This document shows, piece after piece, positions 1 to 64,000 of a stretch of 64,000 nucleotides of DNA. The position numbers were made by a program, and so were the translations under genes. The number at the start of each line of letters is the position of its first letter. Within the stretch, counting starts at the first letter, position 1. Under the pieces are notes generated by a model. That model had not been told where the DNA came from. It saw nothing but the letters and a program-made list of their open reading frames with translations, and did not search any database. Source of the DNA: Intrasporangiaceae bacterium URHB0013 (GTDB lineage: Bacteria > Actinomycetota > Actinomycetes > Actinomycetales > Dermatophilaceae); assembly GCA_000620545.1 (NCBI GenBank), contig JIBA01000004.1, positions 1 to 64,000 on the forward strand. The letters are read 5' to 3'.

Positions 1-611
1 CGGCGCTCGACTTCCAGCTCTCCGACAGCTACTTCGTCGTCGCACACTTCCACTACACCGTCTTCGGCACCGTGGTCTTCGCGATGTTCTCGGGGTTCTA
101 CTTCTGGTGGCCCAAGCTGACCGGCCGGATGCTCGACGAGCGGCTGGGCAAGATCCACTTCTGGATGCTCTTCATCGGCTTCCACGTGACGTTCTTCATC
201 CAGCACTGGCTCGGCGTGGAGGGCATGACACGCCGCTACGCCGACTACCTCCCCGAGGAGGGCTTCCAGCTCGCGAACATCATCTCGAGCGCCGGGGCGT
301 TCCTGCTCGGCGCGTCGATGATCCCGTTCGTCTACAACGTCTGGAAGACCTGGCGGCACGCCCCCCTCGTGGAGTCCGACGACCCGTGGGGCTACGGCGC
401 TTCGCTCGAGTGGGCCACCTCGTGCCCGCCGCCGCGCCACAACTTCACGTCGCTGCCCCGCATCCGGTCCGAGCGCCCTGCGTTCGACCTGCACCACCCC
501 GGACACCTGGCGAGCACGCCCCTCGTCATGGGAAGCTCGGCGGCCAAGGCCCAGCTCGAGGCGGAACGCGACGGGTCCGGGCCTCGCACCAAGGGCGGGG
601 CAACCACCTGA
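1..611 (+). CDS. ctaD: Cytochrome c oxidase subunit I, C-terminal part (partial at window edge)
   Basis: This is the end of the aa3-type terminal oxidase subunit I, which reduces O2 and pumps protons in the cytoplasmic membrane. The reading frame is open from base 3 and about 202 residues are visible. They include HFHYTVFG, whose two histidines are the heme a3 and heme a ligands of helix X, followed by the last two membrane helices and a polar tail (about 90 residues). No ctaF, ctaE or other oxidase gene follows, so this may be a second, stand-alone copy. The upstream part of the gene lies outside the window. Confidence 0.93.
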
Positions 612-882
612 GCGCCGCGCAGCCAGGCTCGCCGTGCTCGAAGGCACCCGAACGAAGGAGCGCCGCGCTGGGAGGGACAGCGTCGCGTCCTACCTCAACC
701 GGTCCCGGCCTTGTGCCTATTGCGGGTCAAGCATCGCTCCGCCCGTGAACGGTGACAATGTCGTCCCGGCCCGGCTGGACCTGGCACACCCGCTCGCACC
801 GCTGCCGTCGAGGTCGCCGAACACGATGCGTTGAAGCGGGCCGTGCTGGCCCTTGATGGCGTTCAGCCACTCGCCGTGCGGG

Positions 883-1191
883 TCAGTCCGTGACGCGGCT
901 GGGCGCGGCGCCGTAGACCAGGTCTCGGTAGTCATGGTGCTTGCCCAACCAGCCGCGCACGAACGGGCACACAGCCAGGACCTTCCGCTCCCCCTTGGCC
1001 CGGATGTCATCCAGTGCTAGCTGGACCAGGATGCTGCCGATCCCCTGCCCTTCGTAGGCAGGGTCCACCTCTGTGTGCTCGATGATGACGATGGACGCGG
1101 AGTTCTGGTACACCGTGTAGCCAGCCACCTCCTCACCGATACGCGCCTCGTACCGATGCATCGGCGCGTTGTCGACGACGGTCACATTCAT
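883..1191 (-). CDS. Small GNAT-family N-acetyltransferase, YjdJ type
   Basis: This predicted 102-residue acetyl-CoA-dependent acyltransferase is of the short YjdJ-like class; its substrate is unknown. The acetyl-CoA loop GQGIGS lies at residues 48-53. The C-terminal signature AVCPFVRGWL, then HDYRDLVY, matches the CPxV...hpeyxdLv pattern of this class. I chose the ATG at 1191 because GGAGAGAGC sits directly upstream; the open frame runs on to 1410 without a recognisable domain. The same domain is fused to a second GNAT domain in the gene at 5297-6301. Confidence 0.85.
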   Translation of the reverse strand: MNVTVVDNAPMHRYEARIGEEVAGYTVYQNSASIVIIEHTEVDPAYEGQGIGSILVQLALDDIRAKGERKVLAVCPFVRGWLGKHHDYRDLVYGAAPSRVTD

Positions 1192-1554
1192 TGCTCTCTC
1201 CTTGCTCTCGCGGTCGGTTTCGTCGTGCACATGGGTGTTGACGCCGGCTATCTCGGACGTCACCAGCCTCGCGGCGGAAGGCCGCTGGCACGGGTCGCGG
1301 GCCCTGCTAGCCGTGAGCCGGCCTGGGACGCGCCAGACTGGTTGGTGTTCGCGGTCCTCACCATCTTGCGAGCGGGCCGACGTGTATCCGGCCTCCGAAG
1401 CTCCCGTCACGCGAGGCCGTCAAAGGTAATCGCCCGAACCAACAGTGCCATGACACCGCCGACGTTCCGGCGCGCTCCATGACGGGCGCATGGTCCTAGG
1501 CCATCTACCTGTGGACCCCTCGGTCAGGCAAGGGAAGAGGCCCGCCGGCAGCCG
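1192..1554. other. Intergenic stretch without a recognisable gene
   Basis: The 363 bases between the small acetyltransferase and the TetR remnant contain open frames on both strands, but none resembles a protein I know. I see no RNA gene, strong hairpin or repeat here. Confidence 0.5.
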
Positions 1555-1992
1555 TCACTCGGCACCGAGTGCACCGATCTGCCCGAGAGCCATCTCCAGG
1601 GCTGCCTGAACGGGCACCGAGCTGCCGGTGGCCTTGCTCAGCAGCAGCCCGCCGTGCAGCAGGGCTGCGAAGGCGGAACCGAACGCGGTGACGTCCGCCT
1701 CCGGCCGTAGGTGACCACGCGCCTGAAGACGCGCCAGAGCTTCCGTCAGCGCATGTTCCCAGTAGCGCAAGCCGAAAGCCTCGCAAGAGGTCGGCGCGGC
1801 GGGGCCACCCGTTGCCTCTCCTTCCGGGCGGCGTGGCATCTGGGCGGAATCCTCAGGTGCCCATCCTGCAGTCGCCTGCTCAACGGCCGCGTCCGCCCAC
1901 GAGCGAAGCTGGTCCGGCGAGGTGACGCTGGGCAGCTTCGGTTGCACGTTGACCAGTGCCCAGCTGAGTCTGTCGATGGTCTTGGGTTCCAA
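1555..1992 (-). pseudogene. TetR-type regulator remnant: ligand-binding domain without DNA-binding head
   Basis: The 145-residue product matches the C-terminal half of TetR repressors. Its last 75 residues (ALARLQARGHLRP, then AALLHGGLLLSKA) parallel the equivalent part of the complete TetR at 10698-11330 (ALSPDADTERLATG, then AALQGGYLLSQA). The N-terminal helix-turn-helix expected in about 50 further residues is absent, and the upstream frame shows no HTH. A TTG at 1992 with AGGAG eight bases upstream could start a headless protein; the ORF also opens at a GTG at 2007. Either it is a decayed gene or a shortened effector-binding protein; I favour decay. Confidence 0.55.
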
Positions 1993-2007
1993 GCGAGGGC
2001 TCCTCAC

Positions 2008-2381
2008 GCCGCGGGTGTCCTACCCATGCGAAGTGTGGGTTCCGACGCACATCTCACATCCCCTCGAGTACGAATCGTGTCAAGAAGCGCCGACGGCCCA
2101 GGTGCAGCGGCTTCGAGGACGGCACGGTCGGAAGCCGCCCTGGTGTTCCGGCGCTCTTGTCCTTGGGTCGCGTACGCCCTAGCCCGGTCCCAGCGTGCCG
2201 AACCTCTCAGTGAAGGGTTGGCCACATCGCCCACCTCCGGTAAAGTGAACTATCTGGTCCAGTTCTGGATATCAAATCTCGGAGGAACCGGCTCCAACCG
2301 CTCGAGCACAGGATCCGAACTTCTCCGCCCACCTGTCTGGCTACGAGTGCTTTTCAGCACATGCAATCCCGGAGACGCCCA
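2008..2381. other. Intergenic stretch upstream of sigma factor gene
   Basis: No gene is recognised in these 374 bases. The only structure seen is an inverted repeat at 2247-2265, listed separately. The stretch may hold the lost 5' part of the TetR gene and the sigma-factor promoter, but I cannot identify a -10/-35 pair with confidence. Confidence 0.45.
2247..2265. promoter_or_regulatory. Inverted repeat GAACT-N9-AGTTC, possible TetR operator
   Basis: Perfect 5-bp arms GAACT and AGTTC surround ATCTGGTCC, in an AT-richer patch between the TetR remnant and the sigma factor gene. Spacing and dyad fit TetR-family operators. Its cognate regulator may be the damaged one next door. Confidence 0.35.
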
Positions 2382-3191
2382 ATGACTACCGAAGCCTCGG
2401 AATGGCGAAGCCATGTTGTCCAACATCCCGCCATTGGACCGAATGGTCCTACCAGCTACAAGGCTGGGACCTCCACGGGCGCACACACCCTGATGGACCC
2501 ACCCCAGCAGGCGACACCGGCGCAGGCCGCGAGGGATACGCAGGACCCGCCAGCGGAAGCGGACACCACGAACGGGCGCGTCGAGGAGAACTCACAGTGG
2601 ACAGGAGCCCTGACCGACCGGGGACCCGCGCGCGAAGCCGCAGCCGACGCCTTGTACGCATACCTGCTGCGCGCCGCTCGAAGCGAGCTCGCCCACCGCG
2701 CAAGCACCTCGCGCCTCTCCGGTCCGGAGCGCGACGACCTCGCTCACCAGTCCGCGGCGGACGCGTTGGTCTCGGTCATCAGACGCATCCCTGACTTCCG
2801 CGGCGAGAGCATGTTCACGACCTGGGCACGCAGCTTCGTCACCTTCGAGGTCCGGGTGAAGATTCGCCAGCACAACCGCCGCAGCGGCCTCCACATGCTG
2901 GTCGACGAGGACTGGGATCGGATCACTCCCCCGGGGTCGCACGGCCCAGACGCCGACGTCGAGGCGTCCGAGCTCAGACAGGCAGTGTTGTCAGCGATGA
3001 GCTCGGCTTTGACGGCACGACAACGAGCCGTGTTCGTGGGCATCGTCGTGCACGGGGCATCGATCGAGCAGCTGGCGGCACAGCTTGGCTCCAACCGAAA
3101 CGCCATCTACCAGTTGATGTTCCACGCCCGGCGAAACGTGCGCCGTCAGCTTGCCGAGCGCGGCTTCATGTTCGGGGTCACGACACCGTGA
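2382..3191 (+). CDS. Sigma-70 family RNA polymerase sigma factor (ECF-like, long N-terminus)
   Basis: This alternative sigma factor of 269 residues would direct RNA polymerase to a small regulon. Residues 1-85 are a polar, Pro/Thr-rich extension. Region 2 spans about 88-168 (DDLAHQSAADAL; FRGESMFTTWARSF, typical of the core-binding and -10 reading helices). Region 4 spans about 198-257 (LTARQRAVFVG, then the HTH LAAQLGSNRNAIYQLMFHAR). The ATG at 2382 follows GGAGA by nine bases; an in-frame ATG at 2361 is an alternative. No anti-sigma gene adjoins it; the zinc-finger protein at 6988-7878 is the nearest candidate partner by content only. Confidence 0.85.
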   Translation: MTTEASEWRSHVVQHPAIGPNGPTSYKAGTSTGAHTLMDPPQQATPAQAARDTQDPPAEADTTNGRVEENSQWTGALTDRGPAREAAADALYAYLLRAARSELAHRASTSRLSGPERDDLAHQSAADALVSVIRRIPDFRGESMFTTWARSFVTFEVRVKIRQHNRRSGLHMLVDEDWDRITPPGSHGPDADVEASELRQAVLSAMSSALTARQRAVFVGIVVHGASIEQLAAQLGSNRNAIYQLMFHARRNVRRQLAERGFMFGVTTP

Positions 3192-3297
3192 CAGACATCG
3201 TGAATGTCCGGCCGGCGCGCTCCGACACCTGGTACGTAGACGGGCGGACCACCCGGGAGGGTCAAGAAACCCTCCTGCATGAACCGGTTGCACGCGA

Positions 3298-3903
3298 CTA
3301 GGAGCTCTCGTCTGGGCGGCGGACACGGACCCCGCCGACGGGGAGGTCCAGGTCAGCGTGCAACAGCCGGTAGACCTGCAGGTCCCGGTCGTAGTACTTG
3401 TCGGTCACCCCGACCCACTCCATCCCGACCCGGCCTGCCAATGCCGCTGCCCGCCGGTTGTGCGGACGGACCACCGCGAAGATCTCTGCAGCACCGTGCG
3501 CGAAGGCGTAGTGAGCCAGCGCGTGACCTGCCTGGGTGGCGAACCCTCTGCCCCACCAAGTCGGCTGAAGCTGCCACGCGATCTGCAGGTCATCGCCGGC
3601 AGGGCCAAACGGGAGCAGCGCGGCCGCGCCCACGACCTCTCGGCCCCCGGTGAAGGTCGGTAGCGATATCGCCCATCGCCCCAGGGGTGGCACGGCGTGC
3701 TCGCTCTCGCTGATCCAGCCGTCCAGGATTTCAGCCATGGAGGCGCTGTCAGGCACGAGCGACATCTCCGGCTCCAGCCAGTGCGCCACGGCACAGCTGC
3801 CGTAGATGCTCAACGCATCGGTGACATCCCGGCGGGTCCACGGGCGCAGCACCAGCTCCGGAGTACGAATGACTCTTCCGTCTATCTCGCAGTAGTCGAT
3901 CAT
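3298..3903 (-). CDS. GNAT-family N-acetyltransferase, RimJ/RimL type
   Basis: This 201-residue acetyltransferase probably modifies a protein N-terminus or a small amine; the substrate is unknown. The RimJ/RimL layout is clear: TPELVLRPWTRRD near residue 14, the acetyl-CoA loop WWGRGFATQAG at 116-126, and RPHNRRAAALAGRVGM at 146-161. It is a clear paralogue of the C-terminal domain of the fusion protein at 5297-6301, sharing LDGWI.ES.HA and GRWA. Transcribed alone on the minus strand. Confidence 0.85.
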   Translation of the reverse strand: MIDYCEIDGRVIRTPELVLRPWTRRDVTDALSIYGSCAVAHWLEPEMSLVPDSASMAEILDGWISESEHAVPPLGRWAISLPTFTGGREVVGAAALLPFGPAGDDLQIAWQLQPTWWGRGFATQAGHALAHYAFAHGAAEIFAVVRPHNRRAAALAGRVGMEWVGVTDKYYDRDLQVYRLLHADLDLPVGGVRVRRPDESS

Positions 3904-4246
3904 GGCCGCATGAGCTCCTCACGTGCTGGTTTGGGGGACTGGAGGGAAGTGCGGCCTGCCCGGGTCTGGCCGGCGGCACTTCGTGCCGAGAAGCGGACCG
4001 CTCCGACGCGTCTGGTTGGTGGGGCGGCCATCCTGACCTCGCCCGCTCGCTCCGCTCCAGGGTGCGGCTGCGTCGCTCACCGGGGCGAGCGGTACGGCTG
4101 CGTTGACGTCGGTCTCGAGGCCTACACGTGGCTTCACGTGGCGGTGGGACGAGCGAAGTTGATGCCATACCGGGTAAAGCCGGGCCGGCAACACCGCTCA
4201 GGTCTCTTGTGCCGGTGACCTGAGGTCTCTTATCGGTGGGCGCTGA
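3904..4246. other. Intergenic stretch, no gene seen
   Basis: These 343 bases between two minus-strand genes hold no recognisable protein. Near its right end a 6-bp inverted repeat CAGGTC (4199-4204) / GACCTG (4217-4222) overlaps two direct copies of AGGTCTCTT. It lies just downstream of the glycosylase gene and could act as its transcription end, but there is no U-tract. Confidence 0.45.
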
Positions 4247-4954
4247 TCACTTCGCGGGGGGCGCGGCGTCTCGGCAAGGGCCATCGGTGGGCCGGGTGCT
4301 TCGGCGCTCTGCGGCGTCCTGGGATGCCTCCTGGGTCGGCAGGGTCGGCGAGGTCGGCAGGTCCGGTTCCAGGCCCAGGATGCGTGCCACGGTGCACCGC
4401 AGCTCCGGCAGCACCTGCTCTGCGAACCACGGGTTACGGGCCTGCCATCTGAAGTTCAGCGGGGATGGGTGAACGAGGGGGAACCACTGCGGGAGGTACT
4501 GCCCGTAGCAGCGAACCGTTTCGGTCAGTGTCGGTTTCGCGGCAGGGCCGAGGTAGTGACGTTGCGCGTACTGCCCGATGAGCACGGTGAGCGCGATGTG
4601 CGGCATCTGCTCGAGCAGCTGTCGGTGCCACCGAGCAGCGAAATCGCGACGCGGTGGCAGGTCGCCGTGCGCGCCCTGTCCCGGGTAGTAGAAGTCCATG
4701 GGCAGCAACGCGACACGGCGCGGGTCGTAGAACGTCTCGGTCGAGATCCCCAGCCACTTCCTGAGCGTGATCCCGCTGGCGTCGCCCCACGCGATGCCGG
4801 ATTCCTGAGCGCGTCGCCCTGGCGCCTGCCCGATGACGGCGATCCTTGCGTGAGGATGCACCGCGAACAGCGGTTGCCATCCCTGCGCTGTGGCCCATGC
4901 GTTGTCAGGATCGCTCATGATAACCGCTCTCAGCTGGTCCAAGGTGCTGCTCAT
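4247..4954 (-). CDS. Uracil-DNA glycosylase superfamily protein
   Basis: A 235-residue member of the uracil-DNA glycosylase fold, probably excising damaged bases from DNA. Motif 1 is GQAPG at residues 42-46, followed by ESGIAWGDASG, and the C-terminal motif HPSPLN at 162-167 has the histidine of the leucine-loop. The length (about 190 residues of core plus a Pro/Thr-rich tail of roughly 35) is normal for the cytosolic bacterial uracil-DNA glycosylase-like group. I cannot assign substrate specificity. It stands alone between non-coding stretches. Confidence 0.85.
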   Translation of the reverse strand: MSSTLDQLRAVIMSDPDNAWATAQGWQPLFAVHPHARIAVIGQAPGRRAQESGIAWGDASGITLRKWLGISTETFYDPRRVALLPMDFYYPGQGAHGDLPPRRDFAARWHRQLLEQMPHIALTVLIGQYAQRHYLGPAAKPTLTETVRCYGQYLPQWFPLVHPSPLNFRWQARNPWFAEQVLPELRCTVARILGLEPDLPTSPTLPTQEASQDAAERRSTRPTDGPCRDAAPPAK

Positions 4955-5296
4955 GCAGTTCCTCCGTGGCTGTGACGCCCGGCTCCCCTCGGGGTGGGCG
5001 GGCCGGTGATGTCCCGGGTTCCGGGCTTTGCGGTAGGCGGAACCGGCCGCTGCGCGATGGACGGGCCGCCGAACACTGAGGTCCTACAGCCATTCCATGC
5101 CAGCGATGCAGGTCCTGTCACGTGGTCCGTGATCCACCCGCAGCGAGGGTGTCCTCGCAGACATCGCTTCAGGGCGCAAGCTCCACCACGGCCCGTCCGG
5201 CGCCGGGCACGGACGCGGGATGCCGTGCCCCCGGCGATCGAACCCGACGACCTCCCGGGCGATGCCACAGATCTTGCGCCGGACTGCGGACTGCCA
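4955..5296. other. Intergenic stretch, nothing recognised
   Basis: These 342 bases lie between the double acetyltransferase (3' end) and the glycosylase (5' end). I see no protein similarity, RNA or strong hairpin; overlapping open frames are typical GC-rich noise. Confidence 0.45.
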
Positions 5297-6301
5297 CTAG
5301 TCCGTCAAGGAGAGGCTGCGCCGTTCTCGCGCTTCTTCCAGGTCTGGCCGGTCCAGGCGGTAGCGGTTCAGCGTCGACCCGTCGTACTCATAGCTCCTGC
5401 CGTCCGGCCTCATCCCGATCCGGGTGGCGGTCGCGACCGCGCGGTCGTTGGCTGGCTCGATGAGCGCGTAGAGGGAGTCGATGCCGTCGCTGCCGTCGAA
5501 GCTGAACGCGAGGTGGGCCGCTGCGTGCGTCGCCTCCGAGGCGAATCCTTCCCCAGTCGCGCCCGGGGCGACCTGCCACCACAACGTCAACGCATCGGGG
5601 CTGTTCGCGGATGTCGTGAGGTGGATGCTGCCGATGACCTCACCGGTGTCCTGCCGTTCCATAGCCCACCGGCCCTGCGGGACCGGGGCATGGTTGGACT
5701 CGAGGATCCAGCCGTCCAAGAGCCGGGCTGCCTCGTCCCGGCTCTGGATCCGTGGCACGACCGGGCACATCCACCGTGTCACCGATGGGTGCGAGAACAG
5801 CTCGTAGGCGACATCGGTGTCATCGAGGTCCCAGGCACGCAGCACCATGCGCGGCGTCCGGACCTGAAGCAGTTCGAGGCGCACATCATGCCGGTCCTCG
5901 TGCTGGTCGTGCAGGAACGGCTCCGGAGAGGCGACGTCGATGCCCGCTCGGTGCGTGCTCCGGCGCGGTCGACGCACCGCGGGCACGACGAGCTCGGCGT
6001 GCTCCGGGTGCCTCTGGATGTAGTCAGACACGTAGGAGCACGTGGGCGCCAGACGCGCGCCGTTGGACCGGACGATGCCGATGGCATGCTCGACGAGCAG
6101 CTCTCCCACGTGGTGTCCGCGTTCGCCCGGCGCGACATACGTATGCTCGAGCTCGACGTGGCTGACGGAGGTCCACCGGTAGGACAGCAGGCCGATCACC
6201 GTGCCGGACCGAACGGCCTCGTACTGCTGGTTGATCGGGTTGGTGATGACGTCGATCTGCGCGGCGTCGCCGCCGCTGCTTCGTTCGGCTGGGTTGGACA
6301 T
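5297..6301 (-). CDS. Two-domain acetyltransferase: YjdJ-type GNAT fused to RimJ/RimL-type GNAT
   Basis: This 334-residue protein joins two acetyltransferase domains. Residues about 17-108 are a YjdJ-type GNAT (ERGHHVGELLVEHA, then CSYVSDYIQRHPEHAELV). Residues about 145-325 are a RimJ/RimL-type GNAT (VRTPRMVLRAWDLDD; ATGEGFASEATHA; EPANDRAVATATRIGM). The linker of about 35 residues is rich in Arg, His and Pro. Both domain types occur as single genes at 883-1191 and 3298-3903, so this may be a fusion of such neighbours or their source. Substrates are unknown. The start at 6301 follows GGTGAACC. Confidence 0.85.
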   Translation of the reverse strand: MSNPAERSSGGDAAQIDVITNPINQQYEAVRSGTVIGLLSYRWTSVSHVELEHTYVAPGERGHHVGELLVEHAIGIVRSNGARLAPTCSYVSDYIQRHPEHAELVVPAVRRPRRSTHRAGIDVASPEPFLHDQHEDRHDVRLELLQVRTPRMVLRAWDLDDTDVAYELFSHPSVTRWMCPVVPRIQSRDEAARLLDGWILESNHAPVPQGRWAMERQDTGEVIGSIHLTTSANSPDALTLWWQVAPGATGEGFASEATHAAAHLAFSFDGSDGIDSLYALIEPANDRAVATATRIGMRPDGRSYEYDGSTLNRYRLDRPDLEEARERRSLSLTD

Positions 6302-6515
6302 GGTTCACCTTCTTGCTGGGCGGCCGTGATCACACCCATCCCGCCTGGCGCCGGTTCTGGGGTGCTGGTGCTGAGGCATGCGTCGTGCGGAGGCTGCGGC
6401 GGGCTGGCTCTGTGGCGCTGATCCCTAACGGGGTCTGAGGCTGTTCACGGATAGTGCCCCGCAACTGGACGCTCTTACTGGCGACGCAGCAGGAGTGTGG
6501 ACGCGCAGACGGCCC

Positions 6516-6866
6516 TCACTGGCGACGAACGTGCACGGCCGACTCCGCGACGGTGAGTTCCGCAGCCGGGTCGGCCATGAGTCGCGCATCCGGGATCGGG
6601 ACACCGCTGTTGACGGAGAACCCATACGTGCCATTGGCGATTCGCGCGTCGGCGCGGTCCAACGCCGCCAGCCGGTCCCGCAGAATGCTGTCGATCGTGA
6701 TACCGACGACCTCGTGCTGCAGTGGTTGGGCGGCATCCGCGTCCCCGTCGCCGGCCTCGCGCATGGCTTCATTGTCCTCGATGCGTGCCGTGGCTGAGGC
6801 AGCCAGCAACTCGGTCACCCGGACACGCTCGGCTGCCAGGAGGGCCTTGGCCTGGTCAACGTTCAT
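6516..6866 (-). CDS. DksA/TraR-like protein lacking the zinc-finger cysteines
   Basis: This 116-residue protein has the DksA/TraR layout: an N-terminal helical hairpin with an acidic tip (residues about 1-75) and the ending GTYGFSVNSGVPIPDARL at about 79-96. In ordinary family members the residues after GTYG are CxxC, here replaced by SVNS, and the second cysteine pair after the AAELTV segment is also missing. So it should not bind zinc. It might still reach the RNA polymerase secondary channel, or it may be a protein freed of that role. The neighbouring gene is a sigma-like factor. Confidence 0.7.
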   Translation of the reverse strand: MNVDQAKALLAAERVRVTELLAASATARIEDNEAMREAGDGDADAAQPLQHEVVGITIDSILRDRLAALDRADARIANGTYGFSVNSGVPIPDARLMADPAAELTVAESAVHVRRQ

Positions 6867-6987
6867 GAAGAAGTCCTTTCGTCTTTCAGCAGTCGGTCAG
6901 CGGCGCCTGGACGCGCCACAGTGAGGCAGGTATGTCGCTCATGAGCGTCCGCTTCCCGACGTGGGTCGAGGGTGGATGAGGGCCGGC

Positions 6988-7878
6988 TCAGCGTCCTTGG
7001 AGGTAGGCGTCGACACGGGAGCGGACCAAGTCGCGACCTCGTGCGAGGTCACGCTGCACGTCGGGGACCTCGCGTCCGAGTGCGAGTGCAGCCGCGAGCA
7101 GCCCCTGCCCTTGGACGTCGACGAGATCGACGACGTCGGCGACGTGTCGCGGCAGCGCGTCCAGGGCGGCGTCGACGACGCCGTAGAGCTCTTCGGTTTC
7201 CAGCTCGGCTTCGGGGCCGAGGAACGAGGTGACTGCCGGCCACGCCGTCGGTGGGCTGACCCAGCTGGCGACGTCGCTGCCGTCGGTGTACAGCTCGGGC
7301 AGGAACAGCTCGGCGGAGTCGGCATCGGCATCCAGCACTTGCAGCTCAGCGAGTTCCCGGAGCGACCCATACGCCTCGAATCCCGCCGGCAGGTCTCGAT
7401 CGACCGGTTCGGACGATGAGTGGGCGTGATGGGCCAAAACACTGTCGGCCCATTCCTCCCGAGTGTCCTCGTCCTCCGTCGCGTGGGCTGCCGCTCGCTT
7501 GAGCAGGTGAGCGGCCAGCTCCTCACGCCGCGGGGTACGGGCGGGAGCCTGTGTCAGGAAGTAGTCCCAGGTCTGCTGCACGAGATCATCGGCGTGGGCG
7601 GGGTCGGCTGCCTGGGCCAGCTCGTTGAGGAACTGCTGCTGTCGCTTCACCACGTCAGCGGTTGACGAATCGTTGGCCGCTGACGTCGACGAGGTGGCCC
7701 TAAGCGGTCTCGTTCCTCGAGGCGCACCAAGCAGAGCCGACGTGGTCGCGAGCTGGTCCAGGTGCGTCGCGCACGCCGGACACTGGCCGACGTGGCGGGC
7801 CGTCTCGGCGAGGTCGACTCCAGGGACGACGCCACTGAGCGCCAAACCTCCGTGCGCCGCAACCGTGCTGCAGCTCAT
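6988..7878 (-). CDS. Zinc-finger (anti-sigma type) protein with sigma-like C-terminal region
   Basis: A 296-residue protein with unusual architecture. Residues 29-36 (HVGQCPAC) match the HxxxCxxC zinc motif of ZAS anti-sigma factors. Residues about 80-130 (QQFLNELAQAAD; ADDLVQQTWDYFLT) resemble sigma region 2. Residues about 233-290 (ALDALPRHVADVVDLVDVQG, then ALALGREVPDVQRDLARGRD) resemble region 4 of ECF sigma factors. The ATG at 7878 has a good GAAGGAG site upstream; a longer open frame to 8304 lacks support. It could be a self-controlled sigma factor or a decoy; the sigma assignment is by eye and moderate. The DksA-like gene follows 121 bases downstream. Confidence 0.6.
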   Translation of the reverse strand: MSCSTVAAHGGLALSGVVPGVDLAETARHVGQCPACATHLDQLATTSALLGAPRGTRPLRATSSTSAANDSSTADVVKRQQQFLNELAQAADPAHADDLVQQTWDYFLTQAPARTPRREELAAHLLKRAAAHATEDEDTREEWADSVLAHHAHSSSEPVDRDLPAGFEAYGSLRELAELQVLDADADSAELFLPELYTDGSDVASWVSPPTAWPAVTSFLGPEAELETEELYGVVDAALDALPRHVADVVDLVDVQGQGLLAAALALGREVPDVQRDLARGRDLVRSRVDAYLQGR

Positions 7879-8134
7879 CGTTACTCCTTCAGTAGGGCGC
7901 CGGACGGACACCGGTGCCTTGCCTGCGACAGGGGCCTGCCGCACCGCCGTTCGTGTCCGATCCACGCATGTTCTTTGCTCTCGAGTTCTTTGATCCCGGC
8001 GGGAGCGATGCTCGCCGCAACCGGATGATCGGGAGGGGGCCTGCGGCTGAACCACACGGTTGCGGCGGCAGTGGTGAGGCCGGACCGCCCTGGTGGCGTC
8101 GGGTGCGTGACGGAGCCGGCACCGCCCGGCCCTG

Positions 8135-8857
8135 TCAACCGGAGGGTCCGAACCGCTCCACCCGGATGTGCCGTGACGGGACCCCGAGACCGTCGAGCAG
8201 CATGGTCGCCGCATCGCAGAACGCGGGTGAGCCGCACACGAACGGCAGTTGTCCCGGCCGCACCACCGCGGCCAGGTCGGCGTCCGTGAGACGTCCCACC
8301 GCACGCGGGTGCCCCGCAGGCGCCTCGCGGGTGTAGACGACTGTCGTCTGTGGCCCGGCGAGCTCCAGCGTGTAGTACAGCTCGCGCGGCGTGCGCGTCG
8401 ACACCACCAACGTCACAAGCTCCTCGCGACCGGCAGCTCGGGCTGCCCGCAGCATCGACATGAGCGGGACGATGCCGCTTCCTCCGGCGATGCCCAGGAT
8501 CGGCTCCGACACCTGCCACGTGAAATGGCCCCCGATCGGGCCACGGACCTCGACGGTGTCCCCGACCTCGACCCCGCCATGCAGGAAGGTCGACACCTCC
8601 CCACCGGCGAGCAGCTCCACCGTGATCTCCAACGGCTCGGCGCCTGGCGCGGACGCCGCCGAGTACGCCCGCTGCGCGCGGTACCCGTCCGCGGCCATCA
8701 GCCGGACGATGAAGTGCTGACCGGCGAGGAACTCGTGGGGACCCGGAAGCATGAGTTGGAACGTCTTCGCGTTCGGAGTCTCGCGCCGCACCCCGACGAC
8801 CGTGGCGGTCTGCCACGGCCGCACGGGGGGAACGATGCTGGTGACGAACCGGTCCAT
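8135..8857 (-). CDS. FAD/NAD(P)-binding oxidoreductase, partner of sulfite oxidase-like protein
   Basis: A 240-residue ferredoxin-NADP+ reductase-type protein. The FAD motif RAYSAASAP is at residues 63-71, the pyridine-nucleotide loop GGSGIVPLMSM at 125-135, and VCGSPAF near 217. There is no 2Fe-2S domain. Its ATG overlaps the stop of the upstream molybdopterin enzyme gene by one base (TGATG), so the two are translationally coupled. It probably passes electrons between NAD(P)H and the molybdenum protein. The physiological direction and substrate are unknown. Confidence 0.88.
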   Translation of the reverse strand: MDRFVTSIVPPVRPWQTATVVGVRRETPNAKTFQLMLPGPHEFLAGQHFIVRLMAADGYRAQRAYSAASAPGAEPLEITVELLAGGEVSTFLHGGVEVGDTVEVRGPIGGHFTWQVSEPILGIAGGSGIVPLMSMLRAARAAGREELVTLVVSTRTPRELYYTLELAGPQTTVVYTREAPAGHPRAVGRLTDADLAAVVRPGQLPFVCGSPAFCDAATMLLDGLGVPSRHIRVERFGPSG

Positions 8858-9471
8858 CAGTCACCCTGGTATCGCTGCTCGAGCCACGGGTCGCCACGGT
8901 CGTGGTAGCCGCTGCGTTCCCACAGGCCTTGCTCGTCGTGGTCCATCAGGTGCAGACCCGACACCCACTTGGCGCTCTTCCAGAAGTACAGGTGCGGCAC
9001 GAGCAGGCGTGCCGGGCCGCCGTGCTCTGCGGGCAGCGGCTTTCCTCCGACCTCCCACACGACCCATGCCTTGTTCCCCAGGACGTCCCTGAGTGGAAGG
9101 TTGGTGGTGTACCCCGTGTGCGAACGTGCCATCACGAAACCGGCTTCGGGAAGCGGACCGGCTCTGTCCAGCAGCGTGTCGACGGACACGCCTCGAAACG
9201 TCATGTCGAACTTCGACCAGGTCGTGACGCAGTGGATGGCGCCCTCGTAGGACGACCCCGGCATCTTGTGCAGGTCGGCCCAGGACCACGTGTGCGCGTC
9301 CCTCACCAGCCCGTCGACGGTGAACGTCCAGGTGGCGGTGTCCAGCCGGGGAGTCGGCTCATAACTCAACACCGGCCAGTTGTCCCCGGTGTTGTACTGC
9401 CCCGGGGGCAGACGTGGGTCGCTGCGGTCTCTTCGGGTGAACCCTCGTGTGACTGACATGGGAAACGTCAC
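8857..9471 (-). CDS. Sulfite oxidase-like molybdopterin-dependent oxidoreductase
   Basis: This 204-residue protein carries the SUOX/MsrP molybdopterin domain. Cys81 in IHCVTTWS is the expected molybdenum ligand, with LARLLVPHLYFWKSAKW-like pterin-binding sequence following at about 155-172. It lacks a signal peptide and the C-terminal dimer domain of animal sulfite oxidases, so it is a minimal cytosolic form. First gene of a two-gene operon with the flavin reductase at 8135-8857. Substrate could be sulfite or another S- or N-oxide; sequence alone does not decide. Confidence 0.88.
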   Translation of the reverse strand: MTFPMSVTRGFTRRDRSDPRLPPGQYNTGDNWPVLSYEPTPRLDTATWTFTVDGLVRDAHTWSWADLHKMPGSSYEGAIHCVTTWSKFDMTFRGVSVDTLLDRAGPLPEAGFVMARSHTGYTTNLPLRDVLGNKAWVVWEVGGKPLPAEHGGPARLLVPHLYFWKSAKWVSGLHLMDHDEQGLWERSGYHDRGDPWLEQRYQGD

Positions 9472-9646
9472 CTGCCTTCGATCGATGCGGATGGTGCTGT
9501 TTGCCGGATGCGGCGTTACTCGTCAGGGGCGGCCGCCGGCGTCGGTGCCGTCTCTGCCTCGAACATCCAGGTCGCTCGGGATGGAAGCCGACGGGACACT
9601 CCAGTCCCGGAGCCTGCGCACTGCGCCCACATGGGCTCGAACGTTG

Positions 9647-10417
9647 TCAGTTGCGTCCGGCCATGACGCCGCCATCGACGTTGACGATGCTGCCGGTGAC
9701 CCAACCTGCGTCGTCGGAGAGCAGGTAGGTGACGGCGGCAGCGATGTCCTCAGGGGTGCCGACTCGGCCGAGGGGATGGACCCCGTCCAGCCCATGCAGC
9801 GTCTCCTCGAGCTTGTTCGACGGCACGAAGCCTTCGTACAGGGGCGTGGCGACAACCGCGGGCGCGACCGCGTTCACCCGGACGCGTTGGGGCGCGAGCT
9901 CGATGGCCAGGTTGTGCGTCAGCGCGTGCAGGCCTGCCTTGGCCATGGAGTAGCCGGACGACGGCGTGGCCCCGAGCGCCTGGTGCGCCCACATGGACCC
10001 GATGTTGACGATGGCACCACCGCCGCGGGCGATCATGAGGCGCGCCACCCCTTGGGTCAGGAAGAATGTTCCGCGGTTGATGTCGAGGTAGGAGTCATAG
10101 GCGGCCACGTCGTAGTCGAGGAAGTTCTTCGGGATGAAGAACCCCGCGGAGTTCACCAAGAGGCTGGTGTCGGCATGCTCCCGCTCGATGGTCGCCACCA
10201 TGGTGTCGACCTCTGCCGGGTCGTTGAGATCGCCGGCGAGGGTGGTGACGCGATCGGCCGCGCCCAGACACTGGACTGCTTGGTCCAGCTTGGCCTGGCT
10301 CCGGCCAATGAGCACGACGGAGCCGCCCTCACGGACAACGGTCGCTGCGGTCGCCCTGCCCATGCCGCTGCTCCCGCCGGTGACGACCAGCTTGTGCCCC
10401 ACGAATCGCTCTGACAT
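9647..10417 (-). CDS. Short-chain dehydrogenase/reductase
   Basis: A classical SDR of 256 residues: cofactor loop TGGSSGMG at 13-20, VNSAG at 88-92, and the catalytic triad Ser141, Tyr156 and Lys160 (YSMAK). It is probably an NAD(P)-dependent alcohol or ketone oxidoreductase; substrate unknown. GGAGG upstream supports the ATG at 10417. It is divergent from a TetR gene at 10698, the usual arrangement for a TetR-controlled enzyme, with dyad symmetry between them. Confidence 0.88.
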   Translation of the reverse strand: MSERFVGHKLVVTGGSSGMGRATAATVVREGGSVVLIGRSQAKLDQAVQCLGAADRVTTLAGDLNDPAEVDTMVATIEREHADTSLLVNSAGFFIPKNFLDYDVAAYDSYLDINRGTFFLTQGVARLMIARGGGAIVNIGSMWAHQALGATPSSGYSMAKAGLHALTHNLAIELAPQRVRVNAVAPAVVATPLYEGFVPSNKLEETLHGLDGVHPLGRVGTPEDIAAAVTYLLSDDAGWVTGSIVNVDGGVMAGRN

Positions 10418-10467
10418 TTCGCATCCTCCGGTTGGTTCCCGTCGCCGCCGCCGTTGCGGAAGCAGTC

Positions 10468-10484
10468 GCTTCGTTGAATGAAGC
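10468..10484. promoter_or_regulatory. Inverted repeat in SDR/TetR divergent promoter region
   Basis: Perfect arms GCTTC and GAAGC flank GTTGAAT. It lies 51 bases upstream of the SDR start, between the two divergent genes. A likely TetR operator by position; not proven. Confidence 0.4.
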
Positions 10485-10685
10485 AATGGGAAGTAGGTGG
10501 CGCCGGTCCACCGTTCCTTAGGCGTGGTGCCTCGGCATTCCTGAACGACCATGACGCTGAAGTCGAGATGTGGCACCGTGGCTGCGCCGCCGGGTCGTCC
10601 CCAGCCCGCGACCGCAACCGTCCCACTGGACAGGTCGATCAAGGACTTCTGCGTCCAACCATGTGCGAACGCCCCCAGCTGCGGA

Positions 10686-10691
10686 TATTGT
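10686..10691 (+). promoter_or_regulatory. -10 box TATTGT of a leaderless TetR transcript
   Basis: TATTGT lies six bases before the GTG at 10698, the spacing expected when transcription starts at the start codon. It decides the start over the longer open frame from 10551. Confidence 0.55.
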
Positions 10692-10697
10692 CGCTGT

Positions 10698-11330
10698 GTG
10701 CCCGATGACGAGGATCGGCGTCCGCCGCGGCTGACAGCTCGAGGCGCAGCCACGCGTGCCCGCATCCTCCAAGCAGCCGATGACCTCATCCGCGTGCACG
10801 GCGTGAACCGGACCCGGCTGGATGACGTCATGGCAGCCACCGGCGTCAGCAAGTCGCAGCTCTACCACCACTTCCCCGACAAGAACGCCCTGGTGGCCGC
10901 GGTCATCGCACGTCGCGCTGAAATCGTCCTGGAGCGTGAAACGGACCTGCTGGGGCGCGTCGATTCGATGCGGGGGCTGGAACGCTGGCGCACCGCCGCT
11001 GTGAACCGGGTCCAGTTGCGTCGCGGCGCGCACGGCTGCGCCCTCGGCTCCCTCCTCAGCGAGCTTGCAGACCAGGACGACAACGCGCTCACTGCCTTGA
11101 CCGGGCACTTCCACACCTGGCAGATGCTGATGAAGGACGCGCTCGACCGAATGAGCAGCAATGGGGCGCTGAGCCCCGATGCCGACACCGAACGCCTGGC
11201 GACTGGCCTCATGGCGGCCCTTCAGGGTGGCTACCTGCTTTCGCAGGCAGCCCACGACGCGTCCCCGATGCAAGTCTCTCTCGATATGGCGCTCAACCAC
11301 ATCAGGTCGTACGTGACGAAGGCCGCGTAA
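10698..11330 (+). CDS. TetR/AcrR-family transcriptional regulator
   Basis: A 210-residue repressor. The N-terminal TetR domain has TRARILQAADDLI and the HTH LDDVMAATGVSKSQLYHHFP (residues 41-60). The C-terminal ligand-binding half ends ALQGGYLLSQAAHD. GTG at 10698 is preceded by TATTGT, a leaderless arrangement. It probably represses the divergent SDR gene and itself through the dyad at 10468-10484. Its C-terminal half is the best internal match to the headless remnant at 1555-1992. Confidence 0.88.
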   Translation: MPDDEDRRPPRLTARGAATRARILQAADDLIRVHGVNRTRLDDVMAATGVSKSQLYHHFPDKNALVAAVIARRAEIVLERETDLLGRVDSMRGLERWRTAAVNRVQLRRGAHGCALGSLLSELADQDDNALTALTGHFHTWQMLMKDALDRMSSNGALSPDADTERLATGLMAALQGGYLLSQAAHDASPMQVSLDMALNHIRSYVTKAA

Positions 11331-11571
11331 CGCGACGGATGTGGTCCTCGCAGTCAAACGGAGGGAGGCCGGTTTGTTCCGCTGCCTCAGTCGGCGCAGA
11401 TCGTTTCTTCTCGGTGCTCATGCGCGCCCACAACGAGAGCCGAACCGGCCAGCCGTATGGGGGCCGTGACCCGTCCGGGAGCTGATGCCGAACGGGGCGG
11501 CGGTGGGTATGGCTCAAGGAGATCGTCGGCGCCCGGCATGGGGCGACCGACCCCGACACACGGAGGCCCCC

Positions 11572-11919
11572 ATGAAGAGACTGCTCATCGTCACCGCCGG
11601 CGCGGCCGGATTCCTGCTCGGCTCGCGGGCCGGGCGGGAGCCCTACGAGCAGTTCATGCGCGCGATCGGCCAGTTGAAGGACGACCCCCGCGTGCAGGCG
11701 AAGGCGCAGCAGGGCGCCCAGCTCGTCCGCGAGCAGGCGCCGGTCGTGGCGGACAAGGTGGCCGATGCCGCCCGGACGGCGACCGGCAAGGTCACCTCGG
11801 CGGTTTCGGGGTCTACCGACGCCGGCGCCGCGGACTCGGGCCAGGAGAACGCCGAGGACCTGGTCGAGCAGGCCGTGCAGTTCCAGAAGGACCACGGGCC
11901 CAAGGGTCCGCTGCCCTGA
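11572..11919 (+). CDS. Small YtxH-like membrane-anchored protein
   Basis: A 115-residue protein starting at ATG 11572 behind CGGAGG. One N-terminal hydrophobic segment (LLIVTAGAAGFLLGSRAG) is followed by a charged helical region and an Ala/Thr/Asp-rich tail. This is the usual YtxH-like pattern of actinobacterial stress-associated small proteins; function unknown. Upstream of the ole operon but separated by 260 bases with two hairpins. Confidence 0.7.
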   Translation: MKRLLIVTAGAAGFLLGSRAGREPYEQFMRAIGQLKDDPRVQAKAQQGAQLVREQAPVVADKVADAARTATGKVTSAVSGSTDAGAADSGQENAEDLVEQAVQFQKDHGPKGPLP

Positions 11920-12021
11920 GAGCCTGACACGCGGGCGGGGCACCCGCCTCGGACCCGACCCTGCGCGCGACGGTCACGCCCATGACGCCGTCCGGGGTCC
12001 CGGGACATCGGCCAGACCGCA

Positions 12022-12105
12022 GCGGTCCCGCGACCAGCGGGACCGCGGGCTCATGCCTCGCCGCCCCACGGCTCCTGGGCGGGCCATTACCGACCAATGG
12101 CCCGC
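12022..12105. promoter_or_regulatory. Two perfect hairpins upstream of oleA
   Basis: Arms of 10 bp occur at 12022-12031/12037-12046 (GCGGTCCCGC, 5-nt loop) and at 12079-12088/12096-12105 (GCGGGCCATT, 7-nt loop). The first could end transcription of the YtxH-like gene. The second, 74 bases before oleA, could be an operator. No T-run follows either. Confidence 0.4.
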
Positions 12106-12179
12106 ACCGGCAGCGTGACGTGTTCGAATTGGGCGTGACGACCCTTGGGTCAGCGGGACACGACAACGAGAGGGCCCCG

Positions 12180-13202
12180 ATGAGCGGAAACGCCACGTAC
12201 CGACACACCCAGGCTGCGGTGCTGTCCATCTGCGCCGTCGATGCCCCCGTGGTGGTGACCTCGGACGAGATGGACCAGCGGCTGCTGACCACCTACCAGC
12301 GCGTCGGCCTCAAGCCCGGCATGCTCGCCCGACTCGCCGGCATCCACGAACGGCGCTGGTGGCCCGAGGGTGTCAGCTTCACCGAGGGCGCGGCCATCGC
12401 TGGTGGCAAGGCCCTCGCCGAGGCGGGGGTCGATCCCTCCCGCGTCGGCCTCATGGTGAACACGAGTGTCTCGCGGGAGCACCTCGAGCCGTCCATGGCG
12501 GTCCAGATCCACCACGCGCTCGGGATGCCGACGTCGTGCCTCAACTTCGACCTCGCCAACGCGTGCCTCGGCTTCGTCAACGGGATGCAGCTGGCCGCCA
12601 CGATGATCGACTCCGGGCAGATCGACTACGCCCTCATCGTCGACGGCGAGAGCTCGCGGCACACCCAGGAGGTCACCCTCGATCGCCTCTCGAGCCCCGA
12701 CGCCACGGTCGACGACGTGCTGTCGCAGTTCGCGACCCTGACTCTTGGGTCTGGTGCAGCCGCAATGGTGCTCGGTCGGGCCGACCTGCACCCGCAGGGC
12801 CACCGCATCGTCGGTGGGGTCGCCCGCGCCGGCACGGAGCACCACGACCTCTGCGTCGGCGACCTCGAGTGGATGCGGACCGACACGCGGGGTCTGCTGG
12901 AGGCGGGCATCGCACTGTCCCGGGCTGCGTGGCAGGACGCGCGCGCCGAGTTCGACTGGTCCGACATGGATCGCTACATCGCGCACCAGATCTCGCAGGT
13001 GCACGTCCGGGCCATGTGCGACGCGCTCGACATCCCGCCCGAGCGGCTGCCCCTGACGTTCCCGACCCGGGGCAACATGGGGCCGGCCTCGGTGGCCTTC
13101 ACGCTGGCGATGGAGGCGGACTCGCTCGCCGCCGGTGACCGCGTGCTGATGATGGGGGTCGGCTCGGGGCTCAACGTGTCGTGCCTCGAGATCGCCTGGT
13201 GA
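12180..13202 (+). CDS. oleA: OleA-type thiolase: condenses two fatty acyl-CoAs to a 2-alkyl-3-ketoacid
   Basis: First enzyme of long-chain olefin synthesis, of the 3-oxoacyl-ACP synthase III fold, 340 residues. The nucleophile is Cys129 in NACLGFVNG, with His269 (IAHQ) and Asn299 (RGNMGPAS) completing the site. The ATG at 12180 follows GAGAGG; a longer frame to 11982 is not needed. Its last bases overlap the next gene by GTGA. FabH is the alternative name by fold, but the following oleBC and oleD genes make OleA clear. Confidence 0.92.
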   Translation: MSGNATYRHTQAAVLSICAVDAPVVVTSDEMDQRLLTTYQRVGLKPGMLARLAGIHERRWWPEGVSFTEGAAIAGGKALAEAGVDPSRVGLMVNTSVSREHLEPSMAVQIHHALGMPTSCLNFDLANACLGFVNGMQLAATMIDSGQIDYALIVDGESSRHTQEVTLDRLSSPDATVDDVLSQFATLTLGSGAAAMVLGRADLHPQGHRIVGGVARAGTEHHDLCVGDLEWMRTDTRGLLEAGIALSRAAWQDARAEFDWSDMDRYIAHQISQVHVRAMCDALDIPPERLPLTFPTRGNMGPASVAFTLAMEADSLAAGDRVLMMGVGSGLNVSCLEIAW

Positions 13203-15796
13203 GCCTGCCCGCCGCGCCACCGGCAACGGTGTGGCCCGGACTCGACCCGGTCTGGTCGCGTCGGGTCGTCGCCCCCGACGCGGGCGGCGTGCCGCGGACG
13301 TGGCACCTGCTCGACAACGGCGCCGCCCCCGAGCACGGCACCCTGCTCTGTGTCCACGGCAACCCCACGTGGAGCTACCTGTGGCGGCGCGTCATCGCCG
13401 CAGCGCCTCCGGGCTGGCGCGTCGTCGCGGTGGACCAGCTGGGCATGGGCTTGTCCGAGCGGACCCCTCCGCGCACGCTGGCCGAGCGAGTCGATGACCT
13501 CGCCAACCTCACCAAAGCGCTCGGCATCACCGGCTCCGTCGTCACCCTCGCCCACGACTGGGGCGGACCCGTGTCGCTGGGCTGGGCGCTCGCACACCGG
13601 GAGCAGCTCGTCGCCGTCGTGCTCACCAACACCGCCGTGCACCAGCCCCCGACCGCCGCAGCGCCATCACTGATCCGCATGGCCCGGACTCAAGGGGTGC
13701 GGCAGGCCGTCTGCGTGGCAACCCCGATCTTCGTCCGCGCGACCACCGCCCTGTCCCGGCCGGCGCTCCCCCGTGCGGTGCGTGAGGCACTCGCCGCGCC
13801 GTACGCCTCCCCCGCCGCCCGGCGTGCCATCGGAGACTTCGTGGCCGACATCCCGCTGGACCCGTCACACCCGTCGGTCGTGACTCTCGACGCCATCGCG
13901 GAGGGCATCACCGGGCTCGACGTGCCGGCACTGCTGCTCTGGGGCCCGCGTGATCCGGTGTTCTCCGACGTCTACCTCCGCGACCTCCTATCCCGTATGC
14001 CACATGCCGACGTCCATCGGTACGAGAAGGCCTCGCATCTCGTGATCGAGGACGCCCCCCGAGTCGCCGAAGACGTCTGGCGCTGGCTCGGGGACCTTGT
14101 GCCACAAGCGGATCCGTCCGTCCGCAGCGCGTCGTCTCCGCCTGGCCCCGTCCGGGAGCGGTCAGGTGGCGGCGATCCGCCAGGTGCCGCAGCGCCGCTC
14201 TGGGGCGCGTTGTCTGCCCGGGTCGGCGACCACGCCACGGCCGTCGTCGAGCTGGGCACCCACGAGCGCCGGGTGTCGTTCGACCGTCTCGAACGGACGG
14301 TGCGTGACCTCGCCGGTGGCCTGGTGGCGACCGGGGTGCGGCCCGGCGACCGGGTCGCGCTCCTCGTCCCGCCGGGCGCTGACCTCACCGCCGCGGTGTA
14401 CGCGTGCTGGCGGACCGGCGCGTCCGTGGTCGTCGCCGACGCGGGCCTGGGGGTCGCCCGGATGGGCCGTGCCTTGCGCGGCGCCGCCCCGGACCACGTC
14501 ATCGGCATCGCCAGAGGGCTGGTCCTTGCCCGCGCCATGCGCGTGCCCGGGCGCCTTGTCGCCGCGGGCCTGCTCGACGGCGCCTCCCGGCGAGCTCTCG
14601 GCGCGCCTCTCGGCCTGGCAGACCTCGTACGCCTGGGGCGAGGCCGGCCGCTCCCCCCGACCCCGGAGGACGACGCCGAGTGCGCCGTCCTCTTCACGTC
14701 CGGCGCGACCGGGCCGCCCAAAGGTGTCGTCTATCGCTACGGCCAGGTCCGGGCGCAGCTCGAGGCGCTGCGTACTGCCTACGGGTTGACCGCGGACGAC
14801 CGCCTCGTCGCGGCGTTCGCGCCCTTCGCCCTCTACGGCCCGGCACTCGGGCTCGCGTCGGCGGTGCCCGACATGGACGTCACGGCGCCCGGCACCCTCA
14901 CCGCGGTCGCCCTCGCCGAGGCCGTGTCGGCCGTCAGTGGAACCGTCGTCTTCGCCTCCCCGGCAGCGTTGCGCAACGTCGTCGCAACCGCGAACGAGCT
15001 GTCACCACGACATCGTGCGGCTCTGGACGGCATCCGGCTGCTCATCTCCGCCGGCGCCCCCGTCCCGCTCACCCTGCTTCTTGACGTGCAAGGCCTCGTG
15101 CCACAGGCGGAGCTCCACACCCCCTACGGCATGACCGAGGCGCTGCCCGTGACCGACGTCTCCCTGGCGGAGCTCGAGGCAGCCGGGCCGGGTGAGGGGA
15201 TCTGCGTCGGGCGGCCGCTGCCGGGTGTCGGGCTCGGCATCAGCGCGTTCGACGACCTGGGAGGTGTCGAGGCCGGACCGACCACCCGCCCGGCGGTGAG
15301 CGGCGAGGTGCTCGTGCGCGCCCCCCACGTCAAGGACCACTACGACCAGCTGTGGGCCACCGAGCGAGAGAGCAGCCGCACGACGGGCTGGCACCGCACG
15401 GGAGACGTCGGTCACCTCGACGATGACGGACGCCTCTGGGTGGAGGGCCGGCTCGTGCACGTCGTGCGAACGGCGTCCGGGCCCGTTACCCCGGTCGGGC
15501 CTGAGCAGCGGATCGAACGTCTCGACGGGGTCTCGATGGCCGCCGTCGTCGGCGTGGGCCCGGTCGGCACGCAGCAGGTCGTCGCCGTCGTCGTGCCGTC
15601 CACCGGCGCCCGCCCTGGACTCGCCGGGCCCGAGCTGGCGGCGGCAGTGAGGTCGGCAGCCGGGGTGACGGTTGCCGCTGTCCTCGTCGTGAAGGACCTA
15701 CCGGTCGACATCCGCCACGCGTCGAAGATCGACCGGGCGCGAGTGGCTCGGTGGGCCGCTCGGGTACTGGAGGGCGGTCGGGTGGGCCGCCCGTGA
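13199..15796 (+). CDS. oleBC: OleBC fusion: beta-lactone decarboxylase plus beta-lactone synthetase
   Basis: A fused protein of about 865 residues for the last two steps of olefin synthesis. Residues about 1-300 are an alpha/beta hydrolase (OleB): HGNPTWSY at 53-60, nucleophile Asp120 in HDWGG, and catalytic His280. After a Pro/Ser/Gly linker (about 303-333) comes an AMP-dependent synthetase (OleC) with TSGATGPPKG at 500-509. OleC closes the beta-hydroxy acid to a beta-lactone, and OleB decarboxylates it to a cis-olefin. Start is GTG 13199 overlapping the oleA stop (GTGA) or GTG 13181 in frame. OleB-OleC fusions are known in actinobacteria. Confidence 0.92.
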   Translation: MSLPAAPPATVWPGLDPVWSRRVVAPDAGGVPRTWHLLDNGAAPEHGTLLCVHGNPTWSYLWRRVIAAAPPGWRVVAVDQLGMGLSERTPPRTLAERVDDLANLTKALGITGSVVTLAHDWGGPVSLGWALAHREQLVAVVLTNTAVHQPPTAAAPSLIRMARTQGVRQAVCVATPIFVRATTALSRPALPRAVREALAAPYASPAARRAIGDFVADIPLDPSHPSVVTLDAIAEGITGLDVPALLLWGPRDPVFSDVYLRDLLSRMPHADVHRYEKASHLVIEDAPRVAEDVWRWLGDLVPQADPSVRSASSPPGPVRERSGGGDPPGAAAPLWGALSARVGDHATAVVELGTHERRVSFDRLERTVRDLAGGLVATGVRPGDRVALLVPPGADLTAAVYACWRTGASVVVADAGLGVARMGRALRGAAPDHVIGIARGLVLARAMRVPGRLVAAGLLDGASRRALGAPLGLADLVRLGRGRPLPPTPEDDAECAVLFTSGATGPPKGVVYRYGQVRAQLEALRTAYGLTADDRLVAAFAPFALYGPALGLASAVPDMDVTAPGTLTAVALAEAVSAVSGTVVFASPAALRNVVATANELSPRHRAALDGIRLLISAGAPVPLTLLLDVQGLVPQAELHTPYGMTEALPVTDVSLAELEAAGPGEGICVGRPLPGVGLGISAFDDLGGVEAGPTTRPAVSGEVLVRAPHVKDHYDQLWATERESSRTTGWHRTGDVGHLDDDGRLWVEGRLVHVVRTASGPVTPVGPEQRIERLDGVSMAAVVGVGPVGTQQVVAVVVPSTGARPGLAGPELAAAVRSAAGVTVAAVLVVKDLPVDIRHASKIDRARVARWAARVLEGGRVGRP

Positions 15797-16776
15797 AGGT
15801 CCTCGTCACCGGGGCGAGCGGGATGCTCGGCCGGCAGACAGCCGAGGCCCTCGCCGCCCGCGGTGACGACGTGACCGTGCTGCAGCGTCGCCCGTCCGGG
15901 CTGCGCCTGCAGGAGGTGCTCGCCGATGTGGCGGACGCCTCCTCGGTGGCGGAGGCCGCTCGCGGCCACGACGCCGTCGTCCACGCCGCGGCGAAGGTCG
16001 ACGTCGTCGGCCGGTGGCGGGACTACGAGCGCGTCAACGTGCAGGGAACCACGAGTGTCGTCGAGGCCTGTCGGGCCGTCGGCGTCGGCCGGCTCGTCCA
16101 CGTCTCGTCGCCGTCGGTGGCCCATGCCGGAGCAGCCGTCGTGGGCGCCGGCGCCGAGCCCGCCCACCCCACGGCGGCCCGCGGCCACTACGCGCGCAGC
16201 AAGGCTCTGGCCGAGCAGGTGGCCCTCGCCGCGGACGGCGGCCCACTGGCGGTTCTGGCCGTGCGCCCGCACCTCATCTGGGGGCCCGGTGACACGCAGC
16301 TCATCGCGCGGATCGTCGAGCGGGCGCGCGCCGGGAGGTTGCCCGTGGTCGGCTCCGGCGCCGCCCTCGTGGACAGCACCTACGTCAGCAACGCCGTCGA
16401 CGCCCTCGTAGCGGCGCTCGACCGGTGCGAGTCGGCACGGGGCGAGGCGTACGTCGTGAGCAACGGCGAGCCGCGCCCCGTGGGCGAACTCATCGGCGAC
16501 ATCTGCCGTGCCTCAGGGGTGCCCGCGCCCCGGCGCCACGTCCCGTTCCCCGTTGCCGCGCTTGCGGGCGCGGCGGTCGACGTCGCGTGGACCGCCCGGC
16601 TGGCGCTGCCCGGGCTACCCACGCCGGGCGATCCGCCGCTCACCCGCTTCCTCGCCGAGCAGCTTGCAACGGCGCACTGGTTCGACCAGCGCCGCACCAG
16701 GTCCGCTCTGAACTGGACGCCACGGGTGTCGCTCGCCGAAGGTCTCACCGAGCTCGCCCGCGCAGCCGCGGGATGA
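15793..16776 (+). CDS. oleD: OleD: NADPH-dependent 2-alkyl-3-ketoacid reductase
   Basis: A 327-residue extended-SDR/epimerase-type enzyme: TGASGMLG at residues 6-13 and YARSK with Tyr133 and Lys137. In olefin synthesis it reduces the OleA product to the beta-hydroxy acid that OleC activates. GTG 15793 overlaps the oleBC stop by GTGA, so all three ole genes are translationally coupled. A GGCATACGCC word with dyad symmetry follows 20 bases after the stop. Confidence 0.9.
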   Translation: MKVLVTGASGMLGRQTAEALAARGDDVTVLQRRPSGLRLQEVLADVADASSVAEAARGHDAVVHAAAKVDVVGRWRDYERVNVQGTTSVVEACRAVGVGRLVHVSSPSVAHAGAAVVGAGAEPAHPTAARGHYARSKALAEQVALAADGGPLAVLAVRPHLIWGPGDTQLIARIVERARAGRLPVVGSGAALVDSTYVSNAVDALVAALDRCESARGEAYVVSNGEPRPVGELIGDICRASGVPAPRRHVPFPVAALAGAAVDVAWTARLALPGLPTPGDPPLTRFLAEQLATAHWFDQRRTRSALNWTPRVSLAEGLTELARAAAG

Positions 16777-17030
16777 CCCACGCAGCCGCGCCGGACGGCA
16801 TACGCCGTCGCTGAGGCGGTGCGGCGAAGAGGAGCTCGCCGTCCGTGCGGGGACGGGTGAAGTCAGGGGCCATGAGTACGGCTCGACCCTCTCGGGCTGC
16901 GCTCGGCGTCACCAGCCATGGCCGTGCCCCGCGTCCCGAGCCACTCGCCTGGGAGGCGGTCCTTCACTTCAGCCGACCCAACCCTCGACAAACCTTGTGC
17001 AACGTGAGCTCAGGCCCCATAGTTGGCGTC

Positions 17031-17423
17031 ATGACGGCTGCCTCCTGGAACGTGCTCGAGTCCGGGCCGGCGGTTGCCCCCGCCGCTCCAGACGCGGCCA
17101 GTCCCGTAGAACTCCTGCGTCGATCGGGGCGAGGCGATGAGACGGCATTTGCGCAGCTGTACGACGCGACGTCCAGCCGGCTCTTCCGCTTGGTACTAGC
17201 GGTCGTGCGTGACGTCGCCCTCGCCGAAGAAGTGGCCCTGGAGGCATATCTGCTGGTGTGGGGGAACAGTGCCGAGTTCGACCCCGATCGCGGCAGTGCG
17301 TTGGGCTGGATCATGACGACCGCCCACCGGGCAGCCGTCGACCGCGTCAAGAATGGAGCGACGACGTTCACCTCGACGATGAACTGGGAGCCTCCAGTCC
17401 GTCCTGCCTCGCAGGTCACGTGA
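17031..17423 (+). pseudogene. Truncated ECF sigma factor: region 2 only
   Basis: The 130-residue product resembles sigma region 2 (LLRRSGRGDETAFAQLYDAT, then VVRDVALAEEVALEAYL and GWIMTTAHRAAVDRVK), closest in feel to the SigK/SigL group. The frame then ends shortly after, without region 4, which full ECF factors of about 180-190 residues need to read -35 elements. The ATG at 17031 has a weak ribosome site, and the frame is open back to 16845. A decayed gene or a deliberate fragment; I favour decay. Confidence 0.55.
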
Positions 17424-17558
17424 CCGGCGGCTGCAGCGGCGAACGCGGCCGACGCACGTAGATCAGCGAGCTGGCCCCATGCTCAGATGAGGAGCTTCGG
17501 CTCAACTACGGGGGCGTCACCATGGACAGCCGCCGGCGGACCGCGGAGAGTGAGGGGC

Positions 17559-17744
17559 ATGCCGACAACATCGGGCCCCGATCCAGGCCAAGACCTGCCG
17601 GACTGGGCCTTGGGCCAGGCGATGAACGACGTGGACGACGACGACACCGCAGGCCGGGACGAGCGGGCCCGAGAGCTCGTGCAGGACTTCGAGGACCAAC
17701 GGCACGACGAGGACGACGACGCAGATGAGGGCGGGGAGGGCTGA
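17559..17744 (+). CDS. Small acidic hypothetical protein
   Basis: A 61-residue protein, very rich in Asp and Glu (DDDD run near residue 27 and a DEDDDADEGGEG tail). ATG 17559 follows GAGGGG; an upstream in-frame ATG at 17487 would add 24 residues. No family recognised. The low-complexity composition makes it only moderately convincing as a real gene. Confidence 0.45.
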   Translation: MPTTSGPDPGQDLPDWALGQAMNDVDDDDTAGRDERARELVQDFEDQRHDEDDDADEGGEG

Positions 17745-18138
17745 GCGAGGACCTCCGTCCCGCCGACTGCGCCCTCGCGAGATGGTTCACTCGCCGACAG
17801 GGACGGCTCATGGCGGTCATGTGTACCGCGTAGGGGTGCAGCCTTGTTTGGGCGACCGACGGTGACCAACCAGTAGGTTCCGAGGACGCCGCGGCCACGC
17901 GCGTGGCATCCTTGAACCCGTGTTTTGAGCCTTGCTCGGTGTGGGCGCGGCGGCCTCCGGTTCAAGAAGCGGGTCGGGGCCCATGCGAAGCTTGCCGGGG
18001 GTAGCCGCAAACGCACCAGGGCCTCCACTCACCAACGTGGGTGGGGGCTTTGTGCTGCGGGTCGGCGGGAGTCACGGCTGGGACAGCGGTCGCCATGGCC
18101 TCCAGCCGTCGGCCCGCGCCGTACCCACCCCGCGGCTC
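17745..18138. other. Intergenic stretch with an imperfect hairpin
   Basis: These 394 bases carry no recognisable gene. Around 18022-18048 an imperfect C-rich/G-rich hairpin (CCACTCAC against GTGGGTGG) is followed by CTTTGTG and might end transcription of the small acidic gene. Otherwise nothing is seen. Confidence 0.4.
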
Positions 18139-18363
18139 CTAGGGGGTCTCAAACCCAGGTGCCGACATGCCCGCGCGCAATGCCGCCTCGACGGGACCCA
18201 CTAGCTCCTCGGGCGCCGAACAACCGCGGGAGCACAGCACGATCGGATCCGCATCGAAGCGGACTATCTCCCAGCCAGTGTCATCGTCCATCGCCGACCA
18301 TGCCGCGTGGACTTTGCCGTCGCAGCCCTCCATCGGGCATGCGATCACCTTGATCGTCTCCAC
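18139..18363 (-). CDS. Small cysteine-containing hypothetical protein
   Basis: A 74-residue protein with two short cysteine pairs, CPMEGC near the N-terminus and CSRGC in the middle, suggesting a small zinc ribbon. GTG at 18363 has GGTGG upstream; longer starts at 18399 or 18459 are open. I do not recognise the family. It lies alone between non-coding DNA. Confidence 0.5.
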   Translation of the reverse strand: METIKVIACPMEGCDGKVHAAWSAMDDDTGWEIVRFDADPIVLCSRGCSAPEELVGPVEAALRAGMSAPGFETP

Positions 18364-18692
18364 GACGAACCACCTTGCCGTCTGCCGCTCGGCTCCCATG
18401 TGGAGGGGTTGAGGTGGGGCGGCGGCCGCTCGGGGGTCCGGCCGCCGTCCCACACCCACTACAACGAGGCAGTCACCACGTCGTTACGGCAACCCCGGCC
18501 CAGGACCCCGGGTCGGGGGGCTTGGACCGGGGTCACGAGGCTGTCCCGAGGGTCGAGGGAGTCGCCTGAGGCCAAAGGCTGGTCGCCCTGTTGGCACCAG
18601 CGAGGGTCCGCGCCCGGTGGGGAAGCGGAATCCCGTTCTCGCGCGCCGCGGAACCGCAGGTCAGGGGCACCCATCGAGAGGGCTGAGCAGAG
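18364..18692. other. Intergenic stretch downstream of tRNA-Thr
   Basis: No gene is recognised in these 329 bases. An 8-bp hairpin GACCCCGG (18504-18511) / CCGGGGTC (18527-18534) lies about 160 bases downstream of the tRNA on the minus strand and may stop its transcript. It has no T-run. Confidence 0.4.
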
Positions 18693-18765
18693 AGCTGGCG
18701 AGGGGACTCGAACCCCTAACCGCCTGTTTACAAGACAGGTGCGCTACCAATTGCGCCACGCCAGC
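18693..18765 (-). tRNA. tRNA-Thr (anticodon TGT)
   Basis: A complete cloverleaf can be folded on the minus strand. The 7-bp acceptor stem is GCTGGCG/CGCCAGC, the D arm GCGC-AATTGGTA-GCGC, the anticodon stem CCTGT/ACAGG with loop CTTGTAA, and the T arm AGGGG-TTCGAGT-CCCCT. The anticodon TGT reads ACA. No CCA is encoded and there is no intron. Its 3' neighbour is non-coding, and no integrase or att-like duplication was seen at its end. Confidence 0.97.
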
Positions 18766-18873
18766 ACGCCTCGACGCGAGCGCCGCGGACGGGCGAAAGC
18801 GTAACCGAGGGGGACGGCATACGCCCACACCGACATGAGAACCCGCACGGCCGCCGGCGGCGCGCGCGCAGAA

Positions 18874-18918
18874 GGACGGCCTCGCGCGAACCCAGGGGTT
18901 GGTCGCGCGAGGCCGTCC
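18874..18918 (-). terminator. Strong hairpin terminator of rpf
   Basis: Perfect 16-bp arms (18874-18889 and 18903-18918) with a 13-nt loop lie 21 bases after the rpf stop and before the tRNA. There is no T-run, as is common in actinobacteria. Confidence 0.75.
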
Positions 18919-18938
18919 GGCTCAGTTCTACCAGGAGG

Positions 18939-19800
<862 letters not shown>

Positions 19801-20146
19801 CAGGGAACGGATAAATGGGTGTCCATGTGAAGTTGTGGGAGCGTTCGTGTGGAGCCGGACGCGACGAAGCGACCCGGGAGCACGGTGGTGCAGCTCCCGT
19901 TTCGACCCGAAGTCGAGGCCGCCGAGCACTGACGGTACGTGACGATCCAACGGTGCACAAGGAGAGTCGAGACACTTTCGTGATCTTTTTCCGGGCCGCA
20001 AAACCCACCGATGCGCTAGCCGGCTCGGGCCCGACACGGAGCCCACACGGAGCCCACACGGAGCCGCCCGCAGAGGCCGTACAGCGTCCTGACCGCACGA
20101 CCGCACGCCCACTGCCCGGAGCGTCAGGCGCCCAGAGGCGGTCCCG
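19801..20146. other. Promoter region of rpf, otherwise without genes
   Basis: Between the kinase stop and the riboswitch lies non-coding DNA less GC-rich than its surroundings (an AT-richer patch near 19980-20000). It should contain the rpf promoter, which I cannot pin down, and three 11-bp tandem repeats at 20034-20066. Confidence 0.45.
20034..20066. repeat. Three tandem copies of ACACGGAGCCC
   Basis: Copies start at 20034, 20045 and 20056; the third ends in G instead of C. The 11-bp spacing is one helical turn, suggestive of cooperative protein binding upstream of rpf, but it may be a neutral slip product. Confidence 0.6.
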
Positions 20147-22006
20147 TCACTGCCCGAACGGGTTCGTCGTGAAGGGGTCCCAGGTGAGGCTCGCGCCGTG
20201 TTGCAGCGCCACGAGCGCGGCGCCGATGCCGAAGACGGCGACCAGCCCGGACACGATCTGCGCCGCGAGGCCGGCCGGCACGAGCCGGCGCGCCATCGAG
20301 CGCGAGCCACGCCGCAGGGAGGCACCACCAGGACCCCACCAGAGCATGAGGAGCCCGAGGACGCCCCCGACGGCGAGCGTGATCGGCGCACCGGGTCCGA
20401 GGTCGCTGCCCTGCGTGCCGGCGAGGAGCAGGGCGGCCGCGAAGATCCCTGCGAGAGCGACGGCCAGAGGCAGGAGCAGCCCGACCCCTGTCGCGATGAC
20501 GCCGACGACGAGGTGCCACGGGCTCGAGACCACGGCGAAGGGCACGTCGCTGCGCCGGCGCCCGAAGTCGTAGCGGCGCAGCACGAGCGCCGTGACCGAG
20601 CGGTCGGTGGCGCGGGCGAGCACCGACAGCGCGACGAGAACGAGAAGGGCGACCCCCGGCCACGCCATCAACGCACCGATCCAGGCCATGCCGACGGCGG
20701 CGAGGAGGCCGGTGCGCATCGGCAGACCGATGCGGGGGTCGCCCTCGCGCTGGACGGGCTCGTCCTCCTCGTCCCACTCCTCGTCGGGCCAGTAGCCGCC
20801 CACCGGACCGTGCTCGACGTCCTGGCCACCAGCACGCCCGTGTCGCCCGTCGTAGGCCTGCGCGCCGCCCCAGTCACCCTCGGAGGCTGGCTCGTCGTCC
20901 CAGCGGTGGTCGTATGCCGCCGGGTCGGGTCCGGGCGCCCGCGGGCCGGTCGGCGGCGGGGCCCACCGCACCGGCGTGTCGGTTGAGGGGTGCAGAGCCG
21001 TCGCAGTGACGGGCGGCATGACGGCGGTGCTGCCGTGCTGGACGACCTGGGTGTCGCCAGGGGAGGCCGGGGGCCGTCCGTCGTCCCACGGGTTTCCACT
21101 CGGCGTCGCGACGGTCGCCGCGCGCCCCGCCGCGTAGAGCTCGAGCGCGGAGATGACCTGGTCGGCGTGCGGGCGCAGCCGGGGATCCGGCGAGAGCGAC
21201 GCCCGCAGCAGCGGCACCAGTCGCGGGTCGACGCCCTCGAGGTCGACGTCACCCGCGCGCACCCGGGTGAGAACGGCGTCCATGCGAGCCCGGCCGAACG
21301 GCGGACGGCCGGACGCGGCATACGTGATCGTGGCGGCCCAGCCCCACCAGTCGGTGGCGTCGGTGATCGCCGCGCCCTCGACGAGCTCGGGCGAGAGGTA
21401 GCCGGGTGTGCCCATGACGAGCCCGCCGACCGTGTGGCGCACGTCGTCCTGCAGGTGTGCGATGCCGAAGTCGATGAGCACGGGGTCGCCGTCCTCGATG
21501 AGGACGTTGCCCGGCTTGATGTCGCGGTGGACGACGCCGCACGCGTGGATGGCGCGGACCGCCTCGGCGATGCCCCGCGCCAGGCGCAACAGGTCGGCAG
21601 GGGCCATCGGGCCGTGCTCCTCGACGACCTCGTCGAGGGCCGGGCCGGGGACGTAGCGCGTCACGATGTAGGGGCGCGGCGCCATGACGTCGGCATCGAT
21701 GACGCTCGCGACCCGGGCGTCGCGGATGCGCGAGAGCGTGTCGACCTCGCGGGACAGTCGCTGGCGAGCGTCGGCGTCGTGGGCCACGTGGGCGCGCAGC
21801 ACCTTGATCGCGACCGCGCGGCCGCGCGGGTCGAGGGCGAGGTGCACGACGCCCATGCCTCCCTCGCCGATCTCCTCGACGAGCCGGTAGGGGCCGATGC
21901 GCTGCGGAGACCCGGGACCCCCGGGTCTCGGGACCACGGGCACAGCGCCGGTGCGCGCGCCGGGCCGGGGGGTGGGCACCCGCTCGGTCCGGTCGTACGC
22001 AGTCAT
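20147..22006 (-). CDS. Serine/threonine protein kinase with C-terminal membrane segments
   Basis: A 619-residue Hanks-type kinase. The N-lobe P-loop EIGEGGMGVVHLA lies at about 45-57 and Lys68 is in AIKVL. Catalytic HRD is at 160-162, followed by IKPGN, and DFG is at 179-181. The activation segment has GTPGYLSPEL. Residues about 300-445 are an acidic, Pro-rich linker. The C-terminal 170 residues hold about four hydrophobic helices. It lacks PASTA repeats, so it is not a typical PknB. ATG 22006 has TACCTT six bases upstream, a leaderless start. Confidence 0.9.
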   Translation of the reverse strand: MTAYDRTERVPTPRPGARTGAVPVVPRPGGPGSPQRIGPYRLVEEIGEGGMGVVHLALDPRGRAVAIKVLRAHVAHDADARQRLSREVDTLSRIRDARVASVIDADVMAPRPYIVTRYVPGPALDEVVEEHGPMAPADLLRLARGIAEAVRAIHACGVVHRDIKPGNVLIEDGDPVLIDFGIAHLQDDVRHTVGGLVMGTPGYLSPELVEGAAITDATDWWGWAATITYAASGRPPFGRARMDAVLTRVRAGDVDLEGVDPRLVPLLRASLSPDPRLRPHADQVISALELYAAGRAATVATPSGNPWDDGRPPASPGDTQVVQHGSTAVMPPVTATALHPSTDTPVRWAPPPTGPRAPGPDPAAYDHRWDDEPASEGDWGGAQAYDGRHGRAGGQDVEHGPVGGYWPDEEWDEEDEPVQREGDPRIGLPMRTGLLAAVGMAWIGALMAWPGVALLVLVALSVLARATDRSVTALVLRRYDFGRRRSDVPFAVVSSPWHLVVGVIATGVGLLLPLAVALAGIFAAALLLAGTQGSDLGPGAPITLAVGGVLGLLMLWWGPGGASLRRGSRSMARRLVPAGLAAQIVSGLVAVFGIGAALVALQHGASLTWDPFTTNPFGQ

Positions 22007-22012
22007 ACCCCT

Positions 22013-22018
22013 AAGGTA
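22013..22018 (-). promoter_or_regulatory. -10 box TACCTT of the kinase gene (leaderless)
   Basis: Read on the minus strand, TACCTT is followed by six bases and the ATG at 22006. It also sits in an inverted repeat CATACC/GGTATG spanning the start codon. Confidence 0.5.
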
Positions 22019-22097
22019 TGCGACCCGGGCGCCTCGGCAGGAACCCTTCGGCAGCGTGCCGCGGGGTGTCCCGTCTCGGCCGGTGCGCCCGGGGCCG

Positions 22098-22529
22098 TCA
22101 GCTGCTGATGTAGTCGCGCAGCTGGTCGCGCTCGGACTGGAGCTCGGACAGTCGGTGCTTGACGATGTCGCCGATGCTGACGATGGCGGCGAGCTTGCCG
22201 TCGGCGTCGACGATCGGCACGTGGCGCACCCGCATCTCGGTCATCGTGGCGGCCAGGTCGGCGATGTTGTCATCGGCCGAACCCGTGGTGACCTCGCTCG
22301 TCATGATCTGCGACACCGGCGCGTCGAGCACGCTCGTGCCGCTGCTGTGGAGGTGCCGGACGACGTCGCGCTCGCTCACGATCCCGTCGACGCTCGAACC
22401 GTCGGTGCTGACGACGACGGCACCGATACGGTGCTCTGCCAGGAGGGCGAGCAGGCCGGAGACCGTCTCCTCGGGCGTGACGGTGATGACCTCGCTGCCC
22501 TTGTAGCGCAGCACGTCAGAAATCTTCAC
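22098..22529 (-). CDS. Two-CBS-domain protein
   Basis: A 143-residue stand-alone pair of CBS domains: the first starts near VITVTPEETVSGLLALL, the second near IMTSEVTTGSADDNIADLA and ends in HVPIVDADGKLAAIVSIGDI. Such proteins bind adenine nucleotides and sense energy state. The partner enzyme is unknown. It is transcribed toward the kinase, with otsA divergent. Confidence 0.88.
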   Translation of the reverse strand: MKISDVLRYKGSEVITVTPEETVSGLLALLAEHRIGAVVVSTDGSSVDGIVSERDVVRHLHSSGTSVLDAPVSQIMTSEVTTGSADDNIADLAATMTEMRVRHVPIVDADGKLAAIVSIGDIVKHRLSELQSERDQLRDYISS

Positions 22530-22735
22530 GGCGACTCCTTCACCTCGGCGCGATGCCCTCGGGCGGCCAGTCGCTCCACCAGAGATGCCCTGACTCGACC
22601 CTAGAGCGCACCCGCACGGGGCGCCACCGTTCGCTCGTTAGAGTGAGACCAATCGCGCGCGCCGCATCCGTCGCCCAACGGCCCGGTGCACGGCGTGCGC
22701 CGAGGACCCCGTCACGAGAAGCAGGAGTTGATTGC

Positions 22736-24316
22736 GTGCCGTCCGCTCGGCCGACCTACGACCTCGTCGTCGCCGCGAACCGCCTGCCCGTCGACAAGGT
22801 CGTCACCGACGACGGCAAGGTCGAGTGGCGGCGCAGCCCCGGCGGCCTCGTCACGGCCATGGAGTCGGTGATGCGTACGCAGCCCGGCGCCTGGATCGGC
22901 TGGGCCGGGGACGCCGGTGAGGCGCCCGAGCCCTTCGACGAGGCCGGCATCCACCTGCACCCGGTGCCGCTGTCGTCCGAGGAGGTCCGCGACTACTACG
23001 AGGGCTTCTCCAACGACACGCTGTGGCCGATCTACCACGACGTCATCGTGCCGGCGAGCTTCCACCGTGAGTGGTGGTCGAGCTACCAGACCGTGAACCG
23101 GCGTTTCGCCGAGGCGGTCGCCGAGGTCGCGGCCGAGGGCGCCACCGTCTGGGTGCAGGACTACCAGCTCCAGCTCGTCCCTGCGCTCCTGCGCGCGCTG
23201 CGTCCGGACGTCCGCATCGGCTGGTTCAACCACATCCCCTTCCCGCCCGTGGAGCTCTTCGCGCAGCTGCCGTGGCGCGCGCAGCTGCTCGACGGCCTGC
23301 TCGGGGCCGACTTCCTCGGCTTCCAGCGGCAGGCCGATGCCCGCAACTTCGTACGCGCGTGCGGTCAGCTGCTCGGCGCCCAGACGAGGCGCGACCGCGT
23401 GACCGTCGAGGGCTCCCACCGTCAGGTCCGGGCCGCGGCCATCCCCATCTCCGTCGACTTCACGGGCCTCGAGGAGCTGGCCAAGCGGCCTGACGTCATG
23501 GCCCGCGCCCGCGAGATCCGCGAGAGCCTCGGCGACCCCCAGGTCCTCATGCTCGGCGTCGACCGGCTCGACTACACCAAGGGCATCCGGCATCGGCTCA
23601 AGGCCTACGAGGAGCTGCTCAGCGAACGGCGCTTCGGACCGCCCGAGGTCACGCTCGTGCAGGTCGCCACCCCGAGCCGCGAACGCGTCGAGGCCTACCG
23701 CAACCTCAGGAACGAGATCGAGCAGACCGTCGGCCGCATCAACGGCGAGCTGGGCAAGATCGGCGCACCGGCGGTCCACTACCTGCACCACTCCTACCCG
23801 CGCGAGGAGATGGCGGCCCTCTTCCAGGCCGCCGACATCATGCTCGTCACACCCCTGCGCGACGGCATGAACCTCGTCGCCAAGGAGTACGTCACCTGCC
23901 GTCACGACCTCGGCGGCGCCCTCGTGCTGTCGGAGTTCACCGGCGCGTGGCACGAGCTGCACCAGGCCTTCACGTGCAACCCGCACGACATCGAGGGCCT
24001 CAAGCAGACGATCCTGCGCGCCATCAACACGCCGGCGAAGGACAAGCAGCGGATCATGAAGGCTCTGCGCCGCCGCGTCTCCGACCACGACGTCCAGCGC
24101 TGGGCGGCCCGCTACCTCGATGCCCTCGCCGCCGCGCCCGAGCTGCCGAGGGCCGAGCCGCGGAGCCGAAGCACGCCGCACTCCGAGGAGACACCGCTGA
24201 TGGCCGCCCCCACCGAGTCGCGGACCGGGTCGGGCGCCGGCTCCGACGCCGGCCCCGGTGCCAGCCCTGCGTCGCGGGCCACGTCGCGCGCCACGTCGAG
24301 CCGGTCGCGGTCGTGA
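22736..24316 (+). CDS. otsA: Alpha,alpha-trehalose-phosphate synthase (UDP-forming)
   Basis: A GT20 enzyme making trehalose 6-phosphate from UDP- or ADP-glucose and glucose 6-phosphate; 526 residues. Visible motifs are VVAANRLPVD near the N-terminus, WVQDYQLQLVP, GWFNHIPFPP, GVDRLDYTKGI, and TPLRDGMNLVAKEYV. The GTG at 22736 follows GCAGGAG by nine bases. A Ser/Thr/Ala-rich tail of about 45 residues extends past the usual end. The stop overlaps otsB by GTGA. Confidence 0.94.
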   Translation: MPSARPTYDLVVAANRLPVDKVVTDDGKVEWRRSPGGLVTAMESVMRTQPGAWIGWAGDAGEAPEPFDEAGIHLHPVPLSSEEVRDYYEGFSNDTLWPIYHDVIVPASFHREWWSSYQTVNRRFAEAVAEVAAEGATVWVQDYQLQLVPALLRALRPDVRIGWFNHIPFPPVELFAQLPWRAQLLDGLLGADFLGFQRQADARNFVRACGQLLGAQTRRDRVTVEGSHRQVRAAAIPISVDFTGLEELAKRPDVMARAREIRESLGDPQVLMLGVDRLDYTKGIRHRLKAYEELLSERRFGPPEVTLVQVATPSRERVEAYRNLRNEIEQTVGRINGELGKIGAPAVHYLHHSYPREEMAALFQAADIMLVTPLRDGMNLVAKEYVTCRHDLGGALVLSEFTGAWHELHQAFTCNPHDIEGLKQTILRAINTPAKDKQRIMKALRRRVSDHDVQRWAARYLDALAAAPELPRAEPRSRSTPHSEETPLMAAPTESRTGSGAGSDAGPGASPASRATSRATSSRSRS

Positions 24317-25116
24317 GCGCGGGCGCGCCGACGGCGGAGGCGCTCGAGCAGGCCGCCTCTGCCGAGAGCCTGCTCGTCGCCACGGACTACGACGGGGTGC
24401 TCGCCCCGTTCGATGCCGACCCGATGAGCGCCACGCCGGTGCCCGGCACCATCGAGACGCTGCGGTCGCTCGCGGGCCTTTCCGGCGTCCACGTCGCCGT
24501 CGTCTCGGGTCGTGACCTCGGCACGCTGCGCACGCTGACCGGCATCACCGCTGACGAGCCGATCGTCCTCATCGGCAGCCACGGCGCCGAGTCGTCGAGC
24601 GCGGCCGTGCGCGAGGCCATGGAGGCCGCCGCCGTCACGCCCGACGACGAGGTGACGCTCGCCGAGCTGCGTTCCGACATCGAGGCGCTCGTCAAGGAGC
24701 GCCATCCCGAGGCCGCGATCGAGTACAAGTCGGCGGCCGTCGTGGTCCACGTCCGCGGCGTTCCCCGCGAGCTCGGGGACGCCGCGATCGCCGATGCACG
24801 TCGGCTCGCCCTCGACCACCCGGGGGTCAAGGTGCTCAAGGGCAAGTCGGTGCTCGAGCTGTCGGTGTCCCACGCGGACAAGGGTTCTGCCGTCACCGCC
24901 CTCGGCCGTCACGTCGGCGCCGTGGCGCGCGTCTACCTCGGCGACGACGTCACCGACGAGGACGCGTTCATGCGCATGCGCCGCCCCGACGACGTGACCG
25001 TCAAGGTGGGAACGGGCTCCACCGCCGCTCGCTACCGGGTGGACGACGAGCCGGGCGCGGCCGGCCTGCTGACGCAGCTGTGGGAGCTGTGCTCAGCCGC
25101 ACGCGTGGCGGACTGA
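24313..25116 (+). CDS. otsB: Trehalose-6-phosphate phosphatase
   Basis: A HAD-superfamily phosphatase of 267 residues that completes trehalose synthesis. Motif I is DYDGVLAPFD with nucleophile Asp25 and Asp27, motif II is VVSGRDLGTL, and motif III is YLGDDVTDEDAF. GTG 24313 overlaps the otsA stop (GTGA). The two genes form the operon for the OtsAB trehalose pathway used in osmotic and desiccation stress. Confidence 0.93.
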   Translation: MSAGAPTAEALEQAASAESLLVATDYDGVLAPFDADPMSATPVPGTIETLRSLAGLSGVHVAVVSGRDLGTLRTLTGITADEPIVLIGSHGAESSSAAVREAMEAAAVTPDDEVTLAELRSDIEALVKERHPEAAIEYKSAAVVVHVRGVPRELGDAAIADARRLALDHPGVKVLKGKSVLELSVSHADKGSAVTALGRHVGAVARVYLGDDVTDEDAFMRMRRPDDVTVKVGTGSTAARYRVDDEPGAAGLLTQLWELCSAARVAD

Positions 25117-25201
25117 CGGAGCCGCCAGCACGCGGCATTCCGGCGCCGGGCGCCGGCCCCCGCCGTCGTCTGATGGGGTGTGCCGCCCGCTGGGTCAGTG
25201 A

Positions 25202-26215
25202 TCAGCGGCGCCGAACCGCACCGGTCGACCCACGAACGACGAGCTCGGGACGGAAGACGTATTCGGCGCGGGGAGAAGGCTGCCCGGCGATCTCGTCGAG
25301 CAGCGAGCGCACCGTCGCCGCACTCATCGCGTTGACGCTCTGGCGCACCGTCGTGAGCGGCGGGTCGGTGAAGGCGATGAGCGTCGAGTCGTCGTAGCCG
25401 ACCACGGAGAAGTCGCGCGGCACGGAGAGTCCGCGCTTGCGTGCCTCGCGGATGGCGCCCAGTGCCATCAGGTCGGAGCCGCAGACGACCGCCGTCGCAC
25501 CGCGGTCGAGCAGGCGCCCCGCGGCGGTGGCGCCGCCCTCCACGGAGAAGAGCGACCGCTCGATGAGGTCGTCGACGTCCGACCGCCCCGTCAGCTCCTG
25601 CATGGAGTGACGGAAGCCGGCGATCTTGCGGATGACCGGCACGTAGCGATCGGGCCCGACCGCGAGACCGATCTCGCGGTGGCCGAGGCTGACGAGGTGC
25701 TCGAGCGCCAGCCCCATCGAGGCGACGTCGTCGTTGCTGATGAAGGGCGCGTCGACACCCTCGATGTAGCCGTTGACGAGGACGAGCGGCAGGTTCCGCT
25801 CGCGCAGGGCGACGTAGCGCGCGGAGTCGGTCGTCGTGTCGGCGTGCAGGCCGGAGATGAAGATGATGCCGGCGACGCCACGCTCGAGGAGCATCTGGAC
25901 GTAGTCGTCCTCGTGCACTCCCCCAGCGACCTGGGTGCACAGCACCGGCGTGTAGCCGTTCTGCGCCAGCGAGTTCTCGATGATCTGGGCGAAGGCGGGG
26001 AAGATCGGGTTGGTCAGCTCCGGAACGATGAGGCCGACGAGACCGGCGCTCTTGCGGCGCAAGCGACTCGGCCGGTCATAGCCGAGGACGTCGAGCGCCG
26101 TGAGCACCGACTGACGCGTCGACTCGGCCACGCCGGGCTTGCCGTTGAGGACCCGGGACACGGTGGCCTCGGACACGCTCGCCTGGTCGGCGATGTCGCG
26201 TAGTCGTGCCCTCAT
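25202..26215 (-). CDS. LacI-family transcriptional regulator of the maltodextrin locus
   Basis: A 337-residue repressor. The HTH is RLRDIADQASVSEATVSRVL at residues 4-23 followed by the hinge helix, and then a periplasmic-binding-protein-like sensor domain (GLIVPELTNPIFP to the end). It is the last gene of the malE-malF-malG-GH13 operon. Its ATG is one base after the GH13 stop. Like MalR/Reg1 of Streptomyces it probably binds the TTGCA-type operators before malE. The effector is presumably a maltooligosaccharide. Confidence 0.88.
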   Translation of the reverse strand: MRARLRDIADQASVSEATVSRVLNGKPGVAESTRQSVLTALDVLGYDRPSRLRRKSAGLVGLIVPELTNPIFPAFAQIIENSLAQNGYTPVLCTQVAGGVHEDDYVQMLLERGVAGIIFISGLHADTTTDSARYVALRERNLPLVLVNGYIEGVDAPFISNDDVASMGLALEHLVSLGHREIGLAVGPDRYVPVIRKIAGFRHSMQELTGRSDVDDLIERSLFSVEGGATAAGRLLDRGATAVVCGSDLMALGAIREARKRGLSVPRDFSVVGYDDSTLIAFTDPPLTTVRQSVNAMSAATVRSLLDEIAGQPSPRAEYVFRPELVVRGSTGAVRRR

Positions 26216-26216
26216 G

Positions 26217-28103
26217 TCACTTCCCCCTTCGTCGCACGTGCCGTGGACCGTTGTCGGTGGGATGCCACGTCCAGATGCTCACGCCCGGCGCCGACGCGCT
26301 CAGTGTGACAGCGCGCTTGCCGACCTTCGGAGCGGGTCCGTACAGCGGCGAACCGGACTCGATCCCGGCCAGGTGCCGGGGATCGAGGACGACCGGCTCG
26401 TGGGCGGCACGTGCGACGTGGACGAGGGCCACCTCGTCGAGCGTCTCGCGGAGGTAGACAATGGCGTCGCCCTCCGCGTGCACCCACCGCAGACCGCCAC
26501 GCTGGAGCGCCGCGGAGCGCCGACGAGCCTGGATGAGACCGCGATAGATGGCGAGGGTGCTTGCGTCCCAAGCGTCCTCATCCCAAGGCATCGGACGGCG
26601 ACCGTCCTCGCCGAAGGCGCCCTCCATGCCGATCTCGTCGCCGTAGGTCATCATCGGCATCGAGGGGAAGGTCATGAGCAGCCCCACGGCGGCCTCGACG
26701 GACTCCGGTCCGACCAGGGTGCGGATGCGCGGCACGTCGTGCGAACCGACGAGGTTGAAGGAATGGACGAGCGACTGCCACGCGATGCGCGAGGTGAAGT
26801 CACGCATCGTCTCGACGACAGCGCGGGCATCGAGGCGGGGAAGCGGCACGGGGGCGCCGAGGAACCGCGGGTCCTTGGGGTCCTGGCGAAGCCAGGTCCA
26901 CGCGGGTTTGCAGAAGCCGGCGTAGTTCATCACGCCGTGCCAGCCGTTGCCGGGCATGTCGCCCGTGTAGTCGTGGAAGTGCTCCCCCACGAGCAGCGCG
27001 TCCGGCGCGACGCGGCCCATGACGTCACGCATCTGGCGGGCGACATCGTGGTTGACGTCGGTGTCGCGCCAGCGGCCGGTCATGTTGGCGACGTCCACCC
27101 GCCAACCGTCGAGGCCGCCCGACCGGCCGAGCCACTTGCGTACGACCCCCTGGGGGTCCTCGAAGATGCGCTGGCGCAGGGCGGCGTTGACGTGGTTGAG
27201 CTTGGGCAGCGACGGCACGCCCAGCCAGGCGACGTAGGTGCCGTCCTCCCAGATGTAGTAGTCGCGCTCCGGCGTGCTCCTCCCGCCGCGACCGGCGGCC
27301 TCGAGGAACCACTCGTGGGCGTTGCCCGTGTGGTTCGTCGTGAAGTCACCCATCACCTTCATCCCCCGCTCGTGCGCGGCCTTGGTCAGCCGTCGCAGCG
27401 CCGGCGCACCGCCGAGAAGCGGGTCGATCTGCTCGAAGGACGAGGCGTCGTAGCGGTGGTTGGAACGGGCCGGGAAGAAGGGGGTCATGTAGACGACGTC
27501 GACGCCGAGCGACTCGAGGTGGTCGAGGTGCTCGGTGATGCCGTCGAGGTCGCCGCCGTAGAGCTGGTGGCCCACACCCTTCGGGCTGAGGTCGACGGGA
27601 TCGGACCACGCAGCGGGGATCGCCCAGTCGGGGGCCTCGTGCCGGTCGGCGCCCTTGGAGCGCGCGAACCGGTCCGGGAAGATCTGGTAGACCACCGCGC
27701 CGAGGGCCCACTCGGGTGGCGGGCTCGAGTGCGCCACGATGCGGAAGTCGCTGGCGTCCGGCACATCCCGCTCGTGCACCCCTGTGCCGTTGAGCCAGGC
27801 ATACTTCGTCGGCCCACCGGTGAGCAGGAACCGGTAGTTCGTGACGGGGTTGTGGCAGGTCAGCGTCGCCCGCCACCAGTCGTCGGCGGCCGTGGTCCGC
27901 ACCTTGCGGGCGACCGTGAAGGTCGCCTCACCGTCGGGCGCGGTGCGGACGTGGACCGACTCCACGTCGGCCTCGAGCGGCACGCGGACGAGCACGTCGA
28001 CCGAGTCCCCGAGGCGGGGCGCCTGGTTCGAGAGGTACCGCCCCGACCCGTCGTGGTGTGGCTGGCTGAGCCAGCCCTGCTGGCGGATCGGGGCAGGGCT
28101 CAC
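26217..28103 (-). CDS. Glycoside hydrolase family 13 (maltodextrin glucosidase/neopullulanase-like)
   Basis: A 628-residue cytoplasmic alpha-glucan hydrolase. An N-terminal beta-sandwich (about 1-125, CBM34-like) precedes the barrel. Catalytic residues are Asp337 in GWRVDVANMTG, Glu374 in LLVGEHFHD, and the aspartate of VGSHDVPRI. It has no signal peptide, so it should act on imported maltodextrins. The GTG at 28103 overlaps the malG stop by GTGA. Cyclomaltodextrinase and alpha-glucosidase are alternative specificities. Confidence 0.88.
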   Translation of the reverse strand: MSPAPIRQQGWLSQPHHDGSGRYLSNQAPRLGDSVDVLVRVPLEADVESVHVRTAPDGEATFTVARKVRTTAADDWWRATLTCHNPVTNYRFLLTGGPTKYAWLNGTGVHERDVPDASDFRIVAHSSPPPEWALGAVVYQIFPDRFARSKGADRHEAPDWAIPAAWSDPVDLSPKGVGHQLYGGDLDGITEHLDHLESLGVDVVYMTPFFPARSNHRYDASSFEQIDPLLGGAPALRRLTKAAHERGMKVMGDFTTNHTGNAHEWFLEAAGRGGRSTPERDYYIWEDGTYVAWLGVPSLPKLNHVNAALRQRIFEDPQGVVRKWLGRSGGLDGWRVDVANMTGRWRDTDVNHDVARQMRDVMGRVAPDALLVGEHFHDYTGDMPGNGWHGVMNYAGFCKPAWTWLRQDPKDPRFLGAPVPLPRLDARAVVETMRDFTSRIAWQSLVHSFNLVGSHDVPRIRTLVGPESVEAAVGLLMTFPSMPMMTYGDEIGMEGAFGEDGRRPMPWDEDAWDASTLAIYRGLIQARRRSAALQRGGLRWVHAEGDAIVYLRETLDEVALVHVARAAHEPVVLDPRHLAGIESGSPLYGPAPKVGKRAVTLSASAPGVSIWTWHPTDNGPRHVRRRGK

Positions 28104-29044
28104 TTGACGGACCCCGTGGTGAGGCCGCCCACCAGCTGCCGCTGGAACGCCAGGTAGAGCAGCATGACCGGGATCGACCCGAGCAGGGCCCCGGCCGTGA
28201 AGCGCCCGAATAGGGTGTTCGCGTCGTTGCCCAGGGTCATGCCGTAGAGGCCCACGCCCAGCGTCTGGGACTCGACGTCGGTGAGGAAGACGCTCGCCAG
28301 CATGAACTCGCCGTAGAGACCGACGAAGACGAGCATGAAGACCGTCACCAGGATCGGCATGACCAGGCGCAGGGTCATCGTGAAGAAGATCCGCGCGTGG
28401 CTCGCCCCGTCGACGATCGCAGCCTCGTCGAGCTCGCGCGGGACCGTGTCGAAGTAGCCCTTGAGCAGCCAGACGTTGGCCCCGAGCGCACCACCGAGGT
28501 AGGCGAGGACGAGGCCCGTCACGGTGTTGAGGCCGATCGCGGGAAGCACGTCACCGATGCCGGCGAAGATGATGTACATGGCGACGATGGCCAGCGTCGC
28601 CGGGAAGAACGTCGTGAGCAGCAGCGCCATCATGCCGGGGCGACGTCCCGTGAACCGCAGGCGCGAGAAGGCGAACGCCGCACAGGCCCCGATGAAGACC
28701 GCCACGAGGGCCCCGGAGAACGAGATGATCATCGAGTTCTTGTACCAGCTCCAGAACGGGCGGGAGCTGTCGTTGAACAGGGCGGTGAAGTTCGCCGTCG
28801 AGAAGCCGGACGGCCACAGGCTGGCCGTGTTGAGCGTGCCGCTCGGGTTCGTTGCCGCCGAGTAGATGAAGAGGATCGGGAAGAGTGCCCACATCAGGGC
28901 GAGCACGCCCAGCGCGTGGCGCCACCACACCGAGCCCCCGAAGCCCTTGCGCTTCGGCGAGGCCGGGGTGGGGGTGCCGGTCTGCTGCTCGACACGCGCG
29001 TCCAGCCGGGGGTCGGCCGGGAGCGGAGCGTTGAGGGTCGACAT
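28100..29044 (-). CDS. malG: ABC transporter permease for maltodextrin (MalG type)
   Basis: A 314-residue inner-membrane permease with six predicted helices. The EAA loop EAAIVDGASHARIFF, which docks the ATPase, is present. A polar 38-residue N-terminal tail precedes the first helix. Its ATG at 29044 overlaps the malF stop (TGATG). With MalF it forms the translocation pore. Confidence 0.9.
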   Translation of the reverse strand: MSTLNAPLPADPRLDARVEQQTGTPTPASPKRKGFGGSVWWRHALGVLALMWALFPILFIYSAATNPSGTLNTASLWPSGFSTANFTALFNDSSRPFWSWYKNSMIISFSGALVAVFIGACAAFAFSRLRFTGRRPGMMALLLTTFFPATLAIVAMYIIFAGIGDVLPAIGLNTVTGLVLAYLGGALGANVWLLKGYFDTVPRELDEAAIVDGASHARIFFTMTLRLVMPILVTVFMLVFVGLYGEFMLASVFLTDVESQTLGVGLYGMTLGNDANTLFGRFTAGALLGSIPVMLLYLAFQRQLVGGLTTGSVK

Positions 29045-30588
29045 CAGTTGACCTCCTCGAGGGCCTTGGTGCGACGGAAGCCCGGGATGCTCATCAGCGC
29101 CACGAGCAGGAAGATGACGACCGACACGGCTGCCGCGAAGCCGTAGTTCGGCGCGACGCCGGAGAAGGCCAGACGGTACGCGTACGTGATGAGCAGGTCG
29201 CTCGAGCCGATGCTCGTGTCGGCGCCGTTGAACGGGCCGCCCTTCGTGAGCAGGTAGATGAGCCCGAAGTTGTTGAAGTTGAAGGCGAACGACGCGAGCA
29301 GCAGCGGACCCACGGCCACGAGCAGCAGGGGCATGATGATCGAGCGCAGCGTGCGGAAGGCGTTGGCGCCGTCGATCGTCGCCGCTTCCCGCACGTCCTG
29401 CGGGATCGACTGGAGCGCGCCGGTGCACACGATGAACATGTACGGGAAACCGAGCCACAGGTTGGTGATGAGGATCGCGGCCTTGGCCCCGGCCGGCGTG
29501 CCGAGCCAGTCGACGCTGAGGCCCAGCGTCTGGTTGATGATGCCGTAGTCCTGATTGAACATGCCCTTCCAGACCAGCGCCGTCACGAAGCCGGGCAGCG
29601 CGTAGGGCAGGATCAGCAGCGACCGGTAGACCGCCTTCCCGCGCAGCCTCGGGTCGTTGAAGAGCAGCGCGATGAGCATGCCGAGCAGGAACGTCGTGAG
29701 CACCGAGGCGATCGCGAAGGCAACGTTCCAGATGAAGATGCCGACGAAGCCGCTGCGGATCGTGGGGTCGGTGAAGATGCGCGTGTAGTTCGCGAGGCCC
29801 ACGCTCTCCTGCCAGCCCTGCGGGAAGGACTGGCTCGGGTCGGCCACGTTGACCCAGCGGGCGTCCTTCGGCGCATACACCGCAGGCGGCTGGGTGGCAT
29901 CGTCCGTGAGCCTGTCGGCGGCCGCGTCATAGCTGACCGTCGCCCGGCCCTCGAACGCCTCGGACAGGCCCACCGGCTTGATGCCGCCGCCGTCCGTCGT
30001 GGGCACTGCGATGGCCGACAGGTCCTTGCTCCGGGCGTTGGCCTGCTTCGCGGTCAGCACGGTGTAGCCGGGGGCCTTGGTGATCTTGCCGATGGACGTC
30101 TTCTCGACGCCCGTGGCCGCCAGAGGCTGCAGGCCGGTCTTGTCGCCGACGAACGTCGAGCCGTCGGGCTTGGTCAGCAGCAGCACCAGGTCGGCGGTGG
30201 TGGGGTCGCCGCCCTCCTTGGTCGCGACCGACATCTTGTAGCGCGGGGTGTTGGGGACCTCACGGACCGACTGCGCGACGATGTCGGTGACCGACTCCTG
30301 CTTGCTGTAGAGGTGCCCGTCGCCGTAGTTCGTCGTCGAGAGGCTCACGGTGTAGAGCACGGGCCAGAGCTGGAAGAGGATCATGAAGAGCAGACCCGGC
30401 ACCAGGTACTTCAGGGGGACGGAACGTCGCGTCGCGTAGATCGCGAGGATGCCCATCCCCACGGCCCCGGCGATGATGACGGCGATCGTGTTGCCTGCCT
30501 GCGCGAGCCTGGTGGCGATCCACAGGATGCCGGCCATCGTCGCGAGAATGAGAACCCACTTGATCGCGAGGGCGATGGGCTTGGTCAT
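29044..30588 (-). CDS. malF: ABC transporter permease for maltodextrin (MalF type)
   Basis: A 514-residue permease with about eight helices. The first three are followed by a large extracytoplasmic loop (about residues 90-275), as in the P2 loop of MalF. The EAA loop is EAATIDGANAFRTLRSIIMP. Second gene of the operon, separated from malE by 162 bases with strong hairpins. Confidence 0.9.
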   Translation of the reverse strand: MTKPIALAIKWVLILATMAGILWIATRLAQAGNTIAVIIAGAVGMGILAIYATRRSVPLKYLVPGLLFMILFQLWPVLYTVSLSTTNYGDGHLYSKQESVTDIVAQSVREVPNTPRYKMSVATKEGGDPTTADLVLLLTKPDGSTFVGDKTGLQPLAATGVEKTSIGKITKAPGYTVLTAKQANARSKDLSAIAVPTTDGGGIKPVGLSEAFEGRATVSYDAAADRLTDDATQPPAVYAPKDARWVNVADPSQSFPQGWQESVGLANYTRIFTDPTIRSGFVGIFIWNVAFAIASVLTTFLLGMLIALLFNDPRLRGKAVYRSLLILPYALPGFVTALVWKGMFNQDYGIINQTLGLSVDWLGTPAGAKAAILITNLWLGFPYMFIVCTGALQSIPQDVREAATIDGANAFRTLRSIIMPLLLVAVGPLLLASFAFNFNNFGLIYLLTKGGPFNGADTSIGSSDLLITYAYRLAFSGVAPNYGFAAAVSVVIFLLVALMSIPGFRRTKALEEVN

Positions 30589-30644
30589 GTCACACGTCCT
30601 TTTGCGCCGACCCGGCGCCGTTGCCGTAGATGCACGAAGGGGAG

Positions 30645-30728
30645 CCCTCGTGGAGCTCCCTGGTGGCCCGGGCCCGTGCGCGTGCCCGGGCCGGGTGTCC
30701 GGGGTCCGCCACGGCGGCGGACCCCGGA
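30645..30728 (-). terminator. Cluster of intercistronic hairpins between malE and malF
   Basis: Three hairpins lie between malE and malF. A 6-bp stem is at about 30640-30660, 9-bp arms are at 30665-30673/30684-30692, and perfect 13-bp arms with a 5-nt loop are at 30698-30710/30716-30728. As in many sugar ABC operons, such structures stop part of the transcripts or protect the malE mRNA 3' end, so binding protein outnumbers permease. Confidence 0.65.
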
Positions 30729-30750
30729 ACCCTTCTCAGACCGAGCGAGC

Positions 30751-32070
30751 TCAGCCCTTGGCGATGTTGGCCGCGATCTCCTTGGCAGCAGCGTCGAGAC
30801 GCTCCTTGGCACCGGCCTTGCCGGCGATGATGTCAGCGGTCGCCTGGCCGAAGGGGCCCCAGACCGAGTTCATCGCAGGGATGTTGGGCATCGGCTTGCC
30901 GTCGACGCCGGCCTCGTACCACGCCTTGACGTCGGGGTCGGTCGCGGCGACCTCGTCGTAGGCCTCCTTGAGGGCCGGCGGGCGCTTGCCGACCTCGAAC
31001 AGGGCCAGCTGGACGTCCTTGCGCGGGATGTAGTTCGTGACGAACTCCTGCGCGAGGGCGGCGTTCTTGGCCTTGCTCGAGACGTAGAACATCTGGACGC
31101 CGAGGAAGGGCTGCATGGCGCCGCCACCCGTGAGGCTCGGCAGCGGGGCGATGCCGTAGTTGATGCCGGCTTCCTTGGCCTTCGCGACGCTCCACGGGCC
31201 GGAGATCATGAACGGGGCGGCCTTCGTGTCGAAGAGCGCGTCCTGGTTCGTGTCGTCGACGTTGGTCGAGAGGATCTTCTTCTTGCCGAGATCGGCGAGG
31301 ACCTCACCACCCTTGACGGAGTCGGCGGTGTTGACGATCAGCTTGTTCGGGTCGTAGTCGCCGTTGGGCTTCGTGGCGAAGATGCCGCCCTCGGGGAAGG
31401 CCGAGAGGTACGGGTAGGCGAAGTACGCGTTGCCGACCTTGGAGACGAACTGGCTGAGGACCTGCTTGGCCTTGCCCTCCTTGACGAGCTTCTCGCCGGT
31501 GGCGACGAGCTCGTCCATGGTCTTGGGCGGGTTCGGGACGAGGTCCTTGTTGTACATGAGGCCGATGTTCTCGACGGCGTAGGGAACGCCGTACGCCTGG
31601 CCGTTGAACTTGGTGGCCGCGACGGCGCTCGGCAGGAACTTGCCCGCGACGTCCGACGAGAGGTTGACGGGGGCGACCGTGGAGTTCTGGACGAGCTCGC
31701 CCAGCCAGTCGTGGGCGCCGACGACGACGTCCGGGCCCTTGCCGACCTTGGTCGCGTCCTTGAACTGGGTACGGGTGTCGGTCGCGATCTGGACCTTGAC
31801 CGTGACGCCGTTCTCGGCGGCGAACTCGTCGGCGTACTTCTGCACGGCCTTGGATCGGTCTGCGTCGGTCCAGATGACGAGGTCGACGTTGGCGTCACGG
31901 ACGGGAGCAGCGGTGCCGCTCGGCGTCTCGGGAGTGCCGCTCGTCGTGGCCTTGCTGGTGCCGGCGGCCCCAGTGTTGGACGGGGTGGTGGGGCTGGACC
32001 CACCGCAGGCGCTGAGGGCCAGGGCGGCAACACCCGTGACGGCAACAGCGCCGAGCGCACGCTTGTGCAT
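30751..32070 (-). CDS. malE: Maltodextrin-binding lipoprotein of ABC transporter (MalE type)
   Basis: A 439-residue solute-binding lipoprotein. A signal peptide ends in the lipobox LSAC (Cys at about 22), then a Thr/Ser/Pro-rich spacer (about 35 residues) and the MalE-like fold (VDLVIWTDADRSKAVQKYAD at the N-lobe). ATG 32070 follows AGGAGA. The gene heads the operon and has TTGCA-rich dyads upstream. Binding to maltose or maltotriose is inferred from the GH13 partner. Confidence 0.9.
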   Translation of the reverse strand: MHKRALGAVAVTGVAALALSACGGSSPTTPSNTGAAGTSKATTSGTPETPSGTAAPVRDANVDLVIWTDADRSKAVQKYADEFAAENGVTVKVQIATDTRTQFKDATKVGKGPDVVVGAHDWLGELVQNSTVAPVNLSSDVAGKFLPSAVAATKFNGQAYGVPYAVENIGLMYNKDLVPNPPKTMDELVATGEKLVKEGKAKQVLSQFVSKVGNAYFAYPYLSAFPEGGIFATKPNGDYDPNKLIVNTADSVKGGEVLADLGKKKILSTNVDDTNQDALFDTKAAPFMISGPWSVAKAKEAGINYGIAPLPSLTGGGAMQPFLGVQMFYVSSKAKNAALAQEFVTNYIPRKDVQLALFEVGKRPPALKEAYDEVAATDPDVKAWYEAGVDGKPMPNIPAMNSVWGPFGQATADIIAGKAGAKERLDAAAKEIAANIAKG

Positions 32071-32123
32071 GGATTCTCCTTTGAAGCCAGGTGGCACACG
32101 CCGCCACCGGTGCCCCGGAATGT

Positions 32124-32173
32124 AGCAAGAAGTTGCAGATACCGGCCAGTCGCTTGCAGCAAGTTTTTGCAAC
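32124..32173. promoter_or_regulatory. Operator cluster for the LacI/MalR-type regulator
   Basis: The stretch upstream of malE holds GCAAGAAGTTGC (32125-32136), the 11-bp palindrome CTTGCAGCAAG (32153-32163) and GCAAGTTTTTGC (32159-32170). CTTGCAG/CTGCAAG motifs are the known operators of amylase and mal genes controlled by Reg1/MalR in Streptomyces. Position 54-103 bases before malE suits repression. The divergent ATPase gene may also be under its control. Confidence 0.6.
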
Positions 32174-32349
32174 GTTCTGGACACAACCGCGTCAGCCGAC
32201 GTCCGTCGGGCGGGATCGGCCCGGAGGCGCGGGGGTGGCCAAGCCGACGTGCATGGGACATGATGACGATGCCTGCTCACCCGGGCGGGCACCACCTTTA
32301 CAACGGATCGTCCGGCACGTTCCTGCCGGTGAAGGAAGGCAATGAAGCC

Positions 32350-33453
<1,104 letters not shown>

Positions 33454-33479
33454 GCCGGGCGCGTACCACCGCATCACGC

Positions 33480-33515
33480 CGCTGGGCCGGCACCCTCGTG
33501 GGTGCCGGCCCAGCG
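33480..33515 (+). terminator. Strong hairpin terminator after msmK
   Basis: Perfect 16-bp GC-rich arms (33480-33495 and 33500-33515) with a TCGT loop lie 27 bases after the msmK stop. Confidence 0.85.
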
Positions 33516-33623
33516 CCGTTGCATGGCCGCGTCGTCGTCCCTCGCGCTCCTGCTCGCTCTCGCGACGACCCTTGCGCTCTGGGCTGATCGACGCCTCCCG
33601 CGCGACCGTGCCACGATGAACGC

Positions 33624-34868
33624 GTGACGCTCGAGATCACCACCGCCAGGCCCGAGTCCGCTCTCCTCGACCTGCCCTGGTCGACGCCTCTCGAGGAGTG
33701 GCCCGAGACCTATCTCGCCGCTCTGCCCCGCGGCATCTCGCGACACGTCGTGCGGTTCGTCAAGCTCGGTCCGCGCGTGCTTGCGGTCAAGGAGATCAAG
33801 GACGACATCGCCGACCGGGAGTACGCCATGCTGCGCAACCTCCGGCGCCTCGACGTGCCCAGCGTCGAGCCGTTCGGCGTCGTCCACGGGCGCGCCACCG
33901 CCGACGGCGAGCCCCTCGACGCGTGCCTCATCACCCGCCACCTGCAGTTCTCCCTGCCCTACCGCGCTCTCTACAGCCAGAACCTCCGGCCCCACACGGC
34001 GGTGCGCCTCATGGACGCCCTCGCGCTGCTCCTCGTGCGCCTGCACCTCGAGGGCTTCTGGTGGGGCGACGTGTCACTCTCCAACACCCTCTTCCGCCGC
34101 GATGCCGGCGCCTTCGCCGCCTACCTCGTCGACGCCGAGACGGGCGAGCTGCACACGAGGCTGTCCGACGGGCAGCGCGAGCACGACCTCGACATCGCGC
34201 GCATCAACATCGCCGGTGAGCTCATGGACCTCGCCGCTGGCGGCTTCCTCGAGGAACAGGCCGACCCGTTCGAGGTGTCGGCCTCGATCATCGAGCGCTA
34301 CCACACGCTGTGGGGCACCCTCACGGGCACGGAGCGCTTCGAGTCGGGCGACCGGTGGCGGGTCGAGGAGCGCATCCGCCGCCTCAACGAGCTCGGCTTC
34401 GACGTGGACGAGCTGTCGATCACGACCGACATCGGCGGCACCGAGATCGTCATCACCCCCAAGGTCGTCGACGCCGGCCACCACTCGCGGCGCCTGCTGC
34501 GGCTCACCGGTCTCGACGTGGGCGAGAATCAGGCCCGCCGCCTGCTGAACGACCTGGACGCATATGCCGCCGCGACCGACCGCCAGGGCGAGGACGAGGA
34601 GATCGTCGCGCACGACTGGCTCGCCCGGATCTACGAGCCCGTGACCCGAGCCGTGCCGCGCGAGCTGACCGGGCGACTCGAGCCGGCCGAGATCTTCCAC
34701 GAGGTCCTCGAGCACCGCTGGTACATGAGCGAGCGAGCCGGGCACGACACCCCCATCGAGGACGCGCTGCGCGACTACGTGGCGACCGTCCTGCCGGCCA
34801 AGCCGGAGGAGAAGGCCGTGCTCGGCGTCGACACCGAGGAGATGCCGGTCATCAGCCGTTTCGACTGA
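33624..34868 (+). CDS. DUF4032 protein, kinase-like fold
   Basis: A 414-residue conserved actinobacterial protein. The N-terminal half resembles lipopolysaccharide-kinase-like folds (VKEIKDDIADREYAMLRNL; GFWWGDVSLSNTLFRRD; YLVDAETGE), with the invariant Lys, HRD-like WGDVSLSNT and VDAE motifs. The C-terminal half is DUF4032. GTG 33624 has CACGAT six bases upstream, a possible weak leaderless start. Its role is unknown; a phosphotransferase is a reasonable guess. Confidence 0.8.
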   Translation: MTLEITTARPESALLDLPWSTPLEEWPETYLAALPRGISRHVVRFVKLGPRVLAVKEIKDDIADREYAMLRNLRRLDVPSVEPFGVVHGRATADGEPLDACLITRHLQFSLPYRALYSQNLRPHTAVRLMDALALLLVRLHLEGFWWGDVSLSNTLFRRDAGAFAAYLVDAETGELHTRLSDGQREHDLDIARINIAGELMDLAAGGFLEEQADPFEVSASIIERYHTLWGTLTGTERFESGDRWRVEERIRRLNELGFDVDELSITTDIGGTEIVITPKVVDAGHHSRRLLRLTGLDVGENQARRLLNDLDAYAAATDRQGEDEEIVAHDWLARIYEPVTRAVPRELTGRLEPAEIFHEVLEHRWYMSERAGHDTPIEDALRDYVATVLPAKPEEKAVLGVDTEEMPVISRFD

Positions 34869-34874
34869 GAGCGT

Positions 34875-36152
34875 ATGCCGCTGGCGCTCCTCTGCTTGGA
34901 TGTCCCGGTGCTTCTCCTGGTGCAGGCTCCCCAACCCCGCGTCGTGGCCGTCCTGCGCGATGCCGGCGCCTGCGGCAGCGTGGGGCCGACCTCCCCGAAG
35001 GGCTGGACGACGGCACGGGTGGAGGGGCACGCGCGCGGGTCCGGGCTCCGCCCCGTCGAGCCGCACCTGCTCGTCGCCGACGGCTACGACGGGTTGCTCC
35101 TCGCGATTCGTCCTGCAGAGGGCGAAGCTGTGGTCCTCGAGGAGACGTATGCCGACGAGGCACTGGCGGCCACAGCAGCGGCCACGCTGATCGAGCTCTT
35201 CGACGCGCGGCGGGAGGACAGCCGCGCGGTTCTCGTGAACGCCTTGGTGACCGCCTTCGTCGACCTCGACCTCGACCTCGACCAGCTCGTGGAGGCGCTG
35301 GAGGACGCGCTCGAGCTCCCCGCTCTCGTCGCGCCTGCTCCCGACCGGTCGGCGGTCGTGAGCCGGTGTGACGCCTCGCTCCTGCGCCTCGCGGCCCGGG
35401 CCGAGGGCCGGGTGCGCCTCGCGGCCGAGGGCGGCTGGGGCATCCTGGCGCCGACGGACGAGGTGCCCGACGTCTCGGACCTCGCCCTGGCGGTCGCAGG
35501 CGCTGCACGCCGGAGCGAGCCGACGATCCTGCTGTGGCGCCGCGGAACCCACGCCGGCTTCCGCCTCTGGCACGGCAGGGCCGACGTGTCATGGTCGTGG
35601 GGAGATCCGTGGCGCCGGGTCGGTGCTCACAACGATGCCGAGACGGTCCTCCACGCTCTCGGCGCCGCGTCTTCCCGGTCACTCGAGGGTGATGACGTCG
35701 TGCGGCTCAGGGCGCTGCTGCACCGTCCCGGTGACGACCCGTTGCTCGATCTCGTCGAGACCGTCGGACTGCCGGCTGCAGTCGGAACCGCCTTGTCGGG
35801 CGACGGCCGAGCGCCGCTGGCTGGTGAGGAGCTGGTCGACCCGGCATCCCTGGTGCGGGGACTGCTCGACGCCATGGTGGACGCCTGGGGCCACCCCCTG
35901 CCGCTCATGCGGTCTCACCGGTTGCCCTGCGCGGCCTACACCGCGGCGACGGTGGTGGCAACCCTCGTGATGCTCGGCATGTGCGGCCTGTCGGTGGCCG
36001 TGCTGGCGACCGACGGCGCCGTGGTCGACCAGGCGGGCACCGGCGCGGAGGACTGGGCGTTCACGGCCATCGCCACGGCGCTGACGGTCACCCTCCTGCT
36101 CACCTCGACCCATCGCATACGCCGTCTGCGACATCGCCGGACGCGACGCTGA
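34875..36152 (+). CDS. Hypothetical protein with two C-terminal membrane helices
   Basis: A 425-residue protein six bases after the DUF4032 gene, so probably co-transcribed. The first 350 residues look soluble, with acidic stretches such as FVDLDLDLDQLVEALEDALE. Two hydrophobic segments near the C-terminus (YTAATVVATLVMLGMCGL and FTAIATALTVTLLL) form a hairpin anchor, ending in a basic tail. I do not recognise the family. Confidence 0.6.
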   Translation: MPLALLCLDVPVLLLVQAPQPRVVAVLRDAGACGSVGPTSPKGWTTARVEGHARGSGLRPVEPHLLVADGYDGLLLAIRPAEGEAVVLEETYADEALAATAAATLIELFDARREDSRAVLVNALVTAFVDLDLDLDQLVEALEDALELPALVAPAPDRSAVVSRCDASLLRLAARAEGRVRLAAEGGWGILAPTDEVPDVSDLALAVAGAARRSEPTILLWRRGTHAGFRLWHGRADVSWSWGDPWRRVGAHNDAETVLHALGAASSRSLEGDDVVRLRALLHRPGDDPLLDLVETVGLPAAVGTALSGDGRAPLAGEELVDPASLVRGLLDAMVDAWGHPLPLMRSHRLPCAAYTAATVVATLVMLGMCGLSVAVLATDGAVVDQAGTGAEDWAFTAIATALTVTLLLTSTHRIRRLRHRRTRR

Positions 36153-36197
36153 GCCACGACGGCCACGACAGCCACGACGGCCACGACCGCCACAACG
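36153..36197. repeat. Five tandem copies of a 9-bp unit GCCACGACN
   Basis: Units start at 36153, 36162, 36171, 36180 and 36189; the last is GCCACAACG. They fill the gap between two convergent genes exactly. Probably a slip-strand expansion in non-coding DNA. Confidence 0.75.
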
Positions 36198-36199
36198 GG

Positions 36200-36709
36200 C
36201 TACGCGTGCTCGTCGGCGGGCGTCGAGAGGATCTGGCCGAAGAGCACGACGATCCAGAGCAGGAACGTCACGACGTGCACGGCCGTGCACCACAGGCAGA
36301 TGGCGTGGATGCGGTAGAGCTCGGCCCACACGAGGTAGAGCGCCATGCCGAGGCCGATCGTGAGCCAGCCGAGGCGGAGGGCGTCGAACCAGCGCTCCGG
36401 CCGGCGCCACACCCGGGGCAGGCAGAGCCCGAGCGCCACGACGAAGAAGACCAGCCCGAGCAGGGCCACGGGCACGCCCATGAAGGTGCTCCAGGCACTC
36501 GTCGTGACCTTGGCGCAGTCGACGACGCCGCCGATGCTGCAGGCGAGGGTGGCGTTCGCGGTGAAGTGCTCGAAGGTGAGGTAGGCCGAGACGAGCAGCC
36601 CGACGACGGCCAGGCCGACCGACAGCGGTGCGAGCCACCCGGGGCGGACGCTCCCCTCGAGCTCCGGCGCGCCGCCGCCACTGGTCACGTCGTCACGCAG
36701 CGAGCTCAC
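36200..36709 (-). CDS. Vitamin K epoxide reductase (VKOR) family protein
   Basis: A 169-residue membrane protein with four to five helices that reoxidises thioredoxin-like partners using quinone. The redox CLWC motif is at Cys138/Cys141, and the loop cysteines are Cys57 and Cys65. The GTG at 36709 is six bases after the stop of the thioredoxin-like gene, so they form an operon for disulfide bond formation outside the membrane, replacing DsbB as in mycobacteria. Confidence 0.92.
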   Translation of the reverse strand: MSSLRDDVTSGGGAPELEGSVRPGWLAPLSVGLAVVGLLVSAYLTFEHFTANATLACSIGGVVDCAKVTTSAWSTFMGVPVALLGLVFFVVALGLCLPRVWRRPERWFDALRLGWLTIGLGMALYLVWAELYRIHAICLWCTAVHVVTFLLWIVVLFGQILSTPADEHA

Positions 36710-36715
36710 GCCGGG

Positions 36716-37567
36716 TCACCGCTTGAGCAGCACGGACGCGGACATGACGCCCTGGCTCGTGCACACGTCGGCGGGCTGGCCCTTGGTCTGCTCGCAGATC
36801 TGGGCGGTGATCATGTTGATGGAGGGGGTGACCGTCTTGCCGATGTCCGAGGTGGGGTCCTGGATGCCGGCGATGATCTGGTCGTAGCTCTTGCCCTCGA
36901 AGACGTCGGCATCGACCGTCGCACCGCTGGTGGCGTGGGTCCCGCCGTAGGTGATCCACGGGATCCCACCGCCGGGGTTGAACTTCTGGAAGAGCGCGAG
37001 GTTCTCGCCCTCGAGGGGCTGGAGCGGCTGCTTCTCGCGGTCCTGGGTCTCGACGGCCTCGAAGGCGACGACGTCGCTCGTGTACTTGGCGTCCTTGAAC
37101 GAGAACGTCGGGGTGTCGGGGTGGACGTCGTCACTCGCGCTCGTCGTCTCGGTCACGCCGGTGAAGGTGCCGAACCGGGACAGCGCCCCGATGAGCGCCC
37201 AGCGCTCCATCGCGCAGAAGGGGCAGTACTCCGCCCCGACGTAGAGGACCTTGGGCTTGCCGTCCTGAGTCAGCGCCGTGCCGTCCTTCAGCTTCACGGG
37301 CGCCTGCGCCGGCGTCGGCGCCGGCGCGGCGTCGAGGACCGCGGCGGGCAGCTTCTCGAGCGTCGCGAGCGCTGCAGCCCCGCCAGTGGCCGCGGGCGCG
37401 GCCTTCGGCTGGTTGGAGACGACGACCCCGAGGACGACCGCGACCACGATGACGACCACCGCGACGGACGCAGCGATGACCTGCGTGCGCTGACGGTCCT
37501 TGCGGGCGGCCTCGGCGCGCAGCTGCGCTGCGCGGGCCGCCGTCTCGGCACGGTTGCTCTTCGCCAC
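36716..37567 (-). CDS. Membrane-anchored thioredoxin-like protein (DUF929/DsbA-like)
   Basis: A 283-residue protein with a charged N-terminus, one membrane helix at about 29-50, and an outer domain with the redox motif CPFC (Cys115/Cys118, GAEYCPFCAMERWA). This is the partner oxidised by the downstream VKOR protein. GTG 37567 follows GAAGGA. Upstream there is a tight inverted repeat at 37646-37660 in the probable promoter. Confidence 0.87.
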   Translation of the reverse strand: MAKSNRAETAARAAQLRAEAARKDRQRTQVIAASVAVVVIVVAVVLGVVVSNQPKAAPAATGGAAALATLEKLPAAVLDAAPAPTPAQAPVKLKDGTALTQDGKPKVLYVGAEYCPFCAMERWALIGALSRFGTFTGVTETTSASDDVHPDTPTFSFKDAKYTSDVVAFEAVETQDREKQPLQPLEGENLALFQKFNPGGGIPWITYGGTHATSGATVDADVFEGKSYDQIIAGIQDPTSDIGKTVTPSINMITAQICEQTKGQPADVCTSQGVMSASVLLKR

Positions 37568-37645
37568 GAATCAGTCCTTCGATCAGGCCCCGGCTGCGGG
37601 GCCGCAGCGCTCGGGTGTCATCCCCGTGCCGCGAGGGCACGGCAT

Positions 37646-37660
37646 ACTACACAGCGTAGT
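37646..37660. promoter_or_regulatory. Inverted repeat ACTAC-N5-GTAGT before the thioredoxin-like gene
   Basis: Perfect 5-bp arms, preceded by T to give TACTACACAGCGTAGT, recall the TACA/TGTA-type operators of BlaI/MecI/CopY repressors. It sits 79 bases upstream of the redox operon. No such regulator gene is in the window. Confidence 0.4.
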
Positions 37661-37787
37661 TGTTGAGAACAGCACTCTACCGAGCACCATCTGACCAGCG
37701 TCGGAGGGGGCGGCGGAGTTCCCGCAGCGCGCGGCCCCGGGGATGCGGTGGCCGGATCGTGACCTCCGCGCCCACCGCGGCGCGGAC

Positions 37788-38759
37788 TCAGCGGCGGCGC
37801 TGGCGGGCGATCTCGTAGAGGGTGACGCCGGTGGCGAGCCCCGCGTTGAGCGACTCGACGGCCGAGCTCATCGGGATCGACACGATCTGGTCGCAGGTCT
37901 CGCGGACGAGGCGCGAGAGGCCCTTGCCCTCGGAGCCGGTGACGATGACGAGCGGCTCCGTCGCGAGCGTGAGGTCGGGCAGCTCGACGTCACCGTCCAT
38001 GTCGAGGCCGAGGATGAAGAAGCCGGCCTTCTTGAACTCCTCGAGGGCTCGCGTCAGGTTGCTCGCACGAGCCACCGGGATGCGCGCGGCGGCGCCGGCG
38101 GACGTCTTCCACGCCGACGCGGTCATGCCGACCGAGCGGCGCTCGGGCACGACGACGCCGTGACCGCCGAACGCCGCGACCGAGCGGACGATGGCACCGA
38201 GGTTGCGCGGGTCGGTGATCCCGTCGAGCGCCACGACGAGCGGGATCCCGGGCATCTCGGGGTCGATGAGGTCGTTCGGGTGGGCGTAGTCGTAGGGCGG
38301 CACCTGCAGCGCCATGCCCTGGTGCACCCCACCGTCGGTGAGCCGGTCGAGCTCCCCGCGTGGCGTCTCGAGGATGGCGAGGCCGCGCTCCGTGGCGAGC
38401 TTGAGGGCCTCGCGCACCCGGTCGTCGGTGTCGATGCGCGTCGCGAGGTACATCGTCGCGACCGGCACGTCGGCCCGGAGGGCCTCGACGACCGAGTTGC
38501 GGCCGTAGACCATCTCGCTCGAGGCCTTGCTGCGGCTCTTCGGGCGGGTCTGGCCGCGGCCGCCGGCACCTGTGGAACCGGAGCCGGAGCGCTTGGCCGC
38601 GACCTTGGCCCGCTTGTGGGCCGGGTGGTACTCGCGCTCGGCTGCCTTGGGGGTCGGGCCCTTGCCCTCGAGCCCACGTCGGCGCTGACCGCCGGAGCCG
38701 ACGGTCGCACCCTTGCTGCTCTTGCGGATGGCGCCGCGGCGCTGGGAGTTGCCTGGCAT
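37788..38759 (-). CDS. rlmB: 23S rRNA (guanosine-2'-O)-methyltransferase RlmB, SpoU family
   Basis: A 323-residue SPOUT methyltransferase modifying a ribosomal guanosine, probably G2251. A basic, Arg/Lys/Gly-rich N-terminal tail (about 80 residues) precedes the substrate-binding and knot domains. Knot motifs [25 protein letters not shown] and [19 protein letters not shown] are present. The ATG is one base after the cysS stop. This matches the conserved cysS-rlmB order in actinobacteria. Confidence 0.93.
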
Positions 38760-38760
38760 G

Positions 38761-40263
38761 TCAGCCCTGTGCCTTCTCGGCCCCGGGGGCCGCGGTGGTG
38801 AGTGCGGTGGTGTCGGTGACGGCGTCCACGTCGCCGCGCGCCGGGCGGGCGAGCGACCACTCGGCCCCCGACGGGGTGTCGGTGATCTCGATCCCGACCG
38901 CCGTCAGCGCGTCGCGGATCTCGTCGGCACGGTCGAAGTCCCGCCCCTGGCGGGCGGCCTGGCGTGCCTCGAGCTGCGCGCGCACGAGCGCGTCGAGCGC
39001 GAGCTCGGCAGCGGCGTCCTCCCGACTGCTGCCGGAGCCCCAGTGCGCGGCGAGCGGGTTGACGCCGAGCACGTCGGTCATCGCGACGACGGTGGCGGCC
39101 GCCTCGAGGGCCGCCTCGTCGTCATCCTCGTCGAGGGCGCTGTTGCCGGCGCGCACGGTGTCGTGCACGACGGCCAGGGCGCCACTGACGCCGAGGTCGT
39201 CGTCCATCGAGGCGACGAACGCAGCAGGCAGCGCGACCGTCGTCATCGGCTCGAGGGTGCCGCGCCGGGAGGCACGCTCGAGGAAGCCCTCGATGCGCTC
39301 GACGGCAGCCGCCGCCTCCTCGAGCGAACCGGGGTGGTACTCGATCATCGAGCGGTAGTGCGCGGCCGTGAGGTAGTAGCGCAGCACGATGGGCCGCGTC
39401 GACTCGAGCAGGTGGCGCACCTCGAGGGCGTTGCCCAGGGACTTGCCCATCTTCTGGCCCTTGACCGTGACCCACGCGTTGTGGAGCCAGTACCGGGCGA
39501 AGCCGAGGCCCGCCGCCCGCGACTGCGCCTGCTCGTTCTCGTGGTGCGGGAAGCGCAGGTCGATGCCGCCACCGTGGATGTCGAACTCGTCGCCGAGCCA
39601 GCGTCGCGCCATCGCCGAGCACTCGAGGTGCCAGCCCGGACGGCCGGCGCCGAACGGCGTGGGCCACGACGCGCTCTCGGGCTCATCGGCCTTGTGGCCC
39701 TTCCACAGCGCGAAGTCACGCGGATCGCGCTTGCCGCGCGGGTCGGCGTCGTCGGCGCTGGCCATGTCGGCGAGCGACTGGCCGGTCAGGGAGCCGTACT
39801 CGGGCCAGGAGCGCACGTCGAAGTACACATCACCGCTGCCGTCGGGGGCGGCATACGCGTGTCCCTTCTCGACGAGCGTCTCCATGAGCGTCACCATGTC
39901 GGGCACGTGGCCGGTGGCGCGCGGCTCGTAGGTGGCCGGCTCGACACCGAGCGCGTCGAGCGCCTGCGCGGTGAGGCGCTCGTTGCGATAGGTCAGGGCG
40001 AACCACGGCTCGCCGGCCTCGGCGGCCTTGCGCAGGACCTTGTCGTCGATGTCGGTGACGTTGCGCACGAGCGTGACGTCGTAGCCGTGACCGGTCTCGA
40101 GCCAGCGGCGCAGCACGTCGAACGCGACGGCGAAGCGGATGTGACCGATGTGCGGCGCCCCCTGTGTCGTGAGGCCACAGATGTACATGCCGACCTTGCC
40201 CGCCTCGCGCGGCGTGAAGTCGCGCAGCTCCCGGGTTGCGGTGTCGAACAGTCGTAGGCTCAC
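38761..40263 (-). CDS. cysS: Cysteinyl-tRNA synthetase
   Basis: A class I synthetase of 500 residues. HIGH is at 38-41 (APHIGHIRF), KMGKS at 271-275, and the active-site zinc ligands include Cys29 and Cys215. It lacks features of MshC, which ends in a different tail. GTG 40263 has TAGACT seven bases upstream, so the gene is probably leaderless; the open frame to 40356 is not needed. It is divergent from the membrane-protein gene at 40337. Confidence 0.95.
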
Positions 40264-40270
40264 CCGCCGA

Positions 40271-40276
40271 AGTCTA
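40271..40276 (-). promoter_or_regulatory. -10 box TAGACT of leaderless cysS
   Basis: On the minus strand TAGACT, then TCGGCGG, then the GTG at 40263. Confidence 0.6.
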
Positions 40277-40323
40277 TCGGCGCGTCGCCCCGCACCTGAC
40301 CAGCCGCGTTCGCCCGCGGCACG

Positions 40324-40329
40324 GATACT
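40324..40329 (+). promoter_or_regulatory. -10 box GATACT of the divergent membrane-protein gene (leaderless)
   Basis: GATACT, then CGGGCCC, then ATG 40337. The two divergent -10 boxes are 47 bases apart. Confidence 0.5.
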
Positions 40330-40336
40330 CGGGCCC

Positions 40337-41086
40337 ATGGCGCAACCGCGGCTCACGAGCTACGAGCGGCTCGACGGCTCCGAGGTGCGCGCCGTCATCA
40401 GCTACCTCGGCGAGCGGGTCGACACCTACCTGCCCCGCCACCCCGGTCTGCGCGCGGCCACCGAGGAGCTCGGCAACGTCGTGGACGCCCTGCTCGACCG
40501 GCGCCGCCGGGCGCCCGCCCAGCGGGCCACGCTGCAGTGGACGTCGCGGGCCCTCATCGTCGTCGTCCTCGCCGTATCCCTCGTCGCCGTCGCCATCGCG
40601 CTGCGCGACGCCGTGTCGCGGGCCGGCTCGGTGGCGGCCTTCGAGTGGCTGCCGGTCGTCGAGAGCCTCATCAACGACCTCGTCTTCGCCGGGATCGCGA
40701 TCTGGTTCCTGCTCTCGCTCGCCGACCGGGTCGTGCGCAACGACCTGATCCGACGGCTGCACCGGCTGCGCTCACTGGCCCACATCATCGACATGCACCA
40801 GATGAGCAAGGACCCGGCCGCCCTGCTGCCAGACACGCCGGCCGGGACCGTCGCCGGCGACGAGGTCGTGAGCCCCCGCACGATGTCCGTGCGCGACTAC
40901 GCGCTCTACCTCGACTACTGCTCGGAGCTGCTCTCGCTCTGCTCCAAGGCCGCGGCGCTCTGCGCCGAGGAGTCGACCGACGCCCTCGTGCTCGACACCG
41001 TGAGCGAGATCGAGAACCTCACGACCGGCATGAGCCGCAAGATCTGGCAGAAGATCAGCCTGCTGCGCGGCGCTCCCCGCGCATGA
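40337..41086 (+). CDS. Hypothetical two-helix membrane protein
   Basis: A 249-residue protein. Two hydrophobic helices (about 68-92, [18 protein letters not shown]; and 111-125, [16 protein letters not shown]) lie in the middle, with soluble domains on both sides. The C-terminal half is helical and holds three cysteines (Cys-Ser-Glu, CSKAAALC). No family recognised. Leaderless start at 40337. Confidence 0.7.
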
Positions 41087-41109
41087 GGTTCCCGCCGGCG
41101 TGACGCCGC

Positions 41110-41143
41110 CACACGGCATACGCCCTCTTGCGTATGCCGTGTG
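41110..41143. terminator. Bidirectional hairpin terminator built from GGCATACGC words
   Basis: Perfect 14-bp arms (41110-41123 and 41130-41143) with CCTCTT loop lie between two convergent genes. Each arm contains the recurring GGCATACGC word. The symmetrical position suits termination of both transcripts. Confidence 0.8.
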
Positions 41144-41167
41144 CCCGGGTCGCGCTGCTGCCGGGGC

Positions 41168-41833
41168 TCAGTGGCCCCGGCGGATCCACTCCTCGACCTC
41201 GGGCTCCTCGTCGCCGACGGTCGTGGCGCGTCCGTGGCCGGTGAGGACGGTCGTCTCGGGAGGGAGCGAGAGGAGCTGGCTCCTGATCGACTCGATGATG
41301 GTCGGGAAGTCGGAGTACGACCGGCCCGTCGCGCCGGGGCCGCCGTGGAAGAGCGTGTCGCCGGTGAACACGACGCCGAGGTCGCGCGCGTGGAAGCAGC
41401 ACGCACCCGGCGCGTGCCCCGGCGTGTGCAGCACGACGAGCTCGACGTCCCCGACCTGCACGACGTCACCGTCGGCGAGGTCCTGCGTCGGGGCGAGGTC
41501 CCGATGGCTCTGGTCCCAGAGGACCCGGTCGGCCGGGTGGAGGGCGACCTCGGCCCCTGGGTGCGCGGCGAGCAGCTGCGGCACGACGGTGACGTGGTCG
41601 TCGTGTGCGTGGGTCAGCAGGACGTGGGTCAGGCGGCGGTCGCCCACGAGCTCCAGGATCGGGCCGGCGTCGTGCGGGGCATCGATGACGACGCACTGCG
41701 CGTCGTCGCCGACCACCCAGACGTTGTTCTCGACGTCCCACGTGCCACCGTCCAGGCTGAAGGTTCCCGCTGTCGTCGTGTGGTCGACTCGAACCCCGCC
41801 CGGTGACGGGTTGACCTGGTCGGCAGCGCTCAC
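41168..41833 (-). CDS. Metallo-beta-lactamase fold hydrolase beside mycothiol dehydrogenase
   Basis: A 221-residue glyoxalase II-like hydrolase. The metal motif THAHDDH (His75, His77, Asp79, His80), [11 protein letters not shown] and the FTGDTLF motif are present. GTG 41833 overlaps the stop of the dehydrogenase gene (GTGA). The pair recurs in mycothiol producers (Rv2259-Rv2260 in M. tuberculosis), which suggests hydrolysis of S-formylmycothiol or a similar thioester. Confidence 0.87.
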
Positions 41834-42912
41834 AGCTCGACCACCGATCGCAGGACCTCGCCGGCGTGCATCTTGTCGAAGGCGGCCTCGATGTCACCGA
41901 GCCCGATGCGCTCGGTGACGAACGCGTCGAGGTCGAACCGTCCCTGCTTGTAGAGCTCGACGAGCATCGGGAAGTCGCGGCTCGGGAGGCAGTCGCCGTA
42001 CCAGCTGGACTTGAGCGCGCCGCCGCGGCCGAAGATCTCGATCATCGGCAGCGTCACCTGCTTGTCGGGGGTCGGGACGCCGACGAGCACGACCGTGCCG
42101 GCGAGGTCGCGGGCGTAGAAGGCCTGCTCGTAGGTCTCGGGTCGGCCCACCGCCTCGACGACGACGTCGGCGCCGTGGCCGTCGGTGAGGTCGCGGATCG
42201 CCTCGACGGCATCGGTGCTCGTGCTGTTGACCGTGTGCGTCGCGCCGAAGTGCCTCGCCTGCTCGAGCTTCGCGTCGCTGATGTCGACCGCGATGATCGT
42301 CGTGGCGCCCGCCACCCTGGCGCCGGCGATGGCGGCGTTTCCCACGCCGCCACAGCCGATGACGGCGATCGAGTCGCCGCGGCCGACGCCGCCGGTGTTG
42401 ACCGCGGCGCCGAAGCCGGCCATGACGCCGCAGCCGAGCAGGCCGACCGCGGCTGCATCCGCCTCGGGCACCTTGGTGCACTGGCCGGCGGCGATCAGCG
42501 TCTTCTCGATGAAGGCCCCGATGCCGAGCGCGGGCGTCAGCTCGGTGCCGTCGGTGAGCGTCATCCTCTGCGTCGCGTTGTGGGTGTTGAAGCAGTACCA
42601 GGGCTTGCCCTTGGCGCAGGCGCGGCACTGGCCGCACACGGCCCGCCAGTTGAGGATGACGAAGTCACCGGCAGCCACGTCGGTGACACCCTCGCCGACG
42701 GCCTCGACGTAGCCGGCGGCCTCGTGCCCGAGCAGGAACGGGTAGTCGTCGTTGATGCCGCCCTCGCGGTAGTGCAGGTCGGTGTGGCAGACGCCGCAGG
42801 TCTCGATGCGGACGACCGCCTCGCCGGGACCGGGATCCGGCACGACGACGTCAACGACCTCGACGTCGGCCCCCTTGCTGCGGCTGATGACACCCTTGAC
42901 GGTCTGCGGCAT
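41830..42912 (-). CDS. mscR: S-(hydroxymethyl)mycothiol dehydrogenase / S-nitrosomycothiol reductase
   Basis: A 360-residue zinc alcohol dehydrogenase. The catalytic zinc ligands include Cys42 (CGVCHTDLH) and His63/Glu64 (LLGHEAAGY). The structural zinc cluster is [15 protein letters not shown], and the Rossmann loop is [10 protein letters not shown]. It oxidises the formaldehyde-mycothiol adduct and reduces S-nitrosomycothiol. ATG 42912 follows AGGAG. Class III glutathione-dependent enzymes are the alternative, but mycothiol genes in the window favour MscR. Confidence 0.9.
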
Positions 42913-43038
42913 GGCTTCTCCTCGTCGTTCACGGCTGGTCGTGCCGGGCGACGCAGGCAGTGCCGGCGGCCGCAGCAACCCCCAGCCAAACGTGCGGAGG
43001 CCGCGGACGCAACGCGTGTGCTGCCGAGCCGCGGGGAA

Positions 43039-43512
43039 TCAGCGGTCGCGACCCGGCTCGCCGCTCTGGTCGGCGTCACGAAGACCTGTCGAACGCCGGT
43101 CGTCGAACGCGTCGTCGAGGCGGTTGCCGTCATCGTCGACGCGGTGACCCTCCTTGTCCGTGCGCACGTCAGGATCGTGCAGATCGGCCTGGCGCAGCCG
43201 CTCGTCGCGTTCGCGGCGGACCGACTCGACGCTCCCGGCACGTTCGCGTGCCTCCTCCTCGAGGCGCTCGGCCTCGAGCTGGCGCTGCTGCGCCTCGGCG
43301 CGCGCCAGGTCTGACCGGGCCTGCGCCTCGGTCGCGCTCGCCTCGCGCTCGCGGACCTGACGGTCGTGCTCGGTCGCCTCCTGCCTGATATCGGCAGCCT
43401 TCTCCCGGTGCGCCTCCACCCGGCGCCTTCGGGTTCCCGACATCACGAGGGCGATGACGGCGATCACGACGATCGCGGCAACGACGACCCAGATGATCGT
43501 GCTGGTATCCAT
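43039..43512 (-). CDS. Hypothetical membrane-anchored coiled-coil protein
   Basis: A 157-residue protein: one N-terminal helix (IIWVVVAAIVVIAVIALVMS), then a long charged coiled coil (about residues 30-110, Arg/Glu/Ala/Gln heptads) and a polar Asp/Arg-rich tail. ATG 43512 follows AGGAGG. Probably stress-related or envelope-associated, as other such actinobacterial proteins; function unknown. Confidence 0.75.
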   Translation of the reverse strand: MDTSTIIWVVVAAIVVIAVIALVMSGTRRRRVEAHREKAADIRQEATEHDRQVREREASATEAQARSDLARAEAQQRQLEAERLEEEARERAGSVESVRRERDERLRQADLHDPDVRTDKEGHRVDDDGNRLDDAFDDRRSTGLRDADQSGEPGRDR

Positions 43513-43560
43513 GCGGTCCTCCTGGTCCGGAACCGGGGAGGCGGCTCGCCGCCCCTCCGT

Positions 43561-43577
43561 GGGAGCAGGCAGCTCCC
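43561..43577 (-). terminator. Weak hairpin after ispF
   Basis: Arms GGGAGC and GCTCCC with AGGCA loop lie 47 bases downstream of the ispF stop; a second GC-rich imperfect hairpin is at about 43532-43558. Confidence 0.4.
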
Positions 43578-43623
43578 GCTGGGGACGTACCCGGCGGGCC
43601 GCGGCCCAAAGCAGCGCGTCGAG

Positions 43624-44118
43624 TCAGGAGCCGGACCGGGCGACGACGAGGGCGGTGGCGATGGCAGCGATGCCCTCTCCGCGCCCCGTGAGCCCGAGCC
43701 CGTCCGTCGTGGTGCCGCTCACCGACACCGGGGCGCCGGCCGCGGCGGAGAGAGCCGTCTCGGCCTCGCCGCGACGGGAACCGATCTTCGGGCGGTTGCC
43801 GATGACCTGGACCGCGATGTTGCCGACCTCGTAGCCGGCCTCGCGCACGAGCTGCGCCGCCTCGGCGAGCAGCCTGACGCCCGAGGCGCCGGCGAGCTCG
43901 GGGCGCGACGTGCCGAAGTGCACGCCGAGGTCACCGATCCCCGCGGCCGAGAAGATCGCGTCGCACGCCGCGTGGGCAGCGACGTCGGCGTCGGAGTGCC
44001 CCTCGAGACCGCGCTGCCCCGGCCAGTGCAACCCCGCGACCCAGAGCGCGCGGTCGGAGCCCTCCGGGGCGTACGCGTGGACGTCGACGCCGACCCCGAC
44101 GCGCGGGAGGTGCGTCAT
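43624..44118 (-). CDS. ispF: 2-C-methyl-D-erythritol 2,4-cyclodiphosphate synthase
   Basis: Fifth enzyme of the MEP isoprenoid pathway, 164 residues, a zinc-dependent trimer. Asp12 and His14 in GVDVHAY are metal ligands. The [16 protein letters not shown] stretch and the C-terminal [17 protein letters not shown] are typical. ATG 44118 overlaps the stop of the SDR gene (TGATG), so it is translated as its partner even though the usual partner is ispD. Confidence 0.95.
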
Positions 44119-44936
44119 CAGGCGTCCTTCCAGTCGATCGCGCCGCGATGGATCTTGTGCGGGGCTGCCTGGGCAACGGGCTTGATGACCATCGTGTCGA
44201 TGTTGACGTGCTGCGGCAGTCTGACGACGAAACCGACGCACTCGGCGACGTCGTCGGCCACGAGGGGACGGTCGACGCCGTCATAGACCTTGTCGGCTGC
44301 CGTCCGGTCGCCGTGGAGCCGGGTCAGTGAGAACTCCTCGGTGCGGACCATGCCGGGCCGGATGTCGACGACGCGGATGTGCTCACCGTTGAGCTCGAGC
44401 CGCAGGGTCTCGGAGACGACGGACGTCCCGTGCTTGGCCGCGACATAGCCGGCCCCTCCCTCGTAGACCCGCTCACCGGCGATCGAGCTGATGTCGACGA
44501 TGGTGGCCCGCGCGGACTCCCGCAGCAGCGGCAGCACCGCCTGGGTGACCCGGAGGGTGCCCACGACGTTCGTCGCGAACATCCGCTCCCACTCGTCGGG
44601 GTCGCCGTCCTCCACACGCGACACCCCGAGCGCGCCGCCGGCATTGTTGACGACGACGTCGCAACGGCCGAGCGACCCGACGCCGGCGGTGACCGACGTG
44701 GGGTCGGTGACGTCCATGACGAGGGCCCGCGCCGAGCCGCCCTCGCCCTCGATGCCTGCGACGACGTCGTCGAGCCTGTCGGGGCGACGGCCCGCGACGA
44801 CGACGTCGAAGCCGTCGCGCGACAGCCGCCGCGCGACCGCCGCCCCGATGCCGGTGCCACCACCGGTGACCAGCGCCGTGGGGCGGGACGGGTCGGTGCG
44901 CAGGTCGGTCCTGGGGTTGCTCGGGTCGCTCGTCAC
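44118..44936 (-). CDS. Short-chain dehydrogenase inserted between ispD and ispF
   Basis: A 272-residue classical [11 protein letters not shown] near residue 24, NNAGG, ISSIAG and YVAAKHG for the catalytic Ser/Tyr/Lys. The C-terminal half resembles YdfG-like NADP-dependent dehydrogenases. GTG 44936 has TATCCT seven bases upstream, so transcription probably starts here for both SDR and ispF. No clear role in isoprenoid synthesis is known. Confidence 0.88.
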
Positions 44937-44943
44937 CTCGCCG

Positions 44944-44949
44944 AGGATA
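44944..44949 (-). promoter_or_regulatory. -10 box TATCCT of the leaderless SDR-ispF transcript
   Basis: On the minus strand TATCCT, then CGGCGAG, then GTG 44936. Confidence 0.6.
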
Positions 44950-45018
44950 GGGGCCCAGCCCGACTGGACGTGAGCCGCGCTCCCGGATGCCCGTCGGACA
45001 CCTCGCCCCGCAACAGGG

Positions 45019-45723
45019 TCAGGACCGGAGCAACAGGGCCGCGGCCTCGAGGTCGGTCGGAGTGGTGACCTTGAGGGCCCGCGGGTCGCCCTCCACGAGG
45101 AGCACCCGCTCCCCCAGCCTCTCGACGAGCCCGGCGTCGTCGGTGGCGTCGCTGGACCGGGCGTGGGCCCGCGCGAGGACGTCGCGTCGGAACCCTTGCG
45201 GTGTCTGGACGGCCCGCAGCGCCGAGCGGTCGGGCGTGCCGACGACGAACCCGTCTGCGTCGACCTGCTTGATCGTGTCGACGACCGCGGTGCCGGGCAC
45301 GACGGCCCCGGCCCCGGCCGCGACGGCGGCGATCACCCGGTCGAAGACCTCGACCGGCGTCAGGCATCGGGCGGCGTCGTGGACGAGCACGATGTCGACG
45401 TCGTCACCGAGCACCTGCAGACCGGCCGCGACGGAGTCGCCCCGCTCGGCCCCGCCCGGCACGAGGGTCACCGGTGTCACGGACCCGAGCTCACGGCATA
45501 CGCCGTCGGCGACGGCCTCGGCCTGCGCCCGGTGGGAGTCCGGCACGACGAGCACGACCTGGGCCACGGCGGCGCACGACAGGACTCCCCGCAGGGCGTG
45601 CCCCAGCAGCGGCTCACCCGCGAGGGGCACGAAAGCCTTGGGCAGGCCGGCCCCCAGACGCGAGCCGGAGCCGGCCGCGACGACGATGACGCCGACGCGA
45701 CCGGCTCCGGTCTCGTTGTTCAG
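45019..45723 (-). CDS. ispD: 2-C-methyl-D-erythritol 4-phosphate cytidylyltransferase
   Basis: Third enzyme of the MEP pathway, about 234 residues. The N-terminal CTP-binding motif VVAAGSGSRLGAGLPKAF and the later VHDAARCLTP are clear. No ATG, GTG or TTG lies in frame between the carD stop and this conserved motif; the only plausible starter is CTG at 45723 with AGGG eight bases upstream. The next ATG (45924) would overlap carD by 188 bases. A CTG start or an atypical initiation is therefore likely. Confidence 0.88.
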   Translation of the reverse strand: MNNETGAGRVGVIVVAAGSGSRLGAGLPKAFVPLAGEPLLGHALRGVLSCAAVAQVVLVVPDSHRAQAEAVADGVCRELGSVTPVTLVPGGAERGDSVAAGLQVLGDDVDIVLVHDAARCLTPVEVFDRVIAAVAAGAGAVVPGTAVVDTIKQVDADGFVVGTPDRSALRAVQTPQGFRRDVLARAHARSSDATDDAGLVERLGERVLLVEGDPRALKVTTPTDLEAAALLLRS

Positions 45724-45736
45724 TGTGCTGCCCTGA

Positions 45737-46219
45737 TCAGGAAGCGAGGACCTCGTCGAGGATGGTCTCGGCCTTCTCCTCGTTGGTCTTCTCCGCGAGC
45801 GCGAGCTCGGAGACGAGGATCTGGCGGGCCTTGGCGAGCATGCGCTTCTCGCCGGCCGACAGGCCGCGGTCCTGGTCACGACGCCACAGGTCACGAACGA
45901 CCTCGGCGACCTTGATGACGTCACCCGACGCGAGCTTCTCGAGGTTTGCCTTGTAGCGGCGCGACCAGTTGGTCGGCTCCTCGGTGTGCGGCGTGCGGAG
46001 CACCTCGAACACGCGGTCGAGGCCTTCCTTGCCGACGACGTCGCGGACGCCCACGAGGTCGCAGTTCTCAGCGGGGACCTCGATCGTCAGGTCACCCTGG
46101 GCGACCTTGAGCTTGAGGTAGAGCTTGTCCTCTCCCTTGATCGTTCGTGTGTTGATCTCTTCGATGAGTGCAGCCCCGTGGTGGGGGTACACGACCGTCT
46201 CGCCGACCTTGAAAACCAT
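45737..46219 (-). CDS. carD: CarD RNA polymerase-binding transcription factor
   Basis: A 160-residue essential regulator that stabilises open promoter complexes. The RNA polymerase-interacting domain (about 1-65) begins [16 protein letters not shown], and the C-terminal helical DNA-binding domain (about 75-160) has [29 protein letters not shown] -10 element lies about 40 bases upstream. It heads the conserved carD-ispD-ispF-cysS-rlmB neighbourhood. Confidence 0.95.
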
Positions 46220-46472
46220 GTGCTGTTTTCCCCTTTCGCGACCTCCAGATTATCACGAAGCCGCGCACATCGCGATTTGCGGAATCGGCATCGGCGCAGG
46301 TCAGAGCCACAGTGAGGGCTCGGCACCCCCGAGTCGACGTCTTGACAGAACGCCGCTCGGCGTGCTTCGCCCGACCCTTTCGCGGCCGAGTCGCCGACGC
46401 ATCGCTGCCGCCCCGACCACCGAGTCCCGCCCGGCGTCGGCGGGTGCACGGGTCCGCAGGGTCGTGCGCCGG

Positions 46473-46478
46473 TAGGCT
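46473..46478 (+). promoter_or_regulatory. -10 box TAGGCT of a leaderless lipoprotein gene
   Basis: TAGGCT, then GTCGCCC, then GTG 46486. It decides the start within a longer open frame. Confidence 0.6.
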
Positions 46479-46485
46479 GTCGCCC

Positions 46486-47082
46486 GTGAAGCGTCGATAC
46501 CCCGCCCTGAGCCCCGCGCGTCGCCCGTCCACCCGCCGGGTGTCGACGATGGTTGCCGGTGTGGCCCTCGCCGCCGTGACGACCGGCTGCCAGGTCAACT
46601 CGCCCGTCCAGACGAACGTTCCGTACATCCCTGCCGACGGGGTGCCGGCGGAGGTGGGCCAGCTCGCCGTCCGCAACCTTGTGCTCGTCGGTGACGGCAC
46701 GGGCACCGCGGTTGTGTCGGGTTCCGCCATCAACCTCGGCGGGGAGGACATGACCGTCCAGATCGCCCCGCAGGCCGACCCGAACGCCACGGGCGCCCAG
46801 CCGACTGGTTCCGAGGTCCAGCTCGGCCCGCGGGAGCAGGTCGACCTCACCACCAAGGGCCTGCAGCTGAGCTCGCTCACGACCAAGCCGGGCGGCATCG
46901 TCCCCCTGACCATCACCTCGAGCACCGGCGGCACCACCGTCGTCAAGGTGCCGATGCTGCCCGCCACGGGGTACTACGCCACCGTCACGCCAGCGGCCGC
47001 GCCCACGAGCACGCCGACGAGCACGGCCACGGCCACGGCCACGGCCACGGGCACGCCTACGCCCACACCCACGGGCAGCTGA
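46486..47082 (+). CDS. Hypothetical lipoprotein with Thr/Pro-rich tail
   Basis: A 198-residue secreted protein. A basic N-terminus and a hydrophobic stretch lead to the lipobox TTGC (Cys at about 36). A beta-rich middle domain is followed by a Thr/Pro/Ala low-complexity tail (TSTPTSTATATATAT). It resembles small lipoproteins found next to carD in actinobacteria, some of which are copper-chaperone-like, but I see no metal motif. Start chosen from the leaderless -10 box. Confidence 0.75.
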   Translation: MKRRYPALSPARRPSTRRVSTMVAGVALAAVTTGCQVNSPVQTNVPYIPADGVPAEVGQLAVRNLVLVGDGTGTAVVSGSAINLGGEDMTVQIAPQADPNATGAQPTGSEVQLGPREQVDLTTKGLQLSSLTTKPGGIVPLTITSSTGGTTVVKVPMLPATGYYATVTPAAAPTSTPTSTATATATATGTPTPTPTGS

Positions 47083-47169
47083 CCTCGAGCGTCTTCCACC
47101 CTGTCGGCGACACCGACGTCGTAGGCGTGTGCCGCACGTGAGTGCCGGACGTTTGCCGGGCCGGTCGGC

Positions 47170-47853
47170 TCAGCCGGCCTCGAACTTGTAGCCGAGCCCC
47201 CGCACGGTGACGATGTGCACCGGGTTGGCCGGGTCGGGCTCGACCTTCGCGCGCAGGCGCTTGACGTGGACGTCGAGGGTCTTCGTGTCGCCGACGTAGT
47301 CGCTGCCCCAGACGCGGTCGATGAGCTGCATGCGGGTCAGGACGCGGCCCGAGTTGCGCAGCAGGATCTCGAGCAGCTCGAACTCCTTGAGCGGCAAGGA
47401 CACCGACCGCCCCGCGACGCTGACGGTGTGGCGCTCCACGTCCATCCGGACCGGACCGGACTCGAGGGTCGAGGGCAGGAGGTCCTCGGGCTCGGCGAGG
47501 CGCCGGAGCACGGCCTTGACGCGAGCAAGCAGCTCGCGGCTCGAGTACGGCTTCGTGACGTAGTCGTCGGCGCCGATCTCGAGGCCCACGACCTTGTCGA
47601 TCTCGCTGTCCTTGGCGGTCAGCATGATGACCGGCACCGAGGAGCGCTGGCGCAGCGCGCGGCACACGTCCACACCGGAGAGGCCCGGCAGCATGAGGTC
47701 GAGCAGGACGAGGTCTGCCCCGTTCCGGTCGAACTCCGCCAGGCCGTCGGGCCCGGTCTCGGCCACGGCGACGTCGTAGCCCTCCTTCTTCAGCAGGTAG
47801 GACAGCGGGTCGGAGAAGGACACCTCGTCCTCGACGATGAGAATGCGACTCAA
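47170..47853 (-). CDS. regX3: Response regulator of the phosphate response (RegX3/PhoP type)
   Basis: A 227-residue OmpR-type regulator: receiver with phosphoacceptor Asp52 (LLDLMLPG) and Lys101 (TKPYSSREL), followed by a winged-helix domain ending VRGLGYKFEAG. TTG 47853 follows GAGAGG. The kinase gene lies 62 bases upstream and PhoU is divergent. In mycobacteria SenX3-RegX3 controls phosphate starvation genes. Confidence 0.93.
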   Translation of the reverse strand: MSRILIVEDEVSFSDPLSYLLKKEGYDVAVAETGPDGLAEFDRNGADLVLLDLMLPGLSGVDVCRALRQRSSVPVIMLTAKDSEIDKVVGLEIGADDYVTKPYSSRELLARVKAVLRRLAEPEDLLPSTLESGPVRMDVERHTVSVAGRSVSLPLKEFELLEILLRNSGRVLTRMQLIDRVWGSDYVGDTKTLDVHVKRLRAKVEPDPANPVHIVTVRGLGYKFEAG

Positions 47854-47915
47854 GACAGGCCTCTCGGGGTCGGGCAGCGTGGGGGCTGGTGCGCTGCTCA
47901 GGCAGGGGGACGTGA

Positions 47916-49136
47916 CTAGGCGTTGACGGACGGAGTCGGGCCGGCGCCGTGCGTGGTGCCCGGCGGCAGGGCGGCATACGACGTGTCGGGCGTCGGCGCG
48001 ATCGCGGCCGGGGCGTTGGCGGCGGGCAGCTCGATGGTGAACGTCGACCCCCGTCCCGGCTCGGACCACACCGACACGCTGCCGCCGTGGTTGTCGGCGA
48101 CGTGCTTGACGATGGCCAGGCCGAGTCCCGTGCCGCCGGTGGCGCGCGAACGGGCGGTGTCGACGCGGTAGAAGCGTTCGAAGATGCGCTCCTGCTCCTC
48201 GGGCGCGATGCCGAGGCCCTGGTCCGTGACGGAGACGTCGACGACGCCGGGGCGACTCCGACGCACCATGATGCCGACCCGGGTCCCGGTGTCGGAGTAG
48301 GCGACGGCGTTGCCGACGAGGTTCGTGATCGCGGTGGTCACGAGCTCGGCGTCGCCCCACACCTCGCACCCCTCGTCGACAGCCGTGACGAGCTCGATGC
48401 GATGCTCGTCGGCGATGAGGCGACTGCGGTCTGCGGCGTCTCGGGCGCACGCGCCCACGTCGATGAGCGCTGGGTCCTTGACGACGTCGGCCCCCTGCAG
48501 GCGCGACAGCTCGACGATCTCCTTGACGAGGCGGGTCAACCGGTCGGACTCGACGCTGATCCTCCTCGCGAATCGAGCCACCGCCTCCGGGTCGTCGTGG
48601 GCGTCGAGGACGGCCTCGGCGAGCAGCGAGATGCCGCCGACCGGGGTCTTGAGCTCGTGGCTGACGTTGGCGAGGAAGTCTCGGCGGATCTCCTCCACGC
48701 GGGCGGCCCGGGAGCGGTCCTCGACGAGGAGCAGGACGTGGTCGGCTCCGAGCGGCGCGACCCGGGCCGCCACGACGAGGCGGCCGTCCCCGAGGCCCTT
48801 CTGCAGCGCGAGCTCGGCCTCCCGGATCACGCCGTCGCGACGCACCGCCCGAGCGAGGTGGAGCAGCTCCGGGTGGACGAGCTCCTGGCCGCGCACCAGT
48901 CCCTGGGCGACGGCGGCGGGCGAGTTGTTGACGACCCGGTCGGAGGAGTCGACGAGGATGCCGCTCGAGCGCAGCACCGCGATGACCTCGCCGACGCCGG
49001 GCGGCAGGGACGGTTCGGAGGCGGGTGGCGACTCGGCCGCCGTCGAACGGTCCGACAGCCGCACGGCCACCATCGCCACGCCGCCCAGGGCCAGGCCGGC
49101 GATGCCACCGAGCGTTGCCGCTGTCGTCGGGTCCAC
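47916..49136 (-). CDS. senX3: Sensor histidine kinase (SenX3 type)
   Basis: A 406-residue membrane kinase. An N-terminal helix (GGIAGLALGGVAMVAV), a PAS-like region (about 45-140), the HisKA domain with His160 in SHELKTPVGG, and an HATPase domain with NLVGNAVAYS and GGTGLGLAIV follow. Start is GTG 49136, with TACGCT seven bases upstream; ATG 49154 is the alternative. It senses phosphate status, probably through PhoU and the Pst system. Confidence 0.93.
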   Translation of the reverse strand: MDPTTAATLGGIAGLALGGVAMVAVRLSDRSTAAESPPASEPSLPPGVGEVIAVLRSSGILVDSSDRVVNNSPAAVAQGLVRGQELVHPELLHLARAVRRDGVIREAELALQKGLGDGRLVVAARVAPLGADHVLLLVEDRSRAARVEEIRRDFLANVSHELKTPVGGISLLAEAVLDAHDDPEAVARFARRISVESDRLTRLVKEIVELSRLQGADVVKDPALIDVGACARDAADRSRLIADEHRIELVTAVDEGCEVWGDAELVTTAITNLVGNAVAYSDTGTRVGIMVRRSRPGVVDVSVTDQGLGIAPEEQERIFERFYRVDTARSRATGGTGLGLAIVKHVADNHGGSVSVWSEPGRGSTFTIELPAANAPAAIAPTPDTSYAALPPGTTHGAGPTPSVNA

Positions 49137-49143
49137 GACACTC

Positions 49144-49149
49144 AGCGTA
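49144..49149 (-). promoter_or_regulatory. -10 box TACGCT of leaderless senX3
   Basis: On the minus strand TACGCT, then GAGTGTC, then GTG 49136. Confidence 0.55.
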
Positions 49150-49208
49150 CGCATCACCGCGGGACGGTCGGACCACGCGCGGCACGCTCGTGCGCAGTCG
49201 AACCCAGT

Positions 49209-49241
49209 GTTCACCTTCGCGTCCCCACCCATTCACGAAGT
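49209..49241 (+). promoter_or_regulatory. Candidate PHO box between senX3 and phoU
   Basis: Three 11-bp units in register begin GTTCACC (49209), CGTCCCC (49220) and ATTCACG (49231), matching the GTTCACC-type direct repeats bound by PhoP/RegX3 in actinobacteria. It lies between divergent senX3 and phoU. Confidence 0.5.
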
Positions 49242-49391
49242 CCTGCCAGCCTCTGCACCAGCGGGTGACGTGCCGCCCCGTTCGGCCTGCCGGCCCGCAC
49301 CTCCGGGTGGGAGGCTGGCCCGAGGCCGCTCCGCTGTACGACCGCCCGCGGGCACGACGACGACGCACGACCGGCAACTGACAGGAAGACC

Positions 49392-50105
49392 ATGCGCGAC
49401 CAGTTCCACGAGGACCTCGACACGATCTCCGACCAGCTCGTCGAGCTGACCCGGCTCGCGGGGTCGGCCATCTCACGGGCCACGACCGCCCTGCTCGACG
49501 CCGACGTCCACCTGGCCGAGTCCGTCATCGAGGCCGACCGCAAGCTCGACGACATCCGCATCGAGCTCGACGAGCGCTCGATCGACCTGCTCGCCCGGCA
49601 GCAGCCCGTGGCCACCGACCTGCGGATCGTCGTGACGGCGATGCACATGAGCTCGGACCTCGAGCGCATGGGTGACCTCGCCCGTCACGTGGCCAAGGTG
49701 GCCCGCCTGCGCACGCCCGACTCCGCGGTGCCGCCGGAGCTGCGCTCCCACATCCTGCAGATGGGCCAGGTCGCCGAAGCCATCGTGGCCAAGTGCGGGT
49801 CGATCATCGCGAGCAAGGACGTCGCCGCGGCCGTCGCGCTCGAGAAGGACGACGACGCGATGGACGACCTCCATCGTGAGCTCTTCGCGGCGCTGCTCGA
49901 CGAGAACACCTCGTGGTCCCGCAGCGCGATCCTCGACCTGACGCTCGTGGGCCGCTACTACGAGCGCTTCGCCGACCACGCCGTGTCGGTGGCCCGCCGC
50001 GTCATCTACCTCGTCACCGGTGAGTACGACCAGACGGTCGACCACGAGGACGAGGAGGACGAGGAGACCGTCGCGTCGCTCGAGAGCGGCCCCGCCACCG
50101 CCTGA
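49392..50105 (+). CDS. phoU: Phosphate signalling protein PhoU
   Basis: A 237-residue protein of two three-helix PhoU repeats (first about 1-110, second about 115-215), with HMSSDLERMGDLARHVAK and YYERFADHAVSVARR. It links the phosphate transporter to the SenX3-RegX3 kinase and lowers the response when phosphate is plentiful. The ATG follows CAGGAAGACC. An acidic tail of about 20 residues ends the protein. The repeat array begins ten bases after its stop. Confidence 0.95.
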   Translation: MRDQFHEDLDTISDQLVELTRLAGSAISRATTALLDADVHLAESVIEADRKLDDIRIELDERSIDLLARQQPVATDLRIVVTAMHMSSDLERMGDLARHVAKVARLRTPDSAVPPELRSHILQMGQVAEAIVAKCGSIIASKDVAAAVALEKDDDAMDDLHRELFAALLDENTSWSRSAILDLTLVGRYYERFADHAVSVARRVIYLVTGEYDQTVDHEDEEDEETVASLESGPATA

Positions 50106-50114
50106 CCCCCCACC

Positions 50115-50316
50115 GTCGAGAGGCCAAAGTTCGCGGCCTCGGCGCAGTCGAAAGGCCAAAGTTCGCGGCCTCCGCGCAGTCGAAAGGCCACAGTTTGGGG
50201 CCTCCGCGCAGTCGAAAGGCCACTCCCCGCGGCCTCGGCGCAGTCGAAGGGCCACTTCTCGCGACGAGAAGTGGCCCTTCGACTGCGGGTCAGGCCACGA
50301 ACTCTGGCCCTTCGAC
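50115..50316. repeat. 32-bp hairpin repeat array A at the phoU/gpmA convergent junction
   Basis: Four direct units begin at 50115, 50147, 50179 and 50211, each 32 bp starting GTCGA(G/A)AGGCC and ending GGCCTC(C/G)GCGCA. A fifth, at 50243, merges into a perfect palindrome (50243-50283). Beyond it an inverted copy spans 50293-50316. Most units contain an inverted core GAGGCC / GGCCTC or AGGCC / GGCCT around a 9-nt loop. The same unit forms array B at 62211-62402 in the opposite orientation. Confidence 0.9.
50243..50283. terminator. Perfect 19-bp palindrome inside array A
   Basis: Arms of 19 bp (50243-50261 and 50265-50283, beginning GTCGAAGGGCC) with a 3-nt loop CGA. It sits between convergent phoU and gpmA and should stop both transcripts. 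Confidence 0.7.
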
Positions 50317-50345
50317 GGTTAAGGAAACGCGGTAGGCGCGCTCGG

Positions 50346-51089
50346 TCAGCGGCCCTGGTTGGCGACGGCCTCGGCGGCGGCGCGAGCGGCCTCAGGGTCG
50401 AGGTAGCGCCCACCCCGCGTCACGGGACGGAACGCCTCGTCGAGCTCGTAGACGAGCGGCATACCCGTGGGGATGTTGAGGCCGGCGATGGCGTCGTCCG
50501 AGATGTCGTCGAGCGTCTTGACGAGAGCGCGCAGCGAGTTGCCGTGGGCGGCGACCATGACGGTCAGGCCGTCCGCGAGGTCCGTCTGGATCTCGTTCTC
50601 CCAGTACGGCATCAGCCGGGTCACGACGTCCTTGAGGCACTCCGTCGCGGGCATCGCGGCGCCCAGTCCGGCGTAGCGGGCATCGCCGTGCTGCGAGAAC
50701 TCGTCGTCCTCCGCGATGGGGGGCGGCGGCACGTCGTAGGAGCGGCGCCACTCCATGAACCTTTCCTCGCCGAACTGCTCGAGGGTCTGCTTCTTGTTCT
50801 TGCCCTGTAGCGCGCCGTAGTGGCGCTCGTTGAGGCGCCAGTCCCGCTTGACCGGGATCCAGTGACGGTCGGCGGCATCGAGCGAGAGGTTTGCGGTCGT
50901 GATGGCCCGACGCAGCAGCGACGTGTGCACGATGTCCGGCAGGATGCCGGCCTCCTTGAGCTGCTCGCCGGCGCGCAGGCCCTCGGCGCGGCCCTTGTCG
51001 GTGAGGTCGACGTCGACCCATCCGGTGAAGAGGTTCTTGGCGTTCCAGTCGCTTTCGCCATGACGGACGAGGACGAGCGTGTAGGTCAT
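50346..51089 (-). CDS. gpmA: 2,3-bisphosphoglycerate-dependent phosphoglycerate mutase
   Basis: A 247-residue glycolytic enzyme. The phosphohistidine motif is VRHGESDWN with His10, and later [10 protein letters not shown] has the second histidine. TRLMPYW and [12 protein letters not shown] are typical. ATG 51089 has TAGGCT six bases upstream, so it is probably leaderless. Its order next to ybjN and mshA follows M. tuberculosis gpm1. Confidence 0.95.
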
Positions 51090-51095
51090 GACGCC

Positions 51096-51101
51096 AGCCT
51101 A
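51096..51101 (-). promoter_or_regulatory. -10 box TAGGCT of leaderless gpmA
   Basis: On the minus strand TAGGCT, then GGCGTC, then ATG 51089. Confidence 0.6.
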
Positions 51102-51112
51102 TCGACGGCCGT

Positions 51113-51667
51113 TCACGCCTCCGAGCCGTCGTCCAGCAGGTGTCTGAAGGCGTCGAGGTTGCGGGTGGACTCGCCCCGCGACACCCGCCACGCCCACTCC
51201 TTGCGCATCGAGCCGAGGAAGCCGAGCGCGAGCAGCTCGTTGAACACGTCGTCACTGGCGGAGAGCACGATGCCGAACAGCTGGTCGAGGTGCTCGGGCT
51301 CGACCGCGACGGTCGGGACCTCACCGCGCAGGTAGACGTCGCCGTCCGTGTCGATGGCGTAGGCCACCCCCTGCAGGCGCAGGTTCTTGCGGAGCAAGGT
51401 GCGGTAGAAGGCCTCGTGGTTCTCGTCGGGGTTGCGGATGACGAAGGCGCTGAGACTCGTCGTCCGGTCACGCACGAGCACCGAGACCACCGTCTTGAGC
51501 TTCTTGTCGCCGGGCAGGGTGACGACGTACTCCCCCGGGCGCCCGCCGAGCTCCCAGTCCAGACCGACGGAGCCCAGGTATGCCGTCAGGCGTGCCTCCG
51601 CAGCCACGCCGGGGGACGTGGACGGCGAGCTCCACTCCCCGGGGGTGTCGTCCTGCAGGGCGCTCAC
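51113..51667 (-). CDS. YbjN-domain protein
   Basis: A 184-residue protein with the YbjN fold of type III secretion chaperone-like proteins ([40 protein letters not shown]). The GTG at 51667 overlaps the mshA stop by GTGA. The same pairing occurs in M. tuberculosis (Rv0486-Rv0487). A regulatory or chaperone role is possible; function unproven. Confidence 0.87.
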
Positions 51668-52977
51668 GGGATCACCGCGGTCGGGACTCCGACGAGGCTC
51701 TGGCCCTCGTCGATGGACGGCTCGGCCGTGCCGTTGGCCCGTTCGCGGATCGCCTGCCGGTAGACCTCGAGGAGACGGTCGGTGGTCGCGGCCCAGCCGA
51801 ACTGTGCGGCGTGCGCGACCGCGGCCGACCCCAGCTCCAGCCGACGGGAGTCGTCGCGCAGCAGGGACTCGACCGCGTCGGTCCAGTCGGGGGTCGCATG
51901 GCCGTCGACGAGGATGCCCGCGTCACCGACCGCGGTCGGCAGGCCGCCGACGTGCGCCGCGACGACGGGCGTGCCGCACGCCTGCGCCTCGATGGCGACG
52001 AGACCGAAGGACTCCGAGTGGCTGGGCACGAGGACGAGGTCGGCGGCGCGGTACCACTGCGCGAGCACCTGACGCTCGACCGGCTGCACGAAACGGACGA
52101 CGTCGTCGATGCCGAGCGTGCGCGCGAGCTCCTCGAGCTGGTGCGGCCGGGTGAGGCCGCTGCCGCTCGGCCCGCCGAGCACGGCGACGGTCAGGCGTTC
52201 GCCGCGCGACGGGTCGCGGCGAAGCAGCTCCCCGGCGACCCGGAGCAGGAGGTCGGGGGCCTTGAGCGGCTGGATCCGGCCGACGAAGAGAAGGAGCTCC
52301 CCGTGGATGGGCAGTCCCAGCGCGTGGCGGGCGGCGCCCCGGTCGCCGGGCGTGAAGGTCGAGAGGTCCACACCCGGAGGGACGACGGACACCTTGGCGG
52401 GCGGGGCGGCATACAGGTCGATGAGCTCATGGGCCTCGTCGTCGGTGTTGGCGATGAGGCGGTCGGCTGCCTCCACGACCTGGACCTCACCGATCTCGCG
52501 ACCCCGCGGTTCGGGCGGGTCGCCCTCGGCCAGGTGGAGGTTCTTCACCCGCGCCATCGTGTGCATCGTGTGCACGAGCGCGACGCGCCACCGGTCGGCC
52601 GCGAGCCAGCCCACCTGCCCCGAGAGCCAGTAGTGCGAGTGGACGAGGTCGTAGTGGTCCTCCGGAACCGAGAGCCCGGCCTGCATGATCCCGGCGGAGA
52701 AGGCGCACAGCTGGCCGGGGAGGTCCTCCTTCGCCAGACCCTCGTAAGGGCCAGCGGTCACGTGGCGCACGCGGACGCCCGGGACGGGGTCGACCTCGAT
52801 CGGTGTCGCACCGGTGGTGCGGCGGGTGAAGATGTCGACCTCGATACCGCGCCCGGCGAGCTCCTTGGCGGTCTCGGCGACATAGACGTTGAGGCCACCG
52901 GCGTCGCCGGTGCCCGGCTGCTCCAGGGGCGAGGTGTGCACGCTGATCATCGCCACACGTCGCGGATCATCCGTCAT
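51664..52977 (-). CDS. mshA: D-inositol-3-phosphate glycosyltransferase (mycothiol synthesis)
   Basis: A 437-residue GT4 enzyme that transfers N-acetylglucosamine to inositol 3-phosphate, first step of mycothiol synthesis. The N-lobe has [20 protein letters not shown] and [14 protein letters not shown]; the C-lobe has [38 protein letters not shown] 52977 follows AAGGGA. Co-transcribed with the YbjN gene. It fits the MscR gene at 41830 in showing a mycothiol-using cell. Confidence 0.94.
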
Positions 52978-53126
52978 CGGGATCCCTTCGTCCTGTCCGC
53001 TGCTCGTCGACACGGTCTTCCTCGACTCAACCACACGGGCGATCCGCTCTATTCCGACGTGGCGGGGTGACGCCGACAGGGCGGTGCGCGCACGGGAGGG
53101 TGGAGATCGCGGGGCAGCCGGCTGGC

Positions 53127-53132
53127 TAGGCT
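53127..53132 (+). promoter_or_regulatory. -10 box TAGGCT of a leaderless methyltransferase gene
   Basis: TAGGCT, then GCGGAG, then GTG 53139. Confidence 0.6.
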
Positions 53133-53138
53133 GCGGAG

Positions 53139-53939
53139 GTGTCCGCACGTCAGCGCCCCGTCGGCACGGTGACACGTGGGACGACGAACCCCAACCGGCT
53201 GCGCCGCTGCGACCGCTGGATCGCGGGGCCCCAGGCGTGGCGGCTGCGGCGCAGCCCGACTCCTCCGGTCGTCGTCGACCTCGGCTACGGCGCCTCGCCG
53301 ATCACCGCCGTCGAGCTGCACGACCGGCTCCGGCAGGTGCGCCGTGACGTCCAGGTCGTCGGCATCGAGATCGAGCCTGCCCGGGTGGCCGCCGGCAAGC
53401 CGCTGGAGCGCGACGGGCTCACCTTCCGGCTCGGCGGCTTCGAGGTGCCCCTCGACGACGGCGCGCGCCCCACCGTGGTGCGCGCCTTCAACGTGCTGCG
53501 GCAGTACGCCGAGGACGAGGTGCCCGAGGCCTGGGCCCACGTCCAGCAGCGACTGGGCCCGGACGGTCTGCTCGTCGACGGCACGTGCGACGAGGTCGGC
53601 CGACGTGCGTCATGGGTCGCAGTCGATGCCACGGGTCCCGTCAGCCTGACGATCTCGCTGCGGATGGGCGGTCTCGAACGTCCCTCGGAGGTGGCCGAGC
53701 GACTGCCCAAGTCGCTGATCCACCGCAACGTGCCGGGCGAACCGGTCCACGCCTTCCTCGTCGACCTCGACCGGGCCTGGGCGCGCAGCGCACCACAGTC
53801 GTCATGGGGGGCGCGCCAGCGCTTCCTGGCAGCCGTAGCCGAGGTCCGCGAGACGTGGCCACTGCTCGACGGGCCGTCGCGGTGGCGCCTCGGCGAGCTC
53901 ACGGTCGACTGGTCCGCGGTGGCACCCGCGGGCCACTGA
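53139..53939 (+). CDS. Class I SAM-dependent methyltransferase-like protein
   Basis: A 266-residue protein. The Rossmann motif [18 protein letters not shown] is at about 44-60, and the acidic second strand [11 protein letters not shown] follows. The rest ([20 protein letters not shown]) fits conserved actinobacterial methyltransferases of unknown substrate. Leaderless start at GTG 53139. It is divergent from mshA. Confidence 0.8.
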
Positions 53940-54030
53940 GGCCCTCGTCAAGACGGCACGGACCAGCGCGGCATCGGACACCGAGAGGTACTCACAGGAA
54001 GCGCAGCCACCCGACGACCCTCGGGCCCGC

Positions 54031-54036
54031 TAGCAT
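54031..54036 (+). promoter_or_regulatory. -10 box TAGCAT of a leaderless MEDS gene
   Basis: TAGCAT, then CGGCACC, then ATG 54044. Confidence 0.6.
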
Positions 54037-54043
54037 CGGCACC

Positions 54044-55033
54044 ATGTCGCAGGGCGGCATGACCGCGTGGGGGCGGGGTCATGGGGTGAGTTTCTACACA
54101 CTCGACAGTGAGGGCTTCAGGACTGTCGCGCGATTCGTCGCGGACGGGTGGGACCAGGACGAGTGCGTCGTGGTCGTGGCTACGGCTCCCCACCGAGCCG
54201 CCCTGGACACCTTCCTCCGCGACCTCGGGTATGACCCCGCCGCCCGGGCAGCGGCCGGTCGCTACCTGACCCTGGACGCACAGGAGACGCTGGGCGAGCT
54301 CCTCGTCGACGGCCACGTGGACTCTGATCGCTTCATGCGGGGGCTCAGCGAGGTCGTGGTCGAGGCCACCGAGGCCGGGAGGCCGGTCCGGGCCTTCGGC
54401 GAGATGGTCGCCCTGCTCTGGCAGAACGGCCAGATCGACGAGGCCATCGAGCTCGAGGGGCTCTGGGACTTGCTGCTGCGCGTCCATGACTTCTCGCTCC
54501 TGTGCGCCTATCCCGCGGGCCCCTCTGACGGTGTCGAGCTCGTGGACGTCCGGCGCGTGTGCGACCTGCACACCGACCTGCACACCGACCTGCTGCCCAT
54601 CGGCGCACCGAGTTCGACCGAGGGCGCCCGGCTGACCGTGGGTCACGCCTGCTCCCGCGTCTACCTGCCGACAGGGGCGTCGGTGCCCGCGGCCCGACAC
54701 TTCGTCGTCGACGTGCTGCGCGCGTGGGGCCAGGAGGCCTTGACGGCGGACGCCGCGCTCATCGCCTCCGAGCTCGCGACCAACGCCCTGACCCACGCCG
54801 CCTCCCCGTTCCGTGTCGTCGTCGACCGGCAACGAGATGGGCTCCGGATCGGTGTCGAGGACGCGGCCGAGGCCCCGCTCGAGCGACGCGCCCCCTCGAC
54901 GGACGACATCAGCGGACGAGGAGTCGACATCGTGGCGGCCCTGTCGGAGCGGTGGGGCTCCAGCCCCGTGCCCGGCGGCAAGGTGGTGTGGGCCGAGCTG
55001 CGCCTCGCCCCGGTCGGGTCACGCGCAGGCTGA
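54044..55033 (+). CDS. MEDS sensory domain fused to RsbW-like HATPase (anti-sigma kinase type)
   Basis: A 329-residue signalling protein. Residues about 12-160 match the MEDS/DcmR sensory domain (HGVSFYTLDSEGF, FVADGWDQDECVVVVATAPH, FGEMVALLWQNGQIDEAIEL). Residues about 205-322 are an HATPase of the RsbW group with N-box ELATNALTHA (243-252) and SGRGVDIV (290-297). A short HTDLHTDL duplication lies in the linker. It probably regulates a stress sigma factor through an unlinked anti-anti-sigma. No partner gene adjoins. Confidence 0.85.
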   Translation: MSQGGMTAWGRGHGVSFYTLDSEGFRTVARFVADGWDQDECVVVVATAPHRAALDTFLRDLGYDPAARAAAGRYLTLDAQETLGELLVDGHVDSDRFMRGLSEVVVEATEAGRPVRAFGEMVALLWQNGQIDEAIELEGLWDLLLRVHDFSLLCAYPAGPSDGVELVDVRRVCDLHTDLHTDLLPIGAPSSTEGARLTVGHACSRVYLPTGASVPAARHFVVDVLRAWGQEALTADAALIASELATNALTHAASPFRVVVDRQRDGLRIGVEDAAEAPLERRAPSTDDISGRGVDIVAALSERWGSSPVPGGKVVWAELRLAPVGSRAG

Positions 55034-55068
55034 GCCTCGGACCCCGCTCGTCCTACCGACGACGGACA

Positions 55069-55103
55069 GACGGATGCCGCCGGGGGGCCCGGCGGCATCC
55101 GTC
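55069..55103. terminator. Bidirectional hairpin between the MEDS and cupin genes
   Basis: Perfect 13-bp arms (GACGGATGCCGCC, 55069-55081, and 55091-55103) with a 9-nt G/C loop lie between convergent genes. Confidence 0.8.
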
Positions 55104-55128
55104 GTCTGTCGCGTGGTGCTGGGCGTGC

Positions 55129-55593
55129 TCAGCGGACGTAGTCGTCCTGGAGTCGCTCGATGTCGGACTCGTCGAAGTGGCCGAAGCCGACCTCGAGGAG
55201 GCGGCCCGGGCGCTCGCCGGAGTTGCCCATGCGGTGGATCGAGTTGCGCGGAACCCAGACCGTCTCGCCCGGCTGGGCGCTCCACGTGCGCTCACCCACG
55301 GTGACGTCGATCGGCACGTCTAGCACCTGCCACATCTCGCCGCGGTGGTCGTGACGCTGGAGGGAGAGCCGGTGACCGGGCTGCACCGTGATGATCTTGA
55401 CGGTGACCTGCTCGTTGGAGACGAACTGCTGGAACTCGCCCCACGGCCGCTCGGCGACGAAGATGTCCTCGGTCGGGTTGCGGTTGCCCAGGTCGTACTC
55501 GTCTGCGGTGTGGCTGGGGGACGAGACGTGCTGGTGCTGGTGGGCGTCGAGCTCGTGGTCGACGACGGCAGCAGCAGGCTGCTGGTCGGACAT
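55129..55593 (-). CDS. Cupin protein, mannose-6-phosphate isomerase type II-like
   Basis: A 154-residue single cupin (ERPWGEFQQFV; GHRLSLQRHDHRGEMWQVL; VGFGHFDESDIERLQDDYVR), the C-terminal domain of bifunctional GDP-mannose pyrophosphorylase/isomerases, here as a stand-alone protein. A His-rich, Gln/Asp-rich N-terminal segment of about 30 residues precedes it. Probably isomerises mannose 6-phosphate for glycan precursor synthesis. Confidence 0.87.
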   Translation of the reverse strand: MSDQQPAAAVVDHELDAHQHQHVSSPSHTADEYDLGNRNPTEDIFVAERPWGEFQQFVSNEQVTVKIITVQPGHRLSLQRHDHRGEMWQVLDVPIDVTVGERTWSAQPGETVWVPRNSIHRMGNSGERPGRLLEVGFGHFDESDIERLQDDYVR

Positions 55594-55668
55594 GGTTCTC
55601 CTATCGGTTGTGAGTGCACCAGTGTGCCGTACGCCGCGGGCCCGACGTCACGAGCAGAGGCTGGAGGG

Positions 55669-55983
55669 TCACCACCCGGAGCTGGAGCGGCCTCCGAGGC
55701 CACGGACCTGGCGCAACGCCGGTCGCACGTCCGCGAGGTAGACGGCGGACGCCACGAAGGCGACCAGCCCGAAGAGGCTGAGCGGGTTGAAGAGCGTGAC
55801 GAACCCGATCGCGAGGGCGACACCGAGCAGCACGAGCCAGAAGGTACGCGTGCGCTTGCTCGCGGCGACGTAGGCCTTCTCGGGGTGGCGCAGCGCGTCG
55901 ACGAATGCGAAGACCTCGCACCCGAGGGCGACGACGCCGAGCACGAGGAGGATGACGCTCTGGAACCCCGAGTACAGCTGCAT
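55669..55983 (-). CDS. DUF2516 family membrane protein
   Basis: A 104-residue protein with two to three helices (SVILLVLGVVALGCEVFAFVD and WLVLLGVALAIGFVTLF), a conserved actinobacterial DUF2516 protein. In M. tuberculosis a similar small membrane protein lies near hbhA. ATG 55983 has TACGCT six bases upstream. Function unknown. Confidence 0.8.
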   Translation of the reverse strand: MQLYSGFQSVILLVLGVVALGCEVFAFVDALRHPEKAYVAASKRTRTFWLVLLGVALAIGFVTLFNPLSLFGLVAFVASAVYLADVRPALRQVRGLGGRSSSGW

Positions 55984-55989
55984 GGATGA

Positions 55990-55995
55990 AGCGTA
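55990..55995 (-). promoter_or_regulatory. -10 box TACGCT of the leaderless DUF2516 gene
   Basis: On the minus strand TACGCT, then TCATCC, then ATG 55983. Confidence 0.55.
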
Positions 55996-56069
55996 ACCCG
56001 GCGACAGGCGCCCGACCCCTCCCAGCAGGCTCCCAGAGTCGCGCTCGGTGGCGGCTCGCCCCGTCTCGG

Positions 56070-56495
56070 TCAGGCGTCGACGACGAGGGTGAAGGGACCG
56101 TCGTTGACCAGTGCGACCTGCATCATGGCGCCGAAGCGGCCCTGCTCGACCTCGATGCCCCTCCGCCGCAGTGCGTCGATGAGGGCGTCGACCAGCGGCT
56201 CGGCCACCGGTCCCGGTGCGGCTGCGCTCCACGAGGGACGACGGCCCTTGCGGGTGTCGGCGTGGAGCGTGAACTGGCTGACGACGAGAACGGGCGCCCC
56301 GGCGTCGCTGAGGCTCTGCTCGTCGCGCAGGATCCGCAGCTCGGCGATCTTGCGTGCCATCCGCTCGACCTGCTCGGGCCCGTCGTCGTGGGTGACACCG
56401 ACGAGCGCCAGCAGCCCGGGCCGGTCGATGGCGCCGACGACCTCGCCGTCCACCTCCACCCGAGCGCTCGTGACGCGCTGGAGCACTGCCCTCAT
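56070..56495 (-). CDS. dtd: D-aminoacyl-tRNA deacylase
   Basis: A 141-residue proofreading enzyme that removes D-amino acids from tRNA. It begins [17 protein letters not shown] and has the [16 protein letters not shown] motif, and ends [10 protein letters not shown] with the cis GP motif. It lies 33 bases after the asparaginase gene and is probably co-transcribed. Confidence 0.94.
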
Positions 56496-56528
56496 GTCGC
56501 CATCACCGCGCCGAGGGGCTGGCCGGTC

Positions 56529-57524
56529 TCAGACACCGACGGCGACGACGGAACCGACGGGCTGTCCGTGACCGAGCACCGGCTGGTGCTCGAGCACGTC
56601 GAGCACGTCGTCACTGCCGACCCCGATGCGGCGCAGCACGGCAGCCAGCAGCACACTGCGGGCGCGGGACGAGCCGTCGGCCACCTTGACCGCGATGCCG
56701 CGCCCGTCGGCCAGACCCACCGCATAGACCGCCTCGGCGCCGTCCTTGGCGACCGAGCCGTCGACGCCGCGGATCAGGGCCGTGACGTCACGGTGCGTGC
56801 CCCCGAGGTACTCGGGGTGGTCGCGGATGGCCGTGACGATCTTGGCCTCCGGACCTTCCGTCGCTGCCGAGAGACGGCCGAAGGAGTGCGCGAGGGCGCG
56901 AAGCGGCACGGCGTGGATGGGAGCCCCGCAGCCGTCGACGGCCACGGCGCTCGGTTCGACACCGGTGAGCTCGCGCACGGTCTCGGCGATGACGACCTGG
57001 AGCGGGTGTGCGGGGTCGCGGTAGGTGTCGAGGTCCCAGCCGTTGACGACGCAGGTCGCGAGCATCGAGGCGTGCTTGCCCGAGCAGTTCTGCACGACCG
57101 ACTGCCGGGGACGGCCACTCGCGATCCATCCGATGCGGGCGGCCTCGTCGTAGGGGTAGTCCGGGGTGTTCTGCAGGTCTGCCTCGGTCAGGCCCGCGCC
57201 GGCGAGGATCTCGCGAGCTGCCTCGACGTGGAAGTCCTCGCCGGAGTGGCTGGCACACGCCAGGGCCAGGAGGCGGCCGTCGGTCGCGAGGCCGCTGCGG
57301 ACCATGGCCAGCGCCTGGAGCGGCTTGCTCGAGCTGCGGGGGAACACGGCTCCGCTCGAGTCACCGACCTCCAGCTCGACCGAGCCGTCGGGAGCCGTGA
57401 CGACGGCCGTGCCGTGGTGCACCGACTCGACGAATCCGGCCCGCACGACGTGCGCGACGATCGGGGCGTCGGCGAGCGCCGTGCTGACGGAGGTGGCGGG
57501 CGACGGGATGGGGTGATCGGACAC
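56529..57524 (-). CDS. L-asparaginase, plant/rhizobial II type (asparaginase II)
   Basis: A 331-residue enzyme resembling the rhizobial/AnsA-II asparaginase group: HHGTAVVTAPDGSVELEVG near the N-terminus, FPRSSSKPLQALAMV, ACASHSGEDFHVEAAREIL, QNCSGKHASMLATC and DGCGAPIHAVPL. It hydrolyses asparagine to aspartate and ammonia. GTG 57524 has CATACT seven bases upstream, a leaderless start. First gene of the pair with dtd. Confidence 0.88.
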   Translation of the reverse strand: MSDHPIPSPATSVSTALADAPIVAHVVRAGFVESVHHGTAVVTAPDGSVELEVGDSSGAVFPRSSSKPLQALAMVRSGLATDGRLLALACASHSGEDFHVEAAREILAGAGLTEADLQNTPDYPYDEAARIGWIASGRPRQSVVQNCSGKHASMLATCVVNGWDLDTYRDPAHPLQVVIAETVRELTGVEPSAVAVDGCGAPIHAVPLRALAHSFGRLSAATEGPEAKIVTAIRDHPEYLGGTHRDVTALIRGVDGSVAKDGAEAVYAVGLADGRGIAVKVADGSSRARSVLLAAVLRRIGVGSDDVLDVLEHQPVLGHGQPVGSVVAVGV

Positions 57525-57531
57525 GCCCAGA

Positions 57532-57537
57532 AGTATG
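57532..57537 (-). promoter_or_regulatory. -10 box CATACT of the leaderless asparaginase gene
   Basis: On the minus strand CATACT, then TCTGGGC, then GTG 57524. Confidence 0.5.
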
Positions 57538-57550
57538 CCGGAGCGACGCA

Positions 57551-57588
57551 GCAGGGCCGCCACCCCGGGTGTGAGGTGGCGGCCCTGC
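57551..57588 (-). terminator. Strong hairpin terminator after the HbhA-like gene
   Basis: Perfect 14-bp arms (GCAGGGCCGCCACC, 57551-57564, and 57575-57588) with a 10-nt loop lie 44 bases downstream of the stop, on the minus strand. Confidence 0.85.
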
Positions 57589-57631
57589 CGTGCCTCTCGG
57601 CACCGGCGCTGCCGGCTGGACGGCGTGAGCG

Positions 57632-58648
57632 TCAGCTCGTGGTCGTGGAGGTCGTGGAGGTCGTGGAGCTCGTCGTGCTCTTGGTGGCCGGCGCCTTCTT
57701 CGTGGTCCTCTTGGCGGGCGTGGCCTTCTTCGCGGCCGTCTTCGTCGTGCTCTTCGTCGACGCGGCAGTCTTCCGGGTCGTCTTCTTGGCCGGGGCCGAC
57801 GTGCTCGCACCCTTGGCCGCGGCCTCGGCGCTCGTGGCGGAGCTGCGGGCCGCGACCTTGCGGGTCGTGGTGGCCTCGACCTGGTTGGCCTTGCGCGTGG
57901 CGGCCGCCTTCTGGGCCGCCGACTTGCGGATCGCCGTCTCGTGCGCGGCGGTGCGCGTGGGCGGGACCGGCGCGGCGGCAGAACCGACGGCGTCGACCGA
58001 CGTGGCGACCTGCGAGCCGAGCTTCGAGGCGTCCTTGACCACGACGTCCTTGACGCTCTGGGCGACCTTCTCGCCCTCGCTCAGCGCGGCCCCGGCGACG
58101 CGGCGGCCACGAGTCACCGTGGCGGTGCCGCGCTCGGCGAGGTCGTAGGCCGTGCGCTCACCCTGCGCACGGAGGTCGGTGACGACCTTCTCGCCGCGGG
58201 CGGCGGCCGCGTCGTACTGGTCCTTGGCGTTGCTGGCCATGACGAGGCCCTCGTTGAGGACGCGGGCCGGGAGGTCCTGGGCCCGCGTGACGAAGCGCTC
58301 GGCATACGTCGTCGCGAGCTTCTGCAGCTCGGTGGTGCGGCCCTGGAGCTCGGCGATGCGCTTCTGGAGGTCCTTCTGCAGCTGGTCCGCCTCCTTCTTG
58401 GCGCCCTGGCGCAGGTCGACGCGCGTGGCCTGCTTGCGCGCGACCTCGAGCTGCTCGCCGGCCGTGCGGACGGTGTCGATCGCGATGTTGGCCGCGCCGA
58501 CGACGGCATAGAATGGGGTCGGGTCGACCTGGACCTCGGGCATACGGCCCTCGACCTGGACCAGCTGACCGCGCAGGTCGGCAGCGGCGGCCTCGGCCTG
58601 CTTCTGGGCGTCCTTGACGGCCTGGGTGATCTTCTTGCTGAGTGCCAT
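57632..58648 (-). CDS. Heparin-binding hemagglutinin (HbhA)-like protein
   Basis: A 338-residue protein. The N-terminal two thirds are a helical, coiled-coil region (LQKDLQKRIAELQGRTTELQ; DLPARVLNEGLVMASNAK). The C-terminal third is a Lys/Ala/Thr-rich tail (TTRKTAASTKSTTKTAA) ending in a run of Thr and Ser, as in mycobacterial HbhA, whose Lys-rich tail binds heparin. It follows an XRE regulator by one base, the order known for Rv0474-hbhA in M. tuberculosis. Confidence 0.8.
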   Translation of the reverse strand: MALSKKITQAVKDAQKQAEAAAADLRGQLVQVEGRMPEVQVDPTPFYAVVGAANIAIDTVRTAGEQLEVARKQATRVDLRQGAKKEADQLQKDLQKRIAELQGRTTELQKLATTYAERFVTRAQDLPARVLNEGLVMASNAKDQYDAAAARGEKVVTDLRAQGERTAYDLAERGTATVTRGRRVAGAALSEGEKVAQSVKDVVVKDASKLGSQVATSVDAVGSAAAPVPPTRTAAHETAIRKSAAQKAAATRKANQVEATTTRKVAARSSATSAEAAAKGASTSAPAKKTTRKTAASTKSTTKTAAKKATPAKRTTKKAPATKSTTSSTTSTTSTTTS

Positions 58649-58649
58649 C

Positions 58650-59117
58650 TCAGTTCTCCTTCTCTTTGAGCTCGGGGGTCGCTGCAGCGGGCGTGCTGCG
58701 CGACGGGCGCCGGCGGGCGGGCGCGGCCGGCGGCGGGTCCGGCGTGGTCACGGGAGTCGTCTCGTCAACTCCGACGAACGACAGGTAGATGTCGACGAGC
58801 ACCGCGCGCTGCCGGTCGGTGAGGACCGGGTCGACGGCGATGGCGGAGAGGACGTCGGCGACAGTGGCAGGGTCGCCGTCGGCGACCCGCTCGTCGAGGA
58901 TTCCGGCCCGGACGTAGAGCGACTCGGCCGAGACCTGCAGCCCCTTGGCGATCTGCTGCAGGATCTCGGCGCTCGGGCGCTTGAGCCCTCGCTCGATCTG
59001 CGACAGGTAGGGGTTGGAGACTCCGGCCATCTCGGCGAGCTGCCGCAGCGACAGCTGGGCGCTCTCGCGCTGCTCGCGCAAGTAGGCCCCGAGGTCGGGA
59101 AGCGGAAGCTTGCTCAT
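58650..59117 (-). CDS. XRE-family transcriptional regulator upstream of hbhA
   Basis: A 155-residue protein. The Cro/CI HTH is at about residues 8-65 (AYLREQRESAQLSLRQLAEM; GVSNPYLSQIERGLKRPSAEI). The second half is a helical dimer region and a Pro-rich tail. ATG 59117 follows GGAG. Coupled to the HbhA-like gene, and it may autoregulate through TGCT/AGCA dyads before its start. Confidence 0.9.
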   Translation of the reverse strand: MSKLPLPDLGAYLREQRESAQLSLRQLAEMAGVSNPYLSQIERGLKRPSAEILQQIAKGLQVSAESLYVRAGILDERVADGDPATVADVLSAIAVDPVLTDRQRAVLVDIYLSFVGVDETTPVTTPDPPPAAPARRRPSRSTPAAATPELKEKEN

Positions 59118-59198
59118 GGCTCCATTGTGCTAACTACAGCAAGCAGAATGCAAACTCTGGGCAGCGTGAGCCGCCCCACACCCTGACTGACCCCCGTT

Positions 59199-59298
59199 TC
59201 GCGCGCTCCAGCGACGAGCGCGCGATGTCGGATCCGAGCGCGCCGAACTTCACGCGCTTGAGGGCAGGATCGCGCGCTCCAAGCACGAGCGCGCGATC
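59199..59298. repeat. Two related palindromes (TCGCGCGCTC-type) between BKACE and XRE genes
   Basis: A 10-bp-arm hairpin at 59199-59225 (loop CAGCGAC) and a 12-bp-arm one at 59268-59298 (loop CAAGCAC) share the arm TCGCGCGCTC. They lie downstream of the BKACE gene on the minus strand and may act as terminators; they also recall the two-hairpin design of BIME/REP elements. Confidence 0.7.
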
Positions 59299-59346
59299 CG
59301 TCGGCGGGAGCAGCGGTCCCGGACGGATCAGTGAGGGGGCCCTCGG

Positions 59347-60201
59347 TCAGCGGGTGCGACGGTCCTTGATGGAGAGGGCCTCGCGAGCCTGCGTCGTCGT
59401 CATCGGCGGTCGCTGCATGAGCGTCGCGATCTCGGCGGCTCGGACGACGAGCTCGCTGTTGTGCGCGACCGGCCGGCCCTTGGCATACATGAGGTTGTCC
59501 TCCATGCCCACGCGGAGGTGGCCGCCCGCCGAGAGGGCAGCGGCGACGATCGGCAGGTGCGCGCGGCCGATGCCGGTGGCCGACCAGCTCGTGACCTCCG
59601 GCGGCAGCATGGCAACGCCGGCGAGCAACGCCTGCGGCGTGCCTGGCATCGCACCCGGCACCCCGGTGACGAAGTCGACGTGAACCTTGCCTCCGTAGGG
59701 CAGGCCGCACTCGTCGATGAGCCGGCGCAGAGCGTGCACGTGGCCGAGCTCGAACAGCTCGAACTCGGGCACGACCTCGCGTTCCTGCGCCTGGCGGTAC
59801 AGGTCGACCATGAAACCCCAGGGGTTGAGGAAGACGCCGTCGCCGAAGTTGGTCGTGCCGCACGTCAGTGAGCAGGAGTCGGGGTCGGCGTCGAGGACCG
59901 TGAGGCGCTTCTCGAGCGGATCGGTGATCGAGCCGCCGGTCGAGAGCTGGACGATGAGGTCGGTGGCCTCGCGAACGCCCTCGACGGCCTCCTTGAGGAA
60001 CGCCGGCTCGAGCGTCGGCTGGTGCTCCCGGTCGCGCACGTGGATGTGGATGAGGGCGGCTCCCGCTCGCTCACACGCGACGGCGGTCTCGACGAGCTCC
60101 TCCGGCGTGGTCGGCAGGGCCGGGACGTGCGACTTCGCGGTCTCGGCACCTGTAGGCGCGACGGTGATCAGGGTGCTCGCGGCGGTGCGTGCGGTGCTCA
60201 T
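59347..60201 (-). CDS. BKACE-family beta-keto acid cleavage enzyme (DUF849)
   Basis: A 284-residue TIM-barrel enzyme that cleaves beta-keto acids with acetyl-CoA, as in 3-keto-5-aminohexanoate cleavage enzyme. The zinc pair His52/His54 is in IHIHVRD. Also GGSITDPLEKR, VGMEDNLMYAKGR and the ELV.RAAEIA end are typical. The start is ATG 60201, with ATG 60210 in frame. The substrate cannot be told from sequence. Confidence 0.88.
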   Translation of the reverse strand: MSTARTAASTLITVAPTGAETAKSHVPALPTTPEELVETAVACERAGAALIHIHVRDREHQPTLEPAFLKEAVEGVREATDLIVQLSTGGSITDPLEKRLTVLDADPDSCSLTCGTTNFGDGVFLNPWGFMVDLYRQAQEREVVPEFELFELGHVHALRRLIDECGLPYGGKVHVDFVTGVPGAMPGTPQALLAGVAMLPPEVTSWSATGIGRAHLPIVAAALSAGGHLRVGMEDNLMYAKGRPVAHNSELVVRAAEIATLMQRPPMTTTQAREALSIKDRRTR

Positions 60202-60237
60202 GCCGCACATCCTGCCAGCGCCGCGGACGGCCGTCGG

Positions 60238-61296
60238 TCAGGGGGCGACGATCGTCGTCTGCGCGGCCGAGAGGTCCTCGACGAGCAGCTCGAGGGTCGG
60301 GTCCGTGTTGCGCTTGATGACCGCCAGGGCGATGGGCCCGTCGACGTGGTGGCGACCGACGGAGGTCACGCGCCCGACGACGCGATCGCCCGCCCGGACC
60401 TCGCTGCCCTGTGCGGGCAGGACGTGGCCCGAGCCGTCGAGGTGGAGGAAGACGAGACGGCGCGGAGGCCTACCGAGGTTGTGGACCCGCGCCACGGTTT
60501 CCTGCCCCCGGTAGCAGCCCTTGTGGAGGTGCACGGCGGTGCGCAGCCAGTCGAGCTCGTGAACGATGGTGCGGTGGTCGGTCTCCGCCCCGAGACGCGG
60601 GCGCCACGCGGCGATGCGCAACGCCTCGGCCGCCCAGAGCCCGGCCATCGGCCGATCTCCCACTGTCACAAGGAGATCGGCGCGTGGCACGAGGACCTGC
60701 CGCCACGCTCGCTCGGTGCCGGGATGGTCGTCAACCGGGCCGTATGCGGTCGTGTCCCCTACGAGGTCAGGCCACGGGTCGCGCCAGGCGAGCGGTTCCC
60801 CCTCGACCGATTCGCTGGCGTGTGGCTCGCCGAGCACTGCCCAGTCGTCGGTGACGAGGGCGACCTCGACGCGCAGCATGAAACGCATCTTGTCGAGCCA
60901 CTCCACGAGCGCCGGACCTGCGCCGGCCTCGGTCGTGATCCACGTCGTCTCGCCGTCATCGACGAGGTGCAGCGAGTGCTCGACGTGCCCCTTGGGACTG
61001 AGGATGAGGGCCTCGCGCGACTGGCGCTGCTCGAGGGCGAGCAGGTGCTGGGTCGTGAGCGAGTGCAACCAGCTGAGCCGGTCCGACCCGGTGACGGTGA
61101 CGACGTCCCGGTGCGAGAGGTCGACGACCGCGAGGCCTTCCTCGAGCAGGCGCTGCTCGCGCATGGGGTCGCCGTAGTGGAGCGCGACACCGACCTCGAG
61201 GCCCTCCCCCGCCACGGCACCCGGGCGCGAGAGTAGGGGGCTCGTGACCGGTCGGGTGGGCAGCTCCAGGTCGCTCATGTTGGGTGGAACGCTCAC
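60238..61296 (-). CDS. ygfZ: YgfZ-type folate-binding protein
   Basis: A protein of about 350 residues of the GcvT-like fold, involved in maintenance of iron-sulfur enzymes. The signature KGCYRGQETVAR, with its conserved cysteine, is present near the C-terminal third. Several starts are possible: ATG 61311 overlapping the FABP stop (ATGA), GTG 61296 with GAGGG, and ATG 61278; I favour GTG 61296. The GGCATACGCC word at 61297-61306 lies in the start region. Downstream of the FABP gene and probably co-transcribed. Confidence 0.85.
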   Translation of the reverse strand: MSVPPNMSDLELPTRPVTSPLLSRPGAVAGEGLEVGVALHYGDPMREQRLLEEGLAVVDLSHRDVVTVTGSDRLSWLHSLTTQHLLALEQRQSREALILSPKGHVEHSLHLVDDGETTWITTEAGAGPALVEWLDKMRFMLRVEVALVTDDWAVLGEPHASESVEGEPLAWRDPWPDLVGDTTAYGPVDDHPGTERAWRQVLVPRADLLVTVGDRPMAGLWAAEALRIAAWRPRLGAETDHRTIVHELDWLRTAVHLHKGCYRGQETVARVHNLGRPPRRLVFLHLDGSGHVLPAQGSEVRAGDRVVGRVTSVGRHHVDGPIALAVIKRNTDPTLELLVEDLSAAQTTIVAP

Positions 61297-61307
61297 GGCA
61301 TACGCCC

Positions 61308-61805
61308 TCATTCCACGCGCTTGAGAGTGGCCGACACGTGGCTCTGGAGCTCCTGGCCCACGGCGGCCATGTCCATGACCCACAACAGGTTGGACTCGAC
61401 GAGGCCGTACATCCGCGTCGCCGCGTTGTACTCCTTCGCGCCCGGTGAGCGCAGGACGCCGTCGGTCTTGAGCTGGACCCTGGCCGGCTCGATCCTGCCG
61501 TAGTAGAGCTCGAGTATGCCGGTGGGGTGCGCGAGGAGCAGCTCGACCTCGCCGTTCTCGAGCGGCCGCCAGAAGCCGGACTCGACGGCGGCGGGGCGCA
61601 CCTTGGCGCCGTTCTCGGAGTCGAGGATCCAGGCGCGGCTCTCCCACTTGAGGAAGCCGCGTCCGTCGTGCGTCACCTCGACCTCCTGGCCGAAGTGCGC
61701 GGACTCTATCGTCGGGTAGCCGACGACCCCGGCACCCTCCCAGCGCCCGATGAGCCAGGCGAGGGGTCGCAGCGGCTCCGGGATGTCCTGGTCGAGGTTG
61801 AACAT
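61308..61805 (-). CDS. FABP/nitrobindin-like protein (DUF1794)
   Basis: A 165-residue beta-barrel protein related to nitrobindin and to M. tuberculosis Rv0813c. Motifs LIGRWEGAGVVGYPTIE, HFGQEVEVTHDGRGFLKWESRAW and VESGFWRPLENGEVELLLAH fit the family, whose members bind heme or fatty ligands. ATG 61805 has TACGAT seven bases upstream. Its promoter shares bases with the divergent DsrE gene. Confidence 0.88.
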   Translation of the reverse strand: MFNLDQDIPEPLRPLAWLIGRWEGAGVVGYPTIESAHFGQEVEVTHDGRGFLKWESRAWILDSENGAKVRPAAVESGFWRPLENGEVELLLAHPTGILELYYGRIEPARVQLKTDGVLRSPGAKEYNAATRMYGLVESNLLWVMDMAAVGQELQSHVSATLKRVE

Positions 61806-61812
61806 GCGCTCG

Positions 61813-61822
61813 ATCGTAGCCT
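61813..61822. promoter_or_regulatory. Overlapping divergent -10 boxes (TACGAT minus, TAGCCT plus)
   Basis: The 23-bp gap between divergent ATGs (61805 and 61829) holds TACGAT on the minus strand (61813-61818) and TAGCCT on the plus strand (61817-61822), sharing two base pairs. Both genes therefore look leaderless and compete for one RNA polymerase site. Confidence 0.65.
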
Positions 61823-61828
61823 GATCCC

Positions 61829-62200
61829 ATGGACACCCCCGCGCGCTCACTCGTCGTCAAGGTCACTGCCGGAACCGAAGCGCCAGAACGCCTCTCGCAG
61901 GCCTTCACGGTCGCCGCCACCGCCGTCGCGAGCGGCGTCGACGTCTCCCTCTGGCTCACGGGCGACTCGACGTGGATGGCTGTCCCGGGGCGGGCGGAGG
62001 GGTTCGAGCTGCCGCATGCGGCACCCATCGTCGAGCTGCGGGACGCGGTGCTCGCCGGGGGTCGCCTCACCGTCTGCACCCAGTGCGCGGCCCGGCGTGA
62101 GCTGACGCAGGACCAGCTCGTCGACGGTGCGGTGATCAAGGGGGCGGCGGTCTTCGTCGAGGAGGTCATGGCACCCGGCACCCAGGCCCTCGTCTACTGA
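61829..62200 (+). CDS. DsrE-family small protein
   Basis: A 123-residue protein of the DsrE/DsrF-like fold (VVKVTAGTEAPERLSQAFTV; VDVSLWLTGDSTWMAV; GRLTVCTQCAARRELTQDQL). The single CTQC pair might take part in sulfur relay, but the family is often of unknown function. Leaderless start at 61829. The 32-bp repeat array B begins ten bases after the stop. Confidence 0.82.
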   Translation: MDTPARSLVVKVTAGTEAPERLSQAFTVAATAVASGVDVSLWLTGDSTWMAVPGRAEGFELPHAAPIVELRDAVLAGGRLTVCTQCAARRELTQDQLVDGAVIKGAAVFVEEVMAPGTQALVY

Positions 62201-62210
62201 GGCCGGCGGC

Positions 62211-62402
62211 GTCGCTGCGGCGAACGGTGGCCACTCGATGTCAGGGCGGCAACGAAACGTGGCCTCTCGACGGTGACGAGGCCGCGGACTTTGGCCCCTC
62301 GACGGTGACGAGGCCGCGAACTTTGGCCTCTCGACGGTGACGAGGCCGCGAACTTTGGCCTCTCGACGGTGACGAGGCCGCGAACTTTGGCCTCTCGACG
62401 GT
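62211..62402. repeat. 32-bp hairpin repeat array B at the DsrE/membrane-protein convergent junction
   Basis: Six units of 32 bp start at 62211, 62243, 62275, 62307, 62339 and 62371. The last four read GACGAGGCCGCG then (A/G)ACTTTGGCC(T/C)C then TCGACGGT. The first two are progressively degenerate but in phase. Each late unit has the core GAGGCC / GGCCTC with GCGAACTTT loop. Its reverse complement is the unit of array A at 50115-50316. Both arrays lie between convergent genes. Confidence 0.9.
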
Positions 62403-62419
62403 TGGGTGGGGGTGGGGGG

Positions 62420-63247
62420 TCAGGTGAGGACGGAGAAGAGGTTCACGACCGCACCGATGACGAGCACCGATCCGGCTCCGGCGCCGGCCTGGCCCCGGAC
62501 CGTCAGCATCGCCGGCTGCAGCGCGAGGACCCGGCGGAAGGACCACGACGCCGTGCCGACCGCGGCGCCGATGCCGAGCGCCTCCAGTGTCCCGACCTCG
62601 GCACCGCGTGACGCGACGACGACGGCCACGAGCACCGCGGCCGCGAGCGCGACGAACCCGAGGAACGGCGTCGCGGCCCGAACCCCTGCGAGCAGGTCGG
62701 TGACGACGGCCGCCCCCACGGCTGCCATGGCGACGACCGCGACGGCCTGACCCCGGTCGCTGTCGGCGGCGACGACGGCCGTCGTGCCGGAGGCGATGAC
62801 GACGAGGCCGCCGAACGACGAGAGCAGCGTGAGGACGAGACCCTCCCGGCCGGCACGCCGGACGAGCTGGCCGCAGAAGGCGAGCAGGATGCCGAACGCG
62901 ACGGCCGCCGGCACCCACAGGAGGTCCTGGCGCAGGGCGCTCAGCACGATCGCCACGGACGCGACGGCGAGCACGACGGTGGTGGCCGCCGGAGTGGAGG
63001 AGCCGGTGAGCGGCGGCCACCCCCAGGCCACCACGAGGGCGAGCCCGAGGGTCACGCCGAGCGCGGCGGCATACCCCGTGCCGTTGGCGACGAGGAGCGC
63101 TGCGGCGGCGACGAGTGTCGCGGCGATGCTGACCCACCGGATGCGGTCAGCGCCCGCGGGCGACAGGGGGAGGTGGAGCGACCCGGCGGCAGAGGCATCC
63201 GGACCGGGCTCGCGGATGGCCGCGTTGTCCTCAGGCACGGGGGCCAT
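62420..63247 (-). CDS. Hypothetical multi-pass membrane protein
   Basis: A 275-residue protein with about eight hydrophobic segments (VSIAATLVAAAALLVANG; VVLAVASVAIVLSAL; VFIL-like and ALAAAVLVAVVVAS), very Ala/Val-rich. No family recognised. The ATG at 63247 is six bases after the MoaD stop, so they are probably co-transcribed. Confidence 0.75.
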   Translation of the reverse strand: MAPVPEDNAAIREPGPDASAAGSLHLPLSPAGADRIRWVSIAATLVAAAALLVANGTGYAAALGVTLGLALVVAWGWPPLTGSSTPAATTVVLAVASVAIVLSALRQDLLWVPAAVAFGILLAFCGQLVRRAGREGLVLTLLSSFGGLVVIASGTTAVVAADSDRGQAVAVVAMAAVGAAVVTDLLAGVRAATPFLGFVALAAAVLVAVVVASRGAEVGTLEALGIGAAVGTASWSFRRVLALQPAMLTVRGQAGAGAGSVLVIGAVVNLFSVLT

Positions 63248-63253
63248 TGTGCA

Positions 63254-63574
63254 TCACCCGCCGGCGAAGGGCGGCAGCACCTCGACGGTCCCACCATCGG
63301 TCACCGCTGCGTCACGACCCACCTTGCGCCCGTCGAGCAGGTAGCTCGCGACCCTCACGACACGGGCGAGATCCGGATGCGCGGCCACAGCTGCGTCGAC
63401 GACCTCACCCACCGTCGAGCCGGCCTGCGTCTCGCTGTCGGTGTCGGCGGCCGCTCGCGCAGCTGCCCAGAAGCGCACCGTGACGGTCGGCGCCACGGTG
63501 GCGGCAACGGCTGTGGCGGCGCCCGTCACACCGACCGGTTCGGTCGTGCCCGGCTCGGGTCCACTCGGGGCCAT
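63254..63574 (-). CDS. MoaD/ThiS-family sulfur carrier protein
   Basis: A 106-residue ubiquitin-like protein ending in the thiocarboxylation motif PPFAGG (C-terminal Gly-Gly). The fold strands TVTVRFWAAARAAAD and GGTVEVLPPF fit MoaD2, which supplies sulfur for molybdopterin. ATG 63574 follows GGAG. The molybdenum enzyme at 8857-9471 is a possible consumer of the cofactor. Confidence 0.87.
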   Translation of the reverse strand: MAPSGPEPGTTEPVGVTGAATAVAATVAPTVTVRFWAAARAAADTDSETQAGSTVGEVVDAAVAAHPDLARVVRVASYLLDGRKVGRDAAVTDGGTVEVLPPFAGG

Positions 63575-63627
63575 CTCACTCCGTCTCATCCTTGCTGCGG
63601 TCGCGTCCGCAGGTGACCAGTCTCGCC

Positions 63628-63633
63628 TATCCT
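63628..63633 (+). promoter_or_regulatory. -10 box TATCCT of a leaderless glnR-type gene
   Basis: TATCCT, then GCCTGAG, then ATG 63641. Confidence 0.6.
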
Positions 63634-63640
63634 GCCTGAG

Positions 63641-64000
63641 ATGGCCCGACTGCTGCTGCTCACCAACGCGCTGGCTCCCAGCGCCGAGGTGCTGCCTGCC
63701 CTCGGGCTGCTGAGCCACACGGTGCGCATCCTGCCCGCGGAGGCCACAGCCCTCGTCGACTCGCCCGACTGCGACGTCGTCATCGTCGATGCGCGACGGG
63801 AGCTGGCGAGCGCGCGCTCCCTCTGCCGGGTGCTGCGCACGACCGGGATCGGCACTCCCCTGCTGGCCGTCCTCACCGAGGGCGGCCTCGCTGGTCTCAC
63901 GGCCGAGTGGGGCCTCGACGACGTGCTGCTCGAGTCCGCCGGCCCCGCCGAGGTCGACGCCCGACTGCGCCTCGCCCTGACGAAGGGCCAGGACGACGAC
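63641..64000 (+). CDS. glnR: GlnR-type response regulator, N-terminal part (partial at window edge)
   Basis: The first 120 residues of an OmpR-family orphan regulator of nitrogen metabolism ([76 protein letters not shown]). The pattern matches mycobacterial and streptomycete GlnR, which has a receiver-like domain lacking the normal phosphorylation site. The winged-helix end lies beyond the window. Leaderless start. Confidence 0.85.

Follow-up and report, generated by a model that had tools for sequence, protein, structure and literature searches.

How convergent transcription ends in high-GC Actinobacteria without clear U-tract terminators is, to our knowledge, poorly settled. The window analysed here, 64,000 nucleotides of Intrasporangiaceae bacterium URHB0013, a soil organism, raises this question at two junctions between convergent genes that each carry a tandem repeat, and we asked what kind of element the repeat is and what it may do there. 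An earlier note on this DNA had described two arrays of opposite orientation with a 32-bp period at convergent junctions, and both the box positions and Tandem Repeats Finder bear this out (period 32 for both arrays; scores 196 and 272, the top two of 44 rows). The 12-mer GTCGARWGGCCA occurs eight times in the 64-kb window, compared with 0.07 copies expected from shuffles. Array A lies between phoU (PF01895; 49392-50105, + strand) and a histidine-phosphatase-superfamily gene (PF00300, phosphoglycerate-mutase-like; 50346-51089, - strand). Read from the sequence, a leader rich in C and poor in G (50106-50114, + strand) leads from the phoU stop to four 32-bp units (50115-50242, + strand; boxes starting at 50115, 50147, 50179 and 50211). 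A fifth + box (50243) and the first - box (50272-50283) belong to a central perfect palindrome, and a single outer unit follows on the - strand (50287-50316; box 50305-50316, 33 bp from the preceding - box). The described flip of array A around a perfect palindrome is real, but the 19 bp given for it is the arm length: the palindrome spans 41 bp (50243-50283), or 47 bp with 22-bp arms and a 3-nt centre if the flanking GCA/TGC is included (50240-50286). Sequence, folding and covariation all mark this feature, and the RNA fold of the whole array A gap has z = -7.7 relative to shuffles. Array B (62228-62399, - strand) consists of six - boxes, from 62228-62239 through those starting at 62260, 62292, 62324 and 62356 to 62388-62399, with + units absent, and its RNA fold gives z = -0.91. 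It lies between a DsrE-like gene (PF02635; 61829-62200, + strand) and a 275-aa gene without a Pfam match (62420-63247, - strand; present in 8/8 congeners searched), to whose stop codon a C-rich leader extends when read on the - strand (62400-62419). Its units do decay, although the direction has to be corrected: decay starts at the outer right end, close to the neighbouring gene, and progresses in the direction of the DsrE gene.

The host genome holds 35 clusters with 231 scored units; the clusters were found by likeness to array A and the units counted with a matrix trained on those clusters, so divergent clusters were missed. Each unit opens with the box GTCGARNGGCCA, and 207 of the 228 units in runs have it without a mismatch. 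In the unit logo (167 distinct host units, selected by a GTC-containing box) the start reads C 94%, G 98%, T 100% and C 100%, an invariance that is partly one of choice because only boxes with ≤1 mismatch were admitted. The box-to-box distance is usually 32 bp and stays so where the spacers have diverged: of neighbouring boxes whose spacers are ≤55% identical (boxes with ≤2 mismatches), 55 host pairs are 32 bp apart, compared with 6 at 31 bp, 4 at 33 bp and the remaining distances seen once or twice each, and this excess could partly reflect slow indels. In three relatives the same test finds this 32-bp distance in 32, 15 and 16 pairs. Inward, tail-to-tail clusters predominate (24/35), one is outward and ten have a single orientation; there are 57 same-orientation runs of at least two units, the longest with eight head-to-tail. 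The 20-nt spacers are 0.72 identical within a run and 0.52 between runs, so that the lack of spacer diversity claimed earlier holds within runs and not between them. With a repeat of only 12 bp and spacers 72% alike within a run, a CRISPR array is ruled out. Left and right arrays at one locus (0.54) are barely more alike than unrelated runs in the host (0.52); each side therefore evolves alone. This also opposes a giant hairpin formed from left and right arrays, for which we found no support: the identity of left and right outer units is just slightly higher within minimal elements (0.468) than between them (0.428; permutation p 0.013, n = 41). Across the genome, 33 of 37 runs have a lower score for the innermost than for the outermost unit, 2 a higher one and 2 the same, a trend that the chosen register tends to produce. 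Taking the second-innermost unit instead, 21 of 32 runs give a lower score, 8 a higher one and 3 the same (p = 0.024). In the 10 nt that directly precede 160 distinct runs of at least two boxes from several genomes, C makes up 59% and G 9%; for positions 3-23 nt past 88 other convergent stops the figures are 41% and 33%.

The GAGGCC/GGCCTC stem of the earlier note is present in intact units but is not a conserved structure: the left GGCC is nearly fixed and the right GGCC drifts (the units were selected by their box, which favours the left arm). Single-orientation arrays fold weakly, with mean RNA z of -0.97 in sense and -1.24 in antisense and 8 of 50 below -2 in sense. With this drift and weak folding we abandoned the view of the tandem unit as a hairpin and retain it for the central palindrome, where the hairpin signal sits. 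A palindrome of ~41 bp joins both sides in about half of the inward clusters, and its arms co-vary across species. In 41 homologous palindromes, 95.4% of 779 cells are paired (slid controls, 33-43%), and 104 cells have changed on both sides, compared with 37.8 in shuffles. Such covariation can also come from templated repair of quasi-palindromes. The palindrome is not universal: 13 host box pairs are 29 bp apart and other centres scatter, and three of the 12 centres displayed (L040, L041 and L054) pair poorly.

Convergent junctions harbour 22 of the 35 host clusters, whereas of the 232 background gaps ≥30 bp long 48 are convergent (Fisher p = 9e-7). Genes came from a simple caller, and the test used the labels of its first setting, entered by hand, with that of L036 uncertain (both neighbours lack a Pfam match); the background is approximate because the caller covers 80% of the 400-kb stretch used. 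Under a second setting 16/35 clusters are convergent and 7 overlap a predicted ORF. The 400-kb stretch, which was unselected, has 18 exact boxes, every one in a convergent gap, with its genes and its co-directional and divergent gaps free of them; 2 of its 58 convergent junctions account for all 18. Under the first setting 13/35 clusters are not convergent, examples being one that separates a nuoH-like from a nuoI-like gene and one that separates hutH from hutU. One array (L042) lies at a divergent junction, and some single-orientation arrays are antisense to the gene end they abut (L114 and L127 in G113, L135 in G094); these cases rule out a strict rule that units always follow the direction of the upstream gene. 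The site between convergent genes is a tendency, no rule, and the bias could alternatively reflect tolerance of insertions. Array-bracketed genes were considered as a mobile part and dismissed: they comprise an alpha/beta hydrolase gene, a YjbR-like one (below the Pfam cut-off) and one without a match, and with such differing Pfam results there is no shared gene.

Both flanks are common with a host element in 35 of 48 fetched clusters of three relatives (18/25, 12/15 and 5/8), where a flank was counted as shared if found ≤3 kb away on its side, whatever the orientation, and the gap itself is not always the same. For G094 and G067 the fetched stretches (twelve and eight) are a part of the whole, and two further sets that overlap these relatives ('named', 15/26; 'fam', 5/7) were kept out of the total. 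Four junctions were compared base by base. Next to the DsrE gene, the six units of the host correspond to 4, 2, 2, 1 and 1 - boxes in relatives; the spacing departs from 32 bp in G122 (31 bp) and G142 (30 bp), and the single-box forms of G094 and G136 lack a box hairpin. The remaining relatives have a degenerate box or another hairpin, the latter standing in the element's place, by eye, in G113 and G148. At the phoU junction four relatives carry a box-ended hairpin with a different core, two of eight (G094 and G148) have a ~1-kb insertion between phoU and gpm, and G130 has a degenerate copy. The nuo synteny is intact without the element in G113, G130 and G094, which makes it dispensable there, and a remnant single unit persists in G136 (G148 was left out of this comparison). 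Between maoC and thrS, G142 and G130, the two relatives whose gap is short and intact, lack the element; G113 and G148 have a ~1.2-kb insertion, and thrS was not found in the fetched maoC stretch of four relatives. A strict tandem pattern matched only the host among 297 genomes of the order (a sample without a congener), and a looser unit pattern matched 9 of 149 family genomes, seven of them of the host genus, host included; on these counts we rejected a broad distribution. Named matches to one palindrome pattern were Terrabacter, Humibacillus, Terracoccus, Intrasporangium flavum and one MAG. The earlier note held that a repeat confined to two places, or equally common in genes, would make a functional or mobile element unlikely. 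This is not what we find, since the repeat is dispersed, intergenic, multi-copy, enriched in convergent gaps and present in relatives.

The sequences themselves show conserved boxes at 32-bp spacing, units that face inward, covarying palindrome arms, conserved place, gain and loss of units and a bias to 3′ ends and convergent gaps. The explanation that we tentatively prefer, giving it rather less than an even chance, is a transcription-end or insulator module in which a palindromic hairpin would be combined with a phased array for a putative binding protein; the same guarded estimate covers the family as a lineage-specific dispersed intergenic element of Terrabacter and near relatives, largely inherited vertically and placed at gene ends. 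The module would start with the C-rich leader, followed by 12-bp boxes every ~32 bp (~three helical turns), which at many sites face both a palindrome and a mirrored copy. The boxes may serve as phased duplex sites for a sequence-specific protein, with the palindrome folding into a hairpin in the nascent transcript, or into a cruciform; acting jointly, the two would halt or delay RNA polymerase arriving from either side, which would insulate the convergent genes. Extra units, which may arise by tandem duplication within one side, would raise occupancy. Exact boxes, fixed spacing despite diverged spacers and weak tandem RNA folding are features of protein sites and count for the module, as does the interchange with other hairpins at the DsrE and phoU junctions. 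So do the convergent bias, the strandedness of the leader, the covarying palindrome, the flanks shared with relatives and the separate evolution of the two sides. Against it stand the absence of a U-tract terminator (a G+C stem followed by a T run) in the 701 bp around each array, the lower count of 16 convergent clusters under the second setting, the divergent L042, the arrays antisense to the gene end they abut, the palindromes that are missing or pair poorly, the departures from 32 bp next to the DsrE gene and the relatives with intact nuo synteny that do without the element. The nuoH/nuoI and hutH/hutU sites also count against it, since full termination should harm the downstream genes; any effect within operons would have to be partial. 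A purely RNA-level, REP-like 3′-UTR element, whose transcript hairpins would end transcription or protect mRNA and whose boxes would be stem sequence, fits the palindrome covariation, the strong fold of array A, and the stop-proximal site with its C-rich leader on the box strand. Hairpin clusters past stops have, moreover, been proposed as terminators, apparently with no need for poly A/U trails (PMC8355165). We nevertheless consider it unlikely, as neither array B nor the 50 single-orientation runs are specially structured, only the right stem arm drifts, and single-box forms lack the box hairpin at the DsrE junction.

A functionless selfish or relict repeat (MITE/REP-like), tolerated where no promoter is disrupted, would account for the copy number, for the nuo and maoC-thrS gaps, which have the element in some species and not in others, and for sites in promoterless convergent gaps as well as inside operons and in one divergent gap. 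It appears unlikely given the neighbourhoods shared with relatives and the conservation of boxes and spacing over diverged spacers. Further, the host has no Y1_Tnp gene, phage and plasmid collections gave no match at E 1e-5 (so that we rejected such an origin), and the nuo remnant in G136 and the scattered absences on the tree suit deletion better than insertion. A DNA-level chromosome organiser without a transcription-end role, such as a loading site for a nucleoid protein, gyrase or condensin, might use convergent gaps because positive supercoils gather there. Helical phasing, the facing layout whatever the gene direction and the non-convergent sites agree with it; the strand-asymmetric leader, the other hairpins in orthologous gaps and the absence at nuo in several species with no other long element instead do not, and we regard it as improbable. 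By analogy with the TTF-I/Sal-box terminators of mammalian rDNA, which are oriented tandem short boxes at transcription ends, the arrays might be a polar roadblock: a lineage-specific DNA-binding protein on phased, oriented boxes would stop converging RNA polymerases, as a bacterial counterpart whose array length is tuned by gene-proximal duplication. We judge this distinctly unlikely as a whole, and the likeness to the rDNA system is one of analogy only. Should a protein bind the boxes, it might represent a novel type of transcription-end factor. The family offers ~35 natural test sites in one genome, and since orthologous sites range from 0 to 6 units, they could show directly how dose and orientation affect termination.

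Among known elements, the earlier note had likened the repeat to REP/BIME. In the host it does occur in many dispersed copies, in intergenic DNA close to the 3′ ends of genes, and it shares with REP/BIME (the GTAG superfamily with RAYT) short repeats mostly downstream of genes or convergent, in facing layouts. It differs in head-to-tail runs, mostly of fixed period, in single units that are no stable palindromes, in a logo without the GTAG tag, and in the RAYT partner suggested by the note: a profile search for PF01797 (Y1_Tnp/RAYT) found none in the host genome (the control was positive in 5/14 genomes). Judged from sequence, the element is REP/BIME-like in place and unlike in architecture. 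CGTC-tagged REPs have stems of 8-9 bp and loops of 4-5, with head-to-head dimers predominant, tail-to-tail rare and head-to-tail negligible, according to excerpts of the paper (PMC3733652), whose main text does not contain the word Actinobacteria but mentions untagged REP-like sequences in M. tuberculosis. In the same excerpts they resemble our units, which open with C-GTC, in lying intergenically near 3′ ends without a dedicated transposase; in the host, however, head-to-tail runs meet tail-to-tail and the 8-9 bp stem with 4-5 nt loop is not conserved. Bidirectional intrinsic terminators and hairpin clusters, proposed as terminators downstream of stops, likewise place a palindrome between convergent stops that is usable from both strands, and a section heading calls poly A/U trails unnecessary (PMC8355165, in part). 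Here there is no U tract, the outer box is conserved across loci around a variable core, and phased tandem half-units precede the palindrome. Rfam gave no match at the gathering threshold (window positions 49800-62700), and titles and abstract openings of mostly open-access literature contained no description of this repeat. In Neisseria and Haemophilus, uptake-sequence terminators pair a short conserved box inversely at convergent ends; the host box differs in being clustered in ~35 places and not spread through genes.

Arrays A (50115-50316) and B (62228-62399) both occupy convergent gaps. Array A is flanked by phoU and a histidine-phosphatase gene, array B by a DsrE-like gene and a gene that has no Pfam match and is present in 8/8 congeners searched. 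Eight copies of the 12-mer GTCGARWGGCCA are found across the window (0.07 expected), bearing out the earlier note's claim of one repeat at two convergent junctions. With array A as BLAST query, 78 matches were obtained in the 4.57 Mb URHB0013 genome. The genome-wide search proposed in that note showed the repeat to be multi-copy: a position weight matrix, applied to 28 fetched stretches and the window, located 231 units in 35 clusters. These clusters face inward (>>> <<<) in 24 cases and outward in one; ten have a single orientation, one of them being a lone unit. In 400 kb of contig C9 taken without selection, the matrix located 18 units, all in convergent gaps (2/58 of these), and the reversed matrix found none there. 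The exact 12-mer likewise had 18 copies in 400 kb of C9, all in convergent gaps and none in genes, co-directional gaps or divergent gaps, so the possibility that the repeat is equally common inside genes finds no support. Only 2/35 clusters fall within the first 400 kb of C9.

By our own gene calls, 22 clusters lie in convergent, 12 in co-directional and one in divergent gaps, against 48, 129 and 55 among background gaps that measure 30 bp or more (Fisher p = 9e-7); at a different caller setting 16 are convergent and seven overlap a predicted ORF. The convergent placement proposed earlier is thus a bias, with co-directional and divergent exceptions. Several exceptions are confirmed by Pfam: the hutH-hutU gap, the gap in a nuoH-like/Fer4 pair, the gap between a MaoC gene and the class-II tRNA synthetase gene that follows it, and a divergent gap between ligase and hydrolase genes. 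Across 160 distinct runs, some few of which sit within broken arrays, the 10 nt leading up to the initial box are 59% C and 9% G, compared with 41% C and 33% G after 88 other convergent stops. At three loci (L042, L050 and L058) a single gene, encoding an alpha/beta hydrolase, a 281-aa protein without a Pfam match or a YjbR-like protein, stands between two inward-facing arrays; for the first two proteins this arrangement is retained in relatives.

Each unit begins with the box GTCGARNGGCCA, exact in 207/228 run units. In the logo of 167 distinct units from this genome, picked by a box with at most one mismatch, a weaker AASTTYGCG follows 3' of the box and then a variable tail. Neighbouring boxes on the same strand are 32 bp apart in 169 pairs, 31 in 10 and 33 in seven, other distances being seen once or twice each. 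The preference persists among pairs whose 20-nt spacers share 55% identity or less (55, six and four pairs at 32, 31 and 33 bp; three relatives have 32, 15 and 16 such pairs at the 32-bp distance, with ≤2 at 31 and ≤1 at 33), and a distance of 32 bp corresponds to about three helical turns. The DsrE gap provides exceptions, with 31 bp in relative G122 and 30 bp in G142. Spacer identity is 72% within a run, 52% between runs and 54% between left and right sides of one locus, which indicates that each side duplicates on its own. The innermost unit scores below the outermost in 33/37 runs, and the second-innermost does so in 21/32 (higher in eight, equal in three).

Where the two sides meet, the commonest distance between box starts is 29 bp (13 cases in this genome), giving a span of 41 bp; the remaining centres scatter. 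Among 12 such sequences of this genome inspected, L040, L041 and L054 pair poorly in the core. With these included, 95.4% of cells were paired in an alignment of 41 distinct palindromes from several species (33-43% in slid controls). Nine pairs carried double changes, and compensatory cells numbered 104 vs 37.8 in shuffles. The alignment shows a symmetry that persists while its sequence changes; an RNA hairpin or a DNA cruciform may underlie it, maintained by selection or by templated repair. RNA folding gave z-scores of -7.7 for the array A gap and -0.91 for the array B gap. Fifty single-orientation runs from two genomes averaged -0.97 in sense (8/50 below -2) and -1.24 in antisense. The hairpin nature first ascribed to the repeat is thus supported for the palindrome and the array A gap but not for single-orientation runs. 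A search for U-tract terminators at arrays A and B found none.

Named palindrome matches came from Terrabacter, Humibacillus, Terracoccus, Intrasporangium flavum and one MAG, and facing box pairs from 8/9 genus genomes searched, URHB0013 included. Both flanks match those of a URHB0013 element in 18/25 fetched clusters of G113, 12/15 of G094 and 5/8 of G067; chance would give a few per cent, roughly estimated from ~58 convergent gaps per 400 kb. In the phoU-gpm gap, G067 carries unit-palindrome-unit; G113, G122, G136 and G142 a hairpin ended by boxes, some mutated, around a different core; G130 a degenerate hairpin; and G094 and G148 a ~1-kb insertion. Minus-strand boxes at the DsrE gap number six in URHB0013, four in G067, two each in G122 and G142 and one each in G094 and G136; G130 is degenerate, and G113 and G148 have, as judged by eye, different hairpins. 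The nuo gap contains the element in URHB0013, G122, G067 and G142 (some boxes mutated), a single unit in G136 and no element in G113, G130 or G094. Since this pattern is scattered across both main groups of an unrooted eight-genome tree and G136 retains a remnant, it fits an old element that may have been lost several times, the alternative being repeated gain. At maoC-thrS, among the genomes compared, only URHB0013 has the element; in G142 and G130 the gap is short and lacks it, an insertion of 1.2 kb is present in G113 and G148, and thrS was not found in the fetched maoC stretch of the remaining relatives.

Judged from sequence, the box has the character of a protein site, its sequence and spacing being retained and structure not, and the palindrome that of a paired element. 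The exchange of the element for different hairpins at corresponding gene ends, together with the convergent bias, suggests that it helps to end or insulate transcription; because some copies are internal to operons, any such effect cannot be absolute. Our preferred but tentative explanation is that putative protein-site boxes and the paired palindrome would act jointly at transcription ends. Less probable, in this order and by small margins, are a dispersed repeat without function, an element acting purely at the RNA level and a chromosome-organising site. REPs, whether CGTC-tagged or RAYT-linked, share its placement and dispersal. However, it has neither the stem nor the dimer type of CGTC-REPs, and a search of the URHB0013 genome for the transposase of RAYT-linked REPs, as suggested previously, gave none. 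The REP/BIME-like label of the earlier note is therefore kept for the kind, of which the repeat is a variant and not a member. We found no published description of it, judged by titles and abstract openings.

Other sequence features were noted. Hairpins with TCGAGGTGATY ends lie in convergent gaps at C9:215883-215956 and in the DsrE gap of G113 (L185), where relatives carry a box array. A second, sister family of arrays has the box GTCGAGTG[GC]TCA and periods of ~41-42, 26 and 53 bp, and occurs at C9:8088-8230, 13622-14002, 85115-85240, 87018-87280 and 291007-291460, one array containing an assembly gap; its 36 box copies lie in convergent gaps (14, mixed orientation), co-directional gaps (nine, 9/9 in sense) and called genes (13). 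The 9-mer CGTATGCCG, also present in the window, has 112 copies in C9:1-400000 (L153-L172), 82 of them in called genes. There, in the context xCG-TAY-GCC-G, the rare TAT codon is used in 59/65 cases, against 55/178 other Tyr codons preceding GCC and 91/2026 in remaining contexts. The 9-mer resembles a word under selection throughout the genome, perhaps akin to an uptake sequence or a signal, and its strand distribution around oriC shows no clear bias. Four parS-like GTTTCACGTGAAAC sites and a gap that by eye resembles oriC were seen at C9:145214-148372 and 181307-181535.
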